Translations under genes and position numbers: made by a program | Shown: positions 1-64,000 of the stretch, in pieces | Layout: each line of letters starts with the position of its first letter | How positions within the stretch are numbered: position 1 is the first letter of the stretch | Notes under the pieces: model-generated | Seen by the model: the letters and a program-made list of their open reading frames with translations, nothing else | Database searches by the model: none | What the model was told of the DNA's origin: nothing | Origin: Pseudodesulfovibrio portus | GTDB taxonomy: Bacteria > Desulfobacterota > Desulfovibrionia > Desulfovibrionales > Desulfovibrionaceae | Length of the DNA stretch: 64,000 nt | Direction: 5' to 3' | NCBI RefSeq assembly: GCF_026000375.1 | Contig: NZ_AP026708.1 | Location: 2,330,001-2,394,000, forward strand

Positions 1-1632
<1,632 letters not shown>

Positions 1633-1699
1633 TACAATAAAAAGGAATTCTCTCTTCCCCTATTTACTTAAATATTTGAGTAAAAACTCAACACTTTTT

Positions 1700-1815
1700 C
1701 TTGGTGCCCAAGGAGGAGGGGGTACACCCGGTCCCATTCCGAACCCGGTAGTTAAGCCCTCCATCGCCGATGATACTGCATGGTAGCGTGTGGGAAAGTA
1801 GGTCGGTGCCAAGGA
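1700..1815 (+). rRNA. rrf: 5S ribosomal RNA
   Basis: About 116 nt beginning CTTGGTGCCC and ending GGTGCCAAGG, so the two ends pair to form helix I. The conserved loop CCCATTCCGAACCCGG lies near 1732-1748. It sits about 70 nt after the 23S end, the usual order of a bacterial rRNA operon. The ends are set by helix I pairing and may be off by a few nucleotides. Confidence 0.96.
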
Positions 1816-1822
1816 ATATTTC

Positions 1823-1856
1823 AAAAGCCCTTCAGCATAAGCTGAAGGGCTTTTTT
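1823..1856 (+). terminator. Rho-independent terminator of the rRNA operon
   Basis: A perfect inverted repeat AAAAGCCCTTCAGC / GCTGAAGGGCTTTT with loop ATAA is followed by a T run. It lies just after 5S rRNA, so it is the intrinsic terminator of the rRNA transcript. Confidence 0.95.
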
Positions 1857-1941
1857 GCGTCTGGATGCCACACACGACCGGGGGAGAGGCGGGGCGGCGA
1901 AGCAATCATTGATTACGTCCGAGGCGTTTGGCTCCGCGCCC

Positions 1942-3072
1942 TTACCCGCAGGCGAGGGCGCTGAAGAGAGCTTTGACGTCGTCTACTGTGAAATCCCCGA
2001 AGGTGGCGACCTGGAAGACGTTTTCATCAGCCAGATACGGAGTGTTGTGGTAAATCTCGAAACCCGCATCCTCCAATTGAGACATCATTCCCTGCCAGTC
2101 GCAGCCTGATGGTATCTTGAGCGTCGTCACGCAAGGGGAGTCTCCGCCGGAGAATATCTCAAAGCCCGCTTCTTGAGCGTGCCGGAGAACGGCTTTCTTC
2201 AGCAGTTGATTGTGCGTGAAGTGCGATTCCAGTCCGTTGGAGAACATGTGTTCCAGAGACTCATGAAGCGTTGCGAGCAATGTTGACGACAAGGTGTTGC
2301 GCACTTTACCGGGTGATTGCTGTCCCTGGAGCAGGTCGATCGCGTCGAGCGACACCGGCTGCGATTCGTTCATGCTTCCGGTGTGTCTCTTGTCCCGCAT
2401 GAAGACGATGGCAACACCGGCCAGGGCGGCCAGGGCTTTACCGCTCGTGGAGGAAACGCAGGAAATGGATTGCCGGGAGTACTCGTGGTGAACATTTCCC
2501 AACGCGCTGACAGAGTCGATGCCGACGACCAAATGCAGTTCTTCAGCCAAGGCCGCCAGTTCCTCGAGAGGGTTGACCATTCCGGTGCTTGTCTCGACGG
2601 CTGTGAAGAGCAGGCCGTCGGGTGCATGTTTCTCTATCGCCGCACGGACGTTGTCCCGGGTGAGCGCTCCGCCCCATCCCACATCAAGCAGATGGCATTT
2701 CACGAAGTGCCTTTTGCATTGCAGATGGAGACGTCGGCCAAATTCACCATTGCTCAATACGAGCGGGCAGCGACATTCCGTCGTCATGAACGAGAGCATC
2801 AAGTCATTGGCAAGGGTGCCGCTCCCAGCCGTCACGGCAGGGAGCAGATGCGTTGATCCGAGCAGTTGGCCCAGACGGGACAGGGTTTGGCCGCACAATG
2901 CTTCAAATGCGGGGGAGCGGTGCGTTACGGGGCCCCATGCCAGCGACTCTTGGGCGCGCGGAAAGAGCCTGGGCGCAGAGGGGGAAAAGCTCAGTCGTGT
3001 TTTTGTGCCGGCGAAAAATGTGTCACGCATGGTCGTGGGAGTGGAATAGCCTGGTTCTGTTTTCTTGGTCAT
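1942..3072 (-). CDS. Class V PLP-dependent aminotransferase (alanine-glyoxylate / 2-aminoethylphosphonate transaminase fold)
   Basis: 376 residues, the usual size for this fold-type I family. Visible family features are SGTLAND (84-90) for cofactor phosphate binding, VETSTGMVNP (159-168), the PLP-ring aspartate in GIDSVSALG (Asp186), and the Schiff-base lysine in SSTSGKALA (Lys212). Known members move an amino group between alanine, serine or 2-aminoethylphosphonate and glyoxylate or pyruvate; the substrate here cannot be read. Its ATG lies 9 nt after the stop of the GNAT gene, so the two are probably one operon. No clear Shine-Dalgarno precedes either the ATG used or the Met15 alternative. 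Confidence 0.85.
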   Translation of the reverse strand: MTKKTEPGYSTPTTMRDTFFAGTKTRLSFSPSAPRLFPRAQESLAWGPVTHRSPAFEALCGQTLSRLGQLLGSTHLLPAVTAGSGTLANDLMLSFMTTECRCPLVLSNGEFGRRLHLQCKRHFVKCHLLDVGWGGALTRDNVRAAIEKHAPDGLLFTAVETSTGMVNPLEELAALAEELHLVVGIDSVSALGNVHHEYSRQSISCVSSTSGKALAALAGVAIVFMRDKRHTGSMNESQPVSLDAIDLLQGQQSPGKVRNTLSSTLLATLHESLEHMFSNGLESHFTHNQLLKKAVLRHAQEAGFEIFSGGDSPCVTTLKIPSGCDWQGMMSQLEDAGFEIYHNTPYLADENVFQVATFGDFTVDDVKALFSALACG

Positions 3073-3081
3073 AATACTGTG

Positions 3082-3636
3082 TCATGAAGGAAGGCGCGTC
3101 CTGCCGCGCAGGAAGTCGTCTTTTGTCATGATCATCGGGTAATAAAAGGCCTCGCCGCATCGTACAGCGGGGGCGACGGCCTTGAATCCGATCTTTTCAT
3201 ATGTCGCTTTTTGCTCTTCGATCCCGGAGATGACTATTGTGTCCACTCCCCTTTCCAGCAATGCTTGCGACAGATGCCGCATGAGCCGCCAGGCAACTGT
3301 CGTGTGCCTGTACTCGGGGATGATCGCGAGCAGTCGCACCTCGGCTGGGAACACGGATTCCTTGAGGTGGGAAAGAATCCCGGGGTATTTGTCCGCCACA
3401 GAGTACGGGGGGCGCCAATGGGCGCAGATCATGCCGATGATCTCACCCTCTCTTTCCGCGACAATGTAGTGGTTCTTATCGTGAAACTTGTCGATGAGCA
3501 GCCCGGATTCGGCGGGGGCATGCTGCCCGATCTCATCCGAGAAGATTCGGTGATTCAATGCATGAATCCTCTTGTAATCGGCTTCGGATGTCGCCGGGCG
3601 ATAAATGATGCCTAGGGTGTCGGATATCTGCTTCAT
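3082..3636 (-). CDS. GNAT-family N-acyltransferase
   Basis: 184 residues. The acyl-CoA-binding motif A region is VRLLAIIPEYRHTTVAWRLM (100-119), preceded by a beta strand (IIGMICAHW) typical of GNAT proteins. The N-terminal part (YKRIHALNHRIFSDEIG) resembles the region seen in N-acyl amino acid synthase and autoinducer-synthase-like acyltransferases; that resemblance is from memory of motif shape only. It is the first gene of a likely two-gene operon with the class V aminotransferase. The acceptor is unknown. The next upstream gene is divergent. Confidence 0.75.
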   Translation of the reverse strand: MKQISDTLGIIYRPATSEADYKRIHALNHRIFSDEIGQHAPAESGLLIDKFHDKNHYIVAEREGEIIGMICAHWRPPYSVADKYPGILSHLKESVFPAEVRLLAIIPEYRHTTVAWRLMRHLSQALLERGVDTIVISGIEEQKATYEKIGFKAVAPAVRCGEAFYYPMIMTKDDFLRGRTRLPS

Positions 3637-3830
3637 GGTTGACGGGTGGTTATGTTTCCTTATCTGTATGCAGTATCTTAAACAAACGTTTCGAGTAAAG
3701 GCGAAAACCGTATACTCCCGTTGGTGTCAATGGTTATGGAGTGAGTCAACAGGAAAAACACTCTTGACGCGATCGGCTGCAAGCGACACTCTTCATCCAA
3801 CTGACGAGCACAACAAGGAGTCAAACCACC
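3637..3830. promoter_or_regulatory. Divergent intergenic region between the GNAT gene and the DDAH gene
   Basis: 194 nt between two start codons facing apart, so promoters for both directions should lie here. A ribosome binding site AAGGAG (3814-3819) precedes the plus-strand ATG. A TTGACG hexamer near 3763 is a possible -35 for the plus strand, but no convincing -10 follows. No other structure was recognised. Confidence 0.4.
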
Positions 3831-4589
3831 ATGTTCACCAAAGCCATAACCCGCCGCCCCGGGCCCGAGGTGGTCGACGGCATCACTTCCCAGAATCTCG
3901 GCAAACCGGATTTCGAGCTGGCCCTCAGGCAACACGACGCCTACGTGCAGACGTTGCGCGACCTGGGCCTTGCGGTCACGGTGCTGGACGCCGAGCCGGG
4001 GTATCCGGACTGCTGTTTCGTGGAGGACACCGCCGTCGTCTGCCCCGAGGTGGCCGTGCTGACGCCGCTGGGCGCACCGTCCCGGCAGGGGGAGCAGAAG
4101 ACCATCGCCCCCGAGCTGGCCAAGTACCGGGAGCTGGTCGTCATCGAGCCGCCCGCGCTCATCGAGGGCGGGGACGTGCTGCTGGTGGAGAAGACCTTCT
4201 ATGTCGGGCTGTCCGATCGGACCAACGAGATGGGTGCCCAGGCCCTGGCCGATGCCGTTTCGCCGCACGGGTACGAGACCGTGGTCATCGCCTGCTGCCC
4301 GAGCCTGCACTTCAAGACCGACGTCAACTTCATCGGCAACAACACCATCCTGGTCTCGCCCTGCTGCGACGACATGGAGCAGCTGGCCGGTTTTGACCGC
4401 ATCGTTGTCGAGGACGACGAGGCCTACGCGCGCAACTGCCTGTATATCAACGGCACGGTCATCGTTCCTGACGGGTTCCCCAATACCCTTGCCAAGGTCC
4501 GGGCCACCGGCGTCGAGACCGTGGTCCTGGACATGTCCGAATTCAGGAAACTCGACGGCGGCCTGACCTGCCTGTCGCTGCGGTTCTAG
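3831..4589 (+). CDS. Dimethylarginine dimethylaminohydrolase (DDAH)-type guanidino hydrolase
   Basis: 252 residues, the length of bacterial DDAH. The amidinotransferase-superfamily catalytic set is present: acidic residues in FVEDTAVV (Glu65/Asp66), Glu112 in IEGGD, His160 in PSLHFKTD and the C-terminal nucleophile Cys247 in GGLTCLSLRF. Known DDAH hydrolyses N-methylated arginine to citrulline and methylamine or dimethylamine; related members act on agmatine or arginine, so the exact substrate is inferred. The start is supported by AAGGAG 11 nt upstream. A methyltransferase gene follows after 9 nt and is probably co-transcribed. Confidence 0.88.
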   Translation: MFTKAITRRPGPEVVDGITSQNLGKPDFELALRQHDAYVQTLRDLGLAVTVLDAEPGYPDCCFVEDTAVVCPEVAVLTPLGAPSRQGEQKTIAPELAKYRELVVIEPPALIEGGDVLLVEKTFYVGLSDRTNEMGAQALADAVSPHGYETVVIACCPSLHFKTDVNFIGNNTILVSPCCDDMEQLAGFDRIVVEDDEAYARNCLYINGTVIVPDGFPNTLAKVRATGVETVVLDMSEFRKLDGGLTCLSLRF

Positions 4590-4598
4590 GAGCCCGCC

Positions 4599-5216
4599 AT
4601 GTGGAAGCGTTTCTTTTCCCGACAGGCCCGCCGGCCTTCAGGACTGTTCGGACGCTTCGTGTCGCGCGTCATTTTCGACAAGGGCAACCAGCCGCTGAAC
4701 ACCCTGATGCTCGAGGTCATGGCCCCACAGCCGGGCCAGGCCGTTCTCGAGATCGGGTTCGGCTGCGGCAGCGTCATCAAATCCGTTGCCGACGCCGTGG
4801 GCGGCGGCAGGGTCGAGGGCATTGATTTCTCCGACGCCATGATGGACGTGGCCCGCAAGCGGAACCGGCATCACATCGAGGCCGGGCGCGTCGTCCTGAC
4901 GCACGGCGACTTCGATGCGGCGTCGTATGCGCAGTCCGCCTTTGATACGGTCTGCTCGGCCAACACCATCTACTTCTGGCCCGACCCCGCCGCCACCTGC
5001 TCGCGCATTCACTCGGTGCTCAAGCCGGGGGGCCGGGTGGTGCTGGCCTTTGTGGACAAGTCCAAGATGGACTCCATGCCGCTCGACATGGATATCTTCC
5101 GGCCCATGGCCGCCGGGACGGTCGCCGGGTTGCTGGAAGCTGCCGGTTTCTCGGCCGTCGAGACCCGGTCGGTGCCGGACAATGCGGCCATGCTCTGCGT
5201 GGCCGGGCGGAAATAG
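4599..5216 (+). CDS. Class I SAM-dependent methyltransferase
   Basis: 205 residues with a Rossmann-type methyltransferase core: motif I VLEIGFGCGS (about 49-58), the acidic end of strand 2 at VEGIDFSDAM, and a motif III-like LKPGGRVVLAF. Family members of this layout methylate small molecules or proteins; no substrate signal is visible. It starts 9 nt after the DDAH stop and ends before a bidirectional terminator, so DDAH and this gene form one short operon. Confidence 0.85.
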   Translation: MWKRFFSRQARRPSGLFGRFVSRVIFDKGNQPLNTLMLEVMAPQPGQAVLEIGFGCGSVIKSVADAVGGGRVEGIDFSDAMMDVARKRNRHHIEAGRVVLTHGDFDAASYAQSAFDTVCSANTIYFWPDPAATCSRIHSVLKPGGRVVLAFVDKSKMDSMPLDMDIFRPMAAGTVAGLLEAAGFSAVETRSVPDNAAMLCVAGRK

Positions 5217-5240
5217 CACGCCCGTTCATACCGCCCATAA

Positions 5241-5269
5241 AAAAAGGCCGTCGTCATGACGGCCTTTTT
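5241..5269. terminator. Bidirectional Rho-independent terminator
   Basis: Perfect stem AAAAAGGCCGTC / GACGGCCTTTTT with loop GTCAT, flanked by A on the left and T on the right. It sits between the convergent methyltransferase and AsmA genes and can end both transcripts. Confidence 0.93.
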
Positions 5270-5286
5270 TGTTGCGGTACGGATAG

Positions 5287-7356
5287 CTACTGGAAGAGCT
5301 TCTTGATCGGGTTGGTGGACTTGGTGTCCTTCTTGGTGTCGGTCGTGGTCCCGGACTTGGTGTCCGTGGTCTTGGATTCGCCGCCGAGAATCGTCTTTCT
5401 CAGGGAGTCCTCGATGGCCTTGGTGCCCTTCTTGATGGAATCGCCGAACAGGGCCTTGGCCATGGCGGCCAGGTCCAGGCTGATGTCGGGCTGGTTCAGG
5501 TCGCCCTTGATGCGAACGGGCAGGGGAAGCCCTTTCAACTCGTCCATGGATTCGCCGTCCTGGCCCTTGAGGGTGCCGACCACGGTGGCCGTGGCCAGGT
5601 AATCCGTGTTGTTGCCGGGCAGGTTGGCCCAGCCCTCGCCGGTGAGGCGGAGCAGGGGGGACTTCATGAGCAGGTCCTTGTTGACGATGTGTCCCTCGCG
5701 CAGGGTGGCCGAGCCGAGCAGTTCGGCGAAGTCGGTCTTTTGCGGCTCGTCCGGTCCGGCGGGCTTGCCCTTGAGCTTGTTCCAGCCGTCGCGGATCATC
5801 TTGGCCACGTTCACGCCGTTGACGGCCCCGTCCATGAAGGAGAAGGACGCGGTGCCGGTGATTGAGCGCTTGATATTGTCGGGGGTCAGGCCGAAGCCGT
5901 GCAGGTCGTAGTTGACCACGCCCGCGCCCTCCAGGTGGGCCTTGCCGGTCAGGTCCTTGAGCAGGGGACCGGCCTGGACGCCCTTGAGCTGGCCCTTTTC
6001 GGACCATGTGGCCAGCCTGGGATTGGCGTCCAGCTTGCCCTCGGCCTCGTAGACGCCGTCATAGAGCTTGAGGGAGACGGGCTTGGCCGCCAGCACGCCG
6101 TTCCCGGCGGTCAGTTCGGCCAGTATCTCGGTGATGATCAGGTTCATGACCTTGAGCCTGCCCACGGTCAGCTTGGCCCCGAGGTCGAGCTCCTTGAGCG
6201 CGCTCAGGTCCGGCTCCTGCGCCGGTTCCTGCGCGGCGGGCTCTGCGGGCTGCTCTTCGGTTTGGCCGGATTCGCCTTCCGCCTTGGGCGGCATGTAGCG
6301 GTCCGCGTCGATGTCGTCCACGTTGAGGGTCAACCGGATTGCGGGCTTGTCGAAGTTCGTCACCGAGCCCTCGGCCTCGATGGTGGTGGCGTCGAGCATG
6401 ACGGTCATCTTTTCCAGGGCCACTGAGGTGTCCGTGCCGTTCAGTTTGATGTCGGCGGACACAGCCTCAAGCGCCTCGGGGTCGGCGGTCTGGAGCGGCT
6501 CCATGCCGATCTCCCGCATGAGCTGTTTCACGGACATCTCGGCCAGGGCGAGTTCGCCTGAGTAGCTGACCGCTTCCTTGAACCTGGCGAACAGCTTGCC
6601 GGTCAGTTCCAGGTTCAGGGCGGCGAGCTTCAGTTCGTCGATGTCGAAGGTCCCGGCGTCCTGGTCCAGGGTGCCGAACCCGGTCAGGGTCGGTCGGGTG
6701 TCTATCTTGGGATCGTCGAGTTTGAGGTCCAAGGACAGCTCGAACGGGAACCGTTCGCCGCTGCCGATCTCGCCGACAATGAGATTCAGGTTGTTGATCG
6801 TGGTCTTTTTCCCGGCCTGCTGATCGTCGTAGAGGATGTTGGCGTTGGTAATCTCCACGCCTTCAACGGAAAGAGCTTCGAGCTGCTTGCCTCCCTCGGC
6901 GTCCTTTTTGTCTACCAGCCTGGAGGCCCTGTTCGTTTCCTCGGGCTCGGCAGGCTTTGCCAGGTCGTCCCAGTTGGTCACGCCTTTCCTGTTCTTTGCT
7001 AGGTTGGCGGTCAGCCCGTCGAGCACCACCATGCCGACCTTCACCTCGCCGGTCAGGAGCGGCATGATCTGGATGGACGCCTGGGCCTTGGTGATGCGGA
7101 GCATTTCATCGGGGGCGAATCCCTTTGCGTTGCCCAGCGCCATGGAGCCGACGCGCAGCCCCAGCCAGGGGAAGAAATTGAAGCCGATGTCGCCTTCAAA
7201 AGTGAGCTCGCGGCCCGTATTGTCCTTCACGGCCTGGGCGATCTGTTCCTTGTAGTCGTTGGGGTCCACCGTAGCCACCAGGATGGCGGCGGCTGCGACG
7301 AACAGGACGATGAGAACGCCCACAATGATGAGTAGGGTCTTGATTGCTTTGCCCAT
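5287..7356 (-). CDS. AsmA-family membrane-anchored protein
   Basis: 689 residues. One N-terminal transmembrane helix (about 5-29) is followed by VDPNDYKEQIAQAVKDNTGR, the hallmark AsmA opening, and GFNFFPWLGLRVG. The rest is the long, beta-rich periplasmic part seen in AsmA/TamB/YhdP relatives, with a low-complexity Glu/Pro/Ala stretch near 355-385 and a Lys/Thr-rich tail. Family members act in the cell envelope, in outer-membrane biogenesis or inter-membrane lipid transport. The start has AGGAG just upstream. It appears monocistronic. Confidence 0.9.
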   Translation of the reverse strand: MGKAIKTLLIIVGVLIVLFVAAAAILVATVDPNDYKEQIAQAVKDNTGRELTFEGDIGFNFFPWLGLRVGSMALGNAKGFAPDEMLRITKAQASIQIMPLLTGEVKVGMVVLDGLTANLAKNRKGVTNWDDLAKPAEPEETNRASRLVDKKDAEGGKQLEALSVEGVEITNANILYDDQQAGKKTTINNLNLIVGEIGSGERFPFELSLDLKLDDPKIDTRPTLTGFGTLDQDAGTFDIDELKLAALNLELTGKLFARFKEAVSYSGELALAEMSVKQLMREIGMEPLQTADPEALEAVSADIKLNGTDTSVALEKMTVMLDATTIEAEGSVTNFDKPAIRLTLNVDDIDADRYMPPKAEGESGQTEEQPAEPAAQEPAQEPDLSALKELDLGAKLTVGRLKVMNLIITEILAELTAGNGVLAAKPVSLKLYDGVYEAEGKLDANPRLATWSEKGQLKGVQAGPLLKDLTGKAHLEGAGVVNYDLHGFGLTPDNIKRSITGTASFSFMDGAVNGVNVAKMIRDGWNKLKGKPAGPDEPQKTDFAELLGSATLREGHIVNKDLLMKSPLLRLTGEGWANLPGNNTDYLATATVVGTLKGQDGESMDELKGLPLPVRIKGDLNQPDISLDLAAMAKALFGDSIKKGTKAIEDSLRKTILGGESKTTDTKSGTTTDTKKDTKSTNPIKKLFQ

Positions 7357-7597
7357 GGGATGCTCCTAGAAAATCGTTTTCAGCAGGGTGCCGGTGCCTT
7401 CCCCGCCTGTTTCGCGTAAAGAGGTTTCCTTCTTTCCCATAGAGTGAAACATGGCGACCGGGACCGTGTCGGTGGCCATGTCTTGCTTCCGTCGGGTTTT
7501 GTCCGGGTTACGTCGTGGATCATAACATGCGGTGCGGGGTGTGCCTAGTGGGGCAATGCGTATTTTACAAAACATTAGCTCCCCGGGGGCGGCGGTT

Positions 7598-10500
7598 TCA
7601 GCGCAGGAGCCTGCGTATGCCGGGATGGTCGGCCGCGAGGCGCGTGGCCCGCGTAAGACGGCCGTCGCCTTTGTGGCTGTATTCCCAGACGGTTCGGCCC
7701 TTCCCGTCCACCTCGAACATGCGCGAGCCGGTCCCGTCGCAGATGAGGGTGTTGCCGTTTTCGAGCCGCTGCGCGCCGGAGCCGTGTTCGGCGGATCGGT
7801 CGGTGCGGTTCCGGTCGGCGTATTCCCAGACCTGTTTCGCTTCGAGCTGCGTGGATTTGAAGTAGTAGGCGGGCTTGATCTCCATGACCGCCGGGGCGGT
7901 GTTGCCGGTGTTGGACAGCAGGATGGTGGCATCTCCCGGCCTCTTGCCGGTAATCCAGACGGCGTTGTGGGGATCGGACAGGGTTTGCCTGCCCGTGCCG
8001 CCCCAGGTGGCTGGATTGCCCCATCGGAAGAGCAGGTCCCCGCCGCGATGCATGACGCCGCCTTCGCTTGAGGCCGCCTGGGCCGAGGAGGTGGAGTGGT
8101 CGATGATCCAGATTTCGTTCGCGTTGCGCACACTGACCACGATCTGGTCGGCCACCGGGTTGTAGTCGATGGATTCGGCGTGGTGCCAGTCGGGGGTGCG
8201 CTGCGGGTTGTGGTTGAGGTCGATGCGGCGGGGCAGCCGGGACGGGCTGGCGTAGTTGGGCGCGTTCCTGTCCGTGTCCTGTACCAGGTGGTCCCAGGAG
8301 TGCCACTGCCAGACCACGACGCCCGAGCGCGGTCCGGCCTTGCGGACCTCCACGATGTGTTCGGCCCAGACCTGCCCGTCGGGATGGTTGCGCACGGACC
8401 CGCCCGCCGCAGCCAGGTCGGAACCGGTCTTGAGCTCCCAGGCCAGGAGCAGGACGTTGCCGTTGGGCATGGGGGCGATGTCGCTGTGCTGGCGGACGTC
8501 CTTGTTCACGTATGCGTATTCCCAGACCACCTGGCCGCGCGGTGAGACCTCCTGAACGATGCCGCCCCTGACGCCCGGCGCGTCGAACGGCGTCTTCAGC
8601 TCGCCCTTGTCCGGGGACACGCAGCGCAGCAGGTTGCCGTTGGCCAGGAGGTACGCGGCACCGCTCGACCGGTCCGTGCCGGTCCATTTTTTGATCTCGT
8701 TGCCTTCCCTGTCGATGAGATAGGTCTCCCTGCCGCCCACGGGCGCGAACAGGGTGTAGCCGTCCGGGGAAGCGGCAGGGGCAACAATCTGCTTCGGCTG
8801 CGGGGCCGGGGTGGCGGCGCGGGGCGCGGGAGCCATGGCCACGGGTGCGGGAGCCTTGGGTTTGGCAGCCTGTGCGGGCGGTGCGGGTCGGGCAACGGGC
8901 TGCCGGGGCCGTTTCCCGCCCATGGCGTCGGCCTGGTCAAGTTCGGCCCGGGAGAGGCAGCCGTCGCCGTTGCCGTCCACGCGCCAGAAATGTTGCTGCA
9001 GCGGCCCGTCCACCTCGTTGATGGTCAGGCAGCCGTTGCCGTCCATGTCCATGTCTTTCACGGTCTGGTCCGCGCTCTGCGGCTCGACGGCAGGGGGCGC
9101 TGGCGGTGCGGGCCGGGTGACTTGGGGCTCGGGCTCCACGGGTACGGCCGCCAAGGTTTCGGGGGCAACCACGGCCACGGCCTCGGGTTCCGGCTCGATT
9201 GCGTTTGGTGCGGGGGAGGCGGGCGGTGCCGCAGGCTCGGGCTTGGCCCTTTGAGCGGGTTCGGGCGCGGGAGCTGGGATCGGCTCCGCCATCGGGGCCG
9301 CAGCCTGTGCGGGGGCGGCTTCCGGTCGGGGTGCAGGTGAGGCGACGGTCTCGACCGCCGGAGGTGCGGCGGGCTCCGGAGCCGGGGGCGTGACGGGCGC
9401 GGTCAGCATCCGGGGGTCCACCGTGGCCACGTAGGCCGGATCGAAATCGGGCAGGCTCCCGGCCTCTTCGTGGCGGGCAACGTCCTTGAGCCGGTGGGGG
9501 AGCTTGGTCCCGCGGAAGCGGTGGCCGTCGGTCTTGTAGCCGGTGTTGAGCAGGGTCTCGGACCGGCGGTCCAGGCCGGGGTTGGCCCGGAACACGGATT
9601 TGCCCGCATACCCGCCCTGGATCACGGAATCCCGGACGCGGATCTCGGACGGCGGGGCGGAAGAAAACCGGGTGTCCGGGCATTCGCAGAGGTTGTCCCA
9701 GACAATGGTCTTGAGCAGCACGGTGACGTTGGCCGGGCCGCCGGACTGGTGGATGGCCGGGCCGGATTTGAGTGCCCGGTTGCCGGTCAGGGTGGAGTAG
9801 AAGAGCACGGGTCGGGCCCCGCCGTCGTTGGCCATGCCGCCGCCGGACTCAGCCTCGTTGTTGCGCAGAAGGGTGTTCAGGAGCCGGGGGGCGGCACCGA
9901 AGTCGTTGAACATGCCGCCGCCACGGATGTCGGCCACGTTGGAGTCGAACACGCAGGAAACATAGATCGGGGCCGTGCGCAGGCAGTTGGCCGTGCCGCC
10001 GCCGTTGCCCAGGGCCGAGTTCTGCCAGAACACGCAGTCCGTGAATCGGGGCGAGGCAGCTGCCGGTGCCGTGGGCGCGTCGGCCGGGGAGGTCATGACG
10101 TAGACGCCGCCGCCGATCAGCGCGTGGTTGTCCTGGAACACGCAGTGGCGCACCTCGGGCGCGGCCTGGAAGATGAGCATGCCCGCGCCCATGCCGTGAT
10201 GGTAGCCGGAGGCCACCTCGGCTGCGGTGAGTGTGCTGCGGCCGGTCCAGCCCGCGTTCGCGCTGTATCCGCCGGAAACGGTGAAGCCGTCCAGCACGCC
10301 GGACTGGGTGGCCGTGACCACGTGGTAGACGTTGTCGTCCGGCACGCCCGGCACGCCGATGTCGCCGGACAGGACGGTCGGGTGCTGCTCGACGTCCCGT
10401 TTTTTCAGTTCGGTTTCAACGCCGGAGAAGCCGCCGTAGACCTCCACGCCCTGGCGCAGCCGGAAGGTGGCCGTGCGGTCTGCGGTCGCGGTGGGCAGGT

Positions 10501-10705
10501 AGACGCCGCGGGCAACCCAGATCTGGTCGCCGGGGGCCGCCTGGTCCAGGGCGTCGGTGAGATTCGTCAGCGCGGACGCCCAGGAGGAGCCGTCGCCGGG
10601 AGAGCCGGTCCCGTTGACGTACAGGGTGCGGGCATGGGCAGGGCCTGCCAGGAGCAGGAGGACGAGGACGACGGGGACGAGCGGGCAATGGGGTTTCATG
10701 ACCAT
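7598..10705 (-). CDS. Exported beta-helix / EF-hand / arylsulfotransferase-like fusion protein
   Basis: 1035 residues. Residues 1-26 are a signal peptide ending AHA. Residues 27-400 form a right-handed beta-helix of the polymorphic-outer-membrane-protein kind, with repeated GGG-plus-asparagine turns such as IGGGVYV, GNGGGTAN, RGGGMFN and SGGGMAND. A Pro/Ala-rich linker (435-545) leads to two EF-hand loops (DMDGNGCLTINE near 553-564; DGNGDGCLSRAE near 577-588) and a second Pro/Ala linker. Residues 648-1035 are a six-bladed arylsulfotransferase-type domain (PNGNVLLLAW, HAESIDYNP, SDPHNAVW, LENGNTLICDG). ASST enzymes move sulfate between phenols, but activity here is unproven. A downstream start at 10699 is possible. 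Confidence 0.85.
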   Translation of the reverse strand: MVMKPHCPLVPVVLVLLLLAGPAHARTLYVNGTGSPGDGSSWASALTNLTDALDQAAPGDQIWVARGVYLPTATADRTATFRLRQGVEVYGGFSGVETELKKRDVEQHPTVLSGDIGVPGVPDDNVYHVVTATQSGVLDGFTVSGGYSANAGWTGRSTLTAAEVASGYHHGMGAGMLIFQAAPEVRHCVFQDNHALIGGGVYVMTSPADAPTAPAAASPRFTDCVFWQNSALGNGGGTANCLRTAPIYVSCVFDSNVADIRGGGMFNDFGAAPRLLNTLLRNNEAESGGGMANDGGARPVLFYSTLTGNRALKSGPAIHQSGGPANVTVLLKTIVWDNLCECPDTRFSSAPPSEIRVRDSVIQGGYAGKSVFRANPGLDRRSETLLNTGYKTDGHRFRGTKLPHRLKDVARHEEAGSLPDFDPAYVATVDPRMLTAPVTPPAPEPAAPPAVETVASPAPRPEAAPAQAAAPMAEPIPAPAPEPAQRAKPEPAAPPASPAPNAIEPEPEAVAVVAPETLAAVPVEPEPQVTRPAPPAPPAVEPQSADQTVKDMDMDGNGCLTINEVDGPLQQHFWRVDGNGDGCLSRAELDQADAMGGKRPRQPVARPAPPAQAAKPKAPAPVAMAPAPRAATPAPQPKQIVAPAASPDGYTLFAPVGGRETYLIDREGNEIKKWTGTDRSSGAAYLLANGNLLRCVSPDKGELKTPFDAPGVRGGIVQEVSPRGQVVWEYAYVNKDVRQHSDIAPMPNGNVLLLAWELKTGSDLAAAGGSVRNHPDGQVWAEHIVEVRKAGPRSGVVVWQWHSWDHLVQDTDRNAPNYASPSRLPRRIDLNHNPQRTPDWHHAESIDYNPVADQIVVSVRNANEIWIIDHSTSSAQAASSEGGVMHRGGDLLFRWGNPATWGGTGRQTLSDPHNAVWITGKRPGDATILLSNTGNTAPAVMEIKPAYYFKSTQLEAKQVWEYADRNRTDRSAEHGSGAQRLENGNTLICDGTGSRMFEVDGKGRTVWEYSHKGDGRLTRATRLAADHPGIRRLLR

Positions 10706-10759
10706 ATGTAGTAGACGTATGGGCCGGTCCGCGTCAACGGGTCACGAAAATCGGTGAGG

Positions 10760-11791
10760 TCAGCCCCGCATGGCCACGCCCTTGATCAGGCCGAAACAGC
10801 CTGCCAGCATCATGTCCCCGCCCGGGGCCGGGTAGGACACGTCGTACCCTTCGAGCATGGCCCGCTGGGGGCCGAGTACGTAGGTGGGGCGGAACCCCTC
10901 CGCCTCCTTTGGCAGGTCGAGACAGAGACAGCCGTGGCCGCGCTCCTCGAAGACCTGCTCGAAGGACAGACAGCCGCAACGGAAGTTTTCCAGGTCCGCC
11001 CAGAGCTTGGCCCCGTCCACGCAGCCGGTGTGCTGTTCGTATACGCCGTAGATGCGGCCCTTGTAGAGCAGGAAAGCGATCAGGTGGGAGTTGCCGATGT
11101 TGACCAGGGTGACGCCGGTCTCATGGCTGTGCCGCTCGATCTCGTCCACGAAGAGCGCGCCGAGCACGGCGGCGGCCCCGGTGTCGGCCACCACGCCGCC
11201 GCCCATGTCCCGCTGCAGGTCGGCCAGCCGGGTCAGCGTGTCGGGCGGGGTGTCGTAGACCAGGGACTCGGGCCGCCCCCCGCCCTCTTCGAGCAGGGAT
11301 TTCCAGAGATTGAACCGACCGATGCGGTTGGACTTGCCGGGGTGGAACCCGTGGTCCTGGGCGCAGCCCGCGATGGCGTCGGGCCAGGGGAGCTCTGCGG
11401 CGTCGAGGAAATTGCGCCACCATTCCTCGTCGAAGTCCGTGAGTCGGACCGGGGTGAACCCGTCCGGACAGTTATCGGTCAGCTCGATGCCCGATTCGGT
11501 GACGTTGGCCAGGTCGTCGGCCATGGTGTAGGCCGCCCCCTCGGAGGAGGCCACGGTCAGCCCCGCCTTCTGGTGTGCGCGGATGAAGCGGGTGACGCCG
11601 CCGCCCATGTTGCTGCCGTGCAGCCAGATATTCTTCCCCTGCATGCGCAGCGCCTCGATGCGCTTGCCGATCTGCAGGGCCGGGGAGGGGAGCACGAACT
11701 TGGGGCAGTTCTCCAGGGTCATGTCGGGCGAGTAGAGCAGCACGTCCTGGGTGCCGCTGCCGATGTCCAGGCACAGGGTGGTTTTTGCCAC
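10760..11791 (-). CDS. DUF1786 family protein (ASKHA-like, function unknown)
   Basis: 343 residues starting at GTG 11791, chosen because AAGGAG lies 7-12 nt upstream and the reading frame upstream of it is a shadow of the opposite-strand gene. The N-terminus TTLCLDIGSGTQDVLLY is a phosphate-1 loop like that of the actin/Hsp70/sugar-kinase superfamily, and ADTGAAAVLGAL is a second glycine-rich loop. The protein matches my recollection of DUF1786, which is sometimes labelled pyruvate-formate-lyase-activating-enzyme-like without evidence. It is divergent from the lipase-like gene; the two start codons are about 115 nt apart. Confidence 0.7.
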   Translation of the reverse strand: MAKTTLCLDIGSGTQDVLLYSPDMTLENCPKFVLPSPALQIGKRIEALRMQGKNIWLHGSNMGGGVTRFIRAHQKAGLTVASSEGAAYTMADDLANVTESGIELTDNCPDGFTPVRLTDFDEEWWRNFLDAAELPWPDAIAGCAQDHGFHPGKSNRIGRFNLWKSLLEEGGGRPESLVYDTPPDTLTRLADLQRDMGGGVVADTGAAAVLGALFVDEIERHSHETGVTLVNIGNSHLIAFLLYKGRIYGVYEQHTGCVDGAKLWADLENFRCGCLSFEQVFEERGHGCLCLDLPKEAEGFRPTYVLGPQRAMLEGYDVSYPAPGGDMMLAGCFGLIKGVAMRG

Positions 11792-11905
11792 GGCGGATCT
11801 CCTTTTGCGGGTTCGCATGGGCATACACCGGGCCGTGAGCGAGGGCAACCGGTCCCTTTTGGGGCGCGGGTTGACACCGGCCTCCCCTGTCGTCATGGTG
11901 CGATC

Positions 11906-12730
11906 ATGCTGTTTTTCATCCTCAGCCTGTTCTTCTGGGCCGTCTTCGTGCTGGCCGTTCTCCGCTACACGGCCTTTTTCCTGTCCAACCATTTGGCCGG
12001 GGAGCTCGGGGAGATACGGGAAAAGGCCGGGCCCCTGTTCCTTCCGGTCCTGCGCGGGGTGGTCACGGCCATGCTGGCCGACGCGGTGGCCCTGGCAAGC
12101 TCCCTGTTCCTGCTCCTGCCCGAGGACGATCCGGACACGCCCGGGGTGCCGGTGGTCATGGTCCACGGGTTGTACCACAACCGGACCGCCTGGCTGATCA
12201 TGAAGCGGCGGTTGAGGAAAGCCGGGTACACCAACCTGCACACCTACCAGTACAACAGCTTTACCCGCGACTTCGAACCCGCCGTGCACGGCCTGCTGCG
12301 CAAGCTGGACTCCCTGCCCGGCGGCCGCGACGCCGGGGTCGTTCTCATGGGCCACAGCCTGGGCGGCCTGGTCTCCCGTTGTGTGGCTGGGAACCCGCAG
12401 TACCGGGACCGCATCAAGGGGCTGATCACCCTGGGGTCCCCCCACCACGGCAGCGACCTGGCCCGGCTCGGCGGCAACCGCATGGCCCGCGATCTCATCC
12501 CGGGCCGCCACATCTCCCGGGCGGTTGACCGCATGCCCGACCCGCATTGCCCGCGCCTGGGCATCTTTACCCTGACCGACGATTACGTCTTCCCCCTGTC
12601 CATGCTCAGGACGGGCCGGGAGGGTTGGCAGGAAAAGATATGTTCCCCCATGGCCCATGTCTGGATGCTCTATTCCCGCGAGATATCCGCGATGGTCGTC
12701 GATTTCCTGAAAGAGAACGTCGAGCCCTAG
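11906..12730 (+). CDS. Membrane-anchored alpha/beta hydrolase (lipase-like)
   Basis: 274 residues. The first ~30 residues form one hydrophobic segment, so the protein is probably anchored in or exported across the inner membrane. VVMVHGLYHN (about 83-92) supplies the oxyanion-hole HG motif, GHSLGG (149-154) holds the nucleophile Ser151, Asp225 or Asp226 lies in TLTDDYVFP, and His251 lies in SPMAHVWML, giving a full triad. GSPHHGSDLA is typical of triacylglycerol-lipase-like proteins. The substrate is unknown. The start is the ATG directly before the hydrophobic stretch. Confidence 0.82.
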   Translation: MLFFILSLFFWAVFVLAVLRYTAFFLSNHLAGELGEIREKAGPLFLPVLRGVVTAMLADAVALASSLFLLLPEDDPDTPGVPVVMVHGLYHNRTAWLIMKRRLRKAGYTNLHTYQYNSFTRDFEPAVHGLLRKLDSLPGGRDAGVVLMGHSLGGLVSRCVAGNPQYRDRIKGLITLGSPHHGSDLARLGGNRMARDLIPGRHISRAVDRMPDPHCPRLGIFTLTDDYVFPLSMLRTGREGWQEKICSPMAHVWMLYSREISAMVVDFLKENVEP

Positions 12731-12777
12731 CCCCGGAAAGCGGCGTCAGCGAAATCCTCCCGCAGGACCGGCCAAAG

Positions 12778-12804
12778 AAAAAGGCCCCTTGCGGGGCCCT
12801 TTTG
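12778..12804. terminator. Bidirectional terminator between convergent genes
   Basis: AAAAGGCCCC / GGGGCCCTTTT hairpin with a small TTGC loop and one bulged base, A-rich on the left and T-rich on the right. It separates the lipase-like gene from the HEAT-repeat response regulator, whose stop codon directly abuts it. Confidence 0.8.
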
Positions 12805-14388
12805 TCAGCGAGTAATCTCGTTGATTTTCATCTTGAGTTCGTCCGGCTTGAAGGGCTTGGTGATGAAAGCGGTGACGCCCGCCTTGGAAGCCAGGTCCTG
12901 TTGGGACATCTCGGACTCGGTGGTGACCATGATGATGGGGGTGTCTTCCATGCCCGGAGTGCTCCGGATCTTGGCCACCAATTCCATGCCGTCCATGACG
13001 GGCATGTTCATGTCCGTGACGATGACCTCGAACTCCTCGCCCTCTTCGATGAAATCGTAGGCCTCCTCGCCGTTGACGGCGATGAAGGGCTCGAAGCCGA
13101 GGTCCGTGAGGATGGCCCGGTGCATGGCGCACATGGACCGGGAGTCGTCCGCGGCCAGGGCCTTGCGCGAGCCGGTGGAGACCTGGGGCAACCGCTTGAG
13201 GTCGCGCTTGCTGCGCTCGTCGTCGATATCGACCAGGACTGCGCGGAATTCTTCCAGGATATGCGGGTCCTTGGATTTGGCCAGGACTTCGATCAGGGCG
13301 TCCCCGGCCTCCGGGTTCTCATACAGGGCGTCGAATATGGCGGTGGCCTTGGAGGCGATGATGGCCTTGACCAGTCTTGCGGACTGGTCGTCGCCCTCGG
13401 CAATGAGCTTGGTCAGGGTGGCGATCATGCCGGGATTGACGTGATTCCCCAGCCCGCCGATGACGGCCATGAGAATCAGCTCCTCGGTCTCGGACAGCCC
13501 GTCCACCAGGCAGATGATGCCCTTCATGGTGCCGATGCGGCCCAGGGCCTCGTACACGGCGTAACGGACGTTCTCGTTCGCGGCCAGCCCCTTGTCCAGG
13601 GCGGCCACCAGCCCGTCCGCGCCGGAACGGTGGCCGATGAAGCCGAGCACGTTGGCGGTCAGGATCTTGTCGTCCGTGTTGCCCGTTTCAAAGGATCCCA
13701 GCAGCATGGGGACGCATTGCGTGCCGATGGACACCAGGGCGTCGGTGATGATGCGCCTGACCGTGGGGTTCTTGTGGTGGAGTTTCGCCACCAGGAAGCC
13801 GATGGTGTCGTCCGAGCGGAACCCGGCCAGGGTGTCGACGGCCTTCCAGGTGGTGATGTCGCAGACCTCGAAGCGGTCCGGAGCCTCGCTCTCTTCGATC
13901 ATGGCCTTGAACCGGCCGATGGATTCGGTGTCCGAAAGTTTGCCCAGGGCCTCGATGCAGGCGGACTGGATGAAGGCGTCCTCGTGGTCCAGGAATTTCC
14001 TGAATACGGGCAGGGCCTGTGGATCGGCGATGCGGGCCAGGGAGGTTATGATCTCCATGAGCCGGTCGGGGTCCTGTTCCTTTTCGGTCATGGAGGCGAG
14101 GGAAGGCACCGCGTTTTTGAGAGCGTATTCGCCGGCCACGCGGATGCACAGGATGTTGAAGCCCTCGTGGTCGTCGGTCAGCCCCTGGATGACGATGTCT
14201 TCGTTGTTGGACAGGACGGCATTGAGGGCGTTGACCACCATGTAGTCTATGGAGGTGTCCCCGACCGGCTCCTTGAGCAGGGCCATCAACCCCGGCAGGG
14301 CTTCAGGGTCCTTGCTTCCGGATATCTCGTTCAGGATCGTTATCTGGTCGAGGAATTCCTTGTTGCGAAAATCGTCAAGCATTGCCAT
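12805..14388 (-). CDS. HEAT-repeat protein with C-terminal response-regulator receiver domain
   Basis: 527 residues. Residues ~1-395 are a series of about ten HEAT-like helical pairs (for example VRRIITDALVSIGTQ and VRYAVYEALGRIGT). Residues 410-527 are a CheY-like receiver: acidic pair in ALAADDSR, phosphoacceptor Asp459 in VIVTDMNMPVMDG, conserved Thr in MVTTES and Lys511 in TKPF. No DNA-binding or enzymatic output is present, so HEAT repeats probably form a protein-docking surface controlled by phosphorylation. The receiver sits at the C-terminus, the reverse of most response regulators. It lies just downstream of cheX on the same strand and is probably co-transcribed. Confidence 0.85.
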   Translation of the reverse strand: MAMLDDFRNKEFLDQITILNEISGSKDPEALPGLMALLKEPVGDTSIDYMVVNALNAVLSNNEDIVIQGLTDDHEGFNILCIRVAGEYALKNAVPSLASMTEKEQDPDRLMEIITSLARIADPQALPVFRKFLDHEDAFIQSACIEALGKLSDTESIGRFKAMIEESEAPDRFEVCDITTWKAVDTLAGFRSDDTIGFLVAKLHHKNPTVRRIITDALVSIGTQCVPMLLGSFETGNTDDKILTANVLGFIGHRSGADGLVAALDKGLAANENVRYAVYEALGRIGTMKGIICLVDGLSETEELILMAVIGGLGNHVNPGMIATLTKLIAEGDDQSARLVKAIIASKATAIFDALYENPEAGDALIEVLAKSKDPHILEEFRAVLVDIDDERSKRDLKRLPQVSTGSRKALAADDSRSMCAMHRAILTDLGFEPFIAVNGEEAYDFIEEGEEFEVIVTDMNMPVMDGMELVAKIRSTPGMEDTPIIMVTTESEMSQQDLASKAGVTAFITKPFKPDELKMKINEITR

Positions 14389-14416
14389 GGTTTCTCCATG
14401 CGTTAAAAGCAGCTTC

Positions 14417-14875
14417 CTATTCGAAACAAAATTCGATGGTGAACTCCCCGTCCGGAGTGGTGAAGGGGATTGCCATGATCGGATTTTTGGCGATGTGGGA
14501 AATGGTGTGACCGTCCCCCATGACCACGGTGGGCGTGGAGCCTTCGAACACGAGTCCCTTTTCCGCCAGTCCGGCGCGGGCCTGGCCGGAGATCATGTTG
14601 GTCAGTTCGCCGACGGCGTCGCTGACGTCCTGCATGATGTCGTCGATTTCGTCGCCCAGCATATTCTTGACGATGGCCACCGCACATCCTTTGGAAAAGG
14701 AAAGGGATACGCTGCCGTTCTGCTCGCCGGTGATGCCGACCATGCCGGAGACGTCACCCGCCGCCACGTTGTTTTTCTTGATATAGGGCTTTCCGACGTT
14801 CGGTTTTATAAAGGCCATGGTGGATAAAACGTCAACAGCCGCTTTGATGAAGGGCTTCGCCAATTCGACATCCAT
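14417..14875 (-). CDS. cheX: CheX-like CheY-P phosphatase
   Basis: 152 residues from the ATG at 14875, chosen because AAGGAG lies just upstream; an ATG 15 codons earlier lacks a ribosome site. The CheC/CheX/FliY phosphatase signature is present as SDAVGELTNMISGQ, with Glu90 and Asn93 in the ExxN arrangement. Family members dephosphorylate CheY-P, and CheX normally works as a dimer. A CheY-type receiver is encoded 28 nt downstream, which makes it a likely partner. Confidence 0.88.
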   Translation of the reverse strand: MDVELAKPFIKAAVDVLSTMAFIKPNVGKPYIKKNNVAAGDVSGMVGITGEQNGSVSLSFSKGCAVAIVKNMLGDEIDDIMQDVSDAVGELTNMISGQARAGLAEKGLVFEGSTPTVVMGDGHTISHIAKNPIMAIPFTTPDGEFTIEFCFE

Positions 14876-15106
14876 GCTGGTTCTCCTTGAATGCGTGATT
14901 GAATGTTTATTGCCATCCAACGGTCCGGTGCCGGGAATTAGAAAAGCATGATTTCTGATTCAGGACCTGATTGCAGTATGCTCCATTATTTGAAATATCT
15001 AACGGCTTAGAAACAGGTGGTCAAGCCGTGTATAATATTAATAACGCTCCTTTGACAAAATTTACCTTGCCCGCAGTTTGACCCCGTCGTAGTGCCTACT
15101 GACATC
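14876..15106. promoter_or_regulatory. Divergent promoter region between cheX and the MFS transporter
   Basis: About 230 nt, AT-rich. For the plus strand a consensus -10 TATAAT (15031-15036) has a weak -35 TAGAAA (15008-15013) at 17 nt spacing. The cheX ribosome site (AAGGAG) is at the left edge on the minus strand. A sigma-70-type promoter for the transporter is therefore plausible; nothing has been tested. Confidence 0.5.
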
Positions 15107-16294
15107 ATGAGCAGGACTGACAGGACACCGGCTTCGGCCCCTTTCGCCACGGCGCTCCCCGCCGTGATGCTCGTTGCGGCCATCTTTTTCCTCAATTTCA
15201 TCTCCCGCGTGATCCTCGCACCGCTCATGCCCGTGGTGCAGGCGGATCTCGGGTTCACCCACGCCGGGGCAGGGTACCTCTTCCTGTCCATCGCCCTGGG
15301 CAACGGCACCGGTCTGCTGTTGAGCGGGTTCGTGTCCAGGGCCTGGAATCACCGCCGCACAGTGGGGCTGTCCGCCATTGCCGTGGGCGGCCTCGCCCTG
15401 ATCACACCCCTGGCCGACAGTTATCAGACCCTGATCGCGGCCGTGTTCGGCCTGGGCGTAGGGGCCGGGCTCTACCTGCCGTCCGGCATCGCCGCCATAA
15501 CCTCCCTGGTGCGCAAGGAGGACTGGGGCAAGGCCCTGGCCGTCCACGAATTGGCCCCGAATCTTTCATTCGTCTCGGCCCCGCTCCTGGCCGAGGCCGC
15601 CCTGTTCTTTTTCGACTGGCGGACAGCCCTGACTCTGATCGGCGGCGTCCAGATATGCCTTGGCCTCTGGTTCCTCAAGGCGGGGCGGGGCGGCGACTTC
15701 CCCGGCCTGGTGCCGACGCCGGCCATGGCGGCCCGCATCGTGCGGCGGCCCGTGTTCTGGCTGCTGGTCCTGTTCTTTTCCCTGGCCATAGGGGCCAACG
15801 TGGGGCCGTACTCCATGCTGCCGCTGTATCTGGTGGACGCGCACGGATTCTCCCGTCCCGAGGCCAACCAGCTTCTGTCGTATTCGCGCATAGCGGCCTG
15901 CTTCGTGCCGTTTGCCGCCGGGTGGATAACGGATAAATGGGGCGCTCGCCTGGCCATCCTGCTCGGCCTCTGCCTGACCGGCGCCAGCCTGGTCGCCCTG
16001 GGGTTGGCGTCGGGGCGGTTCCTCGTGGCCATGGCCCTGGTGGAGCCCGTGTGCAGCGTCATCCTCTTTGCCCCGGCCTTCACCATGCTCTCCATGTCCT
16101 TCGACCCGGCGGAGCGCAGCGTGGCCGTGGCCCTGATCGGGCCGTGCAACGCCGTGCTCGGCATGGGCCTGGTGCCCACCTTTCTGGGCCTGATGGGCGA
16201 CGCGGGCCGGTTCGATACCGGTTTTCTCGTCCTCGGCGCGGTCATGGCGTCCGCCGCACTGCTGCTGCCCCTGGCGCCCGGCGGAAAGGCCTGA
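15107..16294 (+). CDS. Major facilitator superfamily (MFS) transporter
   Basis: 395 residues with about 12 hydrophobic segments arranged as two six-helix halves. The N-terminal half has RVILAPLMPVVQADLG, typical of MFS permeases, and WITDKWGARLAI in the middle matches the inter-half loop motif. ATG 15107 was chosen over an in-frame GTG at 15092; neither has a clear ribosome site. The substrate cannot be inferred, although general shape resembles anion:cation symporter or sugar-phosphate type members. It is an integral inner-membrane protein. An MBL-fold gene follows on the same strand after about 70 nt. Confidence 0.82.
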   Translation: MSRTDRTPASAPFATALPAVMLVAAIFFLNFISRVILAPLMPVVQADLGFTHAGAGYLFLSIALGNGTGLLLSGFVSRAWNHRRTVGLSAIAVGGLALITPLADSYQTLIAAVFGLGVGAGLYLPSGIAAITSLVRKEDWGKALAVHELAPNLSFVSAPLLAEAALFFFDWRTALTLIGGVQICLGLWFLKAGRGGDFPGLVPTPAMAARIVRRPVFWLLVLFFSLAIGANVGPYSMLPLYLVDAHGFSRPEANQLLSYSRIAACFVPFAAGWITDKWGARLAILLGLCLTGASLVALGLASGRFLVAMALVEPVCSVILFAPAFTMLSMSFDPAERSVAVALIGPCNAVLGMGLVPTFLGLMGDAGRFDTGFLVLGAVMASAALLLPLAPGGKA

Positions 16295-16367
16295 TTTTGT
16301 TCACCGCACTTGACTTCCCCGGGGTCCGTTCCTACGTTTCCCCTGACAGTCAACAACAGGATACGCC

Positions 16368-17111
16368 ATGAAATACACAGTGCATCCCATCTGCATGGGA
16401 ACCAAGGTTTTCGACAAGGGCATGATGACCTACCAGCAGGGATACGGCACGCCTTACACCATCCCCATCTACACCTGGTACATCGAGGGCGGCGACAAGA
16501 AGATTCTCGTGGACACCGGCGAGATGCAGCCCATCGTATCCGAGGAGCGGGAAAAGGCCATCGGCGGCAAGATCTACACCTTCGAGGAAGGGCTGGCCAA
16601 GTACGGCCTGACCCCCGAGGACATCGACATCGTCATCCACACCCACCTGCACAACGACCATTGCGAGAACGACTACAAGTGCGTCAACGCCAAGGTATAC
16701 GTGCACGAGCAGGAACTGGAGTCCGTCTACAACCCGCACCCGCTGGATTTCCGCTACCTCGAGGACTACGTGGACGACATCAGGGACAACGGCCAGATCG
16801 TGGCCGTGAACCAGGACACCGAGGTGGTTCCCGGCATCACCATGATCCACACCCCGGCCCACACCCCGGGCGGCATGTCCGTGAAGGTGGAGACCGACAA
16901 GGGAAGCGTCCTCATCTGCGGCTTCTGCACCATCCTGGAAAACCTTGACCCCCCGAAGGAGGTCCGGGCCATGGAGATGGAGGTCATCCCGCCGGGCACC
17001 AACACCGGCCCCTACGAGGCCTACGACATCCTGGTCAAGGCCAAGACCCTGGCCGATCACGTCCTCCCGCTCCACGAACCCAAGTGGGCGTCCATGGACA
17101 CCGTGCCCTAA
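16368..17111 (+). CDS. Metallo-beta-lactamase-fold hydrolase, N-acyl-homoserine-lactonase-like subfamily
   Basis: 247 residues. The metal-binding motif HTHLHNDH (91-98) gives the HxHxDH set at 93, 95, 97 and 98. A third-ligand region HTPAHTPGG (161-169) and a C-terminal His236 in LPLHEPKW complete the layout seen in lactonase-like proteins. The position where the bridging aspartate usually sits reads ICGFCTILEN, so Cys187 replaces Asp. Substrate is unknown; lactone or ester hydrolysis is the family expectation. An intrinsic terminator follows. Confidence 0.78.
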   Translation: MKYTVHPICMGTKVFDKGMMTYQQGYGTPYTIPIYTWYIEGGDKKILVDTGEMQPIVSEEREKAIGGKIYTFEEGLAKYGLTPEDIDIVIHTHLHNDHCENDYKCVNAKVYVHEQELESVYNPHPLDFRYLEDYVDDIRDNGQIVAVNQDTEVVPGITMIHTPAHTPGGMSVKVETDKGSVLICGFCTILENLDPPKEVRAMEMEVIPPGTNTGPYEAYDILVKAKTLADHVLPLHEPKWASMDTVP

Positions 17112-17123
17112 TTTAATGATCTG

Positions 17124-17155
17124 AAAGGGGCGCTTCAAGGGAAGCGCCCCTTTTT
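17124..17155 (+). terminator. Rho-independent terminator
   Basis: Stem AAAGGGGCGCTTC / GAAGCGCCCCTTT with loop AAGG, followed by T residues, directly after the MBL-fold gene. Confidence 0.93.
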
Positions 17156-17192
17156 CTTGCCTTTTCGTCGGGGGTGGGAGTACCTTTTCCCC

Positions 17193-18104
17193 ATGTCTCC
17201 GGTCATCCTCGCCATCATCCCCATCTTCGGGCTCATCCTGCTCGGATTCGTGCTGCGCCGGTTGGAGTTTCCGGGCCGGGACTTCTGGCCCGTGTCCGAG
17301 CGGCTGACCTATTACGTGCTCTTCCCGGCCCTGCTGGTCAGCGGCATGTCGGGCCGCAGTTTCGACGGCTCGGCCCTGGGGTTGGCCCTGACCCTGGCGG
17401 CGGCCATCTGCCTGGTGGGCGCGTTCCTGATGCTCGCAAAAAACATGTTCCGCATGGACGGACCGGTCTTCACCTCGGTCTTCCAGGGCGCGATCCGGCC
17501 CAACACCTACGTGGGGTTGTCCGCCTCGGCGGCCCTGCTCGGCCCGGACTGGATGACCCTGTCCGCCGTGGCCCTGCTGACCCTGGTGCCGCTGGTCAAC
17601 GTGCTCTGCGTGCTGGTCCTGTCCAAGCACGGCAAGCACGGCGGCGGCCTTTCCAGGGTGGGACTGGAGCTGGTCAAGAACCCGCTCATCCTGGCCTGCG
17701 CCGTGGGCATGCTCCTCAACGTCACGGGCACGGCCCTGCCCGGCCTGCTCAACGATCTGCTGGTCATCCTGGGCAAGGCGGCCCTGCCCATGGGCCTTCT
17801 GGCCGTGGGAGCGGGGTTGCGCATGGAGGGGTTGGGCGAGCGCGCCATGCCCGTGGGGTTGGCCTCCCTGGCCCATCTGGTGGCCCTGCCGCTGGCCGCC
17901 TACGGCTGCGCCCAACTGTTCGGCGTGAGCGGGTACGCCCGGGACGCGGCCCTGATCTACACGGCCATCCCCGTGTCCGTGTCTGCATTCATCCTGGCCC
18001 GCCAGATGGGCGGCGACCACCGCGTCATGGCGCTGATCATCACGGTTGAGACCGCTTTGTCCGCCGTGACCATGCCGGTTGTTTTGGGAGTGCTTGGCAG
18101 TTAG
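17193..18104 (+). CDS. AEC (auxin efflux carrier)-family transporter
   Basis: 303 residues with roughly ten hydrophobic segments split by a short charged loop (LSKHGKHGGG), the AEC/BASS-like arrangement. FQGAIRPNTYVGLSA and the C-terminal AIPVSVSAFILARQMGGD match conserved AEC segments. Bacterial members move malate, malonate or other carboxylates, or amino acids; the substrate here is not readable. ATG 17193 follows a GGGAG sequence and starts the first helix. It stands alone between a terminator and a long non-coding region. Confidence 0.85.
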   Translation: MSPVILAIIPIFGLILLGFVLRRLEFPGRDFWPVSERLTYYVLFPALLVSGMSGRSFDGSALGLALTLAAAICLVGAFLMLAKNMFRMDGPVFTSVFQGAIRPNTYVGLSASAALLGPDWMTLSAVALLTLVPLVNVLCVLVLSKHGKHGGGLSRVGLELVKNPLILACAVGMLLNVTGTALPGLLNDLLVILGKAALPMGLLAVGAGLRMEGLGERAMPVGLASLAHLVALPLAAYGCAQLFGVSGYARDAALIYTAIPVSVSAFILARQMGGDHRVMALIITVETALSAVTMPVVLGVLGS

Positions 18105-18135
18105 ATTGAGGGTGATGGGGCTGTTTTTTTGGTGG

Positions 18136-18238
18136 GGCAGGCTCCATATCCGCCTTTGGCGGGTATGATCGCTTGATTTTTTAGAGAGTGCGCGCATTCG
18201 CGTTTTACGGCACTCGTCATCCTTACTTTGTGTTCCGC
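18136..18238 (+). repeat. Left arm of a long imperfect inverted repeat
   Basis: This 103 nt segment, running from GGCAGGCTCC to TTGTGTTCCGC, is closely matched by the reverse complement of 18947-19047. The longest identical run is TGCGCGCATTCGCGTT. Further inside, TGGCTGGCGC near 18341 is again mirrored near 18915, so pairing may extend towards 18395. Confidence 0.85.
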
Positions 18239-18775
18239 TTTTACAGCGGCTGACTTTTTGATTCGGGCCGTCCGTGGCCCTCACCCCTCCGGGGTCGCGC
18301 CTTTCAGGCGCGCTCCAAATCCGCTGTCCTGCGGATTTGTGGCTGGCGCACCAAAAAGTAAGCAAAAAGTGCGCTTTGCGAGCTTGGCCGCCCCCAGATC
18401 GCGGCGAGAATCCGATGCGCTCGGGACGGCTCCCATCCGTGGGGGATGACAGGCGCTGCCTCCCAACGAGGCCGATGTCCCTGGCGATGCAACCGTATCC
18501 CCTTTTGGGAGCCGCCGCCCCTCGCTGTCGGCTTCTAGGCCGCGATCAAGGGCTGGAGCGTCCCACGGACTTGGAGGGCGAGGGACAATAGAGGGTGCGC
18601 TTAGGTGGAATGGTCCTTGGCGCGGTAGGGTGTGCGGGAACGAGAGCCGCTGCCGGATCGCTTCGCTCTCCGGTGATGCTCTATTAGGAATGGAAGAAAC
18701 TGGTGTTCGCCTATGCCGATCTCACCGCGACAGTTCCAAATCTACACACGAAGACCGGCAATTGATGGCTGGGCT

Positions 18776-18863
18776 TAGAGCCTGTTGGGGGCGACACAGC
18801 GCGGCCCGTCGACCTTGCCGCAGGCAAGTTTGCAGACGGGCAGCGAAGTCGCCTACAGGCTCT
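18776..18863. repeat. Nested hairpin inside the inverted-repeat element
   Basis: AGAGCCTGTTGGGGGCGAC (18776-18794) pairs imperfectly with GTCGCCTACAGGCTCT (18848-18863). The enclosed loop has its own small hairpin TTGCCGCAGGCAA. It could be part of a structured RNA or simply the relic of nested repeat insertion. Confidence 0.55.
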
Positions 18864-18946
18864 TGGGCCCGCCATCACGAGCTGGCGCAAAAGCGCGTTT
18901 TTTCCCCTATTTTTGGGGCGCCAGCCAAAAATAGGGCCGCCGAGGG

Positions 18947-19047
18947 GCGGAACACAAGGTAAGGATAACGAATGCCGTACAACGCGAATGCGCGCATTCT
19001 CCAAAAAATCAGGCGATCAAACACGCAAGGCGGGTTTGGAGCCTGCC
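18947..19047 (-). repeat. Right arm of the long imperfect inverted repeat
   Basis: Reverse complement of this ~101 nt segment matches 18136-18238 over nearly its whole length, apart from a divergent stretch of about ten nucleotides and scattered substitutions. Several substitutions keep pairing possible. No transposase gene lies between the arms. Confidence 0.85.
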
Positions 19048-19110
19048 AGAAAAATCATCGACCCCCACAACACCATGACCGCCGCCGCAGACCGCCCGTG
19101 ACCAAAAAGG

Positions 19111-19143
19111 AGCGCCCCTCCCGGACCGTCCGGGAGGGGCGCT
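19111..19143 (-). terminator. Terminator of the peroxiredoxin gene
   Basis: Perfect long stem AGCGCCCCTCCCGGA / TCCGGGAGGGGCGCT with loop CCG. Read on the minus strand it is followed by CCTTTTTGG, so it ends the leftward peroxiredoxin transcript about 40 nt after its stop. Confidence 0.9.
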
Positions 19144-19182
19144 TATGCAACAGGATGTACGAGAGTGTGAGATCGTACTCCG

Positions 19183-19815
19183 TTAGTCGTTCAATGCTTC
19201 GTAGACGTTGCCCACGAGTTTTTCACTGGGGGTCAGGGTCTTTTCGCCGGGAGTCCATTTGGCCGGGCAGGCCTCGTTGGGATGCTCGCGCAGGTAGACG
19301 TTGGCCTCCATCTTGCGGAACAGCTCGTCCGCGTTGCGGCCCACGTTGTGGAAATTGATCTCGCTGGAGACCAGCACGCCGTCGGGGCTGATGATGAACG
19401 TGCCGCGGTCGGCCAGGCCGGTCTCGAAGTCCCAGACGTCGAAGAAGCGGGACACCTCGCCGGAGGAGTCGGCACCCATCTTGTATTTGACGTCGGCCAG
19501 GAGCCGTTCGTCGGTCTTCCAGGCCATGTGGGTGAATTTGGTGTCCGTGGACACGGAGACGACCTCGGCACCCAAGCCTTTGAGGGCTTCGTACCTGCTG
19601 CCCAGGTCGGCCAGTTCGGTGGGGCAGACAAAGGTGAAGTCCGCCGGGTAGAAGAACAGGATGACCCATTTGCCTTCCTTGCGCAGCGCGCCCAGGTCCA
19701 CCTCGGTGAAGCCGCCCTCGGTGGGGTCGAAGGCCTCCAGTTTGAATTCCGGGACAGGCTGGCCGATTTTGGCGAATTCCGGGAAAATTTCTTCGTGTTC
19801 GTGTTCGCAGCTCAT
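19183..19815 (-). CDS. Typical 2-Cys peroxiredoxin (AhpC/Prx)
   Basis: 210 residues. The peroxidatic cysteine is in DFTFVCPTE (Cys64) and the resolving cysteine in NEACPAKW (Cys183), the two-Cys arrangement. FFYPADF precedes the active site as in the AhpC/Prx1 subfamily. It reduces hydrogen peroxide and organic hydroperoxides using a thioredoxin or AhpF-type partner, an expected oxygen defence in an anaerobe. AAGGA lies 8 nt before the ATG. It is divergent from the M16C peptidase gene. Confidence 0.95.
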   Translation of the reverse strand: MSCEHEHEEIFPEFAKIGQPVPEFKLEAFDPTEGGFTEVDLGALRKEGKWVILFFYPADFTFVCPTELADLGSRYEALKGLGAEVVSVSTDTKFTHMAWKTDERLLADVKYKMGADSSGEVSRFFDVWDFETGLADRGTFIISPDGVLVSSEINFHNVGRNADELFRKMEANVYLREHPNEACPAKWTPGEKTLTPSEKLVGNVYEALND

Positions 19816-20009
19816 ACTAATATCCTTTATGTTTTGATGTGTTACTTATAAGTTTAGGAATGATTCGCGTTCTCAACAAGCTAAGGAAGGCAACGGGAGG
19901 AGTCAAGGGTTTTTTTGAAAAAATCCCTCCTTTGCCCCGGAAGCGAGGTCGTGTATGGTTTTCTTCCGCCGTATGGCGCGGCAAAAGCGAACAATAAATG
20001 AGGAAATAA
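19816..20009. promoter_or_regulatory. Divergent promoter region, peroxiredoxin / M16C peptidase
   Basis: 194 nt between two divergent starts. On the peroxiredoxin side a 10-nt palindrome ACTTATAAGT (19844-19853) overlaps an AT-rich stretch suitable for a -10 element and could be a regulator site; a TTGAGA hexamer further upstream is a possible -35. GAGGAA precedes the peptidase ATG. Assignment to a peroxide regulator is speculative. Confidence 0.4.
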
Positions 20010-22919
20010 ATGACCCACGGATTCACCAAGGTACGGGAAATGGAAATAGCGGAGATGGCCACCAGGGCAGTGATCTACCGCCACGACAAGACCGGGGCGC
20101 GCGTCCTGTCCATGATCAACGACGACGAGAACAAGGTGTTCGGCATCTCCTTCCGCACGCCGCCCGAGGACTCCACGGGCGTGGCCCATATCCTGGAACA
20201 CTCGGTGCTCTGCGGGTCGGACAGGTATCCGGTCAAGGAGCCGTTCGTGGAGCTGCTCAAGGGGTCGCTCCAGACCTTCCTGAACGCTCTGACCTTCCCG
20301 GACAAGACCTGCTATCCCGTGGCCTCGGCCAACGTGCAGGACTTCTACAACCTGGTGGACGTCTACCTGGACGCGGTCTTCCACCCCCGGCTCACCGAGA
20401 ACACCCTCAAGCAGGAGGGGTGGCACTACGAGCTGGCAGCGCCGGACGCGCCCCTGACTTACAAGGGCGTGGTCTTCAACGAGATGAAGGGCGCGTACTC
20501 CTCGCCCGATTCGCTCCTGTACGAGCACTCCCAGCAGTCGCTGTTCCCGGACACCACCTACGGCATCGACTCGGGCGGCGACCCGGCGGTCATCCCGGAC
20601 CTGACCTTTGAACAGTTCATGGCCTTTCACCGCGACCACTACCATCCGTCCAACGGGTATGCCTATTTCTACGGCGACGACGACCCGGACAAGCGGCTGG
20701 AAATCCTGGACAGGGTTTTCTCCGAGTACGAGCCCATCGACGTCGCGGCCACCCGGGTGCCGCTCCAGGAGCGGTTCACCGAGGCCCGGTCCGTGCGCAA
20801 GGGCTACCCGGCATCCGACCGGCTGGCCAAGGGCATGTTCACGGTCAACTGGCTGCTGGCCGAGACCGCCGACGCCAATCTCAATCTCGCCCTGCACGTG
20901 CTGGAGCACATCCTCGTCGGCCTGCCCAGCTCGCCGCTCAAGAAGGCGCTCATGGACTCCGGCCTGGGCGACGACCTGGCAGGGGTGGGGCTCGAGGCGG
21001 ACATGCGCCAGATGTTCTTCTCCGTGGGCCTCAAGGGCATGCACCCGGCCAACGCCGTGAAGGCCGAGTCCGTCATCTTCCACGCCATCAAGGAGCTGGT
21101 GGACAACGGCATCGACGCTCGCGACATCGAGGCCGCCATCAATTCCGTGGAGTTTTCCCTGCGCGAGAACAACACCGGTTCGTACCCGCGCGGCCTGTCC
21201 CTCATGTTCCAGGCCCTGTCCACCTGGCTCTATGACGACGGGGAAACCGAGGGCGATCCTTTGGCGCTCCTGCCGTTCGAGCAGCCGCTTGGCAACATCA
21301 AGGCGTGGATCGCCAACGGCGACAAGATTTTCGAGGAGCTGCTGGCCCGTCTGTTCCTGCACAACCCGCACCGGACCACGGTCCTGCTCGAGCCGGACCA
21401 CAAGATGGCCCGGCGCATGGCCAAGGAGGAAACCGACCGGCTGGCCTCGGCCAAGGCGGCCATGACCCCCGAACAGGTCCAGGCGGTCATGACCGAGGCC
21501 GAGGAACTGAACCGGCTCCAGGGCGAGCCCGATTCGGTGGAGGCGCTGAATTCCATCCCGCGTTTGGCCCTCGGGGACCTGCCTGCGGAGAACAGGGTCA
21601 TCCCCTCGGAGATGCGCGCCGTTGCCGGTTGCGACCTGCTGTTCCACGACCTGCCCACCAACGGCATCGCCTATCTCGATCTGGGCTTCGACCTGTCGGT
21701 CGTCCCGGACGAGCTGTTGCCCTACATGGGCGTGTTCGGCCGCGCCCTGGTGGAGTCCGGCACGTCCGAGCGCGATTATGTGGACCTGTCCCAGTTGATC
21801 GCCTGCACCTCGGGCGGCATCTGGGCCACGCCGTTTGCCGCGCCCGTCCTCGGCTCCGATGAAGCGGCCTCGCGCCTGTTCGTGCGCGCCAAGTCCACGG
21901 GCGACAAGGTCGCCGCCACCCTCGACATAGTGGGCGAAATCCTGACTTCGGCCACCCTGGACAACAAGGAGCGGTTGTCGCGGATCGTATCCGAGGCCCG
22001 CGCCCGGACCGAGCAGCGCCTGGTGCCGTCCGGCCACATGGTGGTCGCCACCCGGCTGCGCGCCCGGTCCCATGCCGCCAACGCCATGGAAGAGGCCATG
22101 TCCGGCCTGACCAACCTGCTGTTCCTGCGCGATCTGGAAAAACGCATCGAAGACGACTTCCGTTCCGTGGCCAAGGACATGGAGCGCATCCGCTCCCTGC
22201 TTCTGGGCCGGAATCATCTCATCCTCAACGCCACCATGGACGCGGACATGTTCGCGGCCATGGAGTCCGACCTCGCCTCCCTGATCAACCGGCTGCCCGA
22301 GTCCGACTCCGGGCCGGTCAAGCGCACGGTGCCCGCCTTCCCCGCCCGCGAGGGTCTCGCCATCCCGGCCCAGGTCAACTACGTGGGCAAGGGGTGCAAC
22401 GTGGCCGAGCACGGGTTCGCCTTCACCGGCGCGGCCCTGGCCGTGAACAAGCTCATCCGCACCGGCTACCTGTGGGAAAAGGTGCGCGTGCAGGGCGGGG
22501 CCTACGGCGCGTTCTGCCTCATGGACCGCGTGGCCGGGACCCTGTCCTTCGTGTCCTACCGCGATCCCAACGTGGCCGACACCGTGGCCGCCTTCGACAA
22601 CGTGGCCGACTACCTCGCCGACCTCGACCTCAACAATGACGAGCTGGAAAAGTCCGTCATCGGCGCCATCGGCGAGATGGACGCCTATCAGCTGCCCGAC
22701 GCCAAGGGCTATACCGCCCTCATGCGCCACATCACCGGCCAGAGCGACGAATACCTCCAGACCGTGCGCGACCAGGCCCTGGCCGCCACGCCCAAGGATT
22801 TCCGCGACCTGGCCGAGGCTGTGCGCATCAACGCGAAACACGGCGATATCGTCGTGCTCGGCGATTCCCTGGCCATGGAGAACGCAGGGCTGGACCTGGA
22901 GATCGAGCAGGTGCTGTAG
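20010..22919 (+). CDS. M16C zinc metallopeptidase (presequence-protease / PreP-like)
   Basis: 969 residues, the length of the two-halves-in-one-chain PreP type. The inverted zinc motif HILEH (60-64) is followed by SVLCGSDRYPVKEPFVELLKG, a hallmark of the M16C branch, and by VVFNEMKGAYSS, which holds the distal glutamate ligand. KVRVQGGAYGAFC near 830 in the second half is the conserved Arg/Tyr substrate-binding segment. Family enzymes degrade unfolded peptides inside a closed chamber. No signal peptide is visible, so it is probably cytoplasmic. GAGGAA supports the start. The gene ends 12 nt from the convergent GntR gene. Confidence 0.93.
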   Translation: MTHGFTKVREMEIAEMATRAVIYRHDKTGARVLSMINDDENKVFGISFRTPPEDSTGVAHILEHSVLCGSDRYPVKEPFVELLKGSLQTFLNALTFPDKTCYPVASANVQDFYNLVDVYLDAVFHPRLTENTLKQEGWHYELAAPDAPLTYKGVVFNEMKGAYSSPDSLLYEHSQQSLFPDTTYGIDSGGDPAVIPDLTFEQFMAFHRDHYHPSNGYAYFYGDDDPDKRLEILDRVFSEYEPIDVAATRVPLQERFTEARSVRKGYPASDRLAKGMFTVNWLLAETADANLNLALHVLEHILVGLPSSPLKKALMDSGLGDDLAGVGLEADMRQMFFSVGLKGMHPANAVKAESVIFHAIKELVDNGIDARDIEAAINSVEFSLRENNTGSYPRGLSLMFQALSTWLYDDGETEGDPLALLPFEQPLGNIKAWIANGDKIFEELLARLFLHNPHRTTVLLEPDHKMARRMAKEETDRLASAKAAMTPEQVQAVMTEAEELNRLQGEPDSVEALNSIPRLALGDLPAENRVIPSEMRAVAGCDLLFHDLPTNGIAYLDLGFDLSVVPDELLPYMGVFGRALVESGTSERDYVDLSQLIACTSGGIWATPFAAPVLGSDEAASRLFVRAKSTGDKVAATLDIVGEILTSATLDNKERLSRIVSEARARTEQRLVPSGHMVVATRLRARSHAANAMEEAMSGLTNLLFLRDLEKRIEDDFRSVAKDMERIRSLLLGRNHLILNATMDADMFAAMESDLASLINRLPESDSGPVKRTVPAFPAREGLAIPAQVNYVGKGCNVAEHGFAFTGAALAVNKLIRTGYLWEKVRVQGGAYGAFCLMDRVAGTLSFVSYRDPNVADTVAAFDNVADYLADLDLNNDELEKSVIGAIGEMDAYQLPDAKGYTALMRHITGQSDEYLQTVRDQALAATPKDFRDLAEAVRINAKHGDIVVLGDSLAMENAGLDLEIEQVL

Positions 22920-22931
22920 GGAAGCTTGTCT

Positions 22932-23660
22932 CTAGCGGGGGGTGTCGAAAGCGCTTCGCAATTCGATGGAATCCGCACGCCAGTATTCGAAATCCACCTC
23001 GACCACCTGACCGGTCTGGGAGGTCTTGACGCGGCGGAAGAATACGCCGGGGTAATGGGCGGGAAGGTCAAGCAGCCCCGCCGTTCGTTCAGCCATGTTG
23101 ATGGGCCGGATGAGGAGGGACTTCTGATACAGGTGTATGGCGTGGTCTTCCCTGAGAACGTCGGTCATCGGTCGGTCGATGATCTTGGGCAGGAAGCCGG
23201 GGCAGATTTCCGCAAGAAAGAAATACTCCGAATAATAAACCGGCTGCCCGTCCAGGCTGCCCGTCTCATGGACTTGGAAGAGCGGCGTCCCTTCCTTGAC
23301 GTCGAACAGTTCCTGTAGTTCCCCGGTGGCTATGGCGGGGCCGCTTTCTATTACCTGCCAGGCCGGTTCAAAACCCTGCTGCCGGGCCTGCCTGTCGAAG
23401 TTCACATGCTCCTTGCTCGGGTCAAAGACGAGCCTCTGGCCGCTGGTGAACCACCCCTTGCGACCGGCGCGGTAGATTCTTCCTTCCCGCTCCAGGATTG
23501 CCAGAGCATGCCGGGCGGTATTTCGGTTGACGGCAAACAGTTCGGTCAGCTCCCGCTCCGTGGGCAATTTGTCATGGGGCTTCAGCGCTCCGATGCGAAG
23601 CTGCTCCAATATATGGCGTTTGACCTTAAGGTATTGGGGTGACTTCTTTTTTTCTTCCAT
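22932..23660 (-). CDS. GntR-family transcriptional regulator (HutC subfamily with UTRA domain)
   Basis: 242 residues. The N-terminus is a winged helix-turn-helix (LPTERELTELFAVNRNTARHAL, about 39-60) and the rest is a UTRA effector-binding domain (PLFQVHETGSLDGQPVYYSEYFF). HutC-type regulators bind small ligands and usually control adjacent transport operons. It is divergent from a polyamine-type ABC transporter operon, which is the likely target. A 16-nt perfect palindrome lies in the shared intergenic region. Similar GntR proteins regulate phosphonate or glycerophosphodiester uptake in some bacteria, an analogy only. Confidence 0.85.
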   Translation of the reverse strand: MEEKKKSPQYLKVKRHILEQLRIGALKPHDKLPTERELTELFAVNRNTARHALAILEREGRIYRAGRKGWFTSGQRLVFDPSKEHVNFDRQARQQGFEPAWQVIESGPAIATGELQELFDVKEGTPLFQVHETGSLDGQPVYYSEYFFLAEICPGFLPKIIDRPMTDVLREDHAIHLYQKSLLIRPINMAERTAGLLDLPAHYPGVFFRRVKTSQTGQVVEVDFEYWRADSIELRSAFDTPR

Positions 23661-23959
23661 GGTTTTATTGGTTATATTTTTTTTATCCGTTGATCAATAG
23701 GTCTGTCCCGTTGCCCCTTTCTTGTGGTATTGTCACGGTAGCGTCATGAACTCTCTGTTTGCCTTGCGTAAATAGAGGGTATTGGGTTAACCCAATGCGG
23801 TGGATTCTGTGTGCGATTCGACACGCAATTGATCCACACATGGGCGCCTGATGATGTTCTGGTTGTGCGTCCGTCGGTTTTGCCGGGGGCATACGCCGTG
23901 CAAATGTTGACCTGTGGTATAAGAATCTTTGTATGTTTACCGTTGTAGGGAGTGTGATC
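23661..23959. promoter_or_regulatory. Divergent regulatory region of GntR gene and ABC transporter operon
   Basis: 299 nt, markedly AT-rich near the regulator. It contains a perfect 16-nt palindrome (listed separately), a smaller palindrome TTGATCAA (23690-23697) next to the regulator start, and GGGAG (23949-23953) as ribosome site for the transporter. No clean sigma-70 pair was picked out. Confidence 0.5.
23781..23796. promoter_or_regulatory. Perfect palindrome, candidate GntR operator
   Basis: ATTGGGTTAACCCAAT is identical to its own reverse complement over 16 nt. It lies 121 nt from the regulator start and 164 nt from the transporter start, in the right place for an autoregulated divergent operator. 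Binding is inferred from position and symmetry alone. Confidence 0.5.
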
Positions 23960-25018
23960 ATGAAAAAGATTGTAGTACTTGTGTTGCTGGCCGTGTTTGC
24001 GTTTGCTGGAAACGTCCATGCCGAAACCTTGAAACTGCTGACCTGGAAGGGGTATGCGCCCCAGAAGCTGATCGATACCTTTGAAAAGGAAACCGGCATC
24101 AAAGTCGAAGTGACCTTTTCCAACAACGAGGAGATGATCGCCAAGCTGCGCGCGACCCGTGGGGCCGGTTTTGATCTGGCCCAGCCTTCTCAGGATCGTA
24201 TCTCTTCCGTTCAGGAAAAGTACAAGCTGTACCAGGCCGTCGACTATTCCAAGATTGATGCATCGTTGTTCATCCCGTCCATGCTGAACGCCGTGAAGAA
24301 GAACACCCTGGTGGGCGGCGAGTCCTTTGCCGTTCCCTTCTGCTGGGGCACCTCCGGCCTGATCGTGAACAGCGACAAGGCCGCCGAGGTCGACTCCTTC
24401 AAGGCTCTCATCGACCCCAAGTACAAGGGCCGCGTGAGTTACCGCCTGAAGAGGCCGACCCTGATCGCCATGGGCTTCGCTCTCGGTTACGACCCCTTCG
24501 CGCTGTATGACAAGCCCGAGGAATATCAGGCCATGCTCGACAAGATCGCCGAGACCCTGATCGACGCCAAACCCGTTGTGAAGAACTACTGGGCCAACGG
24601 CGACTCCCTGCTCGAATCCATGCGCTCCGAAGAAGTCTTCGTGGCCATGGCCTGGGATGCCGGCGGATGGAAGCTTTACGGCGACAACAAGGCCATTGAC
24701 TTCAAGGCCCCCAAGGAAGGCGCTCTCGGTTGGATCGACACCTTCGCCATTCCGGCCAAGGCCAAGAACGTCGACGCCGCCTACAAGTGGATCAACTTCA
24801 TCATGAAGCCGGAAAATGCCGGTTACTTCTCCTCCCAGGAAAAGTACGCCACCGCTTCCAACGGCGCATTGAAGTACACCGACGAAGCCGTTGCCGCCAA
24901 CTTTGCCCGCTCCTTCCCCCAGGCGACCATCGACAACATCAAGTGGTATCCGCCTGTTCCGGCCAAGCTGGAAAGCATGGAAGGCAAGGTACTGGATAAA
25001 ATCAAGGCTGCCCAATAG
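23960..25018 (+). CDS. ABC transporter substrate-binding protein, spermidine/putrescine (PotD-like) type
   Basis: 352 residues. Residues 1-21 are a signal peptide ending VHA, so the mature protein is periplasmic. LKLLTWKGYAPQKLIDTFEKETG is the characteristic opening of PotD/PotF-type binding proteins, and WGTSGLIVNSDKA and AWDAGGWKLYGDN are conserved in that family. Ligand specificity is uncertain because the operon ends with a glycerophosphodiester phosphodiesterase. ATG 23960 follows GGGAG and begins the signal peptide. First gene of a five-gene operon. Confidence 0.88.
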   Translation: MKKIVVLVLLAVFAFAGNVHAETLKLLTWKGYAPQKLIDTFEKETGIKVEVTFSNNEEMIAKLRATRGAGFDLAQPSQDRISSVQEKYKLYQAVDYSKIDASLFIPSMLNAVKKNTLVGGESFAVPFCWGTSGLIVNSDKAAEVDSFKALIDPKYKGRVSYRLKRPTLIAMGFALGYDPFALYDKPEEYQAMLDKIAETLIDAKPVVKNYWANGDSLLESMRSEEVFVAMAWDAGGWKLYGDNKAIDFKAPKEGALGWIDTFAIPAKAKNVDAAYKWINFIMKPENAGYFSSQEKYATASNGALKYTDEAVAANFARSFPQATIDNIKWYPPVPAKLESMEGKVLDKIKAAQ

Positions 25019-25104
25019 CCTGACTGCACTGTTGCCTGTATATATCAAGGCGAGGGGCCGCAAAAGGCTTCTCGCCTTGTTCAATCCTCAACCAACCAAG
25101 AGCC

Positions 25105-26187
25105 ATGAACAACGACCTGTCTATTCGCAATATGGTGAAACGGTTCGGTGACTTCACAGCCGTTGACGATGTCACGTTTGATGTTCCCGAGGGATCGTTT
25201 TTTTCAATCCTGGGCCCCTCGGGATGCGGCAAGACCACCTTGTTGCGGATGATAGCCGGTTTCGAGGAACCGACGTCGGGGGATATCGAGATCCGCGGTC
25301 AGAATATGTTGGGTGTGCCTCCCAACCTGCGGCCGGTGAATCTTGTCTTTCAGCACCTTGCCCTGTTCCCCATGATGAACGTGGCGGAAAACATCGGTTT
25401 CGGCTTGAAGCGGCGCGGCATGGGCAATAAGGAGATCAGGAGCAGGACCGAGGCGATTCTGGAAAGAGTCGACCTGCCGGACTTCGGCGAGAAGCAGATC
25501 AACCAGCTTTCCGGCGGGCAGAAGCAGCGTGTGGCCATAGCCCGGTGTCTGGTGTTGGAGCCGTCCGTACTCTTGCTCGATGAACCGCTGGGGGCTTTGG
25601 ACCTCAAGCTTCGCGAACAGATGAAGGTGGAACTCAAGAAGCTCCAGACCACGGTGGGCACGACATTCGTTTACATCACCCACGACCAGTCCGAGGCGTT
25701 GGTCATGTCGGACCAGGTGGCCGTGATGAACCACGGCCGCTTTGAACAGTTGGGGACTCCCCAGGAGTTGTACGGTCAGCCCGAAACCCCGTTTGTGGCT
25801 CAATTCGTCGGCGACAACAACATATGGCACGGAACGGTCTCGCAAAGCTTGGAGGGTCTCGTCCTGATCACCACGGACGAAGGGTATTCTTTTCAGACCA
25901 AAACGAACGCACCGCTCAAGGACGGCGTCAAGGCGGACCTTTTCCTGCGCCCCGAGGCCATGATTATCGAGCCGAAGAATACGGTCGGGCTGAACATTTT
26001 CAGTGTGATCGTGAAAAGCATTTTGTTCGACGGCGCCAACAGCCGGTTGCTGACCACGACCAAGGAAGATCACGAGCTCATCGTCACCCTGCCGCAGAAC
26101 CGCAAGTTCGATTACATAGAGCCCGGCAACGAGATTTCGGTCGGCTGGCACCCGGAATCCGGCATCTGTTTTGCGTCGGAGGACTAA
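25105..26187 (+). CDS. ABC transporter ATP-binding protein (PotA-like)
   Basis: 360 residues. Walker A GPSGCGKT (37-44), Q-loop VFQHLALFP (81-89), signature LSGGQKQR (135-142), Walker B VLLLDEP (155-161) and switch histidine in YITHDQSEA are all present. A C-terminal TOBE-like regulatory region (about 240-360) matches PotA/MalK-type subunits. It energises uptake together with the two permeases downstream. It lies 86 nt after the binding-protein gene and 1 nt before the first permease. Confidence 0.95.
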   Translation: MNNDLSIRNMVKRFGDFTAVDDVTFDVPEGSFFSILGPSGCGKTTLLRMIAGFEEPTSGDIEIRGQNMLGVPPNLRPVNLVFQHLALFPMMNVAENIGFGLKRRGMGNKEIRSRTEAILERVDLPDFGEKQINQLSGGQKQRVAIARCLVLEPSVLLLDEPLGALDLKLREQMKVELKKLQTTVGTTFVYITHDQSEALVMSDQVAVMNHGRFEQLGTPQELYGQPETPFVAQFVGDNNIWHGTVSQSLEGLVLITTDEGYSFQTKTNAPLKDGVKADLFLRPEAMIIEPKNTVGLNIFSVIVKSILFDGANSRLLTTTKEDHELIVTLPQNRKFDYIEPGNEISVGWHPESGICFASED

Positions 26188-26188
26188 A

Positions 26189-27043
26189 ATGCAACGATCC
26201 CGTTTGGTTTTCTGGATTTTTCTCGCACCGGTCCTCATGTGGTTGTTGCTCCTTATAGTGCTGCCTCACCTCGATCTGCTGACCATGAGTTTCAGGGGAG
26301 AGGATGACTATGGGGACATGGTCTGGACAATGCAGAATTACATGAATTTCTTCATAGAACCGATCTACTGGCTGACTTTCGTGCGCACGGCGCTCTATGC
26401 CATGATCACCACCTTCATTACTTTCCTGCTCGCCATGCCGGTGTCCTTCTTCATCGCCAAGCTGGCTCGGGCGAGAGTGCAGGGGGCGCTCATGATTCTG
26501 CTCCTGCTCCCGTTCTGGGTCAGTGAGATGGTGCGCATCTACGGCTGGATGATCCTGCTCAGGGAATCCGGCGTGCTCAACTATTTCATGCTCAAGCTCG
26601 GCGTCATCGATACCCCCATCGAGATGCTCTACAACGATGCCACCATGATCATGGGGCTGGTGTACACCTCCATGCTGTTCATGGTGGTTCCGCTGGTCTC
26701 GGTCATGGAGAGCCTGGACGACAGCCTCATCGAAGCCGCGCACGATCTCGGGGCTGGGCAGTTCACCATTTGGCGGACCATCATCATCCCCCATTGCAAG
26801 CCCGGCATCACGTCCGGGTCGATCGTGGTGTTCATGCTCGCGTTGGGCAACTACCTGACGCCCAACCTCATGGGGGGCAAAAACTCCCTCTGGTTCACGG
26901 AACAGATTTACAACCAGTTCATTGCCAGTTTCAATTGGAACCAGGGCTCGGCCTTCGGCTTTCTGTTGCTCCTGCTCAGCTCGCTCATCATCTGGGTGGG
27001 GCTCAGGGTGACGGGCCAGAAGCTTGGGGAGGTGGCGTCATGA
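26189..27043 (+). CDS. ABC transporter permease, PotB-like
   Basis: 284 residues, about six transmembrane segments. The cytoplasmic coupling loop reads SLDDSLIEAAHDLGAGQFTIWRTIIIPHCKPG, fitting the EAA-type motif of binding-protein-dependent permeases. GGAGG upstream supports ATG 26189, which directly follows the PotA-like stop. Its stop overlaps the next start (ATGA), so the two permeases are translationally coupled. Confidence 0.92.
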   Translation: MQRSRLVFWIFLAPVLMWLLLLIVLPHLDLLTMSFRGEDDYGDMVWTMQNYMNFFIEPIYWLTFVRTALYAMITTFITFLLAMPVSFFIAKLARARVQGALMILLLLPFWVSEMVRIYGWMILLRESGVLNYFMLKLGVIDTPIEMLYNDATMIMGLVYTSMLFMVVPLVSVMESLDDSLIEAAHDLGAGQFTIWRTIIIPHCKPGITSGSIVVFMLALGNYLTPNLMGGKNSLWFTEQIYNQFIASFNWNQGSAFGFLLLLLSSLIIWVGLRVTGQKLGEVAS

Positions 27044-27894
27044 TCCGTTCCCTGCCGAGAAGCAAGACCTACGATTGGTCGTTCAATGGTTTTATCCTGC
27101 TGTACTTCACCTTTTTGTTCGCGCCCTTGCTTGTCACCTGCGTGCTGGCGTTCAACAATTCCGACTTCCCGTCCCTCCCGTGGCAGGGCTTCAGCCTGGA
27201 TTGGTTCCTGGCCGATGGGCCGGGCAGGATCGGTCTGTTCCATGACGACCAGAACCTGCGCTCCATCGTCACGAGCTTTCAGACAGCGTTCTTCGTGTCG
27301 ATCCTGAGCGTGGTCGTCGGCACCTGCGCCAGTTTTCTCTTCGAGCAGGAGGAGTTTCGATTCAAGGGGGTTCTCTACTTTCTGATGCTCGCGCCGCTGG
27401 TCATTCCCGGCGTCATCCTCGGCATATCCCTGCTGTTGGCGGCCAATACCGCCGGGATGTTCTTCGATGAACGGTTCGGCCTCGATTTCGAGCTCTTCCG
27501 TCCCAGCTTCTGGCTTGTAGTGCTGGGCCAGTTCTCGTTCATCTCCACCTTTGTCACGCTGGTGGTTTCGGCCCGGCTCAGGAAGTTCGACCCCGCCCTG
27601 GAGGAGGCCGCTCTCAATCTGGGGGCCACCCGGCTCGGAGTCATTTGGCACATCACCCTGAAGTTCCTTCGTCCGTCCATTCTCGGCGCAGGAGCCGTCG
27701 CCTTTCTCATGAGTTTCGAGAATTTCAACACGACCCTGTTCCTCGTCGGCTCGGACCCAACCCTGCCGATCAACCTCTATCTTCAGGTTCGCGACGGCAG
27801 CACGCCTGTGGTCAACGCGGTTTCCCTGATGCTCATCGTCGCCACGTCCCTGCTGGCTGTGGTCAATTTGTATTTCACCAAGAAGGAAGAATAA
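27040..27894 (+). CDS. ABC transporter permease, PotC-like
   Basis: 284 residues with about six transmembrane segments; the EAA-type loop reads PALEEAALNLGATRLGVIWHITLKFLRP. It forms the permease pair with the preceding subunit. Its ATG overlaps the PotB-like stop, and the phosphodiesterase GTG follows directly after its own stop. The tail VNLYFTKKEE ends the last helix in the cytoplasm. Confidence 0.92.
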   Translation: MIRSLPRSKTYDWSFNGFILLYFTFLFAPLLVTCVLAFNNSDFPSLPWQGFSLDWFLADGPGRIGLFHDDQNLRSIVTSFQTAFFVSILSVVVGTCASFLFEQEEFRFKGVLYFLMLAPLVIPGVILGISLLLAANTAGMFFDERFGLDFELFRPSFWLVVLGQFSFISTFVTLVVSARLRKFDPALEEAALNLGATRLGVIWHITLKFLRPSILGAGAVAFLMSFENFNTTLFLVGSDPTLPINLYLQVRDGSTPVVNAVSLMLIVATSLLAVVNLYFTKKEE

Positions 27895-28743
27895 GTGTTT
27901 TTTGATCGCCTGCCCGGCGCAGGCTACGTCTGTGCGCATCGCGGAGCCCGCGCCCTTGCTCCGGAAAACACGATGCTTGCCTTTGAGCTCGCGCTGGAGC
28001 TGGGGGCGGATTATTGGGAAACGGACGTCCACAAGGCTGCGGACGGGACCTTGGTCGTGTTCCACGACGACGTCCTGTCCCGCACATCGAATATCGCCCG
28101 GCAAAGCGAGTTCGCCCACAGGGCGCCGTGGCCGACATGGTCGTTCACCCTGGAGGAATTGCGCCGGTTGGATGTCGGCTCGTGGTTCGTCGACGAGGAT
28201 CCTTACGGGACCATTGCGGCGGGGAGCGGGGACCCTGCCCTGATCAAAAGAATGAAAGGACTGTCGATTCCGACCCTCGACCAGGCCCTGGCCTTTTCAA
28301 AGCAAAAATCATTTCCCGTCAACATCGAAATCAAGGACCAGACACAGCTGCCGGGCGACCTGTCCATTGTGGGCGATGTTCTTCAGGCCGTACATGAGCA
28401 TGAGGCGGAAGACCTGGTGCTCATCTCGTCTTTCAATCATGACTATTTGGCGGAGATGCATCGCCTGGCTCCCCGGATACCCCTGGCCGTTTTGGTGGAG
28501 GACACCCCGCCGGACAATGTCGTTTCGTATCTCCGTGCCCTTGGTGCCGACACATACCATCCGGACAGGAACCTCATTGACGCCGAGTGCGTTCGTGCTC
28601 TTGGGAAGCAGGGGATTCGTGTCGCTCCGTGGACCGTCAACGACATGGCAGAGGCTCTTTCGCTGGTCGAGGCCGGGTGCTTCGGGATCATCACCGATTA
28701 TACGCATGTCTTGCGCCGCCTTCTGACGGAGCGTGGCGGCTGA
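27895..28743 (+). CDS. Glycerophosphodiester phosphodiesterase (cytoplasmic type)
   Basis: 282 residues from a GTG directly after the permease stop, with AAGGAAGA upstream. Catalytic residues of the GDPD family are visible: His15 and Arg16 in CAHRGARALAPENT, Glu42 and Asp44 in YWETDVHKAADG, and His57 in VVFHDD. The enzyme splits glycerophosphodiesters to glycerol-3-phosphate and an alcohol such as choline or ethanolamine. No signal peptide is present, so substrate must enter first, presumably by the transporter encoded upstream. Last gene of the operon; a convergent methyltransferase gene follows. Confidence 0.93.
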   Translation: MFFDRLPGAGYVCAHRGARALAPENTMLAFELALELGADYWETDVHKAADGTLVVFHDDVLSRTSNIARQSEFAHRAPWPTWSFTLEELRRLDVGSWFVDEDPYGTIAAGSGDPALIKRMKGLSIPTLDQALAFSKQKSFPVNIEIKDQTQLPGDLSIVGDVLQAVHEHEAEDLVLISSFNHDYLAEMHRLAPRIPLAVLVEDTPPDNVVSYLRALGADTYHPDRNLIDAECVRALGKQGIRVAPWTVNDMAEALSLVEAGCFGIITDYTHVLRRLLTERGG

Positions 28744-28801
28744 GGCGGGTTTTCGTCCCCGGAAGTGTGCTGATGGCCCGCTGTCGCTGGCCGGATCGGC
28801 C

Positions 28802-29524
28802 CTACGACATCTCCGGCTCGGTCTTCCAGGCAAAGAGGGGGGTGAGCGGCTTCATGTTGACGAAATCGACGCGCACGGCCGTGAAGGCCCCGATCGACGG
28901 CGGCAGGATGGCTGAGTTGAGCAGCCTGGATATCCCGGTGGACTTCCATGTGCTCATGGGGCCGGGGAGCACCGAACGGGCCAGGGTGGGGCGGAAGCCG
29001 GTGGCGCGCTGTATGAGGTCCTGGATCTCGCACCAGGTGAACCAGTGGGCCTTGGCCATGGTGGTGCCGGAGTTGCGCACGTTCATGGTGTAGTAGAGGG
29101 AGTTCTTGTTCAGGAAGCCGATGAGCATTCCCTTTTCGGCCACGCGCGCCGCTTCGGCCAGCATGGCCTCGGGGTCTTCGGTGAATTCCAGCACGGACCA
29201 GATGAAGGCGTAATCGAACTCGTTGTCCGAGAACCCCATGTGCTCGCCGTGGCCCAGGTGCAGCTCGGCCCGGTTGCCGAACCGCTTGCGCGCGGCCATG
29301 ATCATCTCCGGCGAACTGTCGATGCCGGTCACGTCCAGCCCCATCTGATAGAGCATCTCGAGGAACAGCCCGGTCCCGCAGCCGATTTCCAGCAGCTTGC
29401 GTTTGCGCCGGGGCCAGCCCGCCAGCACGTTCTGCAACAGCCGGGCCTCCTGTTCCAGGGCGAAGCTGCCTTCAGGGGTGCTGAACCACTCCTCGTATCT
29501 GTCCGGGTCCCAGACCATCATCAA
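28802..29524 (-). CDS. Class I SAM-dependent methyltransferase
   Basis: 240 residues. The opening WDPDRYEEWFSTPEGSFAL is typical of small-molecule Methyltransf_11-type enzymes; motif I is LLEIGCGTGLFLEML, followed by VTGIDSSPEM and FIWSVLEF. The C-terminal third (NVRNSGTTMAKAHWFTWCEIQDLIQ) is a substrate-lid-like insertion. GAGGA lies just upstream of the start. The substrate is unknown and there is no clear operon partner. Confidence 0.83.
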   Translation of the reverse strand: MMMVWDPDRYEEWFSTPEGSFALEQEARLLQNVLAGWPRRKRKLLEIGCGTGLFLEMLYQMGLDVTGIDSSPEMIMAARKRFGNRAELHLGHGEHMGFSDNEFDYAFIWSVLEFTEDPEAMLAEAARVAEKGMLIGFLNKNSLYYTMNVRNSGTTMAKAHWFTWCEIQDLIQRATGFRPTLARSVLPGPMSTWKSTGISRLLNSAILPPSIGAFTAVRVDFVNMKPLTPLFAWKTEPEMS

Positions 29525-29680
29525 TCCTCAAGGTTAGATCATCCGCTCTCAAAAGTATGACCATCTTGCCCGCCCCTGTAAACACCCGCATCAAGAATCA
29601 CCTGTGGATGACGCGCGCCCCTCGCCGCAGGCGACACAAAAAGTTTCGGAAAGGAGAGGGGATGGGGGCCGGTGGCGCTC

Positions 29681-31081
<1,401 letters not shown>

Positions 31082-31172
31082 GGGTACTCCCGTGCGGCGC
31101 GTGTTGGTGGATTCAGGGGCCGTTTCCCCTTATAGACGGTCGCGCCCGATGATTCAAGCGGCGGCTTGCCCT

Positions 31173-32321
31173 TTAGAAATCCCACTGCTTTTTTCTGAGC
31201 CAGGAATAGGAGCGCATGCCGTGCACCATCTCGGCCAGGGGGGTGTTCAGCCAGGTGGCGAACCAGCCGAGTCCGCGCGGGCCGACCCACTGCATGGACC
31301 GGAACAGGGCCCAGCGCAACCGGTCGGAGGCCCTGAGTTCGGGGATGATGTGCCGATGCAGTCGGCGGGCGTACGGCGGGCCGGGGCTCGTGCCGGTCTC
31401 AACGCCTTTGGCCACGGCCTCCCCCGCGTACAGGCCCGTACACAGGGCAAAGAAGATGCCTTCGCCGAAGAGAGGTTCCACGAACCCGCCCGCGTCCCCG
31501 GCCAGCAGGGCGCGGCCGAAGACCGGATCATGGAGGTAGTTGCCGTAGGGGAGGGGGTGCCCGCGCCAATCCGGCACGGCGTCGGGACTGATTTTCAGCG
31601 CGCCCAGGAATTTCTTGAACAGGTCGGGGAAGCGGCTGTTCTTGCTGCGCAGTCCGCATAGGCCGACCACCACCTTGTCCCTGTTGGGGAAGACCCAGCC
31701 GTAGCCCGCATCCAGGAAGCCGACATACAGTTCCGGGTGGTCCACCGGTCTGGGAAAGGAGTGTTTCGGGATCGCGATTTCGATGGCTGCGGCCATGAAC
31801 CGGTGCATGCGCTCCCGCTCCACCGAGGGGAAGGAGGAACGGACCCTGGAGTTGGCCCCGTCCGCCCCGATGACGTACCGCCCCCGGAAGGTCCGGCCGT
31901 CCGCGCAGGTGACCGTGCCCGTGTCCGGGTCGCAGCCCACGACCTGCGTTTCCTGGGCGACCCCGGCCCCGGCCTCGACCGCGCGCTGCAGGAGGCGGTC
32001 GTCGAAAACGGTTCGGTCCACGAAGTGGAAGGGGAAGGGGAGCGGCCCCTCGGCCAGGTTGTCGGTGAGGGTGCGTATGGCGTACCGGTCCGAGGCGAAA
32101 TTGACGGCCCCGGCGTCGGCCAGGGAGTCCATGGTCTCGTTGAAGTGGTTTTCCAGCAGCCGGACGGATTTCCATGTCAGCAGGCCGCCGCACAGCTTTT
32201 TCCGGGGGAAGCGGGCGCGGTCGAGCACGAGCACGTCAAGGCCGCGCCGGGCCAGGGAAAGGGCTGCGGAACTGCCTGCCGGTCCGCCCCCGCAGATGAT
32301 GGCGTCATGAATTTTTTGCAT
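31173..32321 (-). CDS. Geranylgeranyl-reductase-family FAD-dependent oxidoreductase
   Basis: 382 residues from ATG 32321. The FAD Rossmann motif is AIICGGGPAGSSAAL; RYVIGADGANSRVR and ALLAGDAGGFVEPLFGEGI are the second and third flavin motifs, the last typical of geranylgeranyl reductases. PRKKLCGG is the conserved family segment after the first motif. Such enzymes saturate isoprenoid chains or act as electron-transfer flavoproteins; the role is not clear. A GTG at 32345 overlaps the upstream stop and may be the true, coupled start. It probably shares a transcript with the upstream small gene. Confidence 0.83.
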   Translation of the reverse strand: MQKIHDAIICGGGPAGSSAALSLARRGLDVLVLDRARFPRKKLCGGLLTWKSVRLLENHFNETMDSLADAGAVNFASDRYAIRTLTDNLAEGPLPFPFHFVDRTVFDDRLLQRAVEAGAGVAQETQVVGCDPDTGTVTCADGRTFRGRYVIGADGANSRVRSSFPSVERERMHRFMAAAIEIAIPKHSFPRPVDHPELYVGFLDAGYGWVFPNRDKVVVGLCGLRSKNSRFPDLFKKFLGALKISPDAVPDWRGHPLPYGNYLHDPVFGRALLAGDAGGFVEPLFGEGIFFALCTGLYAGEAVAKGVETGTSPGPPYARRLHRHIIPELRASDRLRWALFRSMQWVGPRGLGWFATWLNTPLAEMVHGMRSYSWLRKKQWDF

Positions 32322-32341
32322 GGGGAAAAAAGAAGGCCGGA

Positions 32342-32824
32342 TCACATGGTGTTGATCAGCGTCTTGGGGTTCTTGCCCTGTTTTTTCAAGGTTTGGTAAG
32401 CCTTGAGGTCCTTGTCCAGCTTGGCCAGGACGCCCGTGGGGAGGTCCTTGCGTTTGCTGCGCCGGAGCGGCGTGGTGAAGGTGAACCCGTCCCGCAGAAC
32501 CACGCGGACCTCGAACAGGATTTCCGTGTCGGGCGTGACCTTCCTGTACGAATCCTGGGTCGAGGTCTGGATGGTGATCTCCTGGAGAAGTTTCTTGCGC
32601 CCCTTCAGGTAACCGCGCATCCGGTCGATTTCCCTGTCAGAGAAATCCTTGCGGTCCAGGTCGCCGCTGAACTTGATGTCCGCCACCGTGTTCCGGCTGA
32701 ACATGGATTCGCCTTTTTCCATGATGTCGAGGTTGAAAAAGATGACCACGACGAGAATGGCAACGGCGATGAAAAAGATGTTGCGGACGATCTCTTCGGC
32801 CCTGCTGCGGCGCCTTTTGCTCAT
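32342..32824 (-). CDS. Small single-span membrane protein, function unknown
   Basis: 160 residues. An N-terminal basic stretch (MSKRRRSRAEE) precedes one transmembrane helix (about 14-31), and the remainder is a charged soluble domain with long helices, presumably periplasmic. No family was recognised. AGGAG (CAGGAGA) upstream fixes the ATG at 32824; an earlier in-frame start has no ribosome site. It is translationally adjacent to the oxidoreductase gene downstream, with the stop overlapping a possible GTG start of that gene. Confidence 0.72.
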   Translation of the reverse strand: MSKRRRSRAEEIVRNIFFIAVAILVVVIFFNLDIMEKGESMFSRNTVADIKFSGDLDRKDFSDREIDRMRGYLKGRKKLLQEITIQTSTQDSYRKVTPDTEILFEVRVVLRDGFTFTTPLRRSKRKDLPTGVLAKLDKDLKAYQTLKKQGKNPKTLINTM

Positions 32825-32968
32825 GAAATCTCCTGTTTGCGACGGTGGTTGGGAAAAGGCTATACCATGAAGCGGTGCGTTGGCAAATGGCTCAGATTCC
32901 ACTCTCCGGCGGCGGTGGCTTGACAAAACAGGAGTCTGACGCCAACGTGCACAGTTGAATTCCGATAT

Positions 32969-32998
32969 TTGCCGCTCATCCGGCAACAGGTCTATAAC
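32969..32998 (+). promoter_or_regulatory. Putative sigma-70 promoter of the Maf-type gene
   Basis: TTGCCG (32969-32974) and TATAAC (32993-32998) are spaced by 18 nt. The expected transcription start lies only a few bases before the ATG at 33011, which would leave almost no leader. No Shine-Dalgarno sequence is present, so leaderless translation or a mis-set start is possible. Confidence 0.4.
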
Positions 32999-33010
32999 TC
33001 ACTATAAAAT

Positions 33011-34786
33011 ATGGAAAACAGCAAGATAGCAGCCCTGGTGGAACTCGGCATCCTCTGCCGGGGCGAGCCTGTCGAAGTCTCGGGCGACGGCGCGGCGGAC
33101 CATGGGCCGCACGCGGTCTCCGGCCACAACCAGCTCTGCCGATTCGAGCATCCCCAGTTTCAGCATCCCTTTGAGGACCCTTCCCTGGAGGCGTACGCCT
33201 TTTTCTCCGCAGACACCCCTGTGCAGGAGGCCCTGGGCAGGACGCGCCTGGTGATCGTCCTCGGCGCGGCGGACACGCCCCAGCTGCGGGCCTGCCTCGA
33301 GTCGCCCAATGCGGTGGTCGTCCTCTTCGAGCCGGACGAGCGTGTGCTCATCGGTTTTCTGGAGGCGGTCGGGCTCGCCCGCCTGAACAGGAAGAACTTC
33401 TTCTGCTTCACCGGCGATCCCTATTCCTTCAACCCCGCCCTGCAGGACCTCTTTCCCGGCGATGTGTTCAAGCGGGGGACGCCGCTCTTCCTCCTGACCG
33501 ACCGGATCGACGCGGACTACGGCCCGTGGGCGGCCCGGGTCATCGATTATTTCGAGGTGCTCCACTACCGGCATGTCATCTATCCCCTGTCCGGTCAGGG
33601 GCTGACCCGTTCCCGGCCGATCAGGAACATCTTTCGCGGCCTGGTCTACGATCAGCAACGGCACGCCTACCAGAACATCCCCGACTATCTCGCCTGCCCG
33701 CCCATCGCGGAATTGCGCAACCGGCTGCACGGCCTTCCCGCCATCCTGGTCGCCGCCGGTCCCGACCTGCCCGACAAGTTCGAGTACATCCGGGCCAACC
33801 GGGACCGGGCGGTTGTCATCTGCGTGAACAACGCGGTCAAGCCGCTTGTCGACGCGGGCATACGTCCCCATTTCGTGATCATCAACGACACCTCCGTGGA
33901 TTCTGGCGTCGTGTTCCGGCACATTCCCGAGCTGCCGGAGACCATCCTGGTGGCCCATTGCCTGTCCGAACTGGGCGACGGCCGGTTCCGGCAGAAATAC
34001 CTGTTCGGCAACTTCCTGCCCGAGATTTTCGGCAGCAGGGAGATGCTCAGGCTCCACGGGTCGGTCATCTCCACGGCCTTTTCCCTGGCCACCCTCCTCG
34101 GCTGCCCGAAGTGCGTCCTGGTGGGCGCGCAGCTGGCCTCCGACAATCCCTGGGGGCTGCGCTACGCCGAGGGCACGGTGAAGAAGAGCCTGGAGAGCGG
34201 GGAGAAGCCGTTGATCCAGCGTCATCCGCAGCTCTACCCGGTGACCACGCCCTTCGGGGAGCAGCGGTACACGACCATCAATTTCCGGGACGCGGCCCTG
34301 TGGCTGGCGGAGGTCATCCGGCTGTCCGGGGTGGAGTGCGTGAACACGTCGAAGTCGAGCATCCTGTACGGCGAGGGCATCGAGTACGATGGCGAGCCGG
34401 AGCTTCCCGAAGCATCGGTCGTCCAGCCCTTTTCGCGGCTGTTCAGGGCTGCTCCGCCCAATCCGGACCGAAAGGGGGTGCGCCGGTACGTGGCCCACGA
34501 GCTCGGCCTCTGGAAGAGCGTCAGCGGCGCAGTCCGGGCCATGCTGGACGACGACGGCCCGGCCATGGCCGCCAAGGGGATGGCCATCCTCAAGCAGCTG
34601 GACGGCAGCAACGTGACCTACATGGTGGAGCGGCGCAAGCCGTTCAACAACCAGAAGTTCTACAAGCTGGTTTTCCAGGGCAGCGAAGCGGATCGCCGGG
34701 CGGGCCTTGTCCACTACTTCGAGAACGTGCTGGACATGAGCGAGGAGTTTCTCGCCCTGCTGAACACGGCAGCCCGTTCGGTCTAG
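33011..34786 (+). CDS. Maf-type motility-associated glycosyltransferase (MAF_flag10 / DUF115)
   Basis: 591 residues. The central domain carries ILVAAGPDLPDKFEYI, VICVNNAVKPLVDAGIRPHFVIINDTS and HGSVISTAFSLATLLGC, the conserved segments of the DUF115 core shared with MptE-like proteins. Long N- and C-terminal helical regions flank it, the usual Maf layout. Maf proteins add nonulosonic-acid-like sugars to flagellin in the cytoplasm. Its place at the edge of a sugar-nucleotide island supports that role. The 3' end overlaps the convergent NAD synthetase by four bases. The start lacks a ribosome site. Confidence 0.85.
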   Translation: MENSKIAALVELGILCRGEPVEVSGDGAADHGPHAVSGHNQLCRFEHPQFQHPFEDPSLEAYAFFSADTPVQEALGRTRLVIVLGAADTPQLRACLESPNAVVVLFEPDERVLIGFLEAVGLARLNRKNFFCFTGDPYSFNPALQDLFPGDVFKRGTPLFLLTDRIDADYGPWAARVIDYFEVLHYRHVIYPLSGQGLTRSRPIRNIFRGLVYDQQRHAYQNIPDYLACPPIAELRNRLHGLPAILVAAGPDLPDKFEYIRANRDRAVVICVNNAVKPLVDAGIRPHFVIINDTSVDSGVVFRHIPELPETILVAHCLSELGDGRFRQKYLFGNFLPEIFGSREMLRLHGSVISTAFSLATLLGCPKCVLVGAQLASDNPWGLRYAEGTVKKSLESGEKPLIQRHPQLYPVTTPFGEQRYTTINFRDAALWLAEVIRLSGVECVNTSKSSILYGEGIEYDGEPELPEASVVQPFSRLFRAAPPNPDRKGVRRYVAHELGLWKSVSGAVRAMLDDDGPAMAAKGMAILKQLDGSNVTYMVERRKPFNNQKFYKLVFQGSEADRRAGLVHYFENVLDMSEEFLALLNTAARSV

Positions 34787-36450
34787 AGTTCCCGCCTGCA
34801 GGCCAGGGGCATGCGCCAGCCCGTGCCGAAGGAGCGCGGGGTGAGCTTGATGCCGGGCGCGGCCTGGCGGCGCTTGAATTCCGCGAACCGGACCAGTTTC
34901 AACACCCGCTCCACGGTTTCCCCGTCAAACCCCGCATCGATGATTTCTTCCTTTGATTTGTGGCGTTCCACGTGCAGTTCCAGGATGGAGTCCAGGACTG
35001 CATAGTCCGGCAGGGAGTCCTGGTCCTTCTGGTCGGGCCTGAGCTCGGCGGACGGCGGCTTGGTGATGATCGGCTCAGGGATGCCGGGCGCGCCCCTGCG
35101 CACGTTGGCGTTGTACCAGCGGGCCAGGGCGAAGACCCCGGTCTTGTCCACGTCCGAGATGACCGCGAACCCGCCGGACATGTCCCCGTAGATGGTGCAG
35201 TAGCCCACGGCCAGCTCGGACTTGTTGCCCGTGGTCAGGAGCAGCGCCCCGAACTTGTTGGACAGGGCCATGAGCAGGTTGCCCCGGATGCGGGACTGGA
35301 TGTTCTCCTCGGTGGTGTCGGGCTCCCGTCCGGCAAAGGGCTCTGCCAGGGTATTGCCGAACTGTTCCATGATCGGCTCGATGGGCAGGGTGTACGTCCT
35401 GATGCCGAGATTCTCGGCCAGTGCCAGGGAATCGTCGATGGACCCTTTGCTGGAATAGGGGGAGGGCATGAGCACGCAGGTCACGTTCTCGGGTCCCAGT
35501 GCCTCGGCGGCCACGGCGGCGGTGACTGCGGAGTCGATGCCCCCGGACAGCCCCACCAGGGCGGTGGAGAAGCCGGACTTGTGCGCATAGTCGCGGGTGC
35601 CCAGGACCAGGGCGTGCCAGGTCTCGGCTTCGCGGGAAAAGTCGTCGTTCGAGATGCGTCCGGCGTCCGTGTCGTCCACGTCCACGATCATCACGGCCTC
35701 GGCGAACCCGGGGGCGCGGGCCATGAGCTTGCCGCCGGGCGAGAAGGCGCAGGACCGGCCGTCGAAGATCAGGTCGTCGTTGCCGCCGGTCTGGTTGGCG
35801 TAGACCAGGGGCACCTTGTACTTGCCTGCCACGGCTCCGAGCATGTCCTCCCGAAGCTGCTGCTTGCCCAGGAACAGGGGCGAGGCGGACAGGTTGACGA
35901 TGCAGTCCGGTGAGGATTTCGCGGCGTCCTCGAGGGGGTCGCGGGAGTAGGCGCGGATTTCCCAGTAGTCCTTGTCGTTCCAGGCGTCCTCGCAGATGGT
36001 CACGGCGATGGTCCGGCCGTTCCAGCGCAGGATGTTGGCCTCCGGGTCGCCCAGGGGCGCGGCTTCGAAGTAGCGGGCCTCGTCGAACACGTCGTAGGTG
36101 GGCAACAGGGTCTTGCGGAAGACCTGGCGGATTTCGCCGCCTTCGCACCAGAGGGCGCAGTTGAAGACCGGCTTGCCCTGGCCCGTTGCATTCTGTTCCA
36201 CCGCCCCCAGAAGCAGGGGCGGGCCGTCCTTCAGTTCAAGCGCCAGGCCTTGGGCCGCCTTCCACGTCCTGCCCACGAACCCGGAATACAGGAGCAGGTC
36301 GCGCGGCGGGTAGCCGGTCAGGGCCATTTCCGAGGTCAGGCAGAAGTCCGCTCCGAGTTCGGCGGCCTCGTTTGCGGCCTTGAGAATCCGGGCGGCGTTG
36401 CCCTTCAGGTCCCCGACGATGGGATTGAGTTGCAGCACACCGATTTTCAT
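34783..36450 (-). CDS. nadE: Glutamine-dependent NAD+ synthetase
   Basis: 555 residues from ATG 36450, with GGAGT upstream. The N-terminal nitrilase-type glutaminase has the Glu41 (TSEMALTGYPP), Lys113 (FRKTLLPTYD) and Cys153 (TICEDAWND) triad; the C-terminal synthetase has the PP-loop LSGGIDSA and the segment YSSKGSIDDSLALAENLGI. It converts nicotinic acid adenine dinucleotide to NAD+ with ATP and glutamine as nitrogen donor. A cytoplasmic housekeeping gene on the strand opposite to the flanking glycan genes. Confidence 0.96.
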   Translation of the reverse strand: MKIGVLQLNPIVGDLKGNAARILKAANEAAELGADFCLTSEMALTGYPPRDLLLYSGFVGRTWKAAQGLALELKDGPPLLLGAVEQNATGQGKPVFNCALWCEGGEIRQVFRKTLLPTYDVFDEARYFEAAPLGDPEANILRWNGRTIAVTICEDAWNDKDYWEIRAYSRDPLEDAAKSSPDCIVNLSASPLFLGKQQLREDMLGAVAGKYKVPLVYANQTGGNDDLIFDGRSCAFSPGGKLMARAPGFAEAVMIVDVDDTDAGRISNDDFSREAETWHALVLGTRDYAHKSGFSTALVGLSGGIDSAVTAAVAAEALGPENVTCVLMPSPYSSKGSIDDSLALAENLGIRTYTLPIEPIMEQFGNTLAEPFAGREPDTTEENIQSRIRGNLLMALSNKFGALLLTTGNKSELAVGYCTIYGDMSGGFAVISDVDKTGVFALARWYNANVRRGAPGIPEPIITKPPSAELRPDQKDQDSLPDYAVLDSILELHVERHKSKEEIIDAGFDGETVERVLKLVRFAEFKRRQAAPGIKLTPRSFGTGWRMPLACRREL

Positions 36451-36738
36451 GGGCAAAGAGTTACTCCAAAGGGCGTGCCGGGGCAACTGTATAAGACGTC
36501 GGTCGGGGGAGTATGGAAATGGAGTCCGGTCCGGTTTCCCGCAGCCCTCCTTAGGCCCGGAGTTTGCAAGACACTGCAGGCGCGTCATGGAAATGCCGGG
36601 CTCCTGTTCAGGGTGTTTGGCTTTTGCGCCGATTGATCATAAGGTGAATGGATGAAATGATTTGTCAACGCAACATGTTGAAAGAATGAACGAACGTTTG
36701 AATATACCGTGTTTTGCCGCGGATGGAGGGGATGGAAC
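36451..36738. promoter_or_regulatory. Divergent region nadE / CDP-paratose-2-epimerase-like gene
   Basis: 288 nt, AT-rich towards the epimerase. TTGAAA (36678-36683) may be a -35, with a poor -10 AATATA at 36701. GGAGGGG precedes the epimerase ATG. A 14-nt string TCATAAGGTGAATG (36637-36650) recurs at 47811-47824 upstream of the cytidylyltransferase gene. Confidence 0.4.
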
Positions 36739-37806
36739 ATGTCAGTGTGTCTGGTGACGGGTTCAGGCGGCCTGATCGGAGGCGAGACGGCCCGATTCTT
36801 TGCGTCCAAGGGCTTTGACGTTGTCGGTGTGGACAACGACATGCGCAGTTATTTTTTTGGCCGGCAGGCGTCCACCCGGTGGCATGTCGCAAAGCTGTCC
36901 GAGGGCCTTCCTTCCTACACCCATTATGCGGAGGACATCCGCGATCCCGAAGCCATGGACAGGGTGTTCGCTCGGCACGGCAAGGACATCGCCATCGTGG
37001 TGCACACGGCGGCGCAGCCTTCGCACGACTGGGCGGCCCGCGAGCCGCTCACGGATTTCGACGTGAACGCCCGGGCCACGCTGATCCTGCTGGAGGCGGT
37101 CCGCAAGCACTGCCCGGAGGCCGTTTTCATCTTCACCTCCACCAACAAGGTGTACGGCGACACGCCCAACGCGCTGCCCCTGGTGGAGACGGAAACCCGC
37201 TATGAACTGGACGAGTCGCATCCGTGGCATGCGCAGGGGATCGACGAGACCATGAGCCTGGATGCGAGTACGCACAGCGTGTTCGGCGCGTCCAAGGTGG
37301 CGGCGGACATCATGGTCCAGGAGTACGGCCGGTATTTCGGCATGAACACCGTCGTCTTCCGTGGCGGATGCCTGACCGGATCGGGCCACAGCGGAGCCGA
37401 ACTGCACGGTTTTCTCGCCTACCTGGTCAAGTGCGGGGCAACGGGTGCGCCCTATACGGTCTTCGGCTACAAGGGCAAGCAGGTCCGGGACAACATCCAC
37501 AGTTCCGACCTGGTGAACATGTTCTGGCACTATTTCAACGCCCCCCGGCCCGGCCAGGTGTACAACGCGGGCGGCGGCAGGCACTCCAACTGCTCCATGC
37601 TGGAGGCCATCGCCCTGTGCGAGGAGATCACGGGCAGGGAGTTCAACTACACCTACGCGGACGACAACCGCGTCGGCGACCACATGTGGTGGATATCCGA
37701 CGTGTCCAAGTTCCGGGAGCATTATCCCAGGTGGCAATACACCTACGGCATCCGGGACATCGTAACCGAGATTTACGAGAACACCGGGGAACGGATGTCC
37801 CGCTGA
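36739..37806 (+). CDS. NAD-dependent epimerase/dehydratase, CDP-paratose (tyvelose) 2-epimerase-like
   Basis: 355 residues. The NAD-binding glycine motif is [10 protein letters not shown] (7-16). [23 protein letters not shown] and [14 protein letters not shown] closely resemble conserved stretches of CDP-tyvelose 2-epimerase. At the SDR catalytic site the motif reads FGASK (182-186): lysine is kept, but tyrosine is replaced by phenylalanine, also my recollection of this particular subfamily. Family enzymes invert C-2 of a nucleotide sugar. ATG 36739 follows GGAGGGG. The gene stands alone and ends at a strong terminator. Confidence 0.8.
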
Positions 37807-37825
37807 CGGACACATGGCGCATGAC

Positions 37826-37870
37826 AAAAAGCAGGGCCGGAACCGATCATCGGTTCCGGCCCTGCTTTTT
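37826..37870. terminator. Bidirectional Rho-independent terminator
   Basis: A very long perfect stem AAAAAGCAGGGCCGGAACCGA with its complement around loop TCA, flanked by A and T runs. It terminates the rightward epimerase and the leftward oxidoreductase-acetyltransferase transcripts. Confidence 0.95.
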
Positions 37871-37894
37871 GATTTTTCGAGGGGCTGGCGGCGG

Positions 37895-39448
37895 CTATGC
37901 CGGGGCCTGGACCCTGACGGTTCCGGCGTAGTCCTTCTTGCAGGCCGGGCACTGCCGGTCGCGGTCAAGCTTTTCACCGCAGGCGCACATCCAGCCGGTG
38001 ATGCGTGCCGGATTGCCCGTGACCAGGGCGTGGTCCGGTACATCCCTTGTGACCACGGCACCGGCTCCGACAAAGGCGTATCTGCCGATGGTGTTGCCGC
38101 AGATGATGGTGCAGTTTGCACCGAGGGTCGCCCCCTTCTTGACCAGGGTGGGCCGGGCCTCGTCCATGCGCCGAATATGGGCACGGGGGTTGAAGACGTT
38201 GGTGAAGACCATGGACGGGCCGCAGAAGACGTTGTCCTCAAGGGTCACGCCCTTGTAGATGGAAACGTTGTTCTGGACCTTGCAGCCGTTGCCTATGGTC
38301 ACGTCCGGGCCGATCATCGTGCCCTGGCCGATGTTGCAGCCGGTGCCGATCCGGGAGCCGGACAGGATGTGGGAGAAGTGCCAGACTTTGGTGCCGGTCC
38401 CGATCTCGGCTCCCTGGTCCACCACGGCCGAGGGGTGCACGAAGGCGCTGGGGCCGGAAGCCGCGCCGACAAAGTTGCTGCCGTTGTCCATGGACATCTG
38501 GGCGTCCTGCAGCACGTGCAGCACCTGCAGCCCCTCGCGTCCGTCGGTCCGGGGCGTTGTGCCGGTGGAAATGCAGTCGATGAAATGGCGGCATTCCTCT
38601 TTGAGGGGCTCGGCCTCGGTGAGTTCCACGGGCTTGCCCTGGCTTCTTTCAGGGACGGGCATCTGTTCCTTCCAGACGATTTCGTGCGGGTACAGGACGA
38701 GTTTCGTGTCCCAGGGCAGGGTGTCGTCCAGTACGGCCATGCACTTCTCGGCCACCACAACAAGTTTCTGTTCCTTGAAGGGGTGCAGCCAGGAAACGAA
38801 AATGTGCGCCTTGACCCCGGACGGGAATTCCATGTGGGTGGTGGTCACGTCGGCGATCTTGTCGTGCAGAAAGTAGCCGCCGGTGGCGGAAACCGATTCC
38901 GGCGGCTCGCCGGTCAGCCGCAGGATCATGGAGATGTCGTGGGGGGCAAAGGACCAGAGGATGTTCTCCTCGCGGCGAAATTTGCCCAGATTGAGCCTGT
39001 TGGAGCAGATGTAGTTGATTTTTCCCAGCGTGCCGTCCTCGCACAGCTCCATCAGTTTCATGAAGGCGGGGTGGTATTGCATGAGGTGGCCGACCATGAG
39101 CACCAGGCCGCGTTCTTCGGCCAGCTCCACCAGCTCGCGAGCCTCGTCCAGGTCGAGCGCCAGGGGTTTTTCCACGAACACGTGTTTGCCCGCCAGGAGT
39201 CCCCTGGTGACCAGCTCGAAATGGGTGACGGCGGGCGTGGCGATGACCACGGCGTCAATGTCCCGACGTTCAAAGACCTCGTCCACCGACGTGCACTTCT
39301 CGATGTCGGGGTAGGCGGCGGTCACGGCCTCGAGGTTGTCGGGCGAGGTGTCGCAGGCAACGCGCAATGCTCCGATTTCATGGAAATTCCTCAGAAGGTT
39401 CTTTCCCCAATATCCGGTGCCGATCAGGGCGACAGATGGGCTGCTCAT
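37895..39448 (-). CDS. Fused Gfo/Idh/MocA oxidoreductase - hexapeptide acyltransferase (WbpB-WbpD-like)
   Basis: 517 residues. Residues 1-325 are a Gfo/Idh/MocA dehydrogenase: [16 protein letters not shown] at the NAD site and the catalytic segment [10 protein letters not shown]. Residues ~340-485 are a left-handed beta-helix acyltransferase ([66 protein letters not shown]). The C-terminal tail [20 protein letters not shown] looks like a zinc ribbon. Known separate homologues WbpB/WlbA and WbpD/WlbB make UDP-2,3-diacetamido-2,3-dideoxy-glucuronate; here both steps are joined in one chain. GGAGTG precedes ATG 39448. Confidence 0.87.
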
Positions 39449-39822
39449 GGTCACTCCGTGTTTGCGATGACTATTCGTTGCCGGGTCGGTTCCGGCGTCC
39501 AGGCTGTAGATGCAGTTCCAATGCCAATGCGTCCGGAGCAGGACGACGGCGGGCCCGGATATGTGCGCCAAGGGTAAAGAAAATTAGACTTTAAGTCGAC
39601 AACTGTTTATGAACTGAATGATTTGTATTTCAACCGGTTGAAGGCCCGAGAAGGCGTCCGGCCACCTCTTTTCCCAGCGATATGACGGGAATAAAGGGTT
39701 CGCCGGAGGCAAATTCTTTTGGGTACGGATTCTGCATAGTTTCTGGAACTCGTCGGAAATACGAATGTTTCGTCGCTGAGTGAATGATACGGGAAACACC
39801 ACAGCAAAGAGGATGTAAGATA
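39449..39822. promoter_or_regulatory. Divergent regulatory region between the fusion gene and the epimerase operon
   Basis: 374 nt, AT-rich, with no credible gene. It holds a perfect 14-nt palindrome TTCAACCGGTTGAA (39629-39642), a near-palindrome GACTTTAAGTC (39587-39597) and two TGAATGA heptamers (39615-39621 and 39781-39787). AGAGGA precedes the epimerase ATG. Promoters in both directions are expected here. Confidence 0.5.
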
Positions 39823-40827
39823 ATGGATATAAAGGGAAAACGCTTTCTTGTTATCGGCGGTGCAGGGTTCATCGGTTCGCATCTTGCGGACCAGTTGTGC
39901 GAAGCGGGAGCCGAAGAGGTCCGGATATTTGACAACCTTACCCGTGGAAGCGTGGAAAATCTTGCCTCCTCCATGGGGCGGCCGAACCTGACCGTGTACG
40001 ACAAGGGCGGCGAGCTCATGCATCGGGATATCCTGAACGACGCCATGCAGGGCGTGGACGGCGTGTTCCACCTGGCCGCCATGTGGCTGCTTCACTGCTA
40101 CGACTTTCCGCGTTCCGCCTTTGAGGTCAACATCGGGGGCACCTTCAACGTGCTGGAGGCCATGCTCAACAACGGCGTGAAGAAGCTGGTCTATTCCTCT
40201 TCGGCCTCGGTGTACGGCGACGCCGTGTCGGAGCCCATGAAGGAGGACCACCCCTACAACAACACCAATTTCTACGGGGCCACCAAAATCGCGGGCGAGC
40301 ACATGTGCCGCTCCCTGTATCACCGGTACAAGGACACGGACCAGGCCTTCGACTACGCAGGCCTCCGGTATATGAACGTGTACGGTCCGCGCCAGGATTA
40401 CCAGGGCACGTACATCGCCGTGATCATGAAGATTCTGGACAGGCTCGACCAGGGATTGCCGCCAGTGGTCTACGGCGACGGCACCCAGGCCTACGACTTC
40501 GTCTACGTGGGCGACTGCGCGCGGGCCAACATCTGCGCCATGCGTTCCGACGCCACGGACCAGTGCTACAACGTGGGGACGGGCGTCAAGACCTCCATCA
40601 AGCAACTGGCCGAGCTGCTGCTCGAGTTGACCGGTTCCGACCTCGAGATCGAGTACAAGCCCGGCGGCCTGACCTTCGTCAAGAACCGCGTGGGCTGCCC
40701 GGAAAAGGCGGAGCAGGAGATCGGCTTCAAGGCGGACAAGGACCTCCGCGAGGGGCTCATGAATCTCATCGAGTGGCGCAGGAACCACATTGAAGAAGTG
40801 GACCGTCGGCGTCAGAAGGCGAAATAG
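39823..40827 (+). CDS. NAD-dependent sugar epimerase/dehydratase (extended SDR, UDP-glucose 4-epimerase-like)
   Basis: 334 residues. NAD motif GGAGFIGSHL near the N-terminus; SSSASVYGD supplies the catalytic serine region and NFYGATKIAGEHM the intact YxxxK catalytic pair. GLRYMNVYGPRQDY and YGDGTQAYDFVYVGDCARA are sugar-nucleotide-binding segments. The precise reaction (4-epimerisation, dehydration or other) is not fixed by sequence. It starts a plus-strand operon; the DegT aminotransferase GTG follows one base after its stop. Confidence 0.87.
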   Translation: MDIKGKRFLVIGGAGFIGSHLADQLCEAGAEEVRIFDNLTRGSVENLASSMGRPNLTVYDKGGELMHRDILNDAMQGVDGVFHLAAMWLLHCYDFPRSAFEVNIGGTFNVLEAMLNNGVKKLVYSSSASVYGDAVSEPMKEDHPYNNTNFYGATKIAGEHMCRSLYHRYKDTDQAFDYAGLRYMNVYGPRQDYQGTYIAVIMKILDRLDQGLPPVVYGDGTQAYDFVYVGDCARANICAMRSDATDQCYNVGTGVKTSIKQLAELLLELTGSDLEIEYKPGGLTFVKNRVGCPEKAEQEIGFKADKDLREGLMNLIEWRRNHIEEVDRRRQKAK

Positions 40828-40828
40828 C

Positions 40829-41935
40829 GTGTACGACATACCACTCATCAAGCCGTTCATCACCGACAAGGTGCGGGAGCGCGTCCTCGCGGTCCTGGAC
40901 TCCGGCTACCTGACGGAAGGTCCGGTCACCCGCGAATTCGAAGAACGGGTGGCCCACTGGTGCGGGGTCGACCATTGCCTGGCCGTGACCTCCTGCACGA
41001 CGGGTCTGGAGCTGGGGCTGCGGGCCCTGGGCGTCGGTCCCGGCGACGAGGTCATCGTCCCGGACTACACCTATCCGGCCACCGCGTCCGTGGTCTCCAT
41101 CGTGGGGGCCGTCCCGGTCATCGTGGACGTGGACCCGCAGACAATGCTCATCGACTGCGACGCCCTTGAGGCGGCCATAACCGACCGCACGCGGGGCGTC
41201 ATCCCGGTATCCCTGTTCGGCAACCCCCTCGACTGGGACCGCCTGAACGCGATCAAGGAGCGGCATTCCCTGTTCATGCTGGAGGATGCGGCCTGCGCCC
41301 TGGGCTCCTCGTACAAGGGGATGATGACCGGGTCGCACGCGGACATCGCGGTCTTCAGCCACCACCCGCGCAAATTCATCACCACGGGCGAGGGCGGCAC
41401 GGTCACCACCAGGGACGGCGAGCTCCACGCCTTCATGCACTCCTACAAGCATTTCGGCATGGAGACCGGCCAGAGCCGCGCCGGGACGCAGTTCTCCCGC
41501 ATCGGGACCAATTACAAGATGAGCAACCTGCTGGCCGCCGTGGGGCTGGAGCAGATCGCGCTCATCCATGAACTGCTGGCCGAACGGCGTTCCCAGGCGG
41601 ACCGCTATCTGGCGCTGCTGGCGGACGTGCCCGGCGTCAGCTTGCCGAAGATCACCGAGGGCGGCGAGCACTCCTGGCAGACGTTTTCCGTGTTCGTGGA
41701 GAACCGGGACGCGGTCATGGCGGCCATGCGCGAGCAGGGGATCGAGGCCCAGATCGGGACCTATTCCCTGCACATGCACCCGGCCTACGGGGACAACGGC
41801 GCGGTCCGCATTCACGGCTCCATGGACGGCAGCCGGTACGCCTTCGAGCACGCCCTGGCCCTGCCGCTCTATCACGGCATGACCGAGGCGGAGCAGGACA
41901 GGGTTGTCGCGGCGCTGGCCGGGCTGGCGGCGTAG
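40829..41935 (+). CDS. DegT/DnrJ/EryC1/StrS sugar aminotransferase (WbpE-like)
   Basis: 368 residues from GTG 40829, with AGAAGG upstream; earlier in-frame codons belong to the preceding gene. PLP features: TTGLELGLRALG for phosphate binding, MLEDAACALGSSYKG with the cofactor Asp, and Lys182 in FSHHPRKFITTGEGG as Schiff base. It transfers an amino group from glutamate to a keto nucleotide sugar. Next to a WbpB/WbpD fusion, the 3-amination of UDP-3-keto-GlcNAcA (WbpE step) is the most likely role. Perosamine-type 4-amination is the alternative. Confidence 0.9.
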   Translation: MYDIPLIKPFITDKVRERVLAVLDSGYLTEGPVTREFEERVAHWCGVDHCLAVTSCTTGLELGLRALGVGPGDEVIVPDYTYPATASVVSIVGAVPVIVDVDPQTMLIDCDALEAAITDRTRGVIPVSLFGNPLDWDRLNAIKERHSLFMLEDAACALGSSYKGMMTGSHADIAVFSHHPRKFITTGEGGTVTTRDGELHAFMHSYKHFGMETGQSRAGTQFSRIGTNYKMSNLLAAVGLEQIALIHELLAERRSQADRYLALLADVPGVSLPKITEGGEHSWQTFSVFVENRDAVMAAMREQGIEAQIGTYSLHMHPAYGDNGAVRIHGSMDGSRYAFEHALALPLYHGMTEAEQDRVVAALAGLAA

Positions 41936-41988
41936 GCGGAATCGGGCGGACGCTGCCCGGTGGAACGAAAAATACAAGGGTTGATCAC

Positions 41989-42798
41989 ATGACACAGACT
42001 GCCAAGCTCGTTTCCATGGTCGTTCCGACCTATAATCAGGCCGACTACCTCGGCCCCTGCCTGGATTCCATCTGGTTCCAGGATTATCCCAACCTGGAGA
42101 TCGTCGTGGTCAACGATTGTTCCACGGATCACACCCGCGAGGTCCTTGAGGATTTCGAGCGGGCCGTGAACGAGGACGTGGTCTCCTTTGCCTCGAATTT
42201 CAACGAGGATACCGGCGAGATCGAGCGCACCCGCCATCCCCGTTATGCCAAGGAAGGCCGTACCCTGCGCATCCTGCACAACGAGGAGAACATGGGGTCC
42301 ACCCGGACCTACAACCGGGGGTTCCAGGCGGCCACGGGGGACTACTGCACCTATATCGCGTCCGACGACGTCTGCCACCCGCAGATGGTCTCCACCCTGG
42401 TGGAGCCCCTGGACAACGACGAGGCGGACTTCGCCTATTCCGACATGTTCGTGTTCGACGATGCGGGCCGCATCCTGCGCGAGTTCAAGCTGCCGGAGTA
42501 TTCCTTCAAGGAGAGTTTCGGCGACTGGTACCTGTGCGGCGTATCCAAGATCTACCGCCGCTCCCTGCACGAGAAGCTGGGCTGGTACAACAACGACTAC
42601 CTGGGCAACGATCATGAACTGTTCCTGCGCTTCGCCATGAACGGCGTGCGCTTCAAACACATCGCCAGGACCCTGTATTCGGTGCGTACACACGACGGGC
42701 GCGAGGAAAACGTGCACAGCGAGTCCAACTGGGGCAAGCTGCTCGACGAGTCCCGCGGGCTGGTCAGGAAGGCGCGCGAATTCATGGCGGCCAAGTAG
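41989..42798 (+). CDS. Glycosyltransferase family 2
   Basis: 269 residues. SMVVPTYNQADYLGPCLDSIWFQDYPNLEIVVVNDCSTD is the classic GT-A opening, and FAYSDMFVFDD holds the DxD-like site. LGWYNNDYLGNDHELFLRF is the acceptor-side motif. It transfers a sugar from a nucleotide donor to a growing glycan, on the cytoplasmic face because no membrane helix is visible. It lies 53 nt after the aminotransferase in the same operon. Confidence 0.88.
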   Translation: MTQTAKLVSMVVPTYNQADYLGPCLDSIWFQDYPNLEIVVVNDCSTDHTREVLEDFERAVNEDVVSFASNFNEDTGEIERTRHPRYAKEGRTLRILHNEENMGSTRTYNRGFQAATGDYCTYIASDDVCHPQMVSTLVEPLDNDEADFAYSDMFVFDDAGRILREFKLPEYSFKESFGDWYLCGVSKIYRRSLHEKLGWYNNDYLGNDHELFLRFAMNGVRFKHIARTLYSVRTHDGREENVHSESNWGKLLDESRGLVRKAREFMAAK

Positions 42799-42817
42799 CA
42801 ACGACGTGGATGCAATC

Positions 42818-43792
42818 ATGACGAGTACCGCCTTTCACTGCCCGGAACACGGCATCCCCCTGACGGCATCGGGCGACGGGTACGCCTGTCCCGAGGGGTG
42901 CTCCTTTCCCGTGGTCGCGGATATCCCGCGCTTCGTGGATTCCTCCAACTACGCCCGCTCCTTCGGGTTGCAGTGGAACCGCTTCCGGACCACGCAGCTC
43001 GACTCCCACACCGGGACGACCATCTCCCGCGACCGTTTGACCCGGCTGGCCGGGGGCGACCTGAAAAAGACCTTTGCGGGCAAGCGGGTGCTGGAAGCCG
43101 GTTGCGGGGCAGGGCGGTTCACCGAGTTGCTGCTGGAGGCGGGCGCGTCGGTCACGGCCGTCGACCTGTCCGAGGCGGTGGAGGCGAATCTCACGAACTG
43201 CGGCGCGCGCGGCGACTATCGGGTCTGCCAGGCGGACATCCGGAGGCTGCCCTTCGCCCCGGGCGGCTTCGACGTGGTCCTGTGCATCGGCGTGGTCCAG
43301 CACACCCCGGACCCGGAGGAGACCTTGAAGGCCCTGGCCCGGCAGGTCGCGCCCGGAGGGTTGTTGATCATCGACCACTACACCTACCGCGAGGGCGGGG
43401 TGAAGTGGAGCAGCCGGACCCTCAGGAAACACATGCTGCAGCGGCCCTCGGAATCCTCCATGCGTTTCGTGGAGCGGCTGGTGAACGCGCTGTGGCCCAT
43501 GCACAGGTTCCTGTACCGGGTGCGCAGGGCGGCCTGGTTCACGCCCGTGCGCAAACGGCTGCTGCACCTTTCGCCGGTGCTCGATTACCAGTACGCCTTT
43601 CCCGAGCTGTCGCCGGAGCTGCTGCACCAGTGGGCCGTGCTCGACACCCACGACGTGGTCACGGACTACTACCAGCACCGGCGCACCACCGACGAGATCC
43701 GGGCGGCCCTTGAGGGCAACGGCCTGGAGGCCCTGCGGGTGGAGTACGCGGGCAACGGGGTCGAGGCCATGGCCCGGAAGCCGGAATCCTAG
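42818..43792 (+). CDS. SAM-dependent methyltransferase with N-terminal Cys-containing segment
   Basis: 324 residues from ATG 42818; GTG 42806 is an alternative and the ribosome site is weak. The first ~40 residues contain CPEHGIPL and CPEGCSFPV, resembling the Trm112/zinc-ribbon-like N-terminus of some sugar methyltransferases. Motif I is VLEAGCGAGRFTELLL, then VTAVDLSEAV and VLCIGVVQHTPDPEE. The C-terminal part is rich in aromatic and basic residues. Probably methylates a glycan or nucleotide sugar; the operon setting is the only support. Confidence 0.8.
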   Translation: MTSTAFHCPEHGIPLTASGDGYACPEGCSFPVVADIPRFVDSSNYARSFGLQWNRFRTTQLDSHTGTTISRDRLTRLAGGDLKKTFAGKRVLEAGCGAGRFTELLLEAGASVTAVDLSEAVEANLTNCGARGDYRVCQADIRRLPFAPGGFDVVLCIGVVQHTPDPEETLKALARQVAPGGLLIIDHYTYREGGVKWSSRTLRKHMLQRPSESSMRFVERLVNALWPMHRFLYRVRRAAWFTPVRKRLLHLSPVLDYQYAFPELSPELLHQWAVLDTHDVVTDYYQHRRTTDEIRAALEGNGLEALRVEYAGNGVEAMARKPES

Positions 43793-43801
43793 GCGGTCGC
43801 C

Positions 43802-44704
43802 ATGCGCACGGTGAAATTGCTCATTCCCTACGACGTCGAGGGCTGGGCCTGGTGGCACAAGGCCCAGGCCGTCAAGCGGCTGGCGCATCCCCCCGTTGCG
43901 GTGGATGTGGTCCGGTTCGGGCAACCATTGGACCATCGGGATTTCGACTATGTGCTCCCCTTCGGCCACTACATGCTGTCCGGGCTTGCCGCCGTGCCCC
44001 CGGAAAAGATTCTGCTCGGCTCGTCGAGCAACCTGCCGGAGTATCTCGACAAGACGGCGGAAGCGCTGCGCACCGGAAAGTGCCGGGCCTTATTCGCCAA
44101 TTCCCTCATGGGCTATGAAGCCCTCAAGCCTGCGGGCCGCGTTTTTCTCTGCCAGAACGGCGTGGACGCCGATCTGTTTCATCCCGTCGGCCAGCCCCCT
44201 GCCGAGTTGACCTGCTGCTGGGTGGGGAACCCCAATTCCGAGGGGTTGAAGGGTTTTGATCTCATCGAAGAGGCCTGCCGCAAGACGGGCGCTGTCCTGC
44301 GCCACGTCGCCTGTGACGCCACCAAGGGCGACGAGACGGGCATAATTTCCCAGTCGGATATTCGCGATCGGGTCTATCGTCAGGCCCATGCCTACATCTG
44401 CGCTTCCGCCAACGAGGCCACGCCCAATCCTGCCCTGGAGGCCCTGGCCTGCGGTCTGCCGGTGATCACCACCGCCGTGGGCAACATGCCGGAAATCATC
44501 GAGGACGGGGTGAACGGGTTCTTCGTGGACCGGAGCGTGGACTCCATTGCAAAGGCCATTGAGAGGCTCCGCCGGGCGGACTGGTCCGCCATGAGCCGGG
44601 CCGCCAGGGCGAGCATCGAGAACGGCTGGACCTGGGAGCACAAGGTCCGCAACTACGAGAACATGGCGTTCGAGCTGGCGGGCGAGGACGGTTTGCTGCC
44701 ATGA
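43802..44704 (+). CDS. GT-B glycosyltransferase (group 1 / GT4-like)
   Basis: 300 residues, short for GT4, lacking much of the N-terminal Rossmann domain. The C-terminal donor domain reads ANEATPNPALEALACGLPVITTAVGNMPEIIEDGVNGFFV, the glycosyltransferase group 1 signature. ANSLMGYEALK and FLCQNGVDADLFHP are also family features. It starts 10 nt after the methyltransferase and overlaps the next glycosyltransferase by four bases, so the two are coupled. Confidence 0.85.
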   Translation: MRTVKLLIPYDVEGWAWWHKAQAVKRLAHPPVAVDVVRFGQPLDHRDFDYVLPFGHYMLSGLAAVPPEKILLGSSSNLPEYLDKTAEALRTGKCRALFANSLMGYEALKPAGRVFLCQNGVDADLFHPVGQPPAELTCCWVGNPNSEGLKGFDLIEEACRKTGAVLRHVACDATKGDETGIISQSDIRDRVYRQAHAYICASANEATPNPALEALACGLPVITTAVGNMPEIIEDGVNGFFVDRSVDSIAKAIERLRRADWSAMSRAARASIENGWTWEHKVRNYENMAFELAGEDGLLP

Positions 44705-45957
44705 CCCGACGCCCGCTGACCATCCTTTCCGTGGGCCATGCCGACAGTCCGCAGTATCGGGAGCGGACGGCGCGGTTCGTCGGCCTGGGGCACGACGTGG
44801 TGGAGCTGACCGGATCGAAAAGCGTGGTTTCGGGGGCGCGGGCGATCATCCCGCGCGGGGTGCCTGCAGGCAGGTGCTGGCGGCTCATCGGGCTGTCCCG
44901 GATCATCCATTGCCTGAAGACGGTGCGTGGCCTGTCGCCGGACCTGGTTTTCGTCCATTACGCCAAAGGGCTGTGGGGCTGGACGGCCCCGCTTTTCGGC
45001 GCGCCCGTGGCCGTCAGCGTCATGGGTGGCGACGTCCTGTTCGACGAGCAGGGGACGGCCAATGCGTGGAACCGGGCGGCCACGAAAGGGCTGCTGGAAA
45101 ACGCGGCCCTGGTCCTGTGCAAGTCCGACTACCTGGCGCAGCGGGTCAGGGCGCTCCCGGTGGCCGGACAGGTGGAGACCCATGCCTGGGGCATCGACAC
45201 CGACGTCTTTTCCATCGGTTCCGGCGAGGAATTCCGGCGTGAGCACGCCATTCCCGACGACTCCCCGGTGGTCTTCAGCCCCAGGGCCATGGAGCCGCTC
45301 TACAACACTCGACTGGTGGTCCGGGCGTTCGCCGCTTCCGGCATGGCCGGGGAGGGCGCGCGGCTCGTGCTGTCCACCTACAAGGCGGACGCCGCCTACC
45401 GGGCGGAGGTGGAGCGGGACTGCCTGGACGCGGGTCTCGGCGACAGCGTGATCTTTTTGCCGCCCCAGGACGACCGCGGCATGGCCGGGGCCTTCCGCGC
45501 GGCGGACGTGGTGGTGTCGGTCCCGTCCTCGGACGGGTTGCCACAGACGTTTTTCGAGAGCACGGCCTGCGGCGCCCCGCTGGTCATGGCCGACCTGCCC
45601 AACTACGGGCACTATTTTTCCCATGGCCGGGACGTCTGGCTCACACCTGCGGAGTCGTCCGCCGTGGCCCGGGGGATCGGGGCCGTCTGTCGCGATGCCG
45701 AGTTGCGCCGGTCCCTTGTCCGGGGCGCACGGGAAACCATGACCCGCCTGAGTCTCGGCGGCGGGGATCAGGTCCTCGACCAGCGGCTCGGTCAGGCGGC
45801 GCAGGGAGAGACGGCCTCCCTCGGCGCGAAGGTGCGTCAATCCGTGCGGGTGCTGGGCGCGCTCGTCACGGGAGAGGCCACGGCGCGCACCGGCCAGCCG
45901 GTCTGCCGGACCTTCGGCGAGTATTTCCGATCCCTTCATGCCAAGGCGGGGTGGTAG
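44701..45957 (+). CDS. GT-B glycosyltransferase (GT4-like)
   Basis: 418 residues, full length for GT4. VFVHYAKGLWGWTAPLFGAPVAVSVMGGDVLFD is the acceptor half; VPSSDGLPQTFFESTACGAPLVMADLPNYGHYF is the donor half with the EX7E-like glutamate. Extra basic residues lie at the C-terminus. The start overlaps the upstream stop (ATGA), and the asparagine-synthase-like gene begins two bases after its stop. Part of the glycan assembly operon. Confidence 0.87.
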   Translation: MTRRPLTILSVGHADSPQYRERTARFVGLGHDVVELTGSKSVVSGARAIIPRGVPAGRCWRLIGLSRIIHCLKTVRGLSPDLVFVHYAKGLWGWTAPLFGAPVAVSVMGGDVLFDEQGTANAWNRAATKGLLENAALVLCKSDYLAQRVRALPVAGQVETHAWGIDTDVFSIGSGEEFRREHAIPDDSPVVFSPRAMEPLYNTRLVVRAFAASGMAGEGARLVLSTYKADAAYRAEVERDCLDAGLGDSVIFLPPQDDRGMAGAFRAADVVVSVPSSDGLPQTFFESTACGAPLVMADLPNYGHYFSHGRDVWLTPAESSAVARGIGAVCRDAELRRSLVRGARETMTRLSLGGGDQVLDQRLGQAAQGETASLGAKVRQSVRVLGALVTGEATARTGQPVCRTFGEYFRSLHAKAGW

Positions 45958-45959
45958 CC

Positions 45960-47747
45960 ATGTGCGGCATTGCCGGATTCTGCCATCTCGACGCCGGGCG
46001 TCAGGCCGGGGTTTCCCTTGTCCGGACCATGAACGAGGCCATGCGCCATCGCGGGCCCGATGCCTCGGACACCTTCACGGACGGTCCGGTGGGGCTGGGC
46101 CATGGACGGCTCAAGATCCTCGACCTGAGCGATGCGGCCAACCAGCCCATGCGCGGCGCGTCCGGCAGCGTCATCGTCTACAACGGCGAGTGCTACAATT
46201 ATCTCGAACTCAAGCGCGAGCTGGAAGGGCTGGGCCATGTGTTCAGGACGACTTCCGACACCGAGGTCGTGCTGGCCATGTACGAGCAGTACGGGAAGAC
46301 GTTTGCGGGCAGGCTGCGGGGCATGTTTGCACTGGCCGTCTGGGACCCGCGCCGCAGGGAGCTGGTGCTGGTCAGGGACCGCATGGGCATCAAGCCCCTG
46401 TACTATTCCCTTGCGGATGAAACCGTGTCCTTTGCCTCGGAACTCAAGGGCATGCTCGCCCTGCCCTGGGTATCTCGGGACATCGATCTCGACGCCCTGG
46501 GCCGCTATTTCCGCCTTTACTCCATTCCGGACCCGCTATCCGTCATCAAGGACGTGCGCAGGCTGGCCCCCGGCCACATGCTCACGGTCCGGGACGGCAA
46601 GGTGCGTGAGGAGCAGTGGTGGACCCTGGCTGATGTTGAGACCGTTGATACGGACATGGAGACTGCGGCAGCCGGACTGCTGGAGGGGATCGAGGACGCC
46701 GTTGCCTCCCACCTCGTCTCGGATGTGCCCGTGGGCATCGCCCTGAGCGGCGGGATCGACTCGTCGGGCCTGGCCGCGCTGGCCGCGCGCAATGCGGGCG
46801 AGCCGCTGCACACCTTTTCCGTGGCCGTTCCGGGCTCCGAGCACGACGAGGGGGCCATGGCCGCCGAGTATGCCGAGGTCCTGGGAACGATTCACCATGA
46901 GATACAATTTTCAGACGTCACGCCCGGCCTGCTCGAGCGATTCGTTCGGTTCGCGGACGAGCCGTTCGCCATCAGCTCCGGCCTGGGACTGTTCCGGGTG
47001 GCCGAGGAGGCATCGCGCTGCGGTGTCAAGGTGCTGCTCACTGGCGACGGCGGCGACGAGCTTTTCGGAGGCTACCTTTGGCGGCACGGTGCGCCGGTGC
47101 CCGAGTCGAACCGGGCCGAGGCGTATGCCCGGTCCATGTGGCACAACGGCGACATGACGCTTGGGGAAATTCTTCTTCCCGGGGCCAAGGAGGCGCTCGG
47201 CGACGGCGGCCTTGCCCATCTGGCAATGCTCTACCGCCGCCCCGCCCTGGGCGACCCCCTGAAGCGGAGGCTGTACACGGATTCGTGCTCGACGCTGGTC
47301 AGCGAGATGCTGGCCAAGTCGGACCGCATGACCATGGCCCACGGCGTGGAGGGGCGCGTTCCGCTGCTCGACCATCATCTGGTGGAAAAGGCTTTTTCCC
47401 TGCCTTCGGCGGTCAAGCTCGTGGATGGTCAGGGCAAGGCGGTTTTGCGCAAGGCGTTGGCGACGGTCCTGCCGAGGTCCATCCTGGACCGCAGGAAGCG
47501 AGGCTTCAATGTGCCTGTGGCCAACACCTTCCGGGGGGAGACGCGGGAGTATGTCCTGGACGTCCTGTCGGATGCGGCCCGGGCGGAACGGGGATTATAC
47601 CGCCCGGAGGTGGTTCGGGAACGGTTTCTCGATCCCCTGGCGCGCGGCCACGAGTTTTCCCTTGAGGAGAGCCACCGGCTGTTCGCGATCCTGGCTTTGG
47701 AAATGTGGATGAGCCATGTGGCCGTTTTTTCTTGGCATGAATTGTGA
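45960..47747 (+). CDS. Asparagine-synthase-like glutamine amidotransferase (copy 1)
   Basis: 595 residues from ATG 45960, which places the nucleophile at Cys2 (MCGIAGFCHL). The class II glutaminase half has HRGPDASD and YNGECYNYLEL; the synthetase half has the PP-loop ALSGGIDSSGLAAL and GDGGDELFGGY. Classical AsnB makes asparagine, but copies embedded in polysaccharide loci are thought to amidate uronic acid carboxyls (WbpS-type). Context favours sugar amidation. Last gene of the operon that began with the epimerase; a 211 nt gap follows. Confidence 0.88.
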   Translation: MCGIAGFCHLDAGRQAGVSLVRTMNEAMRHRGPDASDTFTDGPVGLGHGRLKILDLSDAANQPMRGASGSVIVYNGECYNYLELKRELEGLGHVFRTTSDTEVVLAMYEQYGKTFAGRLRGMFALAVWDPRRRELVLVRDRMGIKPLYYSLADETVSFASELKGMLALPWVSRDIDLDALGRYFRLYSIPDPLSVIKDVRRLAPGHMLTVRDGKVREEQWWTLADVETVDTDMETAAAGLLEGIEDAVASHLVSDVPVGIALSGGIDSSGLAALAARNAGEPLHTFSVAVPGSEHDEGAMAAEYAEVLGTIHHEIQFSDVTPGLLERFVRFADEPFAISSGLGLFRVAEEASRCGVKVLLTGDGGDELFGGYLWRHGAPVPESNRAEAYARSMWHNGDMTLGEILLPGAKEALGDGGLAHLAMLYRRPALGDPLKRRLYTDSCSTLVSEMLAKSDRMTMAHGVEGRVPLLDHHLVEKAFSLPSAVKLVDGQGKAVLRKALATVLPRSILDRRKRGFNVPVANTFRGETREYVLDVLSDAARAERGLYRPEVVRERFLDPLARGHEFSLEESHRLFAILALEMWMSHVAVFSWHEL

Positions 47748-47958
47748 AAAGCAATGGCTGGGCGTCAAAAAAATAGTGAGTTTTGAAATCGGGCGCCATG
47801 GGGAAAACGTTCATAAGGTGAATGAAACAAAGGCTGTTCATATGCCTAAAGTCAATTGCAAGCCATGTCGATTGAGTAAATACGTGGAGGAACAGATGTC
47901 CTCCGCCATGGCCAAAACGAAAAACATTCAATAGCTGAATGAACAAGGTGTCGTGAAC
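47748..47958. promoter_or_regulatory. AT-rich leader upstream of the cytidylyltransferase block
   Basis: 211 nt, clearly more AT-rich than the flanks. Contains TCATAAGGTGAATG (47811-47824, also present at 36637), a small hairpin CATTCA/TGAATG (47925-47941) and AAGGTG near the start codon. A 30-codon frame at 47842-47934 was considered and rejected. A promoter for the downstream block is expected here, but no -10/-35 pair stood out. Confidence 0.45.
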
Positions 47959-48633
47959 ATGATCAAAGGTGTTGTTGCCATAATCCCTGCCCGCGGAGGG
48001 TCCAAGGGTGTTTTTTGCAAAAACATCAAGGTGCTGTCCGGGAAACCGTTGATCGCCTGGACTGTTGAACAGGCCCTCGCAAGTTCCCGTATCGACAAGG
48101 TTATTGTTTCCACGGATGACGAGGATATCGCGGCGGTGGCACAGGATTACGGTGCAGAGGTTCCGTTTATCCGGCCCCGAAAGCTGTCCGGGGACTCCGT
48201 GCCCGTGGGCGACGTTGTTCCCCACGCGATAGATTTTCTGGAACAGGCGGGTGAATTCTACAAGGCGTGGCTGTGTCTTTTGCCGAGCCATCCCTTCCGC
48301 ACCCCGGACATGCTCGACAGCGCAGCCAAGGCGTTGGTGGACGATGGGTTCCGCTCCTTCGTGACCGTCCGCCCCATCGAGGTTTATCCCGGCCGCTTCC
48401 TGACCTCCCAGAACGGCGTTCTGCGTTCCGTGTTGTCCAAGGACGACGATGAGGCAACGGTCTATTACAGGAATTACGGCCTGGTCTTCGGCAAGTCGTT
48501 GAGCCGGGGGCTGGGGCCCAGCTACATGTATCCCGTGGTCGAAGAAGCGCATCTTGTCGATATAGATACTTTTGACGACTTTGCTCATGCCGAGCTCGTG
48601 CTCAAGGAAGGCAAATACGATTATGCTGCGTGA
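47959..48633 (+). CDS. Cytidylyltransferase of the acylneuraminate (NeuA/KdsB-like) family
   Basis: 224 residues from ATG 47959 with AAGGTG upstream; a GTG two codons earlier is possible. The nucleotide-binding loop is AIIPARGGSKGVFCKNI, with KPLIAWTVEQA and KVIVSTDDEDIAA following, all diagnostic. DTFDDFAHAELVL near the C-terminus is the conserved metal-binding segment. It couples CTP to a sugar acid, normally sialic, legionaminic or pseudaminic acid. No NeuB-type synthase is in this window. It leads a seven-gene block, overlapping the next gene by 11 nt. Confidence 0.9.
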   Translation: MIKGVVAIIPARGGSKGVFCKNIKVLSGKPLIAWTVEQALASSRIDKVIVSTDDEDIAAVAQDYGAEVPFIRPRKLSGDSVPVGDVVPHAIDFLEQAGEFYKAWLCLLPSHPFRTPDMLDSAAKALVDDGFRSFVTVRPIEVYPGRFLTSQNGVLRSVLSKDDDEATVYYRNYGLVFGKSLSRGLGPSYMYPVVEEAHLVDIDTFDDFAHAELVLKEGKYDYAA

Positions 48634-49882
48634 TACCGTACAAACGGCGACCTGCCTTATGCCGCTGCTCGGCGCTCACGGGGACCATCCCGGCCTGTCG
48701 GCGGAGCGCATCTCAGCTGCGGCCGGGGAGTTTCTCGACAAGAGCGGTTCCTGGTGGAACGGCACCGCCGTAATCGGCGTGGATGAGCAAGAGACATATG
48801 ACGCACTGATCGGCCTCGGACACAATGCCGTGTTGACGTCGGCAGGAAAGCGGGAAGACGGCGGATTGCCTCCGGGTTCAATGGCTCTTCTTGATGCGGT
48901 CGGGGAGATTCGTGGCCCCGTGGTCCTGGTGGATCTGTTCTCGCAGGGGGCGGACACCCTGCATGTCCTGAAGGCCTTGTCCCTGTTGCAGGAACACTCC
49001 GACGACGTGGTGGTGCCCATCCGGGAAGTCAGGGATCATCCCTGCCAGTTGAGCAGGTATTTTGTCCACCGTGGCGCCGGTTTCATGCATATCCTGGACA
49101 GGGACTACAGGGACCCCCACGGGTTGGTGGATGCGGGCGGCGTGGCCGGTCGCGCCTGCAAGCTCCCCCTTGAAGGGACACCGGGGCGGGGAACCGTTTG
49201 GGACGCCCGTTCCATTGTCGGGCCGCAGTTGGTTGAGCTGTCCCTGGAAGAGTTCCGGGAATCGTCCGACCGCATAGCGTGCGTCACCGACGGCAACGGC
49301 ATGTCGCGCCTCATCTTTCATGAAGCCTCTTTCGCGAAATCCGCCGGCGGTCACAGGGTGCTGGGGACCACGGCGTTCTCAATACATTCCCCGCGGCTGC
49401 ACCTCGCCGAATCCGGTCAGGGCATCCGGTTCGTCAGCGACGAGCCCGTCGGGGACGACTCCCGAGTCATCGGAATAATGAACGACGAAGGGCTTGAGAC
49501 CGTCATCCCCATGCAGCGCCTCACGGACGTTCCCATGGGGCGCTTCTGCGCCGGGGAGGGGTTTCCGTTCCTGATCCTGTCGGAGATTTCGCAGGGGGGG
49601 TATGACATCGCCATGCGTTTCCAAAGCGAAAGCTCCCTGTGGGTGATCCGCAACGGAATAGTCTACAACGGCTCAAGCGGGAAGCATATCACCGGGCGGT
49701 GGGATTTCCCCGACTGCAAAGAGGTCCAGGCGATTTTTGCCGCAGGGGAAGCGCACAATCTCCCGCGCTACCACGACCTCCTCAGGATGGGCCGGGTGCG
49801 GGGCATGGACCTCGACGCGGAGTCGCCCGCCGGGAAAACGTCGGCTGCAACCGTCACCAAGCGAATGTGGGCCGCGGGTTGA
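48623..49882 (+). CDS. Unrecognised protein, possible divergent nucleotidyltransferase
   Basis: 419 residues. The ATG at 48623 lies inside the end of the cytidylyltransferase gene, with AGGAAGG upstream. Residues ~40-150 include VIGVDEQETYDALIGLGHNAVLTS and VVLVDLFSQGADTLHVLKAL, then SDDVVVPIREVRDHPCQLS, which read like a degraded NeuA/KdsB core lacking the PARGGSKG loop. The C-terminal half is unrecognised and rich in beta strands. The coding overlap suggests close cooperation with the cytidylyltransferase. No function can be assigned. Confidence 0.65.
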   Translation: MLRDTVQTATCLMPLLGAHGDHPGLSAERISAAAGEFLDKSGSWWNGTAVIGVDEQETYDALIGLGHNAVLTSAGKREDGGLPPGSMALLDAVGEIRGPVVLVDLFSQGADTLHVLKALSLLQEHSDDVVVPIREVRDHPCQLSRYFVHRGAGFMHILDRDYRDPHGLVDAGGVAGRACKLPLEGTPGRGTVWDARSIVGPQLVELSLEEFRESSDRIACVTDGNGMSRLIFHEASFAKSAGGHRVLGTTAFSIHSPRLHLAESGQGIRFVSDEPVGDDSRVIGIMNDEGLETVIPMQRLTDVPMGRFCAGEGFPFLILSEISQGGYDIAMRFQSESSLWVIRNGIVYNGSSGKHITGRWDFPDCKEVQAIFAAGEAHNLPRYHDLLRMGRVRGMDLDAESPAGKTSAATVTKRMWAAG

Positions 49883-49891
49883 GGGGCGCCA

Positions 49892-50860
49892 ATGCATAAA
49901 ATGGAAAGAATCGATATCAACAAGAGCTCTTCCGTGTTGAGCACCATCGCGTCCTCCTGCTGCAGTGTGGGAGTCCAGAGCGTGCTGGGGGATTTTTTGT
50001 CCAAGTTTGTGAACGAGGCGGGGCAAGCCACTGCATTGCCGTTCGCCATTCAGGATCGGATTGTTCTTCCCCGGGGCGAAAAAATACACAGGGCCTGCGC
50101 GGGTATTCACGGCGAGGTGTGCTGCATCTCAAACGTCAACAGCAACAAGCTGTTGGTTTGCGCCGACGGCAGGAATTGGGAAACCGTCTACCAGGCCGAT
50201 GACATCATCCCTCGGATAGCACACGACGGCGAGCATTATTATTTGCCGCTCTTCAACAAGCGGATCATCGACGTCCTGGATTCAACCTTCAGGCGCGTGT
50301 CGACGATTGACCTTGCGGGCGAACCGGCCCTGGCGACCCTTTCCACGATTTGCAACGCCTCCTGCGACAAGCAGGGGAGGCTCGTGTGTTCGGGGACCGG
50401 CGATAAAGGCATTATCCATTTTTTGATAGACCGACCGAGCCATGATTATTCCGTAGTCTTGCTGGGAAAGAATATCGTCATCCGCAATGGAGACTGCATG
50501 GCAACGGATTCGAGTTATCTGCTCATTGCCCACAATCGTATTGTGGTCATTGACGGCAACTCCGATGCAGGCCGGATGCAGATCGTCAATTCGGTCCCGG
50601 TCCCGGCAAAATTCCTCACCATATTACCTTGGAAGGACCGTTATCTGGTGCCATTGATTTCCGGGGAAATCGTCTTGTACGACCTGGGTCTTTCCCTGGT
50701 CGGGCACAGTGATTTTCTTCAGAGGAACGGCATCGACGATATCGGGCTGATTCCCCTGATGGTCGATGGGGGTCGTTCCGATTCGGCGCTGCTCTACGGC
50801 CTTCAGGGAAATGATATTTACACGGTGCAATTGAACTCCAACAAAGGGGAATCAAGATGA
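49892..50860 (+). CDS. Unrecognised beta-rich protein, possibly propeller-like
   Basis: 322 residues with no family recognised. Repeated short units such as LLVCADGRNWETVYQADD, LVCSGTGDKGIIHFLID and LLIAHNRIVVIDGNSD suggest repeated beta blades rather than an enzyme fold. No signal peptide or membrane helix is seen. GAGGGG precedes the ATG, which lies 9 nt after the previous stop; its own stop overlaps the radical SAM start (ATGA). Co-transcription ties it to that enzyme, perhaps as a partner. Base composition is visibly less GC-rich than upstream genes. Confidence 0.65.
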   Translation: MHKMERIDINKSSSVLSTIASSCCSVGVQSVLGDFLSKFVNEAGQATALPFAIQDRIVLPRGEKIHRACAGIHGEVCCISNVNSNKLLVCADGRNWETVYQADDIIPRIAHDGEHYYLPLFNKRIIDVLDSTFRRVSTIDLAGEPALATLSTICNASCDKQGRLVCSGTGDKGIIHFLIDRPSHDYSVVLLGKNIVIRNGDCMATDSSYLLIAHNRIVVIDGNSDAGRMQIVNSVPVPAKFLTILPWKDRYLVPLISGEIVLYDLGLSLVGHSDFLQRNGIDDIGLIPLMVDGGRSDSALLYGLQGNDIYTVQLNSNKGESR

Positions 50861-52452
50861 AGCGACTCAATGTATTGTTTGTCAATCCTAAGCAATGGGC
50901 GGACGCCAAGGTGAATCCGGAAAAGGCGCTTTATCCGTACAGCATTGTTTACATAGTCAATTTCTTGAAAAAGAATGACCTGTGCGATGTGGACTACATC
51001 GACCTGACCATGGAGGATGAGTCCGTCTACTTCGAGAGGATCAAAAATGAACATTATGATCTGATCGGCATAACCGCCCTGACCACCGGGCGGCTGCATG
51101 CAATCCATGTGGTCAAGGAGACCAGGAAGGCTTCCCCGAATTCCAAGATCATCGTCGGCGGGCCCTTCTTCGGGAACAAGCCGATAGAGACCTTACACAA
51201 TGTCCCCGAGGTGGATTATGTCTGCGTCGGCGAAGGAGAACACACCTCGGCCGAGCTGGTCCAGCATCTGCAGACGGGCACTCCCGCCCTGCACGACATC
51301 AATGGGCTGCTGTATTGGGAGGACGGTGAAATCCGGAAGAACGCCAGCCGCAAGTATGAAAAGAACCTGGACCTGTTCGACATCCAGGAGGACTTGATCT
51401 CCAAGCCCCACTATAAGTACCTGCATCCGCTGAAAGGGTGGGAAGACGACCCGGACAAGGGGAACGCCTACATCATCATGGCCGGGCGGGGGTGCATCAA
51501 CGGGTGTATTTACTGCCTGAACAGCAGAAAGCCGTTCCGCCACCACTCGGTGGATTATCTGATCAACAAAGTCAAAGAGATTAAGAAAAAATACAATACA
51601 AGGCACATGTTCTTCGGTGACCCCTCATTTGCATCCAGCTCGAGCTACCTGCAGGAGTTCTGCGAAAGGATCATTGAAGAGAAACTCGACATCGAATGGT
51701 ATTGCGAAGGCCGACCGGACATTCCGCTCGATTTGCTCGAGCTCATGGCAAAGGCCGGGTGCATCAGCTACGACTTCGCCATGGAGACCGGCTCCGAAAG
51801 GGTCATGAAGAAGCTTCGTCGGCGGACCGACCTGGATATGATCGTCAACTTTGCGAAGAAGCTCAATGAACTGGGCGTTCGCGGTGATTTCTTCACCATG
51901 ATGTCGATGCCGGATGAAAGGGGGAAAGACCTTTTCAAGACCATCACCTACATTGCCAAGCTGAACAGGCTCGGGTTCAAGACCACTCTCGCTCCGTTCT
52001 TTATCGTTCCGGGTACCAAGCTGGAAGAGATCGCCATAGAAAGAGGGCAGCTGGCCAAGGATTTCTCCTGGTTTGATGAGACCTACTCATGCGATCATCA
52101 CCACATCCATGAAGCGAAAAAGCACATTCCCCACTATCTTGAATACTTCGATTCCTACGACTTGAAGAAATTGGCCGGGTTCCATCTGGCCATGCAGGAT
52201 TTCATCACCAGGGAGCCCCGGGTCAGAAAGCTGAGGTATTCCTTCCTGGGCACCATCTCCCACGTCACCCGCTTCTTCCTGAAGGAAGCCGAGTGGAACG
52301 ACTTCAAGTATGTTTTCGACGTGTTGTCGCTGTCGGCAAAGATGTACACCTGGTTCTGGCTCTGGAAGCTGAGAAAGCCCTACTATGACTACCTGGAAAG
52401 AAAGAACTCGGTGGTCGAGCCGGTTGCCGAAGCGTGCTGCGAGCATGAATAA
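50857..52452 (+). CDS. B12-binding-type radical SAM protein (copy 1)
   Basis: 531 residues. The N-terminal half has a cobalamin-binding-like Rossmann fold (VLFVNPKQW, DLIGITALTTGR, KIIVGGPFF, DYVCVGEGEHT). The iron-sulfur motif CxxxCxxC is at Cys213, Cys217 and Cys220 (GRGCINGCIYC), and YDFAMETGSERVMKKLRR is the conserved radical SAM segment. Such enzymes use cobalamin and SAM to methylate unactivated carbons or rearrange skeletons. Starts with a 4-bp overlap on the upstream gene. Codons are AT-richer than in neighbouring sugar genes. Confidence 0.9.
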   Translation: MKRLNVLFVNPKQWADAKVNPEKALYPYSIVYIVNFLKKNDLCDVDYIDLTMEDESVYFERIKNEHYDLIGITALTTGRLHAIHVVKETRKASPNSKIIVGGPFFGNKPIETLHNVPEVDYVCVGEGEHTSAELVQHLQTGTPALHDINGLLYWEDGEIRKNASRKYEKNLDLFDIQEDLISKPHYKYLHPLKGWEDDPDKGNAYIIMAGRGCINGCIYCLNSRKPFRHHSVDYLINKVKEIKKKYNTRHMFFGDPSFASSSSYLQEFCERIIEEKLDIEWYCEGRPDIPLDLLELMAKAGCISYDFAMETGSERVMKKLRRRTDLDMIVNFAKKLNELGVRGDFFTMMSMPDERGKDLFKTITYIAKLNRLGFKTTLAPFFIVPGTKLEEIAIERGQLAKDFSWFDETYSCDHHHIHEAKKHIPHYLEYFDSYDLKKLAGFHLAMQDFITREPRVRKLRYSFLGTISHVTRFFLKEAEWNDFKYVFDVLSLSAKMYTWFWLWKLRKPYYDYLERKNSVVEPVAEACCEHE

Positions 52453-52487
52453 CTACAAAGCTGAATGGTGATAGGAGGTATGGTCTC

Positions 52488-53951
52488 ATGAGTAAAAAGG
52501 TAATTGTCGTTGATGCCGGCAGGCGTAAATTCTTCCCTGCCGACTCCCTCTATACGATCAGCTCCGTCAAGGATCAGGTCGATATGGACCAGGTCTCCAT
52601 TTATCGCCTTTTCGAAGCGGGTGATCTTGCGCTCATACTGGACGAACTCGGCAGCGTCGGCGACGATGAAGCTGTCCTGTTCCTGTGGGTTTATGAAAAG
52701 TTCTACCCGGTTGAAATGCAGAGCATGCTGCAGGAGCTGATCGATACGGCGAACAGCATGGCCAAGGTGACGATAGCCATGGGCGGCATTCATCCCACCC
52801 TGGCCAGGGATCTTCTTCTGGGGGACACCCGGATCGACTACGTCATCGCCGGATGGCCCTGGTCGGCGTCCTCCGAGTGGCTGGACGGGGGGAAGCAATC
52901 CACCCCGAAGCTGCTGGTCGCGGCAAAGGACGGTGGACTGCCCGATCACCTCAAGCTGAAGGACGCTTTTTCGAGGATAAAAAACATCAAGAGCTGCGTC
53001 ATGACCACCGCGACCGGGGAAATCTATTTCAACTACCGGTCCACATACATGTGCAAAAATGGTTGCGCGTTTTGCCACGCGACGCATTTTCTCAAGCACT
53101 TTGGCGGCTTGATTGAAAAAAGTGACGAGCGCATTCAGGAGGAGCTGCTTTTCCTGAAGGACGCCATCGGCACGGACAAGGTCTACCTTTCGAGCTACGT
53201 CTGCGACAAGAGAACCATTGACAGTCTCAACAGGGCCGGGATGAAGGTCGAAAACCAGTACAGCCTCATGGTCAAGGACATTACCCCGGAATTGCTCGAC
53301 ATGTTCAAGGGCCTTGGCGCGGAGTGCGTGTTCATCGGCCTGGAGAATCTGCAGACCCCGGTCCAGAAGCGTGTGGGCAAGCACTTCGAAATCGATCATT
53401 TTGAGAAAGCGCTCAGGGACGGCGACGCCATAGGCATGATGTTCGAAGGCAACATCATGGTCGGCCTGAATTCGATTCTCGGCCAGCCGTCCACATCCGA
53501 AGACATCGTCAGGGACATCCGTTCGGTCATTCCCCAGTACAGAAGGTACAGGAATCTGCGGGTGCTGTTGCGGCCGTTCATGCCGTTTGTCGGCACCCCG
53601 CTCGGCGACAAGCTGTGGGAGAATACCGGGAGACTGGATAATGTCGGTTACTGGGACTATATCAAGCTCGGCTTCTCGGTTGCCCGGGGGCACGGAGTTC
53701 CGGAAGGCCTGCCCATCCCCCCCGCGTATGCCGACCTGGAAGCGTTCGAAACGATCAAAACCTACTACAAATCCTTCGAGCAGTTGGTGCGGCACAGGAC
53801 GAGCCTGTACAAATACCCCCCCAAGAACAAGGACAAGGCCGTCTTGTGCGACAGGATATCCGATCTGTGCTTTGACATCCTGGAAACGGGCAATGTCGAT
53901 TTCGGGGATTTCCTGGAAGACGCCCTTGATGCCATGTCGCGTTGGAAATAG
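52488..53951 (+). CDS. B12-binding-type radical SAM protein (copy 2)
   Basis: 487 residues. A cobalamin-binding-like N-terminus (VTIAMGGIHPTLARD, DYVIAGWP) is followed by the cluster motif at Cys189, Cys193 and Cys196 (MCKNGCAFC) and by CVFIGLENLQTPVQKRVGK. It is only distantly similar to copy 1, so the two probably do different chemistry. AGGAGG lies 9 nt upstream of the ATG. A 117 nt gap separates it from the next gene. Confidence 0.88.
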   Translation: MSKKVIVVDAGRRKFFPADSLYTISSVKDQVDMDQVSIYRLFEAGDLALILDELGSVGDDEAVLFLWVYEKFYPVEMQSMLQELIDTANSMAKVTIAMGGIHPTLARDLLLGDTRIDYVIAGWPWSASSEWLDGGKQSTPKLLVAAKDGGLPDHLKLKDAFSRIKNIKSCVMTTATGEIYFNYRSTYMCKNGCAFCHATHFLKHFGGLIEKSDERIQEELLFLKDAIGTDKVYLSSYVCDKRTIDSLNRAGMKVENQYSLMVKDITPELLDMFKGLGAECVFIGLENLQTPVQKRVGKHFEIDHFEKALRDGDAIGMMFEGNIMVGLNSILGQPSTSEDIVRDIRSVIPQYRRYRNLRVLLRPFMPFVGTPLGDKLWENTGRLDNVGYWDYIKLGFSVARGHGVPEGLPIPPAYADLEAFETIKTYYKSFEQLVRHRTSLYKYPPKNKDKAVLCDRISDLCFDILETGNVDFGDFLEDALDAMSRWK

Positions 53952-54068
53952 CCGTTTTTGAGGATGGCCGGGTGAGGCGCCTTCTCTCTCGTGTGGGGAG
54001 AGGAGAGCGTCGGGCCCGGCTGTTTTTGAGAAGCCCGGTCGGGATGACTTTTTAACCAGGAGTTGGTG

Positions 54069-55217
54069 ATGGGCCTCCGAATACATGAAGTGCGGACCGT
54101 TCTGGATATATGCAAAGGCAGAGACATATCCGGCGGCATGACGGTGACCTTTGGGACGCAGACGATTCAGGCTTCGTATTCTGAGTTGGCCGTGGCTTTT
54201 TTTGAAAAAGGCCTGCTGCCCGCGCCCGTATCCGAAGAGGAAATGGAGTTGCTCTCGCAGGGAAGGCCGTTGAGCGCTCCGCTTGAGGGCAACATATTCC
54301 TGAAGATGATGGGAGCGGGGGAAATCGTCAACCTGGATGTGCTGCCGCACTCTCCGTTCGCGTATATTCACGACCTGGGGAAACCGATCCCGGAAGAACT
54401 CAAGGGCAAGGCCCGCTTCGTGTTCGACGGCACGACCGGCTACCATGTGATGGACAGGTGTACGGCCCTGTGCAACGCGGCCAACCTGCTGCAGGTCGGC
54501 GGGATTCTGATACACACGTTTACCATGAACCCCCTCTCCCCGACATTCAATTCCTTCAACCCGCAACTGTTGTTGCGGTTTTATGAAACCAACGGGTTCG
54601 GCAATTTCCAGCTGCATGCGGCCGACAGGGGGCACACGAACTCCGTTTACAAGGCGTGCGGCGACCTGCACCACTCCACGTACCTTCCCGACCTGACGCG
54701 GTATGTGTATATCTTTTCCGCCACCAAGGAAGAGGACGTGCCCGTGACCACGGACAGTCTGGAATGGCAGTACGAGCTGCACAGATGTGCCGGGAGTGAA
54801 GAGTCCGTTGATCCGGCGCGACTCGCAGGCAAGACCGTCGCCATATGGGGGACGGGCGGAAACTATGCAGACAATTACGCCGGATTGCCGGCTTCAAAGG
54901 ATGCCGGTTTCGATTTTTGGGGATTTGTCGACGGAGACAGCGGCAAATGGGGGAGCGAGGTCGACGGCCATGTCGTGCGGGACCCGGCCTCCCTTCGTCA
55001 TGCCGATGTCGATGTTGTCGTCATTGCAAGCTGGGCCCGGGAGGAGATTTTCGACGCACTGAGTTCCATCCTGCAGTCCAAGCCGGAAGTCCTGGCCAAC
55101 ACCTACGGGCTGTACCGGGGCTTTTTCGAACGGAAAAAACTAATCAAGACACTCCAAATGAGCAGGCTGTCGAACTCGGTCATCGAGCCGCACACACTGA
55201 AAGGGCTTGCGGGGTAG
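54069..55217 (+). CDS. Methyltransferase-like / Rossmann-fold fusion protein
   Basis: 382 residues. Residues ~80-230 read like a class I methyltransferase (GAGEIVNLDVLPHSPFAYIHDLG, then ALCNAANLLQVGGILIHTF), although the SAM glycine motif is weak. Residues ~253-345 are a separate nucleotide-binding-like domain starting GKTVAIWGTGGNYADNY and continuing FWGFVDGDSGKWG, similar to a fold used in sugar-modifying proteins. AGGAG fixes ATG 54069. Follows the two radical SAM genes and precedes a sulfotransferase-like gene. Specific function unknown. Confidence 0.68.
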   Translation: MGLRIHEVRTVLDICKGRDISGGMTVTFGTQTIQASYSELAVAFFEKGLLPAPVSEEEMELLSQGRPLSAPLEGNIFLKMMGAGEIVNLDVLPHSPFAYIHDLGKPIPEELKGKARFVFDGTTGYHVMDRCTALCNAANLLQVGGILIHTFTMNPLSPTFNSFNPQLLLRFYETNGFGNFQLHAADRGHTNSVYKACGDLHHSTYLPDLTRYVYIFSATKEEDVPVTTDSLEWQYELHRCAGSEESVDPARLAGKTVAIWGTGGNYADNYAGLPASKDAGFDFWGFVDGDSGKWGSEVDGHVVRDPASLRHADVDVVVIASWAREEIFDALSSILQSKPEVLANTYGLYRGFFERKKLIKTLQMSRLSNSVIEPHTLKGLAG

Positions 55218-55271
55218 CCGGTGTGACGAGATCCTCAGCAGTGTTCCGTCCCGTTTGGATCGGAGGAATGA

Positions 55272-56216
55272 ATGGGAAAGCATAACGACGGCGCCTTGTT
55301 CGAATCCTTGAAACTGATGAACGAGTCCCTGTCCGCAGTGCAGGAGAGGCTCTATGCCAAGGACGCGGACAAGGGCATTCCCCAGATATTCATCGTCGGG
55401 CCGCCCCGCTCCGGCAAGGTCCTGACCAACAGCATCCTGTGCCATTGCCTCGACATCGGCTACATCAACAACATCGTGAACAGATTCTGGCACGCTCCCC
55501 TGTTCGGCATATACCTGTCGAACGACGTGCTGCCGAAGGGCCGCGACATGTCGTTCTCGTCGCGGTACGGCATGACCCCGGAGGTGTGGGGGCCCGGGGA
55601 GTACCCGTATTTCTGGTTCAGGTGGTTCGGCGGCTATGACGACCCGATCCCCGAGGACCGGATCGACTGGGAAGGTCTGTGCGGCCTTCTCAACCAGATG
55701 GGGCATGCGTTCGGGCGTCCGATCGTGCATCAGTCACTGGCGGCGTTCAACCATCTGAGGGGCATGGCCCGCCGATTGGAAAACACGTTGTTCATCCGGC
55801 TTCACAGAAACCCCGTGGACAACGCCTTGTCGATTCTGAAGATGCGCAAGGACTACCATGGAGATCGGGAAAAGTGGCACAGCGTCCGCCCGTCGAATTA
55901 CGAGCAGGTCAAGGGCCGGGGCTGGGCCGGGCAGATTGCGGGACAGTTGCACGGCATCCGCACCGACCTCGACAGCCAGTTGGCGGGGCTTGAGGTCATT
56001 GATGTGGCCTATCCCGACGTGTGTGCCCGACCGGGAGACCTGGTCGACGCGGTATCGCAGTGGCTGCGCCACAGGGGATATCCGGTCGGCTCGCTGCAAC
56101 CGGCTCCCGAGCCGTTCACTCCGTCCGTGTACCCCGACACCGAGGACAGGAGGCGGATACTGAGCCGCCTCGGGGAATTCTTCCCCGGCCTGGAGGATGA
56201 CCAGGGACGGGACTGA
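55272..56216 (+). CDS. Sulfotransferase-family protein (copy 1)
   Basis: 314 residues. The 5'-phosphosulfate-binding loop is FIVGPPRSGKVLTNS near residue 40, and RLHRNPVDNALSI is the 3'-phosphate-binding region of PAPS-dependent sulfotransferases. The conserved RSGTT is altered to RSGKV, so activity is not certain. GGAGG lies 5 nt before the ATG. Probably sulfates a glycan or lipid carrier; acceptor unknown. Last gene of the plus-strand block; a convergent operon begins 6 nt further on. Confidence 0.78.
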   Translation: MGKHNDGALFESLKLMNESLSAVQERLYAKDADKGIPQIFIVGPPRSGKVLTNSILCHCLDIGYINNIVNRFWHAPLFGIYLSNDVLPKGRDMSFSSRYGMTPEVWGPGEYPYFWFRWFGGYDDPIPEDRIDWEGLCGLLNQMGHAFGRPIVHQSLAAFNHLRGMARRLENTLFIRLHRNPVDNALSILKMRKDYHGDREKWHSVRPSNYEQVKGRGWAGQIAGQLHGIRTDLDSQLAGLEVIDVAYPDVCARPGDLVDAVSQWLRHRGYPVGSLQPAPEPFTPSVYPDTEDRRRILSRLGEFFPGLEDDQGRD

Positions 56217-56222
56217 GCAGGG

Positions 56223-57776
56223 CTATTGCTCCCCGACAACGCGGAAGAGCGCCACGTGGTCGTTTTCCAGGATCGTTTCCAATTGATCCCGGAAGGCGGC
56301 CTTGTCTTTGGTGAGCCCCAGGTACATGTCGAAGGCCCACTTCTCCGTCAGGATGTAATCCGGCCTGAAGCGTCGGCGCACTTCGGAGAAGTCTTCCGTG
56401 GGAAGCGGCAGGTGCGCCTTGAGCGCCCTGAAGTCCTCTTCGGGCATCAACTCGTATTCCTTCTCTTCACGCAGCCCTATGACCGGTTTGTTTCCCCAGA
56501 GCAGGGCGTGGTATCCCGTGTAGCCAAGGGGGAGCACCAGGCCTTCAGGTTCGTTGTTGAGCGCTGTCACGCCTTCCTTGATCTTGAGGACCTTGTCCTG
56601 GCTTGCGGACAGAAGGTGCGGCACCCTGAAAAGGCAGATGACGGTCATGGCCATGGAATAGGCCACCAGTGCCCAGAGTATGACGGGATGGTTGTGCAGG
56701 GCCATCACCGCCATGACCGTGATCGGGTACATGATGTGCTCCAGGTATCGCTCTCCCTCGCCGAGAAACATGGCGAACCGCATTTTGGTTATGACGCAGG
56801 CGGCGACGCCGCCGACAAACGCGCCGAACAGGAATCCGCCATCCGGTTTGCCCAGTGCTTCCGTGGGGGCGAAAAAGGCGAACAGCAACGGGGTGAAGCA
56901 GACCACTACGAGATGGACGGGGTATTGTTCATCCAGGCACCAGAAGAGGAATCCCTTGAGGTTCTTTGCACGGATCTTGGGCAGCCCGTGATTTTTCCAT
57001 GAAGTGATGTAGTCCGCGAACTTCCGCGGGCCGAAGCCGGTGAACACGTGCTGATAGAACTTGTGATACCAGATGGAGTGCCAGATCTGGCCCCTGATGA
57101 CGAGCAGGGGGTGCTTGCGGAAAAGCGCTACGGAAAGCGCGATGCTCCCGGCCATGAAAAGCAGGTACAGGGGCGTGCAGAACCAGGCCAGGGCAATGGA
57201 GATGAAGGCCAGGGTCTGGTTGCCGAATTTCGAGGTGATGATCAGCAGGGCTCCGGCCAGCATGGACCCCGCCCCCGCCAGGTATGAACCGGATGTGACG
57301 GCGATCTGAAAGAGGGCGATATGCGCCAGGTAAATGAATTCCCCCATGACTCTCGGCGTGCCCGCAAAGGATCGCGGTCCCGACCCGATTCGGACGAGGG
57401 CGGGCGAGAAGGCGAACAGGAGGGCCGTGATCAGGGGCGCGTGGTCAGGGAAAAGCGTCGGGTTGGAGGCGCTCATCCATGCGGTCATGTGGTAGACGAT
57501 GAGCGTCGACAGGGCGTCGAAAAAGGCTGATGAGCCCATTTCCAGGCGATACATCCATTGTTCGGGGACCCGTGCGAGCAGGGCGTGATATGCGTACGGG
57601 TACATGAAGGGATACGGACGGTTGCGCAGGGCCGTGTCCAGGAACCGCCCGTTGTTTTTCTTGATTCTTTTTGTGTAATCGAGATGGCACAGCGTGTCGT
57701 AGCTCAGCGCCATCGGATATGTTCTGCGAATCTGGATTTTGACGAGAAAGAAAAGAATGAGGATTAGATATATCAT
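56223..57776 (-). CDS. Polytopic membrane protein, GT-C glycosyltransferase-like
   Basis: 517 residues with about ten hydrophobic segments in residues 1-390 and a soluble C-terminal domain. The start of the first periplasmic loop, YPMALSYDTLCHLDYTKRI, carries an acidic site similar in position to that of GT-C enzymes, which use polyprenyl-phosphate sugars. The soluble tail is typical of such proteins. Not a confident family match. It is the last gene of the minus-strand operon starting at 60541. Confidence 0.62.
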   Translation of the reverse strand: MIYLILILFFLVKIQIRRTYPMALSYDTLCHLDYTKRIKKNNGRFLDTALRNRPYPFMYPYAYHALLARVPEQWMYRLEMGSSAFFDALSTLIVYHMTAWMSASNPTLFPDHAPLITALLFAFSPALVRIGSGPRSFAGTPRVMGEFIYLAHIALFQIAVTSGSYLAGAGSMLAGALLIITSKFGNQTLAFISIALAWFCTPLYLLFMAGSIALSVALFRKHPLLVIRGQIWHSIWYHKFYQHVFTGFGPRKFADYITSWKNHGLPKIRAKNLKGFLFWCLDEQYPVHLVVVCFTPLLFAFFAPTEALGKPDGGFLFGAFVGGVAACVITKMRFAMFLGEGERYLEHIMYPITVMAVMALHNHPVILWALVAYSMAMTVICLFRVPHLLSASQDKVLKIKEGVTALNNEPEGLVLPLGYTGYHALLWGNKPVIGLREEKEYELMPEEDFRALKAHLPLPTEDFSEVRRRFRPDYILTEKWAFDMYLGLTKDKAAFRDQLETILENDHVALFRVVGEQ

Positions 57777-57819
57777 TATGGTGTGGTGGGTAAGATGGTT
57801 GTCGCCCTGTGGCCGGTGG

Positions 57820-58614
57820 TCATGAGCGGGTGGCCAGAATCTCGTAGATGGCCGTCATGCCGTTGTAGCTGCCGCAGGCGAAAGGTTTCTTGTCCTTGCC
57901 GGGCAGCGTGACGGTCCCTTCCTCTCCCCATTCGATGTCCGTATATGCCCGGCCCTGGAGGGCCGACACGAGTTCATCGGGTTCGATGATTATGTCATGG
58001 CCCGGTTCTCCCGAGCCCGTGTTCCGGTATGCAAGGGTGTTGGTCAGGGCGCGGGCGGCAATGGCCTGCGGGTCGTAGCTGTCGGTCTTGTTGTGCTGTT
58101 CGCGCCACAGGTAGGCGTACCAGCCCAAGCCGTTGGCATTGACGTACAGCCTGCCCCCCTTGCCGAGGACCCGGGTGTATTCGTCAATGGCTTCGCGCCA
58201 GGGGGCAAAGGGCAATACGGAATAGGAAAAGACCGCGTCAAAGGCCGCGTCGTCGAATCCCGTAGCCGTCACGTCGCCCGTGTGCACCGAAATGTTGTCC
58301 AGGCCGAATTCCCCGGCCACCGACGACAGGAATGCGGTCCGCCCGGGATGACGGTCTACGGCCACAACCGACGTGTTGAGCAGACACAGGGCTATGGACC
58401 ATTGGCCGAAGCCGCATCCCGCGTCGAGGACTGCCCTGTGATCCGCCATTCCGGCGGCGATGAGACGGTCAACGTACTTGGCCACTCCCCCGGCGAGTAT
58501 GCGCTCAAGAAATTCCAGCTCCCTGGGAGCGAACAGGGATGCATGTTCGGCTGCCGCAGCAGAGGCGACGTCGTTCAGTCGGGCGTCGATTTCCTGTATT
58601 CTTTGGTGCAGCAT
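57820..58614 (-). CDS. Class I SAM-dependent methyltransferase
   Basis: 264 residues from ATG 58614, preceded by AAGAG; upstream in-frame sequence overlaps the previous gene's end. VLDAGCGFGQWSIALCLL is motif I, VVAVDRHPGRTAFLSSVA follows, and FSYSVLPFAPWREAIDEY is the active-site segment. A long N-terminal helical part (about 1-60) precedes the core. Probably methylates a sugar or lipid-linked glycan; position within the minus-strand operon supports that. Confidence 0.82.
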   Translation of the reverse strand: MLHQRIQEIDARLNDVASAAAAEHASLFAPRELEFLERILAGGVAKYVDRLIAAGMADHRAVLDAGCGFGQWSIALCLLNTSVVAVDRHPGRTAFLSSVAGEFGLDNISVHTGDVTATGFDDAAFDAVFSYSVLPFAPWREAIDEYTRVLGKGGRLYVNANGLGWYAYLWREQHNKTDSYDPQAIAARALTNTLAYRNTGSGEPGHDIIIEPDELVSALQGRAYTDIEWGEEGTVTLPGKDKKPFACGSYNGMTAIYEILATRS

Positions 58615-58634
58615 GGCGTGGCTCTTTTTGGTGT

Positions 58635-59813
58635 TTACGAGGAAAAGGCATTCACGGGAGCGCTGCCGAAATGGTAGTGGGAAAACTCTTCCATGACTTG
58701 CGGATGGTCGAGGTCGGCGTGGAGCCTTGCCCATCTTCTGAGCAGGAATTCCTCTTCAATATAGCGACTGTTGCGCTCGCAGAACAGGCTTACGCCTTCA
58801 CTGAAGTCCGTCCGGTCGAGACTGTCGAAGGGGCTGAAGTCGAAGCCGTCGAGCATGGACGCGATGAAGTCTTTCTCCCGGTCGTTGAATGTCATCCCGC
58901 CTGTTCCCGTCCGCTTCACCGACGCATCGCCGGAGACTGCCTTCAACGTGTTGAACGGTAGCGTCTTTCCATGTTTTTTCAGGTAGTTGTTTGGCTGAGA
59001 GCGCTCCGAATCCAGCATGGATTCGACAAACGGGACCCCCAGCCTGTCACACAGCCAGCTGACGACCAACTTCCGGTTTTTCAGCATGCTTTCAAAGTGA
59101 ATGGGGATGTATGAGTCGGGAGCCTGGCCGTGGTTGATGCGGCAGGCCGCAAGACTCCAGACCCAGCGGATGAACTCCGCATGGATAATGTTGAAGCGAA
59201 GGGTCTTTTCGGTCGGGTCGCCTCGGAACCCGTCGTGGAAGAGGAGCAGGTTCTTTCTGGAGGCCAGGACATCCGGGAAGTTTCGAATGATCTGTATGAA
59301 TGTCGTGTCATCCCCGAGGGCCCGCTGGAATGCTTTCGGCGAGCAGTTGAACGACATGTCCGAATCCATGAGCAGGTATTGCGCGTTCGGCGAGTAGCCG
59401 AAACCCCGCTGCTCCTTGCTGGCGTCGAAAAAGACCTGGGTGAAGGCGCTGAAGGCGGTCGGCAGCTTTTCCGGGGAAATGATTTCTTCGGGGGAGGAGA
59501 AGGTGCCGCAGAAGGCCTCCTTCATGGCCTGCGTGTCCAATACGTCCGTCTTTGACATGCTGAACGACCGGGATTCCTCCCAGCAGTCTCCGGCAAAGAC
59601 GTATTGTTCCTCCGTGAAAAGATCGAACAGGTTTGCCGCAGTCTCCGGTTCGTAGCCGAATGCGGGCCAGAATCTCCTGGGGGGAAAGGGAAAGGGAATT
59701 CTGCCGGGGTAGAGCGCAAAGGCCTCGTTGGACATCAGGCTCTGGTAGACGAGGCTGTTGCCGTTCCTGGACATGCCCTGCAGCAGGATTTTCTTGGTCG
59801 GGAAAGTGCTCAT
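58635..59813 (-). CDS. Sulfotransferase-family protein (copy 2)
   Basis: 392 residues. KILLQGMSRNGNSLVYQSLM (about 8-27) is the phosphosulfate loop with RxGT altered to RNGN, and IQIIRNFPDVLASRKNLL is the 3'-phosphate-binding segment. The start overlaps the deacetylase stop (ATGA), so translation is coupled. With copy 1 it suggests sulfate modification in this locus, but both copies deviate at the key loop. The C-terminus has no clear similarity. Confidence 0.75.
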   Translation of the reverse strand: MSTFPTKKILLQGMSRNGNSLVYQSLMSNEAFALYPGRIPFPFPPRRFWPAFGYEPETAANLFDLFTEEQYVFAGDCWEESRSFSMSKTDVLDTQAMKEAFCGTFSSPEEIISPEKLPTAFSAFTQVFFDASKEQRGFGYSPNAQYLLMDSDMSFNCSPKAFQRALGDDTTFIQIIRNFPDVLASRKNLLLFHDGFRGDPTEKTLRFNIIHAEFIRWVWSLAACRINHGQAPDSYIPIHFESMLKNRKLVVSWLCDRLGVPFVESMLDSERSQPNNYLKKHGKTLPFNTLKAVSGDASVKRTGTGGMTFNDREKDFIASMLDGFDFSPFDSLDRTDFSEGVSLFCERNSRYIEEEFLLRRWARLHADLDHPQVMEEFSHYHFGSAPVNAFSS

Positions 59814-60541
59814 TGCGGCTCTATCGATTCCGAGAGTTTTTTTGCCTCCAGGCCATGCCTGTCGAGCAGTTGGGTGAAGAGATTCATTGCGCCGGGCTTG
59901 TCCCCGGCCATGCCTGCGGCGTCGGCCTCGGACAGCTTCGGAATGTCGGTAAGGTTGAGGGCCCTGTATGCCGTTATGGAGCTCGTGTTCACGGCCAGAT
60001 GTATGGGGTGGAATGCGACAACCTTCAACCCGGGGCCGTGGAGGCCGAGTCGGTCGACATCCCAGCTCAGGGGTTCGCCGGTAGCGAAATAGTCGTCCGC
60101 CCAATACATGGGGGCGCGATAGAGGGTTGTCTCGGGCGAGTAGTTGTGCGGAGTGATCCTGAGGTGCTCATGAAACGGCAGGAACACATTCGATTCGATC
60201 CGGATGCCGAAGTCCATGGCCGCCATGCGCAGAAATCGCGAGTGCTGGTACAGGCTGTGGGAACGCATGCAGACGGCCTCGGGCACAATGGCTTTCAAGT
60301 TCGAAAGCACGCTGCGCTCATCCTCCCCCTGGGTCGATCCCTGAAGGCAGTTGGGGTGAATGCCCAATTCAAAGAGATCCGGATGGCTGCGAAGGAATTC
60401 CAGCGCTTCGGAGTCGTGCGTGATGAACCAGGTCGCCCGGACCCGTTTCTCCGCCAGCAGCGTTGCGATCCGGATGACCACCCAGTCCGGAGCCCAGTCT
60501 TGATCGAGGGTTATGTAAAGTCCGTGGATGCTGGCCGTCAT
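59810..60541 (-). CDS. Polysaccharide-deacetylase-like (NodB-fold) protein
   Basis: 243 residues from ATG 60541. LYITLDQDWAP replaces the usual TFDDG opening with acidic residues in similar spacing; RATWFITHDSEALEFL and FELGIHPNC match the second motif with its histidine; CMRSHSLYQHSRF resembles the third. Metal ligands appear shifted compared with classic NodB. It may remove an N-acetyl or other group from a glycan. First gene of the minus-strand operon; its stop overlaps the sulfotransferase start. Confidence 0.7.
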   Translation of the reverse strand: MTASIHGLYITLDQDWAPDWVVIRIATLLAEKRVRATWFITHDSEALEFLRSHPDLFELGIHPNCLQGSTQGEDERSVLSNLKAIVPEAVCMRSHSLYQHSRFLRMAAMDFGIRIESNVFLPFHEHLRITPHNYSPETTLYRAPMYWADDYFATGEPLSWDVDRLGLHGPGLKVVAFHPIHLAVNTSSITAYRALNLTDIPKLSEADAAGMAGDKPGAMNLFTQLLDRHGLEAKKLSESIEPQ

Positions 60542-60854
60542 ATGCGTTTTTTTCAGGTTGCCGGTTGGAGGTGCCGCTCCGGGCACGTGCGCCAAGTGTT
60601 ATACCAATAATCGGTCGGTCGAAAGAAAATGTTTAGTCTGTGAATGATCCATGCATCTTTCATTCCAAGTTCAGGGCGTGAAGCCGCGGACGATAAGCCT
60701 TGCCATTTTTATGCAAGTTGGGAATAAATAGTCATCCTTTCCCAAAGGGATGCGGGCCGCATGTGAGCCGGTTGGGTGGTAAAGGCGAAAATGCGGTCGG
60801 CAGCCTGCAAGCAATGGAGAGCGCCATGCTTCTCCCCTCGGGCCACAGCGTCAA
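60542..60854. promoter_or_regulatory. Divergent intergenic region
   Basis: 313 nt between the deacetylase-like and FemAB-like genes. AT-rich in the left half, with a TGAATGA heptamer at 60641-60647. Open frames crossing the right half have no ribosome site and read as shadow sequence. Promoters for both directions are expected; none was confidently located. Confidence 0.4.
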
Positions 60855-61868
60855 ATGCACATAAAAATCACGAACAACGCGTCCGGCTACGACAGGTTCC
60901 TGCGGCACGTTCCCAACTGGATGCTGTACCATCATCCCCAGTGGCTTGCCTTGGTTGAGGCCGTCACCGGGGCCGACCTCAATTATGTGACCGCCGACGA
61001 GGGCGGCGAAATCGCGGCGGCGATTCCTTTTTTCGTGTCGCGGGATATGGGCGGGGGAAGCGTCATCAATTCCTCGCCATTCTTCGGCAGCGTCGGCGGC
61101 ATTCTGTTCCGTGAAGGGGCGGACCCGGCCTGCGCGGGTCCCATGCTCGAGGCCCTGGACGAGTTCGCGGCGGCCCATGGCGTCGTTTCAGCCACCATTG
61201 TCACCAGCCCCCTCGACGACACGGGCGGCGCCCTGGCGGGCTGGGCTACGGAAGCGCCCCTGGCCCGGACAGCCCAGGTGACGGAGTTGCCGGCTTGTGA
61301 CGAGGACCTGTTCGGATTGCTGCACAACAGCAAGCAACGGAACATCCGCAGCGCCGGGAAAAAGGGCGTGACGGTCAGGCCGGGGGGCGATGCCGATTGG
61401 CAGTGGTTCGAAGCGGTCCATCGTTCGAGCATGGCCGCGCTCAACGGGACGCCCAAGCCGCCTGCTTTTTTTGACTGCATGAAGGGATCGCTGCATGGCG
61501 GCGCGGGGTTGAAAATCCTGGTGGCGGAGCATGAGTCGGCCCCGTGCGCGGGGCTCATATACTCCACCGGCGGAATCTGCGGCGAATATCTGGTTCCCGT
61601 GTATGAACCTGAAAAGTCTTCGCTTTTCGGCCTGCAATTGCTCATTTACGAGTCCCTTCTCGACAGCCGCCGGGACGGCTGCCGCTTCTGGAACTTCGGG
61701 GGAACCTGGCCCTCGCAGGAAGGGCTGTACAGGTTCAAGAGGCAGTGGGCGGCCGTGGACCATGCCTATGAGTACCACATCAAGGTCTACCGGCCTCGGT
61801 TGTTGGAGCTGGGCGCGGACGAGATCCTGAAGTACTACCCCTGGTTTTTCTGCTATCCGTTTAATTGA
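60855..61868 (+). CDS. FemAB-like GNAT acyltransferase
   Basis: 337 residues. WMLYHHPQWLALVEAVTG and the two-domain layout, ending RFWNFGGTWPSQEGLYRFKRQWA, match FemAB-type (Acetyltransf_6) proteins. These add an amino-acyl or acyl group, often in exopolysaccharide or peptidoglycan systems. No ribosome site precedes the ATG; a longer frame upstream has none either. It precedes the second asparagine-synthase-like gene by about 145 nt on the same strand. Confidence 0.8.
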   Translation: MHIKITNNASGYDRFLRHVPNWMLYHHPQWLALVEAVTGADLNYVTADEGGEIAAAIPFFVSRDMGGGSVINSSPFFGSVGGILFREGADPACAGPMLEALDEFAAAHGVVSATIVTSPLDDTGGALAGWATEAPLARTAQVTELPACDEDLFGLLHNSKQRNIRSAGKKGVTVRPGGDADWQWFEAVHRSSMAALNGTPKPPAFFDCMKGSLHGGAGLKILVAEHESAPCAGLIYSTGGICGEYLVPVYEPEKSSLFGLQLLIYESLLDSRRDGCRFWNFGGTWPSQEGLYRFKRQWAAVDHAYEYHIKVYRPRLLELGADEILKYYPWFFCYPFN

Positions 61869-62013
61869 CTGGATTGACCCTCCGGGAGGAGCCGATGGCA
61901 TACATTGTGCTTGTTTTTCCTGAGGGACATTTTTGATCGTTTAATAATTAAATGCCGAATCGGCGTTGAAGGGGCGGGCATCGCCTCCGAAAAAAGGAAG
62001 GGCTGGGCGAAAA

Positions 62014-63879
62014 ATGTGTGGCATCTGCGGGATACTGTCCCATACGGGCATTTCCCCGACGAGACAATCGCTTGAACCCATGATGGACGCCCTGGCGCAT
62101 CGAGGGCCGGACGGGGCAGGTCATTATATTGACGGTCCCATCGGTTTTGGGCATCGCCGCCTGGCCATTCTCGACCTGTCGGACGCCGGGGCCCAGCCCA
62201 TGGTGAGCGCGGACCGTTCCCATGTGATCTCCTACAACGGCGAGGTCTACAATTTCCGCGAGTTGCGCCGGGAGCTGCAGGCCGAGGGCCATGCCTTCCG
62301 TTCAGCCTCGGACACCGAGGTGGTCCTGGCGGCGTACGCGGCCTGGGGGCCGGCTTGCGTCGAGCGGTTCAACGGCATGTTTGCCCTGGCCATCTGGGAT
62401 ACCCGCAGGCAGCGTCTGTTTCTCGCCAGGGACCGATACGGCATCAAGCCGTTGTACTACTGCACCGCCAGGGATTGTTTTGCCTTCGCCTCGGAGCAAA
62501 AGGCCTTTTTGTCTATGCCCGGTTTCGAGCGCAGCCTGGATTCCGAGGCCATGCTCGAATATTTCACCTTTCAGAATCTGTTCACGGACAGGACCTTTTT
62601 CAAGCGGGTGAAGCTCTTTCCCGCAGGCTGCCGCGGGTTTGTCTCCGCCGGGGGAACGTTGTCCGTCGAGCGTTACTGGGACTACGATTTTCAAGAGCCT
62701 GACACTCCCCTGAGCGAGGAGGAGTACATAGAGGAGTTGGACTACCTGTTCAGCCGGGCCGTGAAAAGACAGATGGTCAGCGACGTGGAGGTCTCCGCCT
62801 ATTTGAGCGGGGGTATTGATTCGGGGGCGATAACCGCCTTTGCAGCGCAGGAGATTCCCTACATCAAGAGTTTTACCTGCGGGTTCGACATGCACTCGGC
62901 CACGGGCCTGGAGGTCGCTTTTGACGAGCGGGAAAAGGCGGAGCACCTGTCCTACCTGTTGAAGACCGAACACTACGAGATGGTCCTCAAGTCGGGGGAT
63001 ATGGAGCGTGCTCTCCCTTCCATCGCCTGGCACATGGAAGAACCCCGTGTCGGGCAAAGCTATCCGAACTACTACGCAGCGTCCCTGGCGAGCCGGTTTT
63101 GCAAGGTCGTGCTGGCCGGGACCGGCGGGGACGAGCTGTTCGGCGGCTATCCGTGGCGCTACTATCGCGCGGTCAACAACGGTTCCTTCGATGACTATAT
63201 CGACAAGTACTACGTCTTCTGGCAGCGCCTGATCCCCAACCGTCAGATCAAGCGGGTTCTTTCGCCGATATGGGACGAGGTCGAACATGTCTGGACCCGG
63301 GACATCTTCGGCGACGTGTTTTCCGACAAGCAGCGCCGTCTGGGGCAGCCCAGGGATTTCATCAACCACTCCCTGTACTTTGAGGCCAAGACGTTCCTGC
63401 ATGGCCTGCTGATCGTCGAAGACAAGCTCTCCATGGCGCATGGGCTCGAGACCAGGGTGCCGTTTCTCGATAACGACCTGGTCGATTTCGCCATGCGGTT
63501 GCCGGTGAGCATGAAGCTCGGCAACCTGGACGAGGTCGTCAGGATCAACGAGAACGAGGCGGGCAAGCTCAAGAAGTACTATCAGAAGACCAGGGACGGG
63601 AAGCTTCTGTTCAGGAAGACTCTTGCCCCTTACGTGCCCGAGACTGTCAGCGACGGCATCAAGCAGGGCTTTTCGGGGCCGGATGCGTCGTGGTTCAAAG
63701 GGGAAAGCATCCGCTATGTCCGGGAGACTCTTTTCAGTCGGCAGGCACTCATTTTTGATTATCTGGACAAGCGAGCCGTACAGGAGCTTGTCATGGAGCA
63801 CCTGGAGGGGAAGGCCAACCGGCGCCTTTTCATCTGGTCCCTGTTGTTGGTTGAGGAATGGTTGAAACACTATGCATGA
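62014..63879 (+). CDS. Asparagine-synthase-like glutamine amidotransferase (copy 2)
   Basis: 621 residues from ATG 62014, fixed by AAGGAAGGG upstream and by Cys2 (MCGICGILSH). Glutaminase features are HRGPDGAGHY and YNGEVYNF; synthetase features are YLSGGIDSGAIT and GTGGDELFGGY. It is longer than copy 1 and differs in the synthetase core, so it probably serves a different acceptor. Amidation of a uronic acid sugar is the context-based suggestion. A pyruvate-kinase-like gene starts 15 nt downstream. Confidence 0.88.
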   Translation: MCGICGILSHTGISPTRQSLEPMMDALAHRGPDGAGHYIDGPIGFGHRRLAILDLSDAGAQPMVSADRSHVISYNGEVYNFRELRRELQAEGHAFRSASDTEVVLAAYAAWGPACVERFNGMFALAIWDTRRQRLFLARDRYGIKPLYYCTARDCFAFASEQKAFLSMPGFERSLDSEAMLEYFTFQNLFTDRTFFKRVKLFPAGCRGFVSAGGTLSVERYWDYDFQEPDTPLSEEEYIEELDYLFSRAVKRQMVSDVEVSAYLSGGIDSGAITAFAAQEIPYIKSFTCGFDMHSATGLEVAFDEREKAEHLSYLLKTEHYEMVLKSGDMERALPSIAWHMEEPRVGQSYPNYYAASLASRFCKVVLAGTGGDELFGGYPWRYYRAVNNGSFDDYIDKYYVFWQRLIPNRQIKRVLSPIWDEVEHVWTRDIFGDVFSDKQRRLGQPRDFINHSLYFEAKTFLHGLLIVEDKLSMAHGLETRVPFLDNDLVDFAMRLPVSMKLGNLDEVVRINENEAGKLKKYYQKTRDGKLLFRKTLAPYVPETVSDGIKQGFSGPDASWFKGESIRYVRETLFSRQALIFDYLDKRAVQELVMEHLEGKANRRLFIWSLLLVEEWLKHYA

Positions 63880-63894
63880 CAAAAGGGTTTTCCT

Positions 63895-64000
63895 ATGAAG
63901 AAAAAGTTGCTTGTTACCCTTGGCCCCAGTTCCATGAAGCCGGAAGTCATCGGCCAACTGGACTCTCATGACATCTATGTCTACCGGATCAACATGTCCC
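63895..64000 (+). CDS. Pyruvate-kinase-like protein, N-terminal fragment (runs off the window)
   Basis: Only 35 codons are inside the window, starting at ATG 63895. The reading LLVTLGPSSMKPEVIGQL and VYRINMS is the first beta-alpha unit of pyruvate kinase (usual form KIVCTIGPAS ... RLNFSHG). AAAAGGG lies about 10 nt upstream. Its place directly behind an amidotransferase in a glycan island is unusual for a glycolytic enzyme, so a specialised homologue is likely. Confidence 0.7.
   Translation, partial: MKKKLLVTLGPSSMKPEVIGQLDSHDIYVYRINMS

Follow-up and report, generated by a model that had tools for sequence, protein, structure and literature searches.

A CMP-sugar synthetase-like protein conserved beside a degenerate homologue in a seven-gene block of Pseudodesulfovibrio portus

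Introduction

CMP-sugar synthetases decide which sialic-acid-like sugars bacteria display on their surface. To our knowledge, the known CMP-nonulosonate synthetases are homo-oligomers in which each chain carries the complete set of motifs. Pairs made up of a catalytic nucleotidyltransferase and a non-catalytic paralogue are found in ADP-glucose pyrophosphorylase, through its large subunit, and in GMPPA/GMPPB. Among the matches listed from the open-licence literature, covered as titles and abstract openings, neither a pseudo-subunit of a CMP-sugar synthetase nor a radical SAM enzyme acting on a nonulosonate was described.

The window analysed here, a stretch of 64,000 nucleotides from Pseudodesulfovibrio portus, contains a block of seven co-directional genes, p1 to p7 (Table 1). 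The first protein shares with NeuA, LegF and PseF (PDB 1eyr, 6ifd and 9ftb/9ftc) the domain, the CTP loop ARGGSKG and the metal motif DIDxxxD, while p2 shares the fold and blocks that can be aligned on both sides of an insert. In contrast to those enzymes, the block supplies a second chain without catalytic motifs, and most p1 proteins paired with such a chain lack the Q..P..Y block. The locus resembles ADP-glucose pyrophosphorylase and GMPPA/GMPPB in its working arrangement, that of a disabled paralogue, although the nucleotidyltransferase families differ and no membership is implied. Judged from sequence comparison, the conserved unit of the block is its first two genes, p1 and p2.

Table 1 Genes of the block, in window coordinates.
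Gene	Coordinates	Strand	Assignment
p1	47959..48633	+	NeuA/PseF-like CMP-sugar synthetase, presumed catalytic subunit
p2	48623..49882	+	Degenerate CMP-sugar synthetase homologue (putative pseudo-subunit), beta-rich insert of ~200 residues
p3	49892..50860	+	Unrecognised, beta-rich by reading of the sequence; no Pfam match
p4	50857..52452	+	B12-binding-domain radical SAM protein
p5	52488..53951	+	Divergent radical SAM protein with a doubtful B12-binding domain
p6	54069..55217	+	Methyltransferase-like N-terminal half and Rossmann domain
p7	55272..56216	+	Sulfotransferase family; Sulfotransfer_3 2.9e-8, 34.7 bits (cut-off 27)

Results

Organisation of the block and assignment of p1

The seven ORFs extend from 47953/47959 to 56216 with overlaps or short gaps, and their coordinates agree with the original prediction of seven same-direction genes at 47959–56216. 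Genes p1 and p2 overlap by 11 nt when the ATG at 48623 is taken as the p2 start, and p3 and p4 overlap by 4 nt. The first gene had been called a NeuA-like cytidylyltransferase and this assignment is confirmed by the CTP_transf_3 match of p1 (E 2.7e-21, 76.8 bits against a cut-off of 22.6). The RQ..P/Q..P..Y block preceding the YxxNG segment is absent from the window p1. Its best NCBIfam match is PseF (TIGR03584) with 138 bits, below the equivalog cut-off of 205.7, and its scores against the NCBIfam KdsB models are far below cut-off. Another, stronger CTP_transf_3 protein of the genome (194.9 bits) is presumed to be KdsB. p1 is presumed to be a catalytic subunit and is a putative CMP-nonulosonate synthetase.

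p2 resembles a CMP-sugar synthetase without its catalytic motifs

The second protein had been regarded as unrecognised, a description superseded by profile, motif and AlphaFold/Foldseek evidence, on which p2 is a degenerate CMP-sugar synthetase that has the NeuA/KdsB fold, having lost the CTP loop and the metal motif and gained a beta-rich insert. The A4 profile of p2 reaches E-values as low as 1e-17 against true synthetases from several phyla, its matches forming two blocks with the insert between them, and hhalign aligns p2 with the p1 alignment at E 1.4e-5 and a probability of 80%. Foldseek searches with the AlphaFold model (pLDDT 78.9) place KdsB/NeuA first (E 1.7e-6), the top matches being the KdsB structures 1vh3 and 3duv, with TM-scores that are modest among the matches listed (0.22–0.26 by query, at most 0.44 by target). 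VIA structural comparison with CMP-sugar synthetases gives Z 12–14 over 151–207 aligned residues; the VIA matches also include glycosyltransferases of the GT-A type, mannosylglycerate synthase (Z 11.4) being one. In one relative p2 reaches Pfam NTP_transf_3 at 3.2e-5, just under cut-off. The window copy of this putative pseudo-synthetase family matches no Pfam or NCBIfam model.

The motifs were compared over a set of 29 loci, which leaves out L065, L068 and L074. The CTP loop pattern occurs in 28 of the 29 paired p1 proteins and in 82 of 83 other synthetase ORFs taken as controls, against none of the 29 p2 proteins, and DIDxxxD in 29/29 paired p1 and 57/83 controls, again against 0/29 p2; both patterns are likewise missing from the window p2. 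Four of the 29 paired p1 proteins show the Q..[PAS]..[YF] pattern; among the other synthetases 57 of 83 do, and it is therefore not universal there either. The RQ..P pattern is found in 27 of the 29 p2 proteins. The window p2 contains DHPCQ and reads GRWDFP where its relatives mostly have GRQxFP, a W thus replacing the Q of the GRQ motif. Conserved p2 blocks are kept across 31 aligned proteins. At five of the 29 loci p2 continues into a further stretch of ~420 aa; these long C-termini are related to stand-alone third genes in L083, L087 and L088, and BLAST, phmmer and hhalign gave no such link for L091 and L094.

p1 and p2 remain paired across the family

At E ≤ 1e-8, p2 is present in at least 44 of 199 family genomes (69 genomes at 1e-4), and 39 of the 44 have a co-directional p1 homologue no more than 600 bp away; the genome counts of p2 and p1 are lower bounds from the part of the initial candidates that was scored, and some of the genomes behind the profiles also enter the pairing and co-occurrence counts. 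Five genomes carry p2 without an adjacent p1 (G134, G182, G071, G023 and G014). Weaker p2 matches were discounted as probably representing true synthetases or chance hits, and of ten such places fetched, eight matched the p1 model. An early p2 search had matched 24 genomes, including P. portus itself; 13 others, mostly the best matches, were fetched first, and two of the ten initially left out (G028 and G174) later. The pairing was seen in all 13 loci inspected first, six of which permit a start with a 4-nt overlap at the p1–p2 junction. No p1–p2 fusion was noticed among the loci examined.

In the p1 tree the 31 paired p1 proteins all group in a single clade that excludes the 92 other tips. 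With added family members this clade, to which the window p1 belongs, comprises 42 proteins (support 0.975), 37 of them directly paired; p2 is absent for the four added synthetases that fall elsewhere in the tree. Two clade members (G171 and G072) are followed by a different protein of 670–706 aa with no p2 match, and the next ORF of a third (G069) gives a weak and ambiguous one. A mirror-tree comparison of p1 and p2, made without L092 (split p2 call), gave r = 0.71, a value reached by none of 2000 permutations, with phylogeny uncorrected. A scan of genome contigs, which covered the best 80 loci and is not exhaustive for the distribution outside the family, found p2 adjoining p1 in three of them (L109, L131 and L116); the gene next to the Helicobacter synthetase (L168) was rejected as a p2 since its ORF reads as an oxidoreductase. 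Desulfofustis glycolicus has the pair as well; its p1 reads ARGGSR in the CTP loop, and a single locus there brings together a regulator, NeuB, one further gene, p1 and p2.

The retention of the pairing in many relatives hints that p1 and p2 work together. A different interpretation, which we hold as possible at best, makes p2 a separate enzyme on a NeuA scaffold (for instance a CMP-sugar-using transferase, a hydrolase or a sensor) acting at a later step of the p1 pathway, with the pairing reflecting operon logic. The length of the insert and beta-rich part, the ~420-aa extension and the glycosyltransferases among the VIA matches are in keeping with such an enzyme; against it, profile and Foldseek searches rank CMP-Kdo/CMP-NeuAc synthetases first, the canonical metal motif is lost throughout the 29 loci, and adjacency in 39 of 44 genomes with short overlaps in several suggests co-translation.

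NeuB-type synthases lie elsewhere in the genome

The absence of NeuB from the window, noted in the original prediction, was verified, and the genome encodes two NeuB-type synthases outside it. One is PseI, whose neighbours are further pseudaminic-acid genes, a PseF (TIGR03584, 297.3 bits) among them. The second is an orphan, located with a regulator ~84 kb past the window end, and because it lies ~100 kb from p1 in the same genome, a nonulosonate is the probable substrate of p1; pseudaminate or another sugar acid is possible. The regulator of this locus was found in 44/44 p2 genomes and in 80/199 overall, counts uncorrected for phylogeny, after two of 82 matches (G129 and G151) were dropped as matching in the Rossmann part only, and NeuB adjoins it in 20/20 fetched loci. 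The predicted CMP-activation of a sugar acid made by a synthase elsewhere is supported by this co-occurrence, kinship being ignored. The regulator is also found without p2 in 36 genomes, and thus the orphan NeuB locus does not need p2.

The PseF likeness of p1, together with the PseF encoded in the genome's pseudaminic locus, would also fit p1 being a second PseF that duplicates the first, with p2 as a decaying, pseudogene-like relic. We consider this very unlikely, as p1 scores far below the PseF cut-off, the PseF of the pseudaminic locus is not a member of the paired clade, and p2, with its conserved blocks and wide occurrence, is hardly a relic.

p3 is unrecognised and p4 to p7 look accessory

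As originally described, p3 is unrecognised, and its single-sequence model (pLDDT 35.7) is uninformative. It occupies the position that is often taken in relatives by a third gene with weak beta-propeller likeness, for which the labels NHL, SGL and Vgb_lyase are all below cut-offs; BLAST, phmmer and hhalign gave no support for homology with that gene, the likeness being one of position alone. Of the two B12-type radical SAM enzymes predicted, p4 has both Pfam domains above cut-off (B12-binding 4e-18, Radical_SAM 9e-18) and a CxxxCxxC motif. Its model matches share the radical SAM and B12-binding architecture of HpnJ, BchE, ladderane-type proteins and AprD4 (PDB 6fd2, 1.1e-13), but p4 is far below every NCBIfam cut-off among the matches listed, including that of its best match, HpnJ. 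By domain architecture p4 classes as a B12-dependent radical SAM enzyme with predicted cofactor binding. For p5, which also has CxxxCxxC, the radical SAM assignment holds barely (7.7e-7, 29.9 bits against a cut-off of 29.5), and the B12-binding domain is doubtful, its match staying below cut-off (21.2 bits against 32.1). Searches for close homologues of p5 by sequence returned distant radical SAM proteins instead: besides itself, the 199 family genomes gave weak matches (best 3.5e-6) and 395 phylum genomes a best match of 1.9e-10 with 28% identity, the two best phylum matches sitting, by reading of their genes, in lipid/ACP-type clusters; none was found in plasmids, nor by pattern in genome contigs. 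The predicted methyltransferase/Rossmann fusion of p6, which has no Pfam match at E ≤ 0.05, is based on weak, distant BLAST relatives and on reading their ORFs, and its C-terminal part matches the HTH-Rossmann regulator linked to the orphan NeuB (E 1.3e-5). The sulfotransferase-like nature of p7 is upheld by its Pfam match.

At the 29 gene-called pair loci, in stretches of up to ~10 kb on each side, BLAST found no relative of p3 or p5, a relative of p7 at one locus and the Rossmann part of p6 alone at two. Proteins resembling p4 are near the pair at seven of these loci and are distant (≤24% identical), with still weaker ones at L064 and L070. Since these loci show no p5 and distant p4 relatives alone, p4–p7 look accessory and part of a variable surface-glycan island. 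This island also holds an APS kinase and two more sulfotransferase-like genes, one clear and one below cut-off.

The original prediction of one new pathway, in which p4 and p5 would modify the carbon skeleton of a sugar acid, p6 methylate it, p1 activate it and p7 sulfate it, now appears improbable. It draws on the shared strand and tight spacing, on seven terminator-like sites that do not exceed the shuffled mean of 7.9, on the p4-like proteins near other pairs and on the APS kinase and sulfotransferase-like genes. However, comparison of gene order across the family found the cytidylyltransferase without the rest, pair loci of relatives keeping p1–p2 and lacking most of p3–p7, and the genome and phylum searches likewise rejected conservation of the block as a unit. 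In addition, p5 has no close relative in the genomes searched, and gene GC is uneven (p1 57%, p2 63%, p3–p5 52–56%, p7 62%) with no clean step, which is compatible with separate acquisition. The fosfomycin pathway combines a cytidylyltransferase with a B12 radical SAM enzyme; a phosphonate pathway of the fosfomycin/phosphinothricin type was rejected because the genome has no PEP mutase (PF13714, E ≤ 0.001).

Discussion

The interpretation we favour, with somewhat better than even confidence, is a CMP-nonulosonate synthetase of two subunits, one of them a pseudoenzyme, set in a variable glycan island. In such an enzyme p1 would bind CTP and metal and perform the chemistry, and p2, built on the same fold as p1 but stripped of the CTP loop and metal aspartates and enlarged by a beta-rich insert, would be a pseudo-cytidylyltransferase serving as a non-catalytic partner that may donate the sugar site, act as a specificity or regulatory subunit, or adapt p1 to a third protein. 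The orphan NeuB-type synthase would provide the substrate, and p4–p7 would modify the activated sugar or neighbouring residues. The physical complex of p1 and p2, the substrate, the role of p4–p7 and the radical SAM chemistry are what we infer. More tentatively, the two chains may form an obligate heteromer degenerated in complementary fashion, p1 keeping the CTP/metal half and p2 the sugar-side half with a sensor-like insert, so that the pair alone would activate the sugar and the radical SAM enzymes would then remodel it in this strain.

For annotators, the radical SAM genes of the block are best treated as separable add-ons, and gene order by itself does not justify drawing a pathway of seven steps. 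The p1–p2 pair, in turn, is a defined two-gene object for biochemistry, and a pseudo-synthetase family, if true, would add a new level at which CMP-sugar activation is controlled or made specific.

Pairing of p1 with a degenerate synthetase

p1 belongs to the NeuA/PseF group of CMP-sugar synthetases (well over the Pfam cut-off, under the PseF equivalog cut-off) and is followed by p2, for which, as for p3 and p6, the Pfam search gives no match. p2 matches occur in at least 24 of 297 class genomes at E≤0.01, P. portus counted, and in at least 69 of 199 family genomes at E≤1e-4 or at least 44 at E≤1e-8. Alignments of 14 and 31 p2 proteins display the conserved blocks DHPCQ and GRQxFP, and a profile built from the 31 recognises true CMP-sugar synthetases in several phyla (best E 1e-17) through two blocks on either side of a ~200-residue insert. 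For the p2 AlphaFold model (pLDDT 78.9, pTM 0.73), Foldseek ranks CMP-Kdo and CMP-NeuAc synthetases highest (E 1.7e-6; TM 0.22–0.26 by query, ≤0.44 by target), and VIA Z values of 12–14 are obtained against IspD, KdsB and the CMP-pseudaminate synthetase 9ftc. Profile and model comparisons thus indicate that p2 is a degenerate member of the CMP-sugar synthetase fold.

Each of the first 13 loci fetched has a p1 homologue next to p2, with the pair in divergent orientation in stretch L065 and p1 cut off by the contig end in L068. Among the matches listed, 39 of the 44 p2 genomes carry a p1 match no more than 600 bp from p2 and in the same orientation. Other arrangements are a p1 3.9 kb from p2 with transposase-like genes between (genome G134), ~3 kb away in another gene order (G182), 1.2 kb away on the opposite strand (G071) or on a different contig (G023), while for G014 a p1 match is absent among the matches listed. 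In a tree of 123 synthetases, all 31 paired p1 proteins, including that of Desulfofustis glycolicus, form one clade with none of the 92 other tips inside. Enlarging this set with 15 stretches from further family members gives a p1 clade of 42 (support 0.975), 37 of them directly paired with p2. The five not directly paired are those of G134 and G023, that of G069, whose neighbouring ORF matches p2 only weakly and ambiguously, and those of G171 and G072, where the neighbour is a different protein of 670–706 aa. The added synthetases of G185, G108, G156 and G151 lie outside the clade, with p2 absent nearby. Distances within p1 and p2 correlate (r=0.71, 29 pairs, 0 of 2000 permutations reaching r), uncorrected for shared species history. 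In three genomes a 658–706-aa protein follows a p1-clade synthetase in the place expected for p2; it may be another type of p1 partner, and those of L207 and L208 have no match in a Pfam scan.

Motif loss in p1 and p2

The CTP loop pattern is retained by 28 of 29 paired p1 proteins and by none of 29 p2 proteins, against 82 of 83 synthetase ORFs outside the pairs; for the DIDxxxD pattern the figures are 29/29, 0/29 and 57/83. The RQ..P/Q..P..Y block contacts the sugar in known CMP-sugar synthetases. RQ..P is found in 27 of 29 p2 proteins, and its counterpart Q..[PAS]..[YF] in 4 of 29 p1 proteins versus 57 of 83 other synthetases. From these counts, motif decay in p1 and p2 appears complementary. 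The Desulfofustis sequences at these motifs are ARGGSR in p1 and GRQQFP in p2. The window p2 has W at the Q of the GRQxFP block, which makes a direct sugar-binding role less likely in P. portus.

Link to a NeuB-type synthase

Consecutive genes of Desulfofustis glycolicus DSM 9705 (Desulfocapsaceae) encode a winged-helix/Rossmann regulator, NeuB, one further protein, p1 and p2. This NeuB (NeuB-SAF synthase) forms a fusion with a xylose-isomerase-like TIM barrel, which may hint at precursor chemistry. P. portus carries the same regulator and NeuB as an orphan locus about 100 kb from p1, and a glycan cluster is not evident by reading in the surrounding 20-kb stretch. Of the 199 family genomes, 80 contain the regulator, and every one of the 44 p2 genomes is among them (Fisher p 2e-22, uncorrected). 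All 20 regulator loci that were fetched, of which 16 come from p2 genomes, have NeuB after the regulator. The second P. portus NeuB is PseI, beside PseC, PseF and PseG (each above its cut-off), a PseH-like part below cut-off and, by reading, PseB. Because of the Desulfofustis gene row, the co-occurrence of regulator and p2, and the assignment of the other NeuB as PseI, the favoured substrate of the pair is a nonulosonate produced by the NeuB of the orphan locus. Since 36 genomes have the regulator without p2, this locus can also function where the pair is absent.

Genomic setting

The genome is a single 3.40-Mb contig, of which the window covers bases 2330001-2394000. Here p1–p7 lie inside a large surface-glycan island reaching from ~36.7 kb of the window to ~12.6 kb past its end. 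The island contains four asparagine-synthase-like proteins, a WbmS-like deacetylase, sulfotransferase-family genes and an APS kinase and, by ORF reading, NAD-sugar epimerases, a DegT-type aminotransferase and glycosyltransferases. Within it, a pyruvate-kinase-barrel protein directly precedes an APS-kinase-like protein, and the two might serve glycan decoration by providing PAPS or some other activated phosphate. Close to the island lies an MptE-like protein (PF01973), of a family that includes Maf flagellin glycosyltransferases. A 517-aa protein, polytopic by reading and with no Pfam match, is a weak relative (24%) of the gene that precedes p1 in L071. In L016, a codon-usage gene caller placed no gene in a stretch of ~12 kb, which may be foreign DNA lying downstream of the island.

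Positions of the genes and loci discussed (L, fetched stretch)
Feature	Position	Basis
p1–p3 (+)	window 47959-48633, 48623-49882, 49892-50860	
p4–p7 (+)	window 50857-52452, 52488-53951, 54069-55217, 55272-56216	
Asparagine-synthase-like protein 1	window 45951-47747	Pfam/NCBIfam models
Asparagine-synthase-like protein 2	window 61966-63879	Pfam/NCBIfam models
Asparagine-synthase-like protein 3	L015 2531-4315	clustering
Asparagine-synthase-like protein 4	L015 10420-12198	clustering
Pyruvate-kinase-barrel, APS-kinase-like	L015 935-2451 (genome 2393934-2395450)	
MptE-like protein	window 33011-34786	PF01973
517-aa protein (-)	window 56223-57776	
Stretch with no called gene	L016 3111-15391	codon usage
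Orphan regulator and NeuB	G000:C1:2477494-2479214 (L017 9495-11215)	
Desulfofustis NeuB fusion	L116 7006-8898	
658–706-aa proteins	L207 4122-6098, L208 4100-6112, L209 4114-6234	

Variable genes around the pair

p4 combines B12-binding and radical SAM domains (Pfam); its closest curated models (HpnJ, BchE and ladderane-type) are all far under cut-off and its best solved-structure relative is AprD4. The Pfam matches make p5 a borderline radical SAM protein and p7 a sulfotransferase-family protein. No close relative of p5 was found in 199 family genomes, 395 phylum genomes, plasmids or a pattern scan of genome contigs. GC content is uneven over the block (p1 57%, p2 63%, p3–p5 52–56%, p7 62%). 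BLAST against the stretches fetched around 29 gene-called pair loci finds p4-like proteins in seven (E≤1e-6; five span both domains, all ≤24% identical) and, at E≤1e-3, a p7 relative in one, the Rossmann part only of p6 in two, and p3 and p5 relatives in none. The same-genus genomes G198 and G622 hold the pair in an island that shares its downstream flank with P. portus (radical SAM, amidohydrolase and pyrB/pyrC-like genes, by reading) and carries other cargo. The third gene of relatives often encodes a weakly propeller-like protein, and in 5 of the 29 loci p2 extends for ~420 further residues. The window p3 occupies this third-gene position, and hhalign found no kinship to the third genes of relatives.

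The original prediction of a seven-gene block with two B12-type radical SAM enzymes was mostly right as an observation and half right in its interpretation. The core object is the paired synthetase and pseudo-synthetase, smaller and more general than the block. The pair, a candidate complex with a candidate product, probably serves a nonulosonate, and strains appear, from gene content, to attach different modification genes around the pair, in P. portus two radical SAM proteins.
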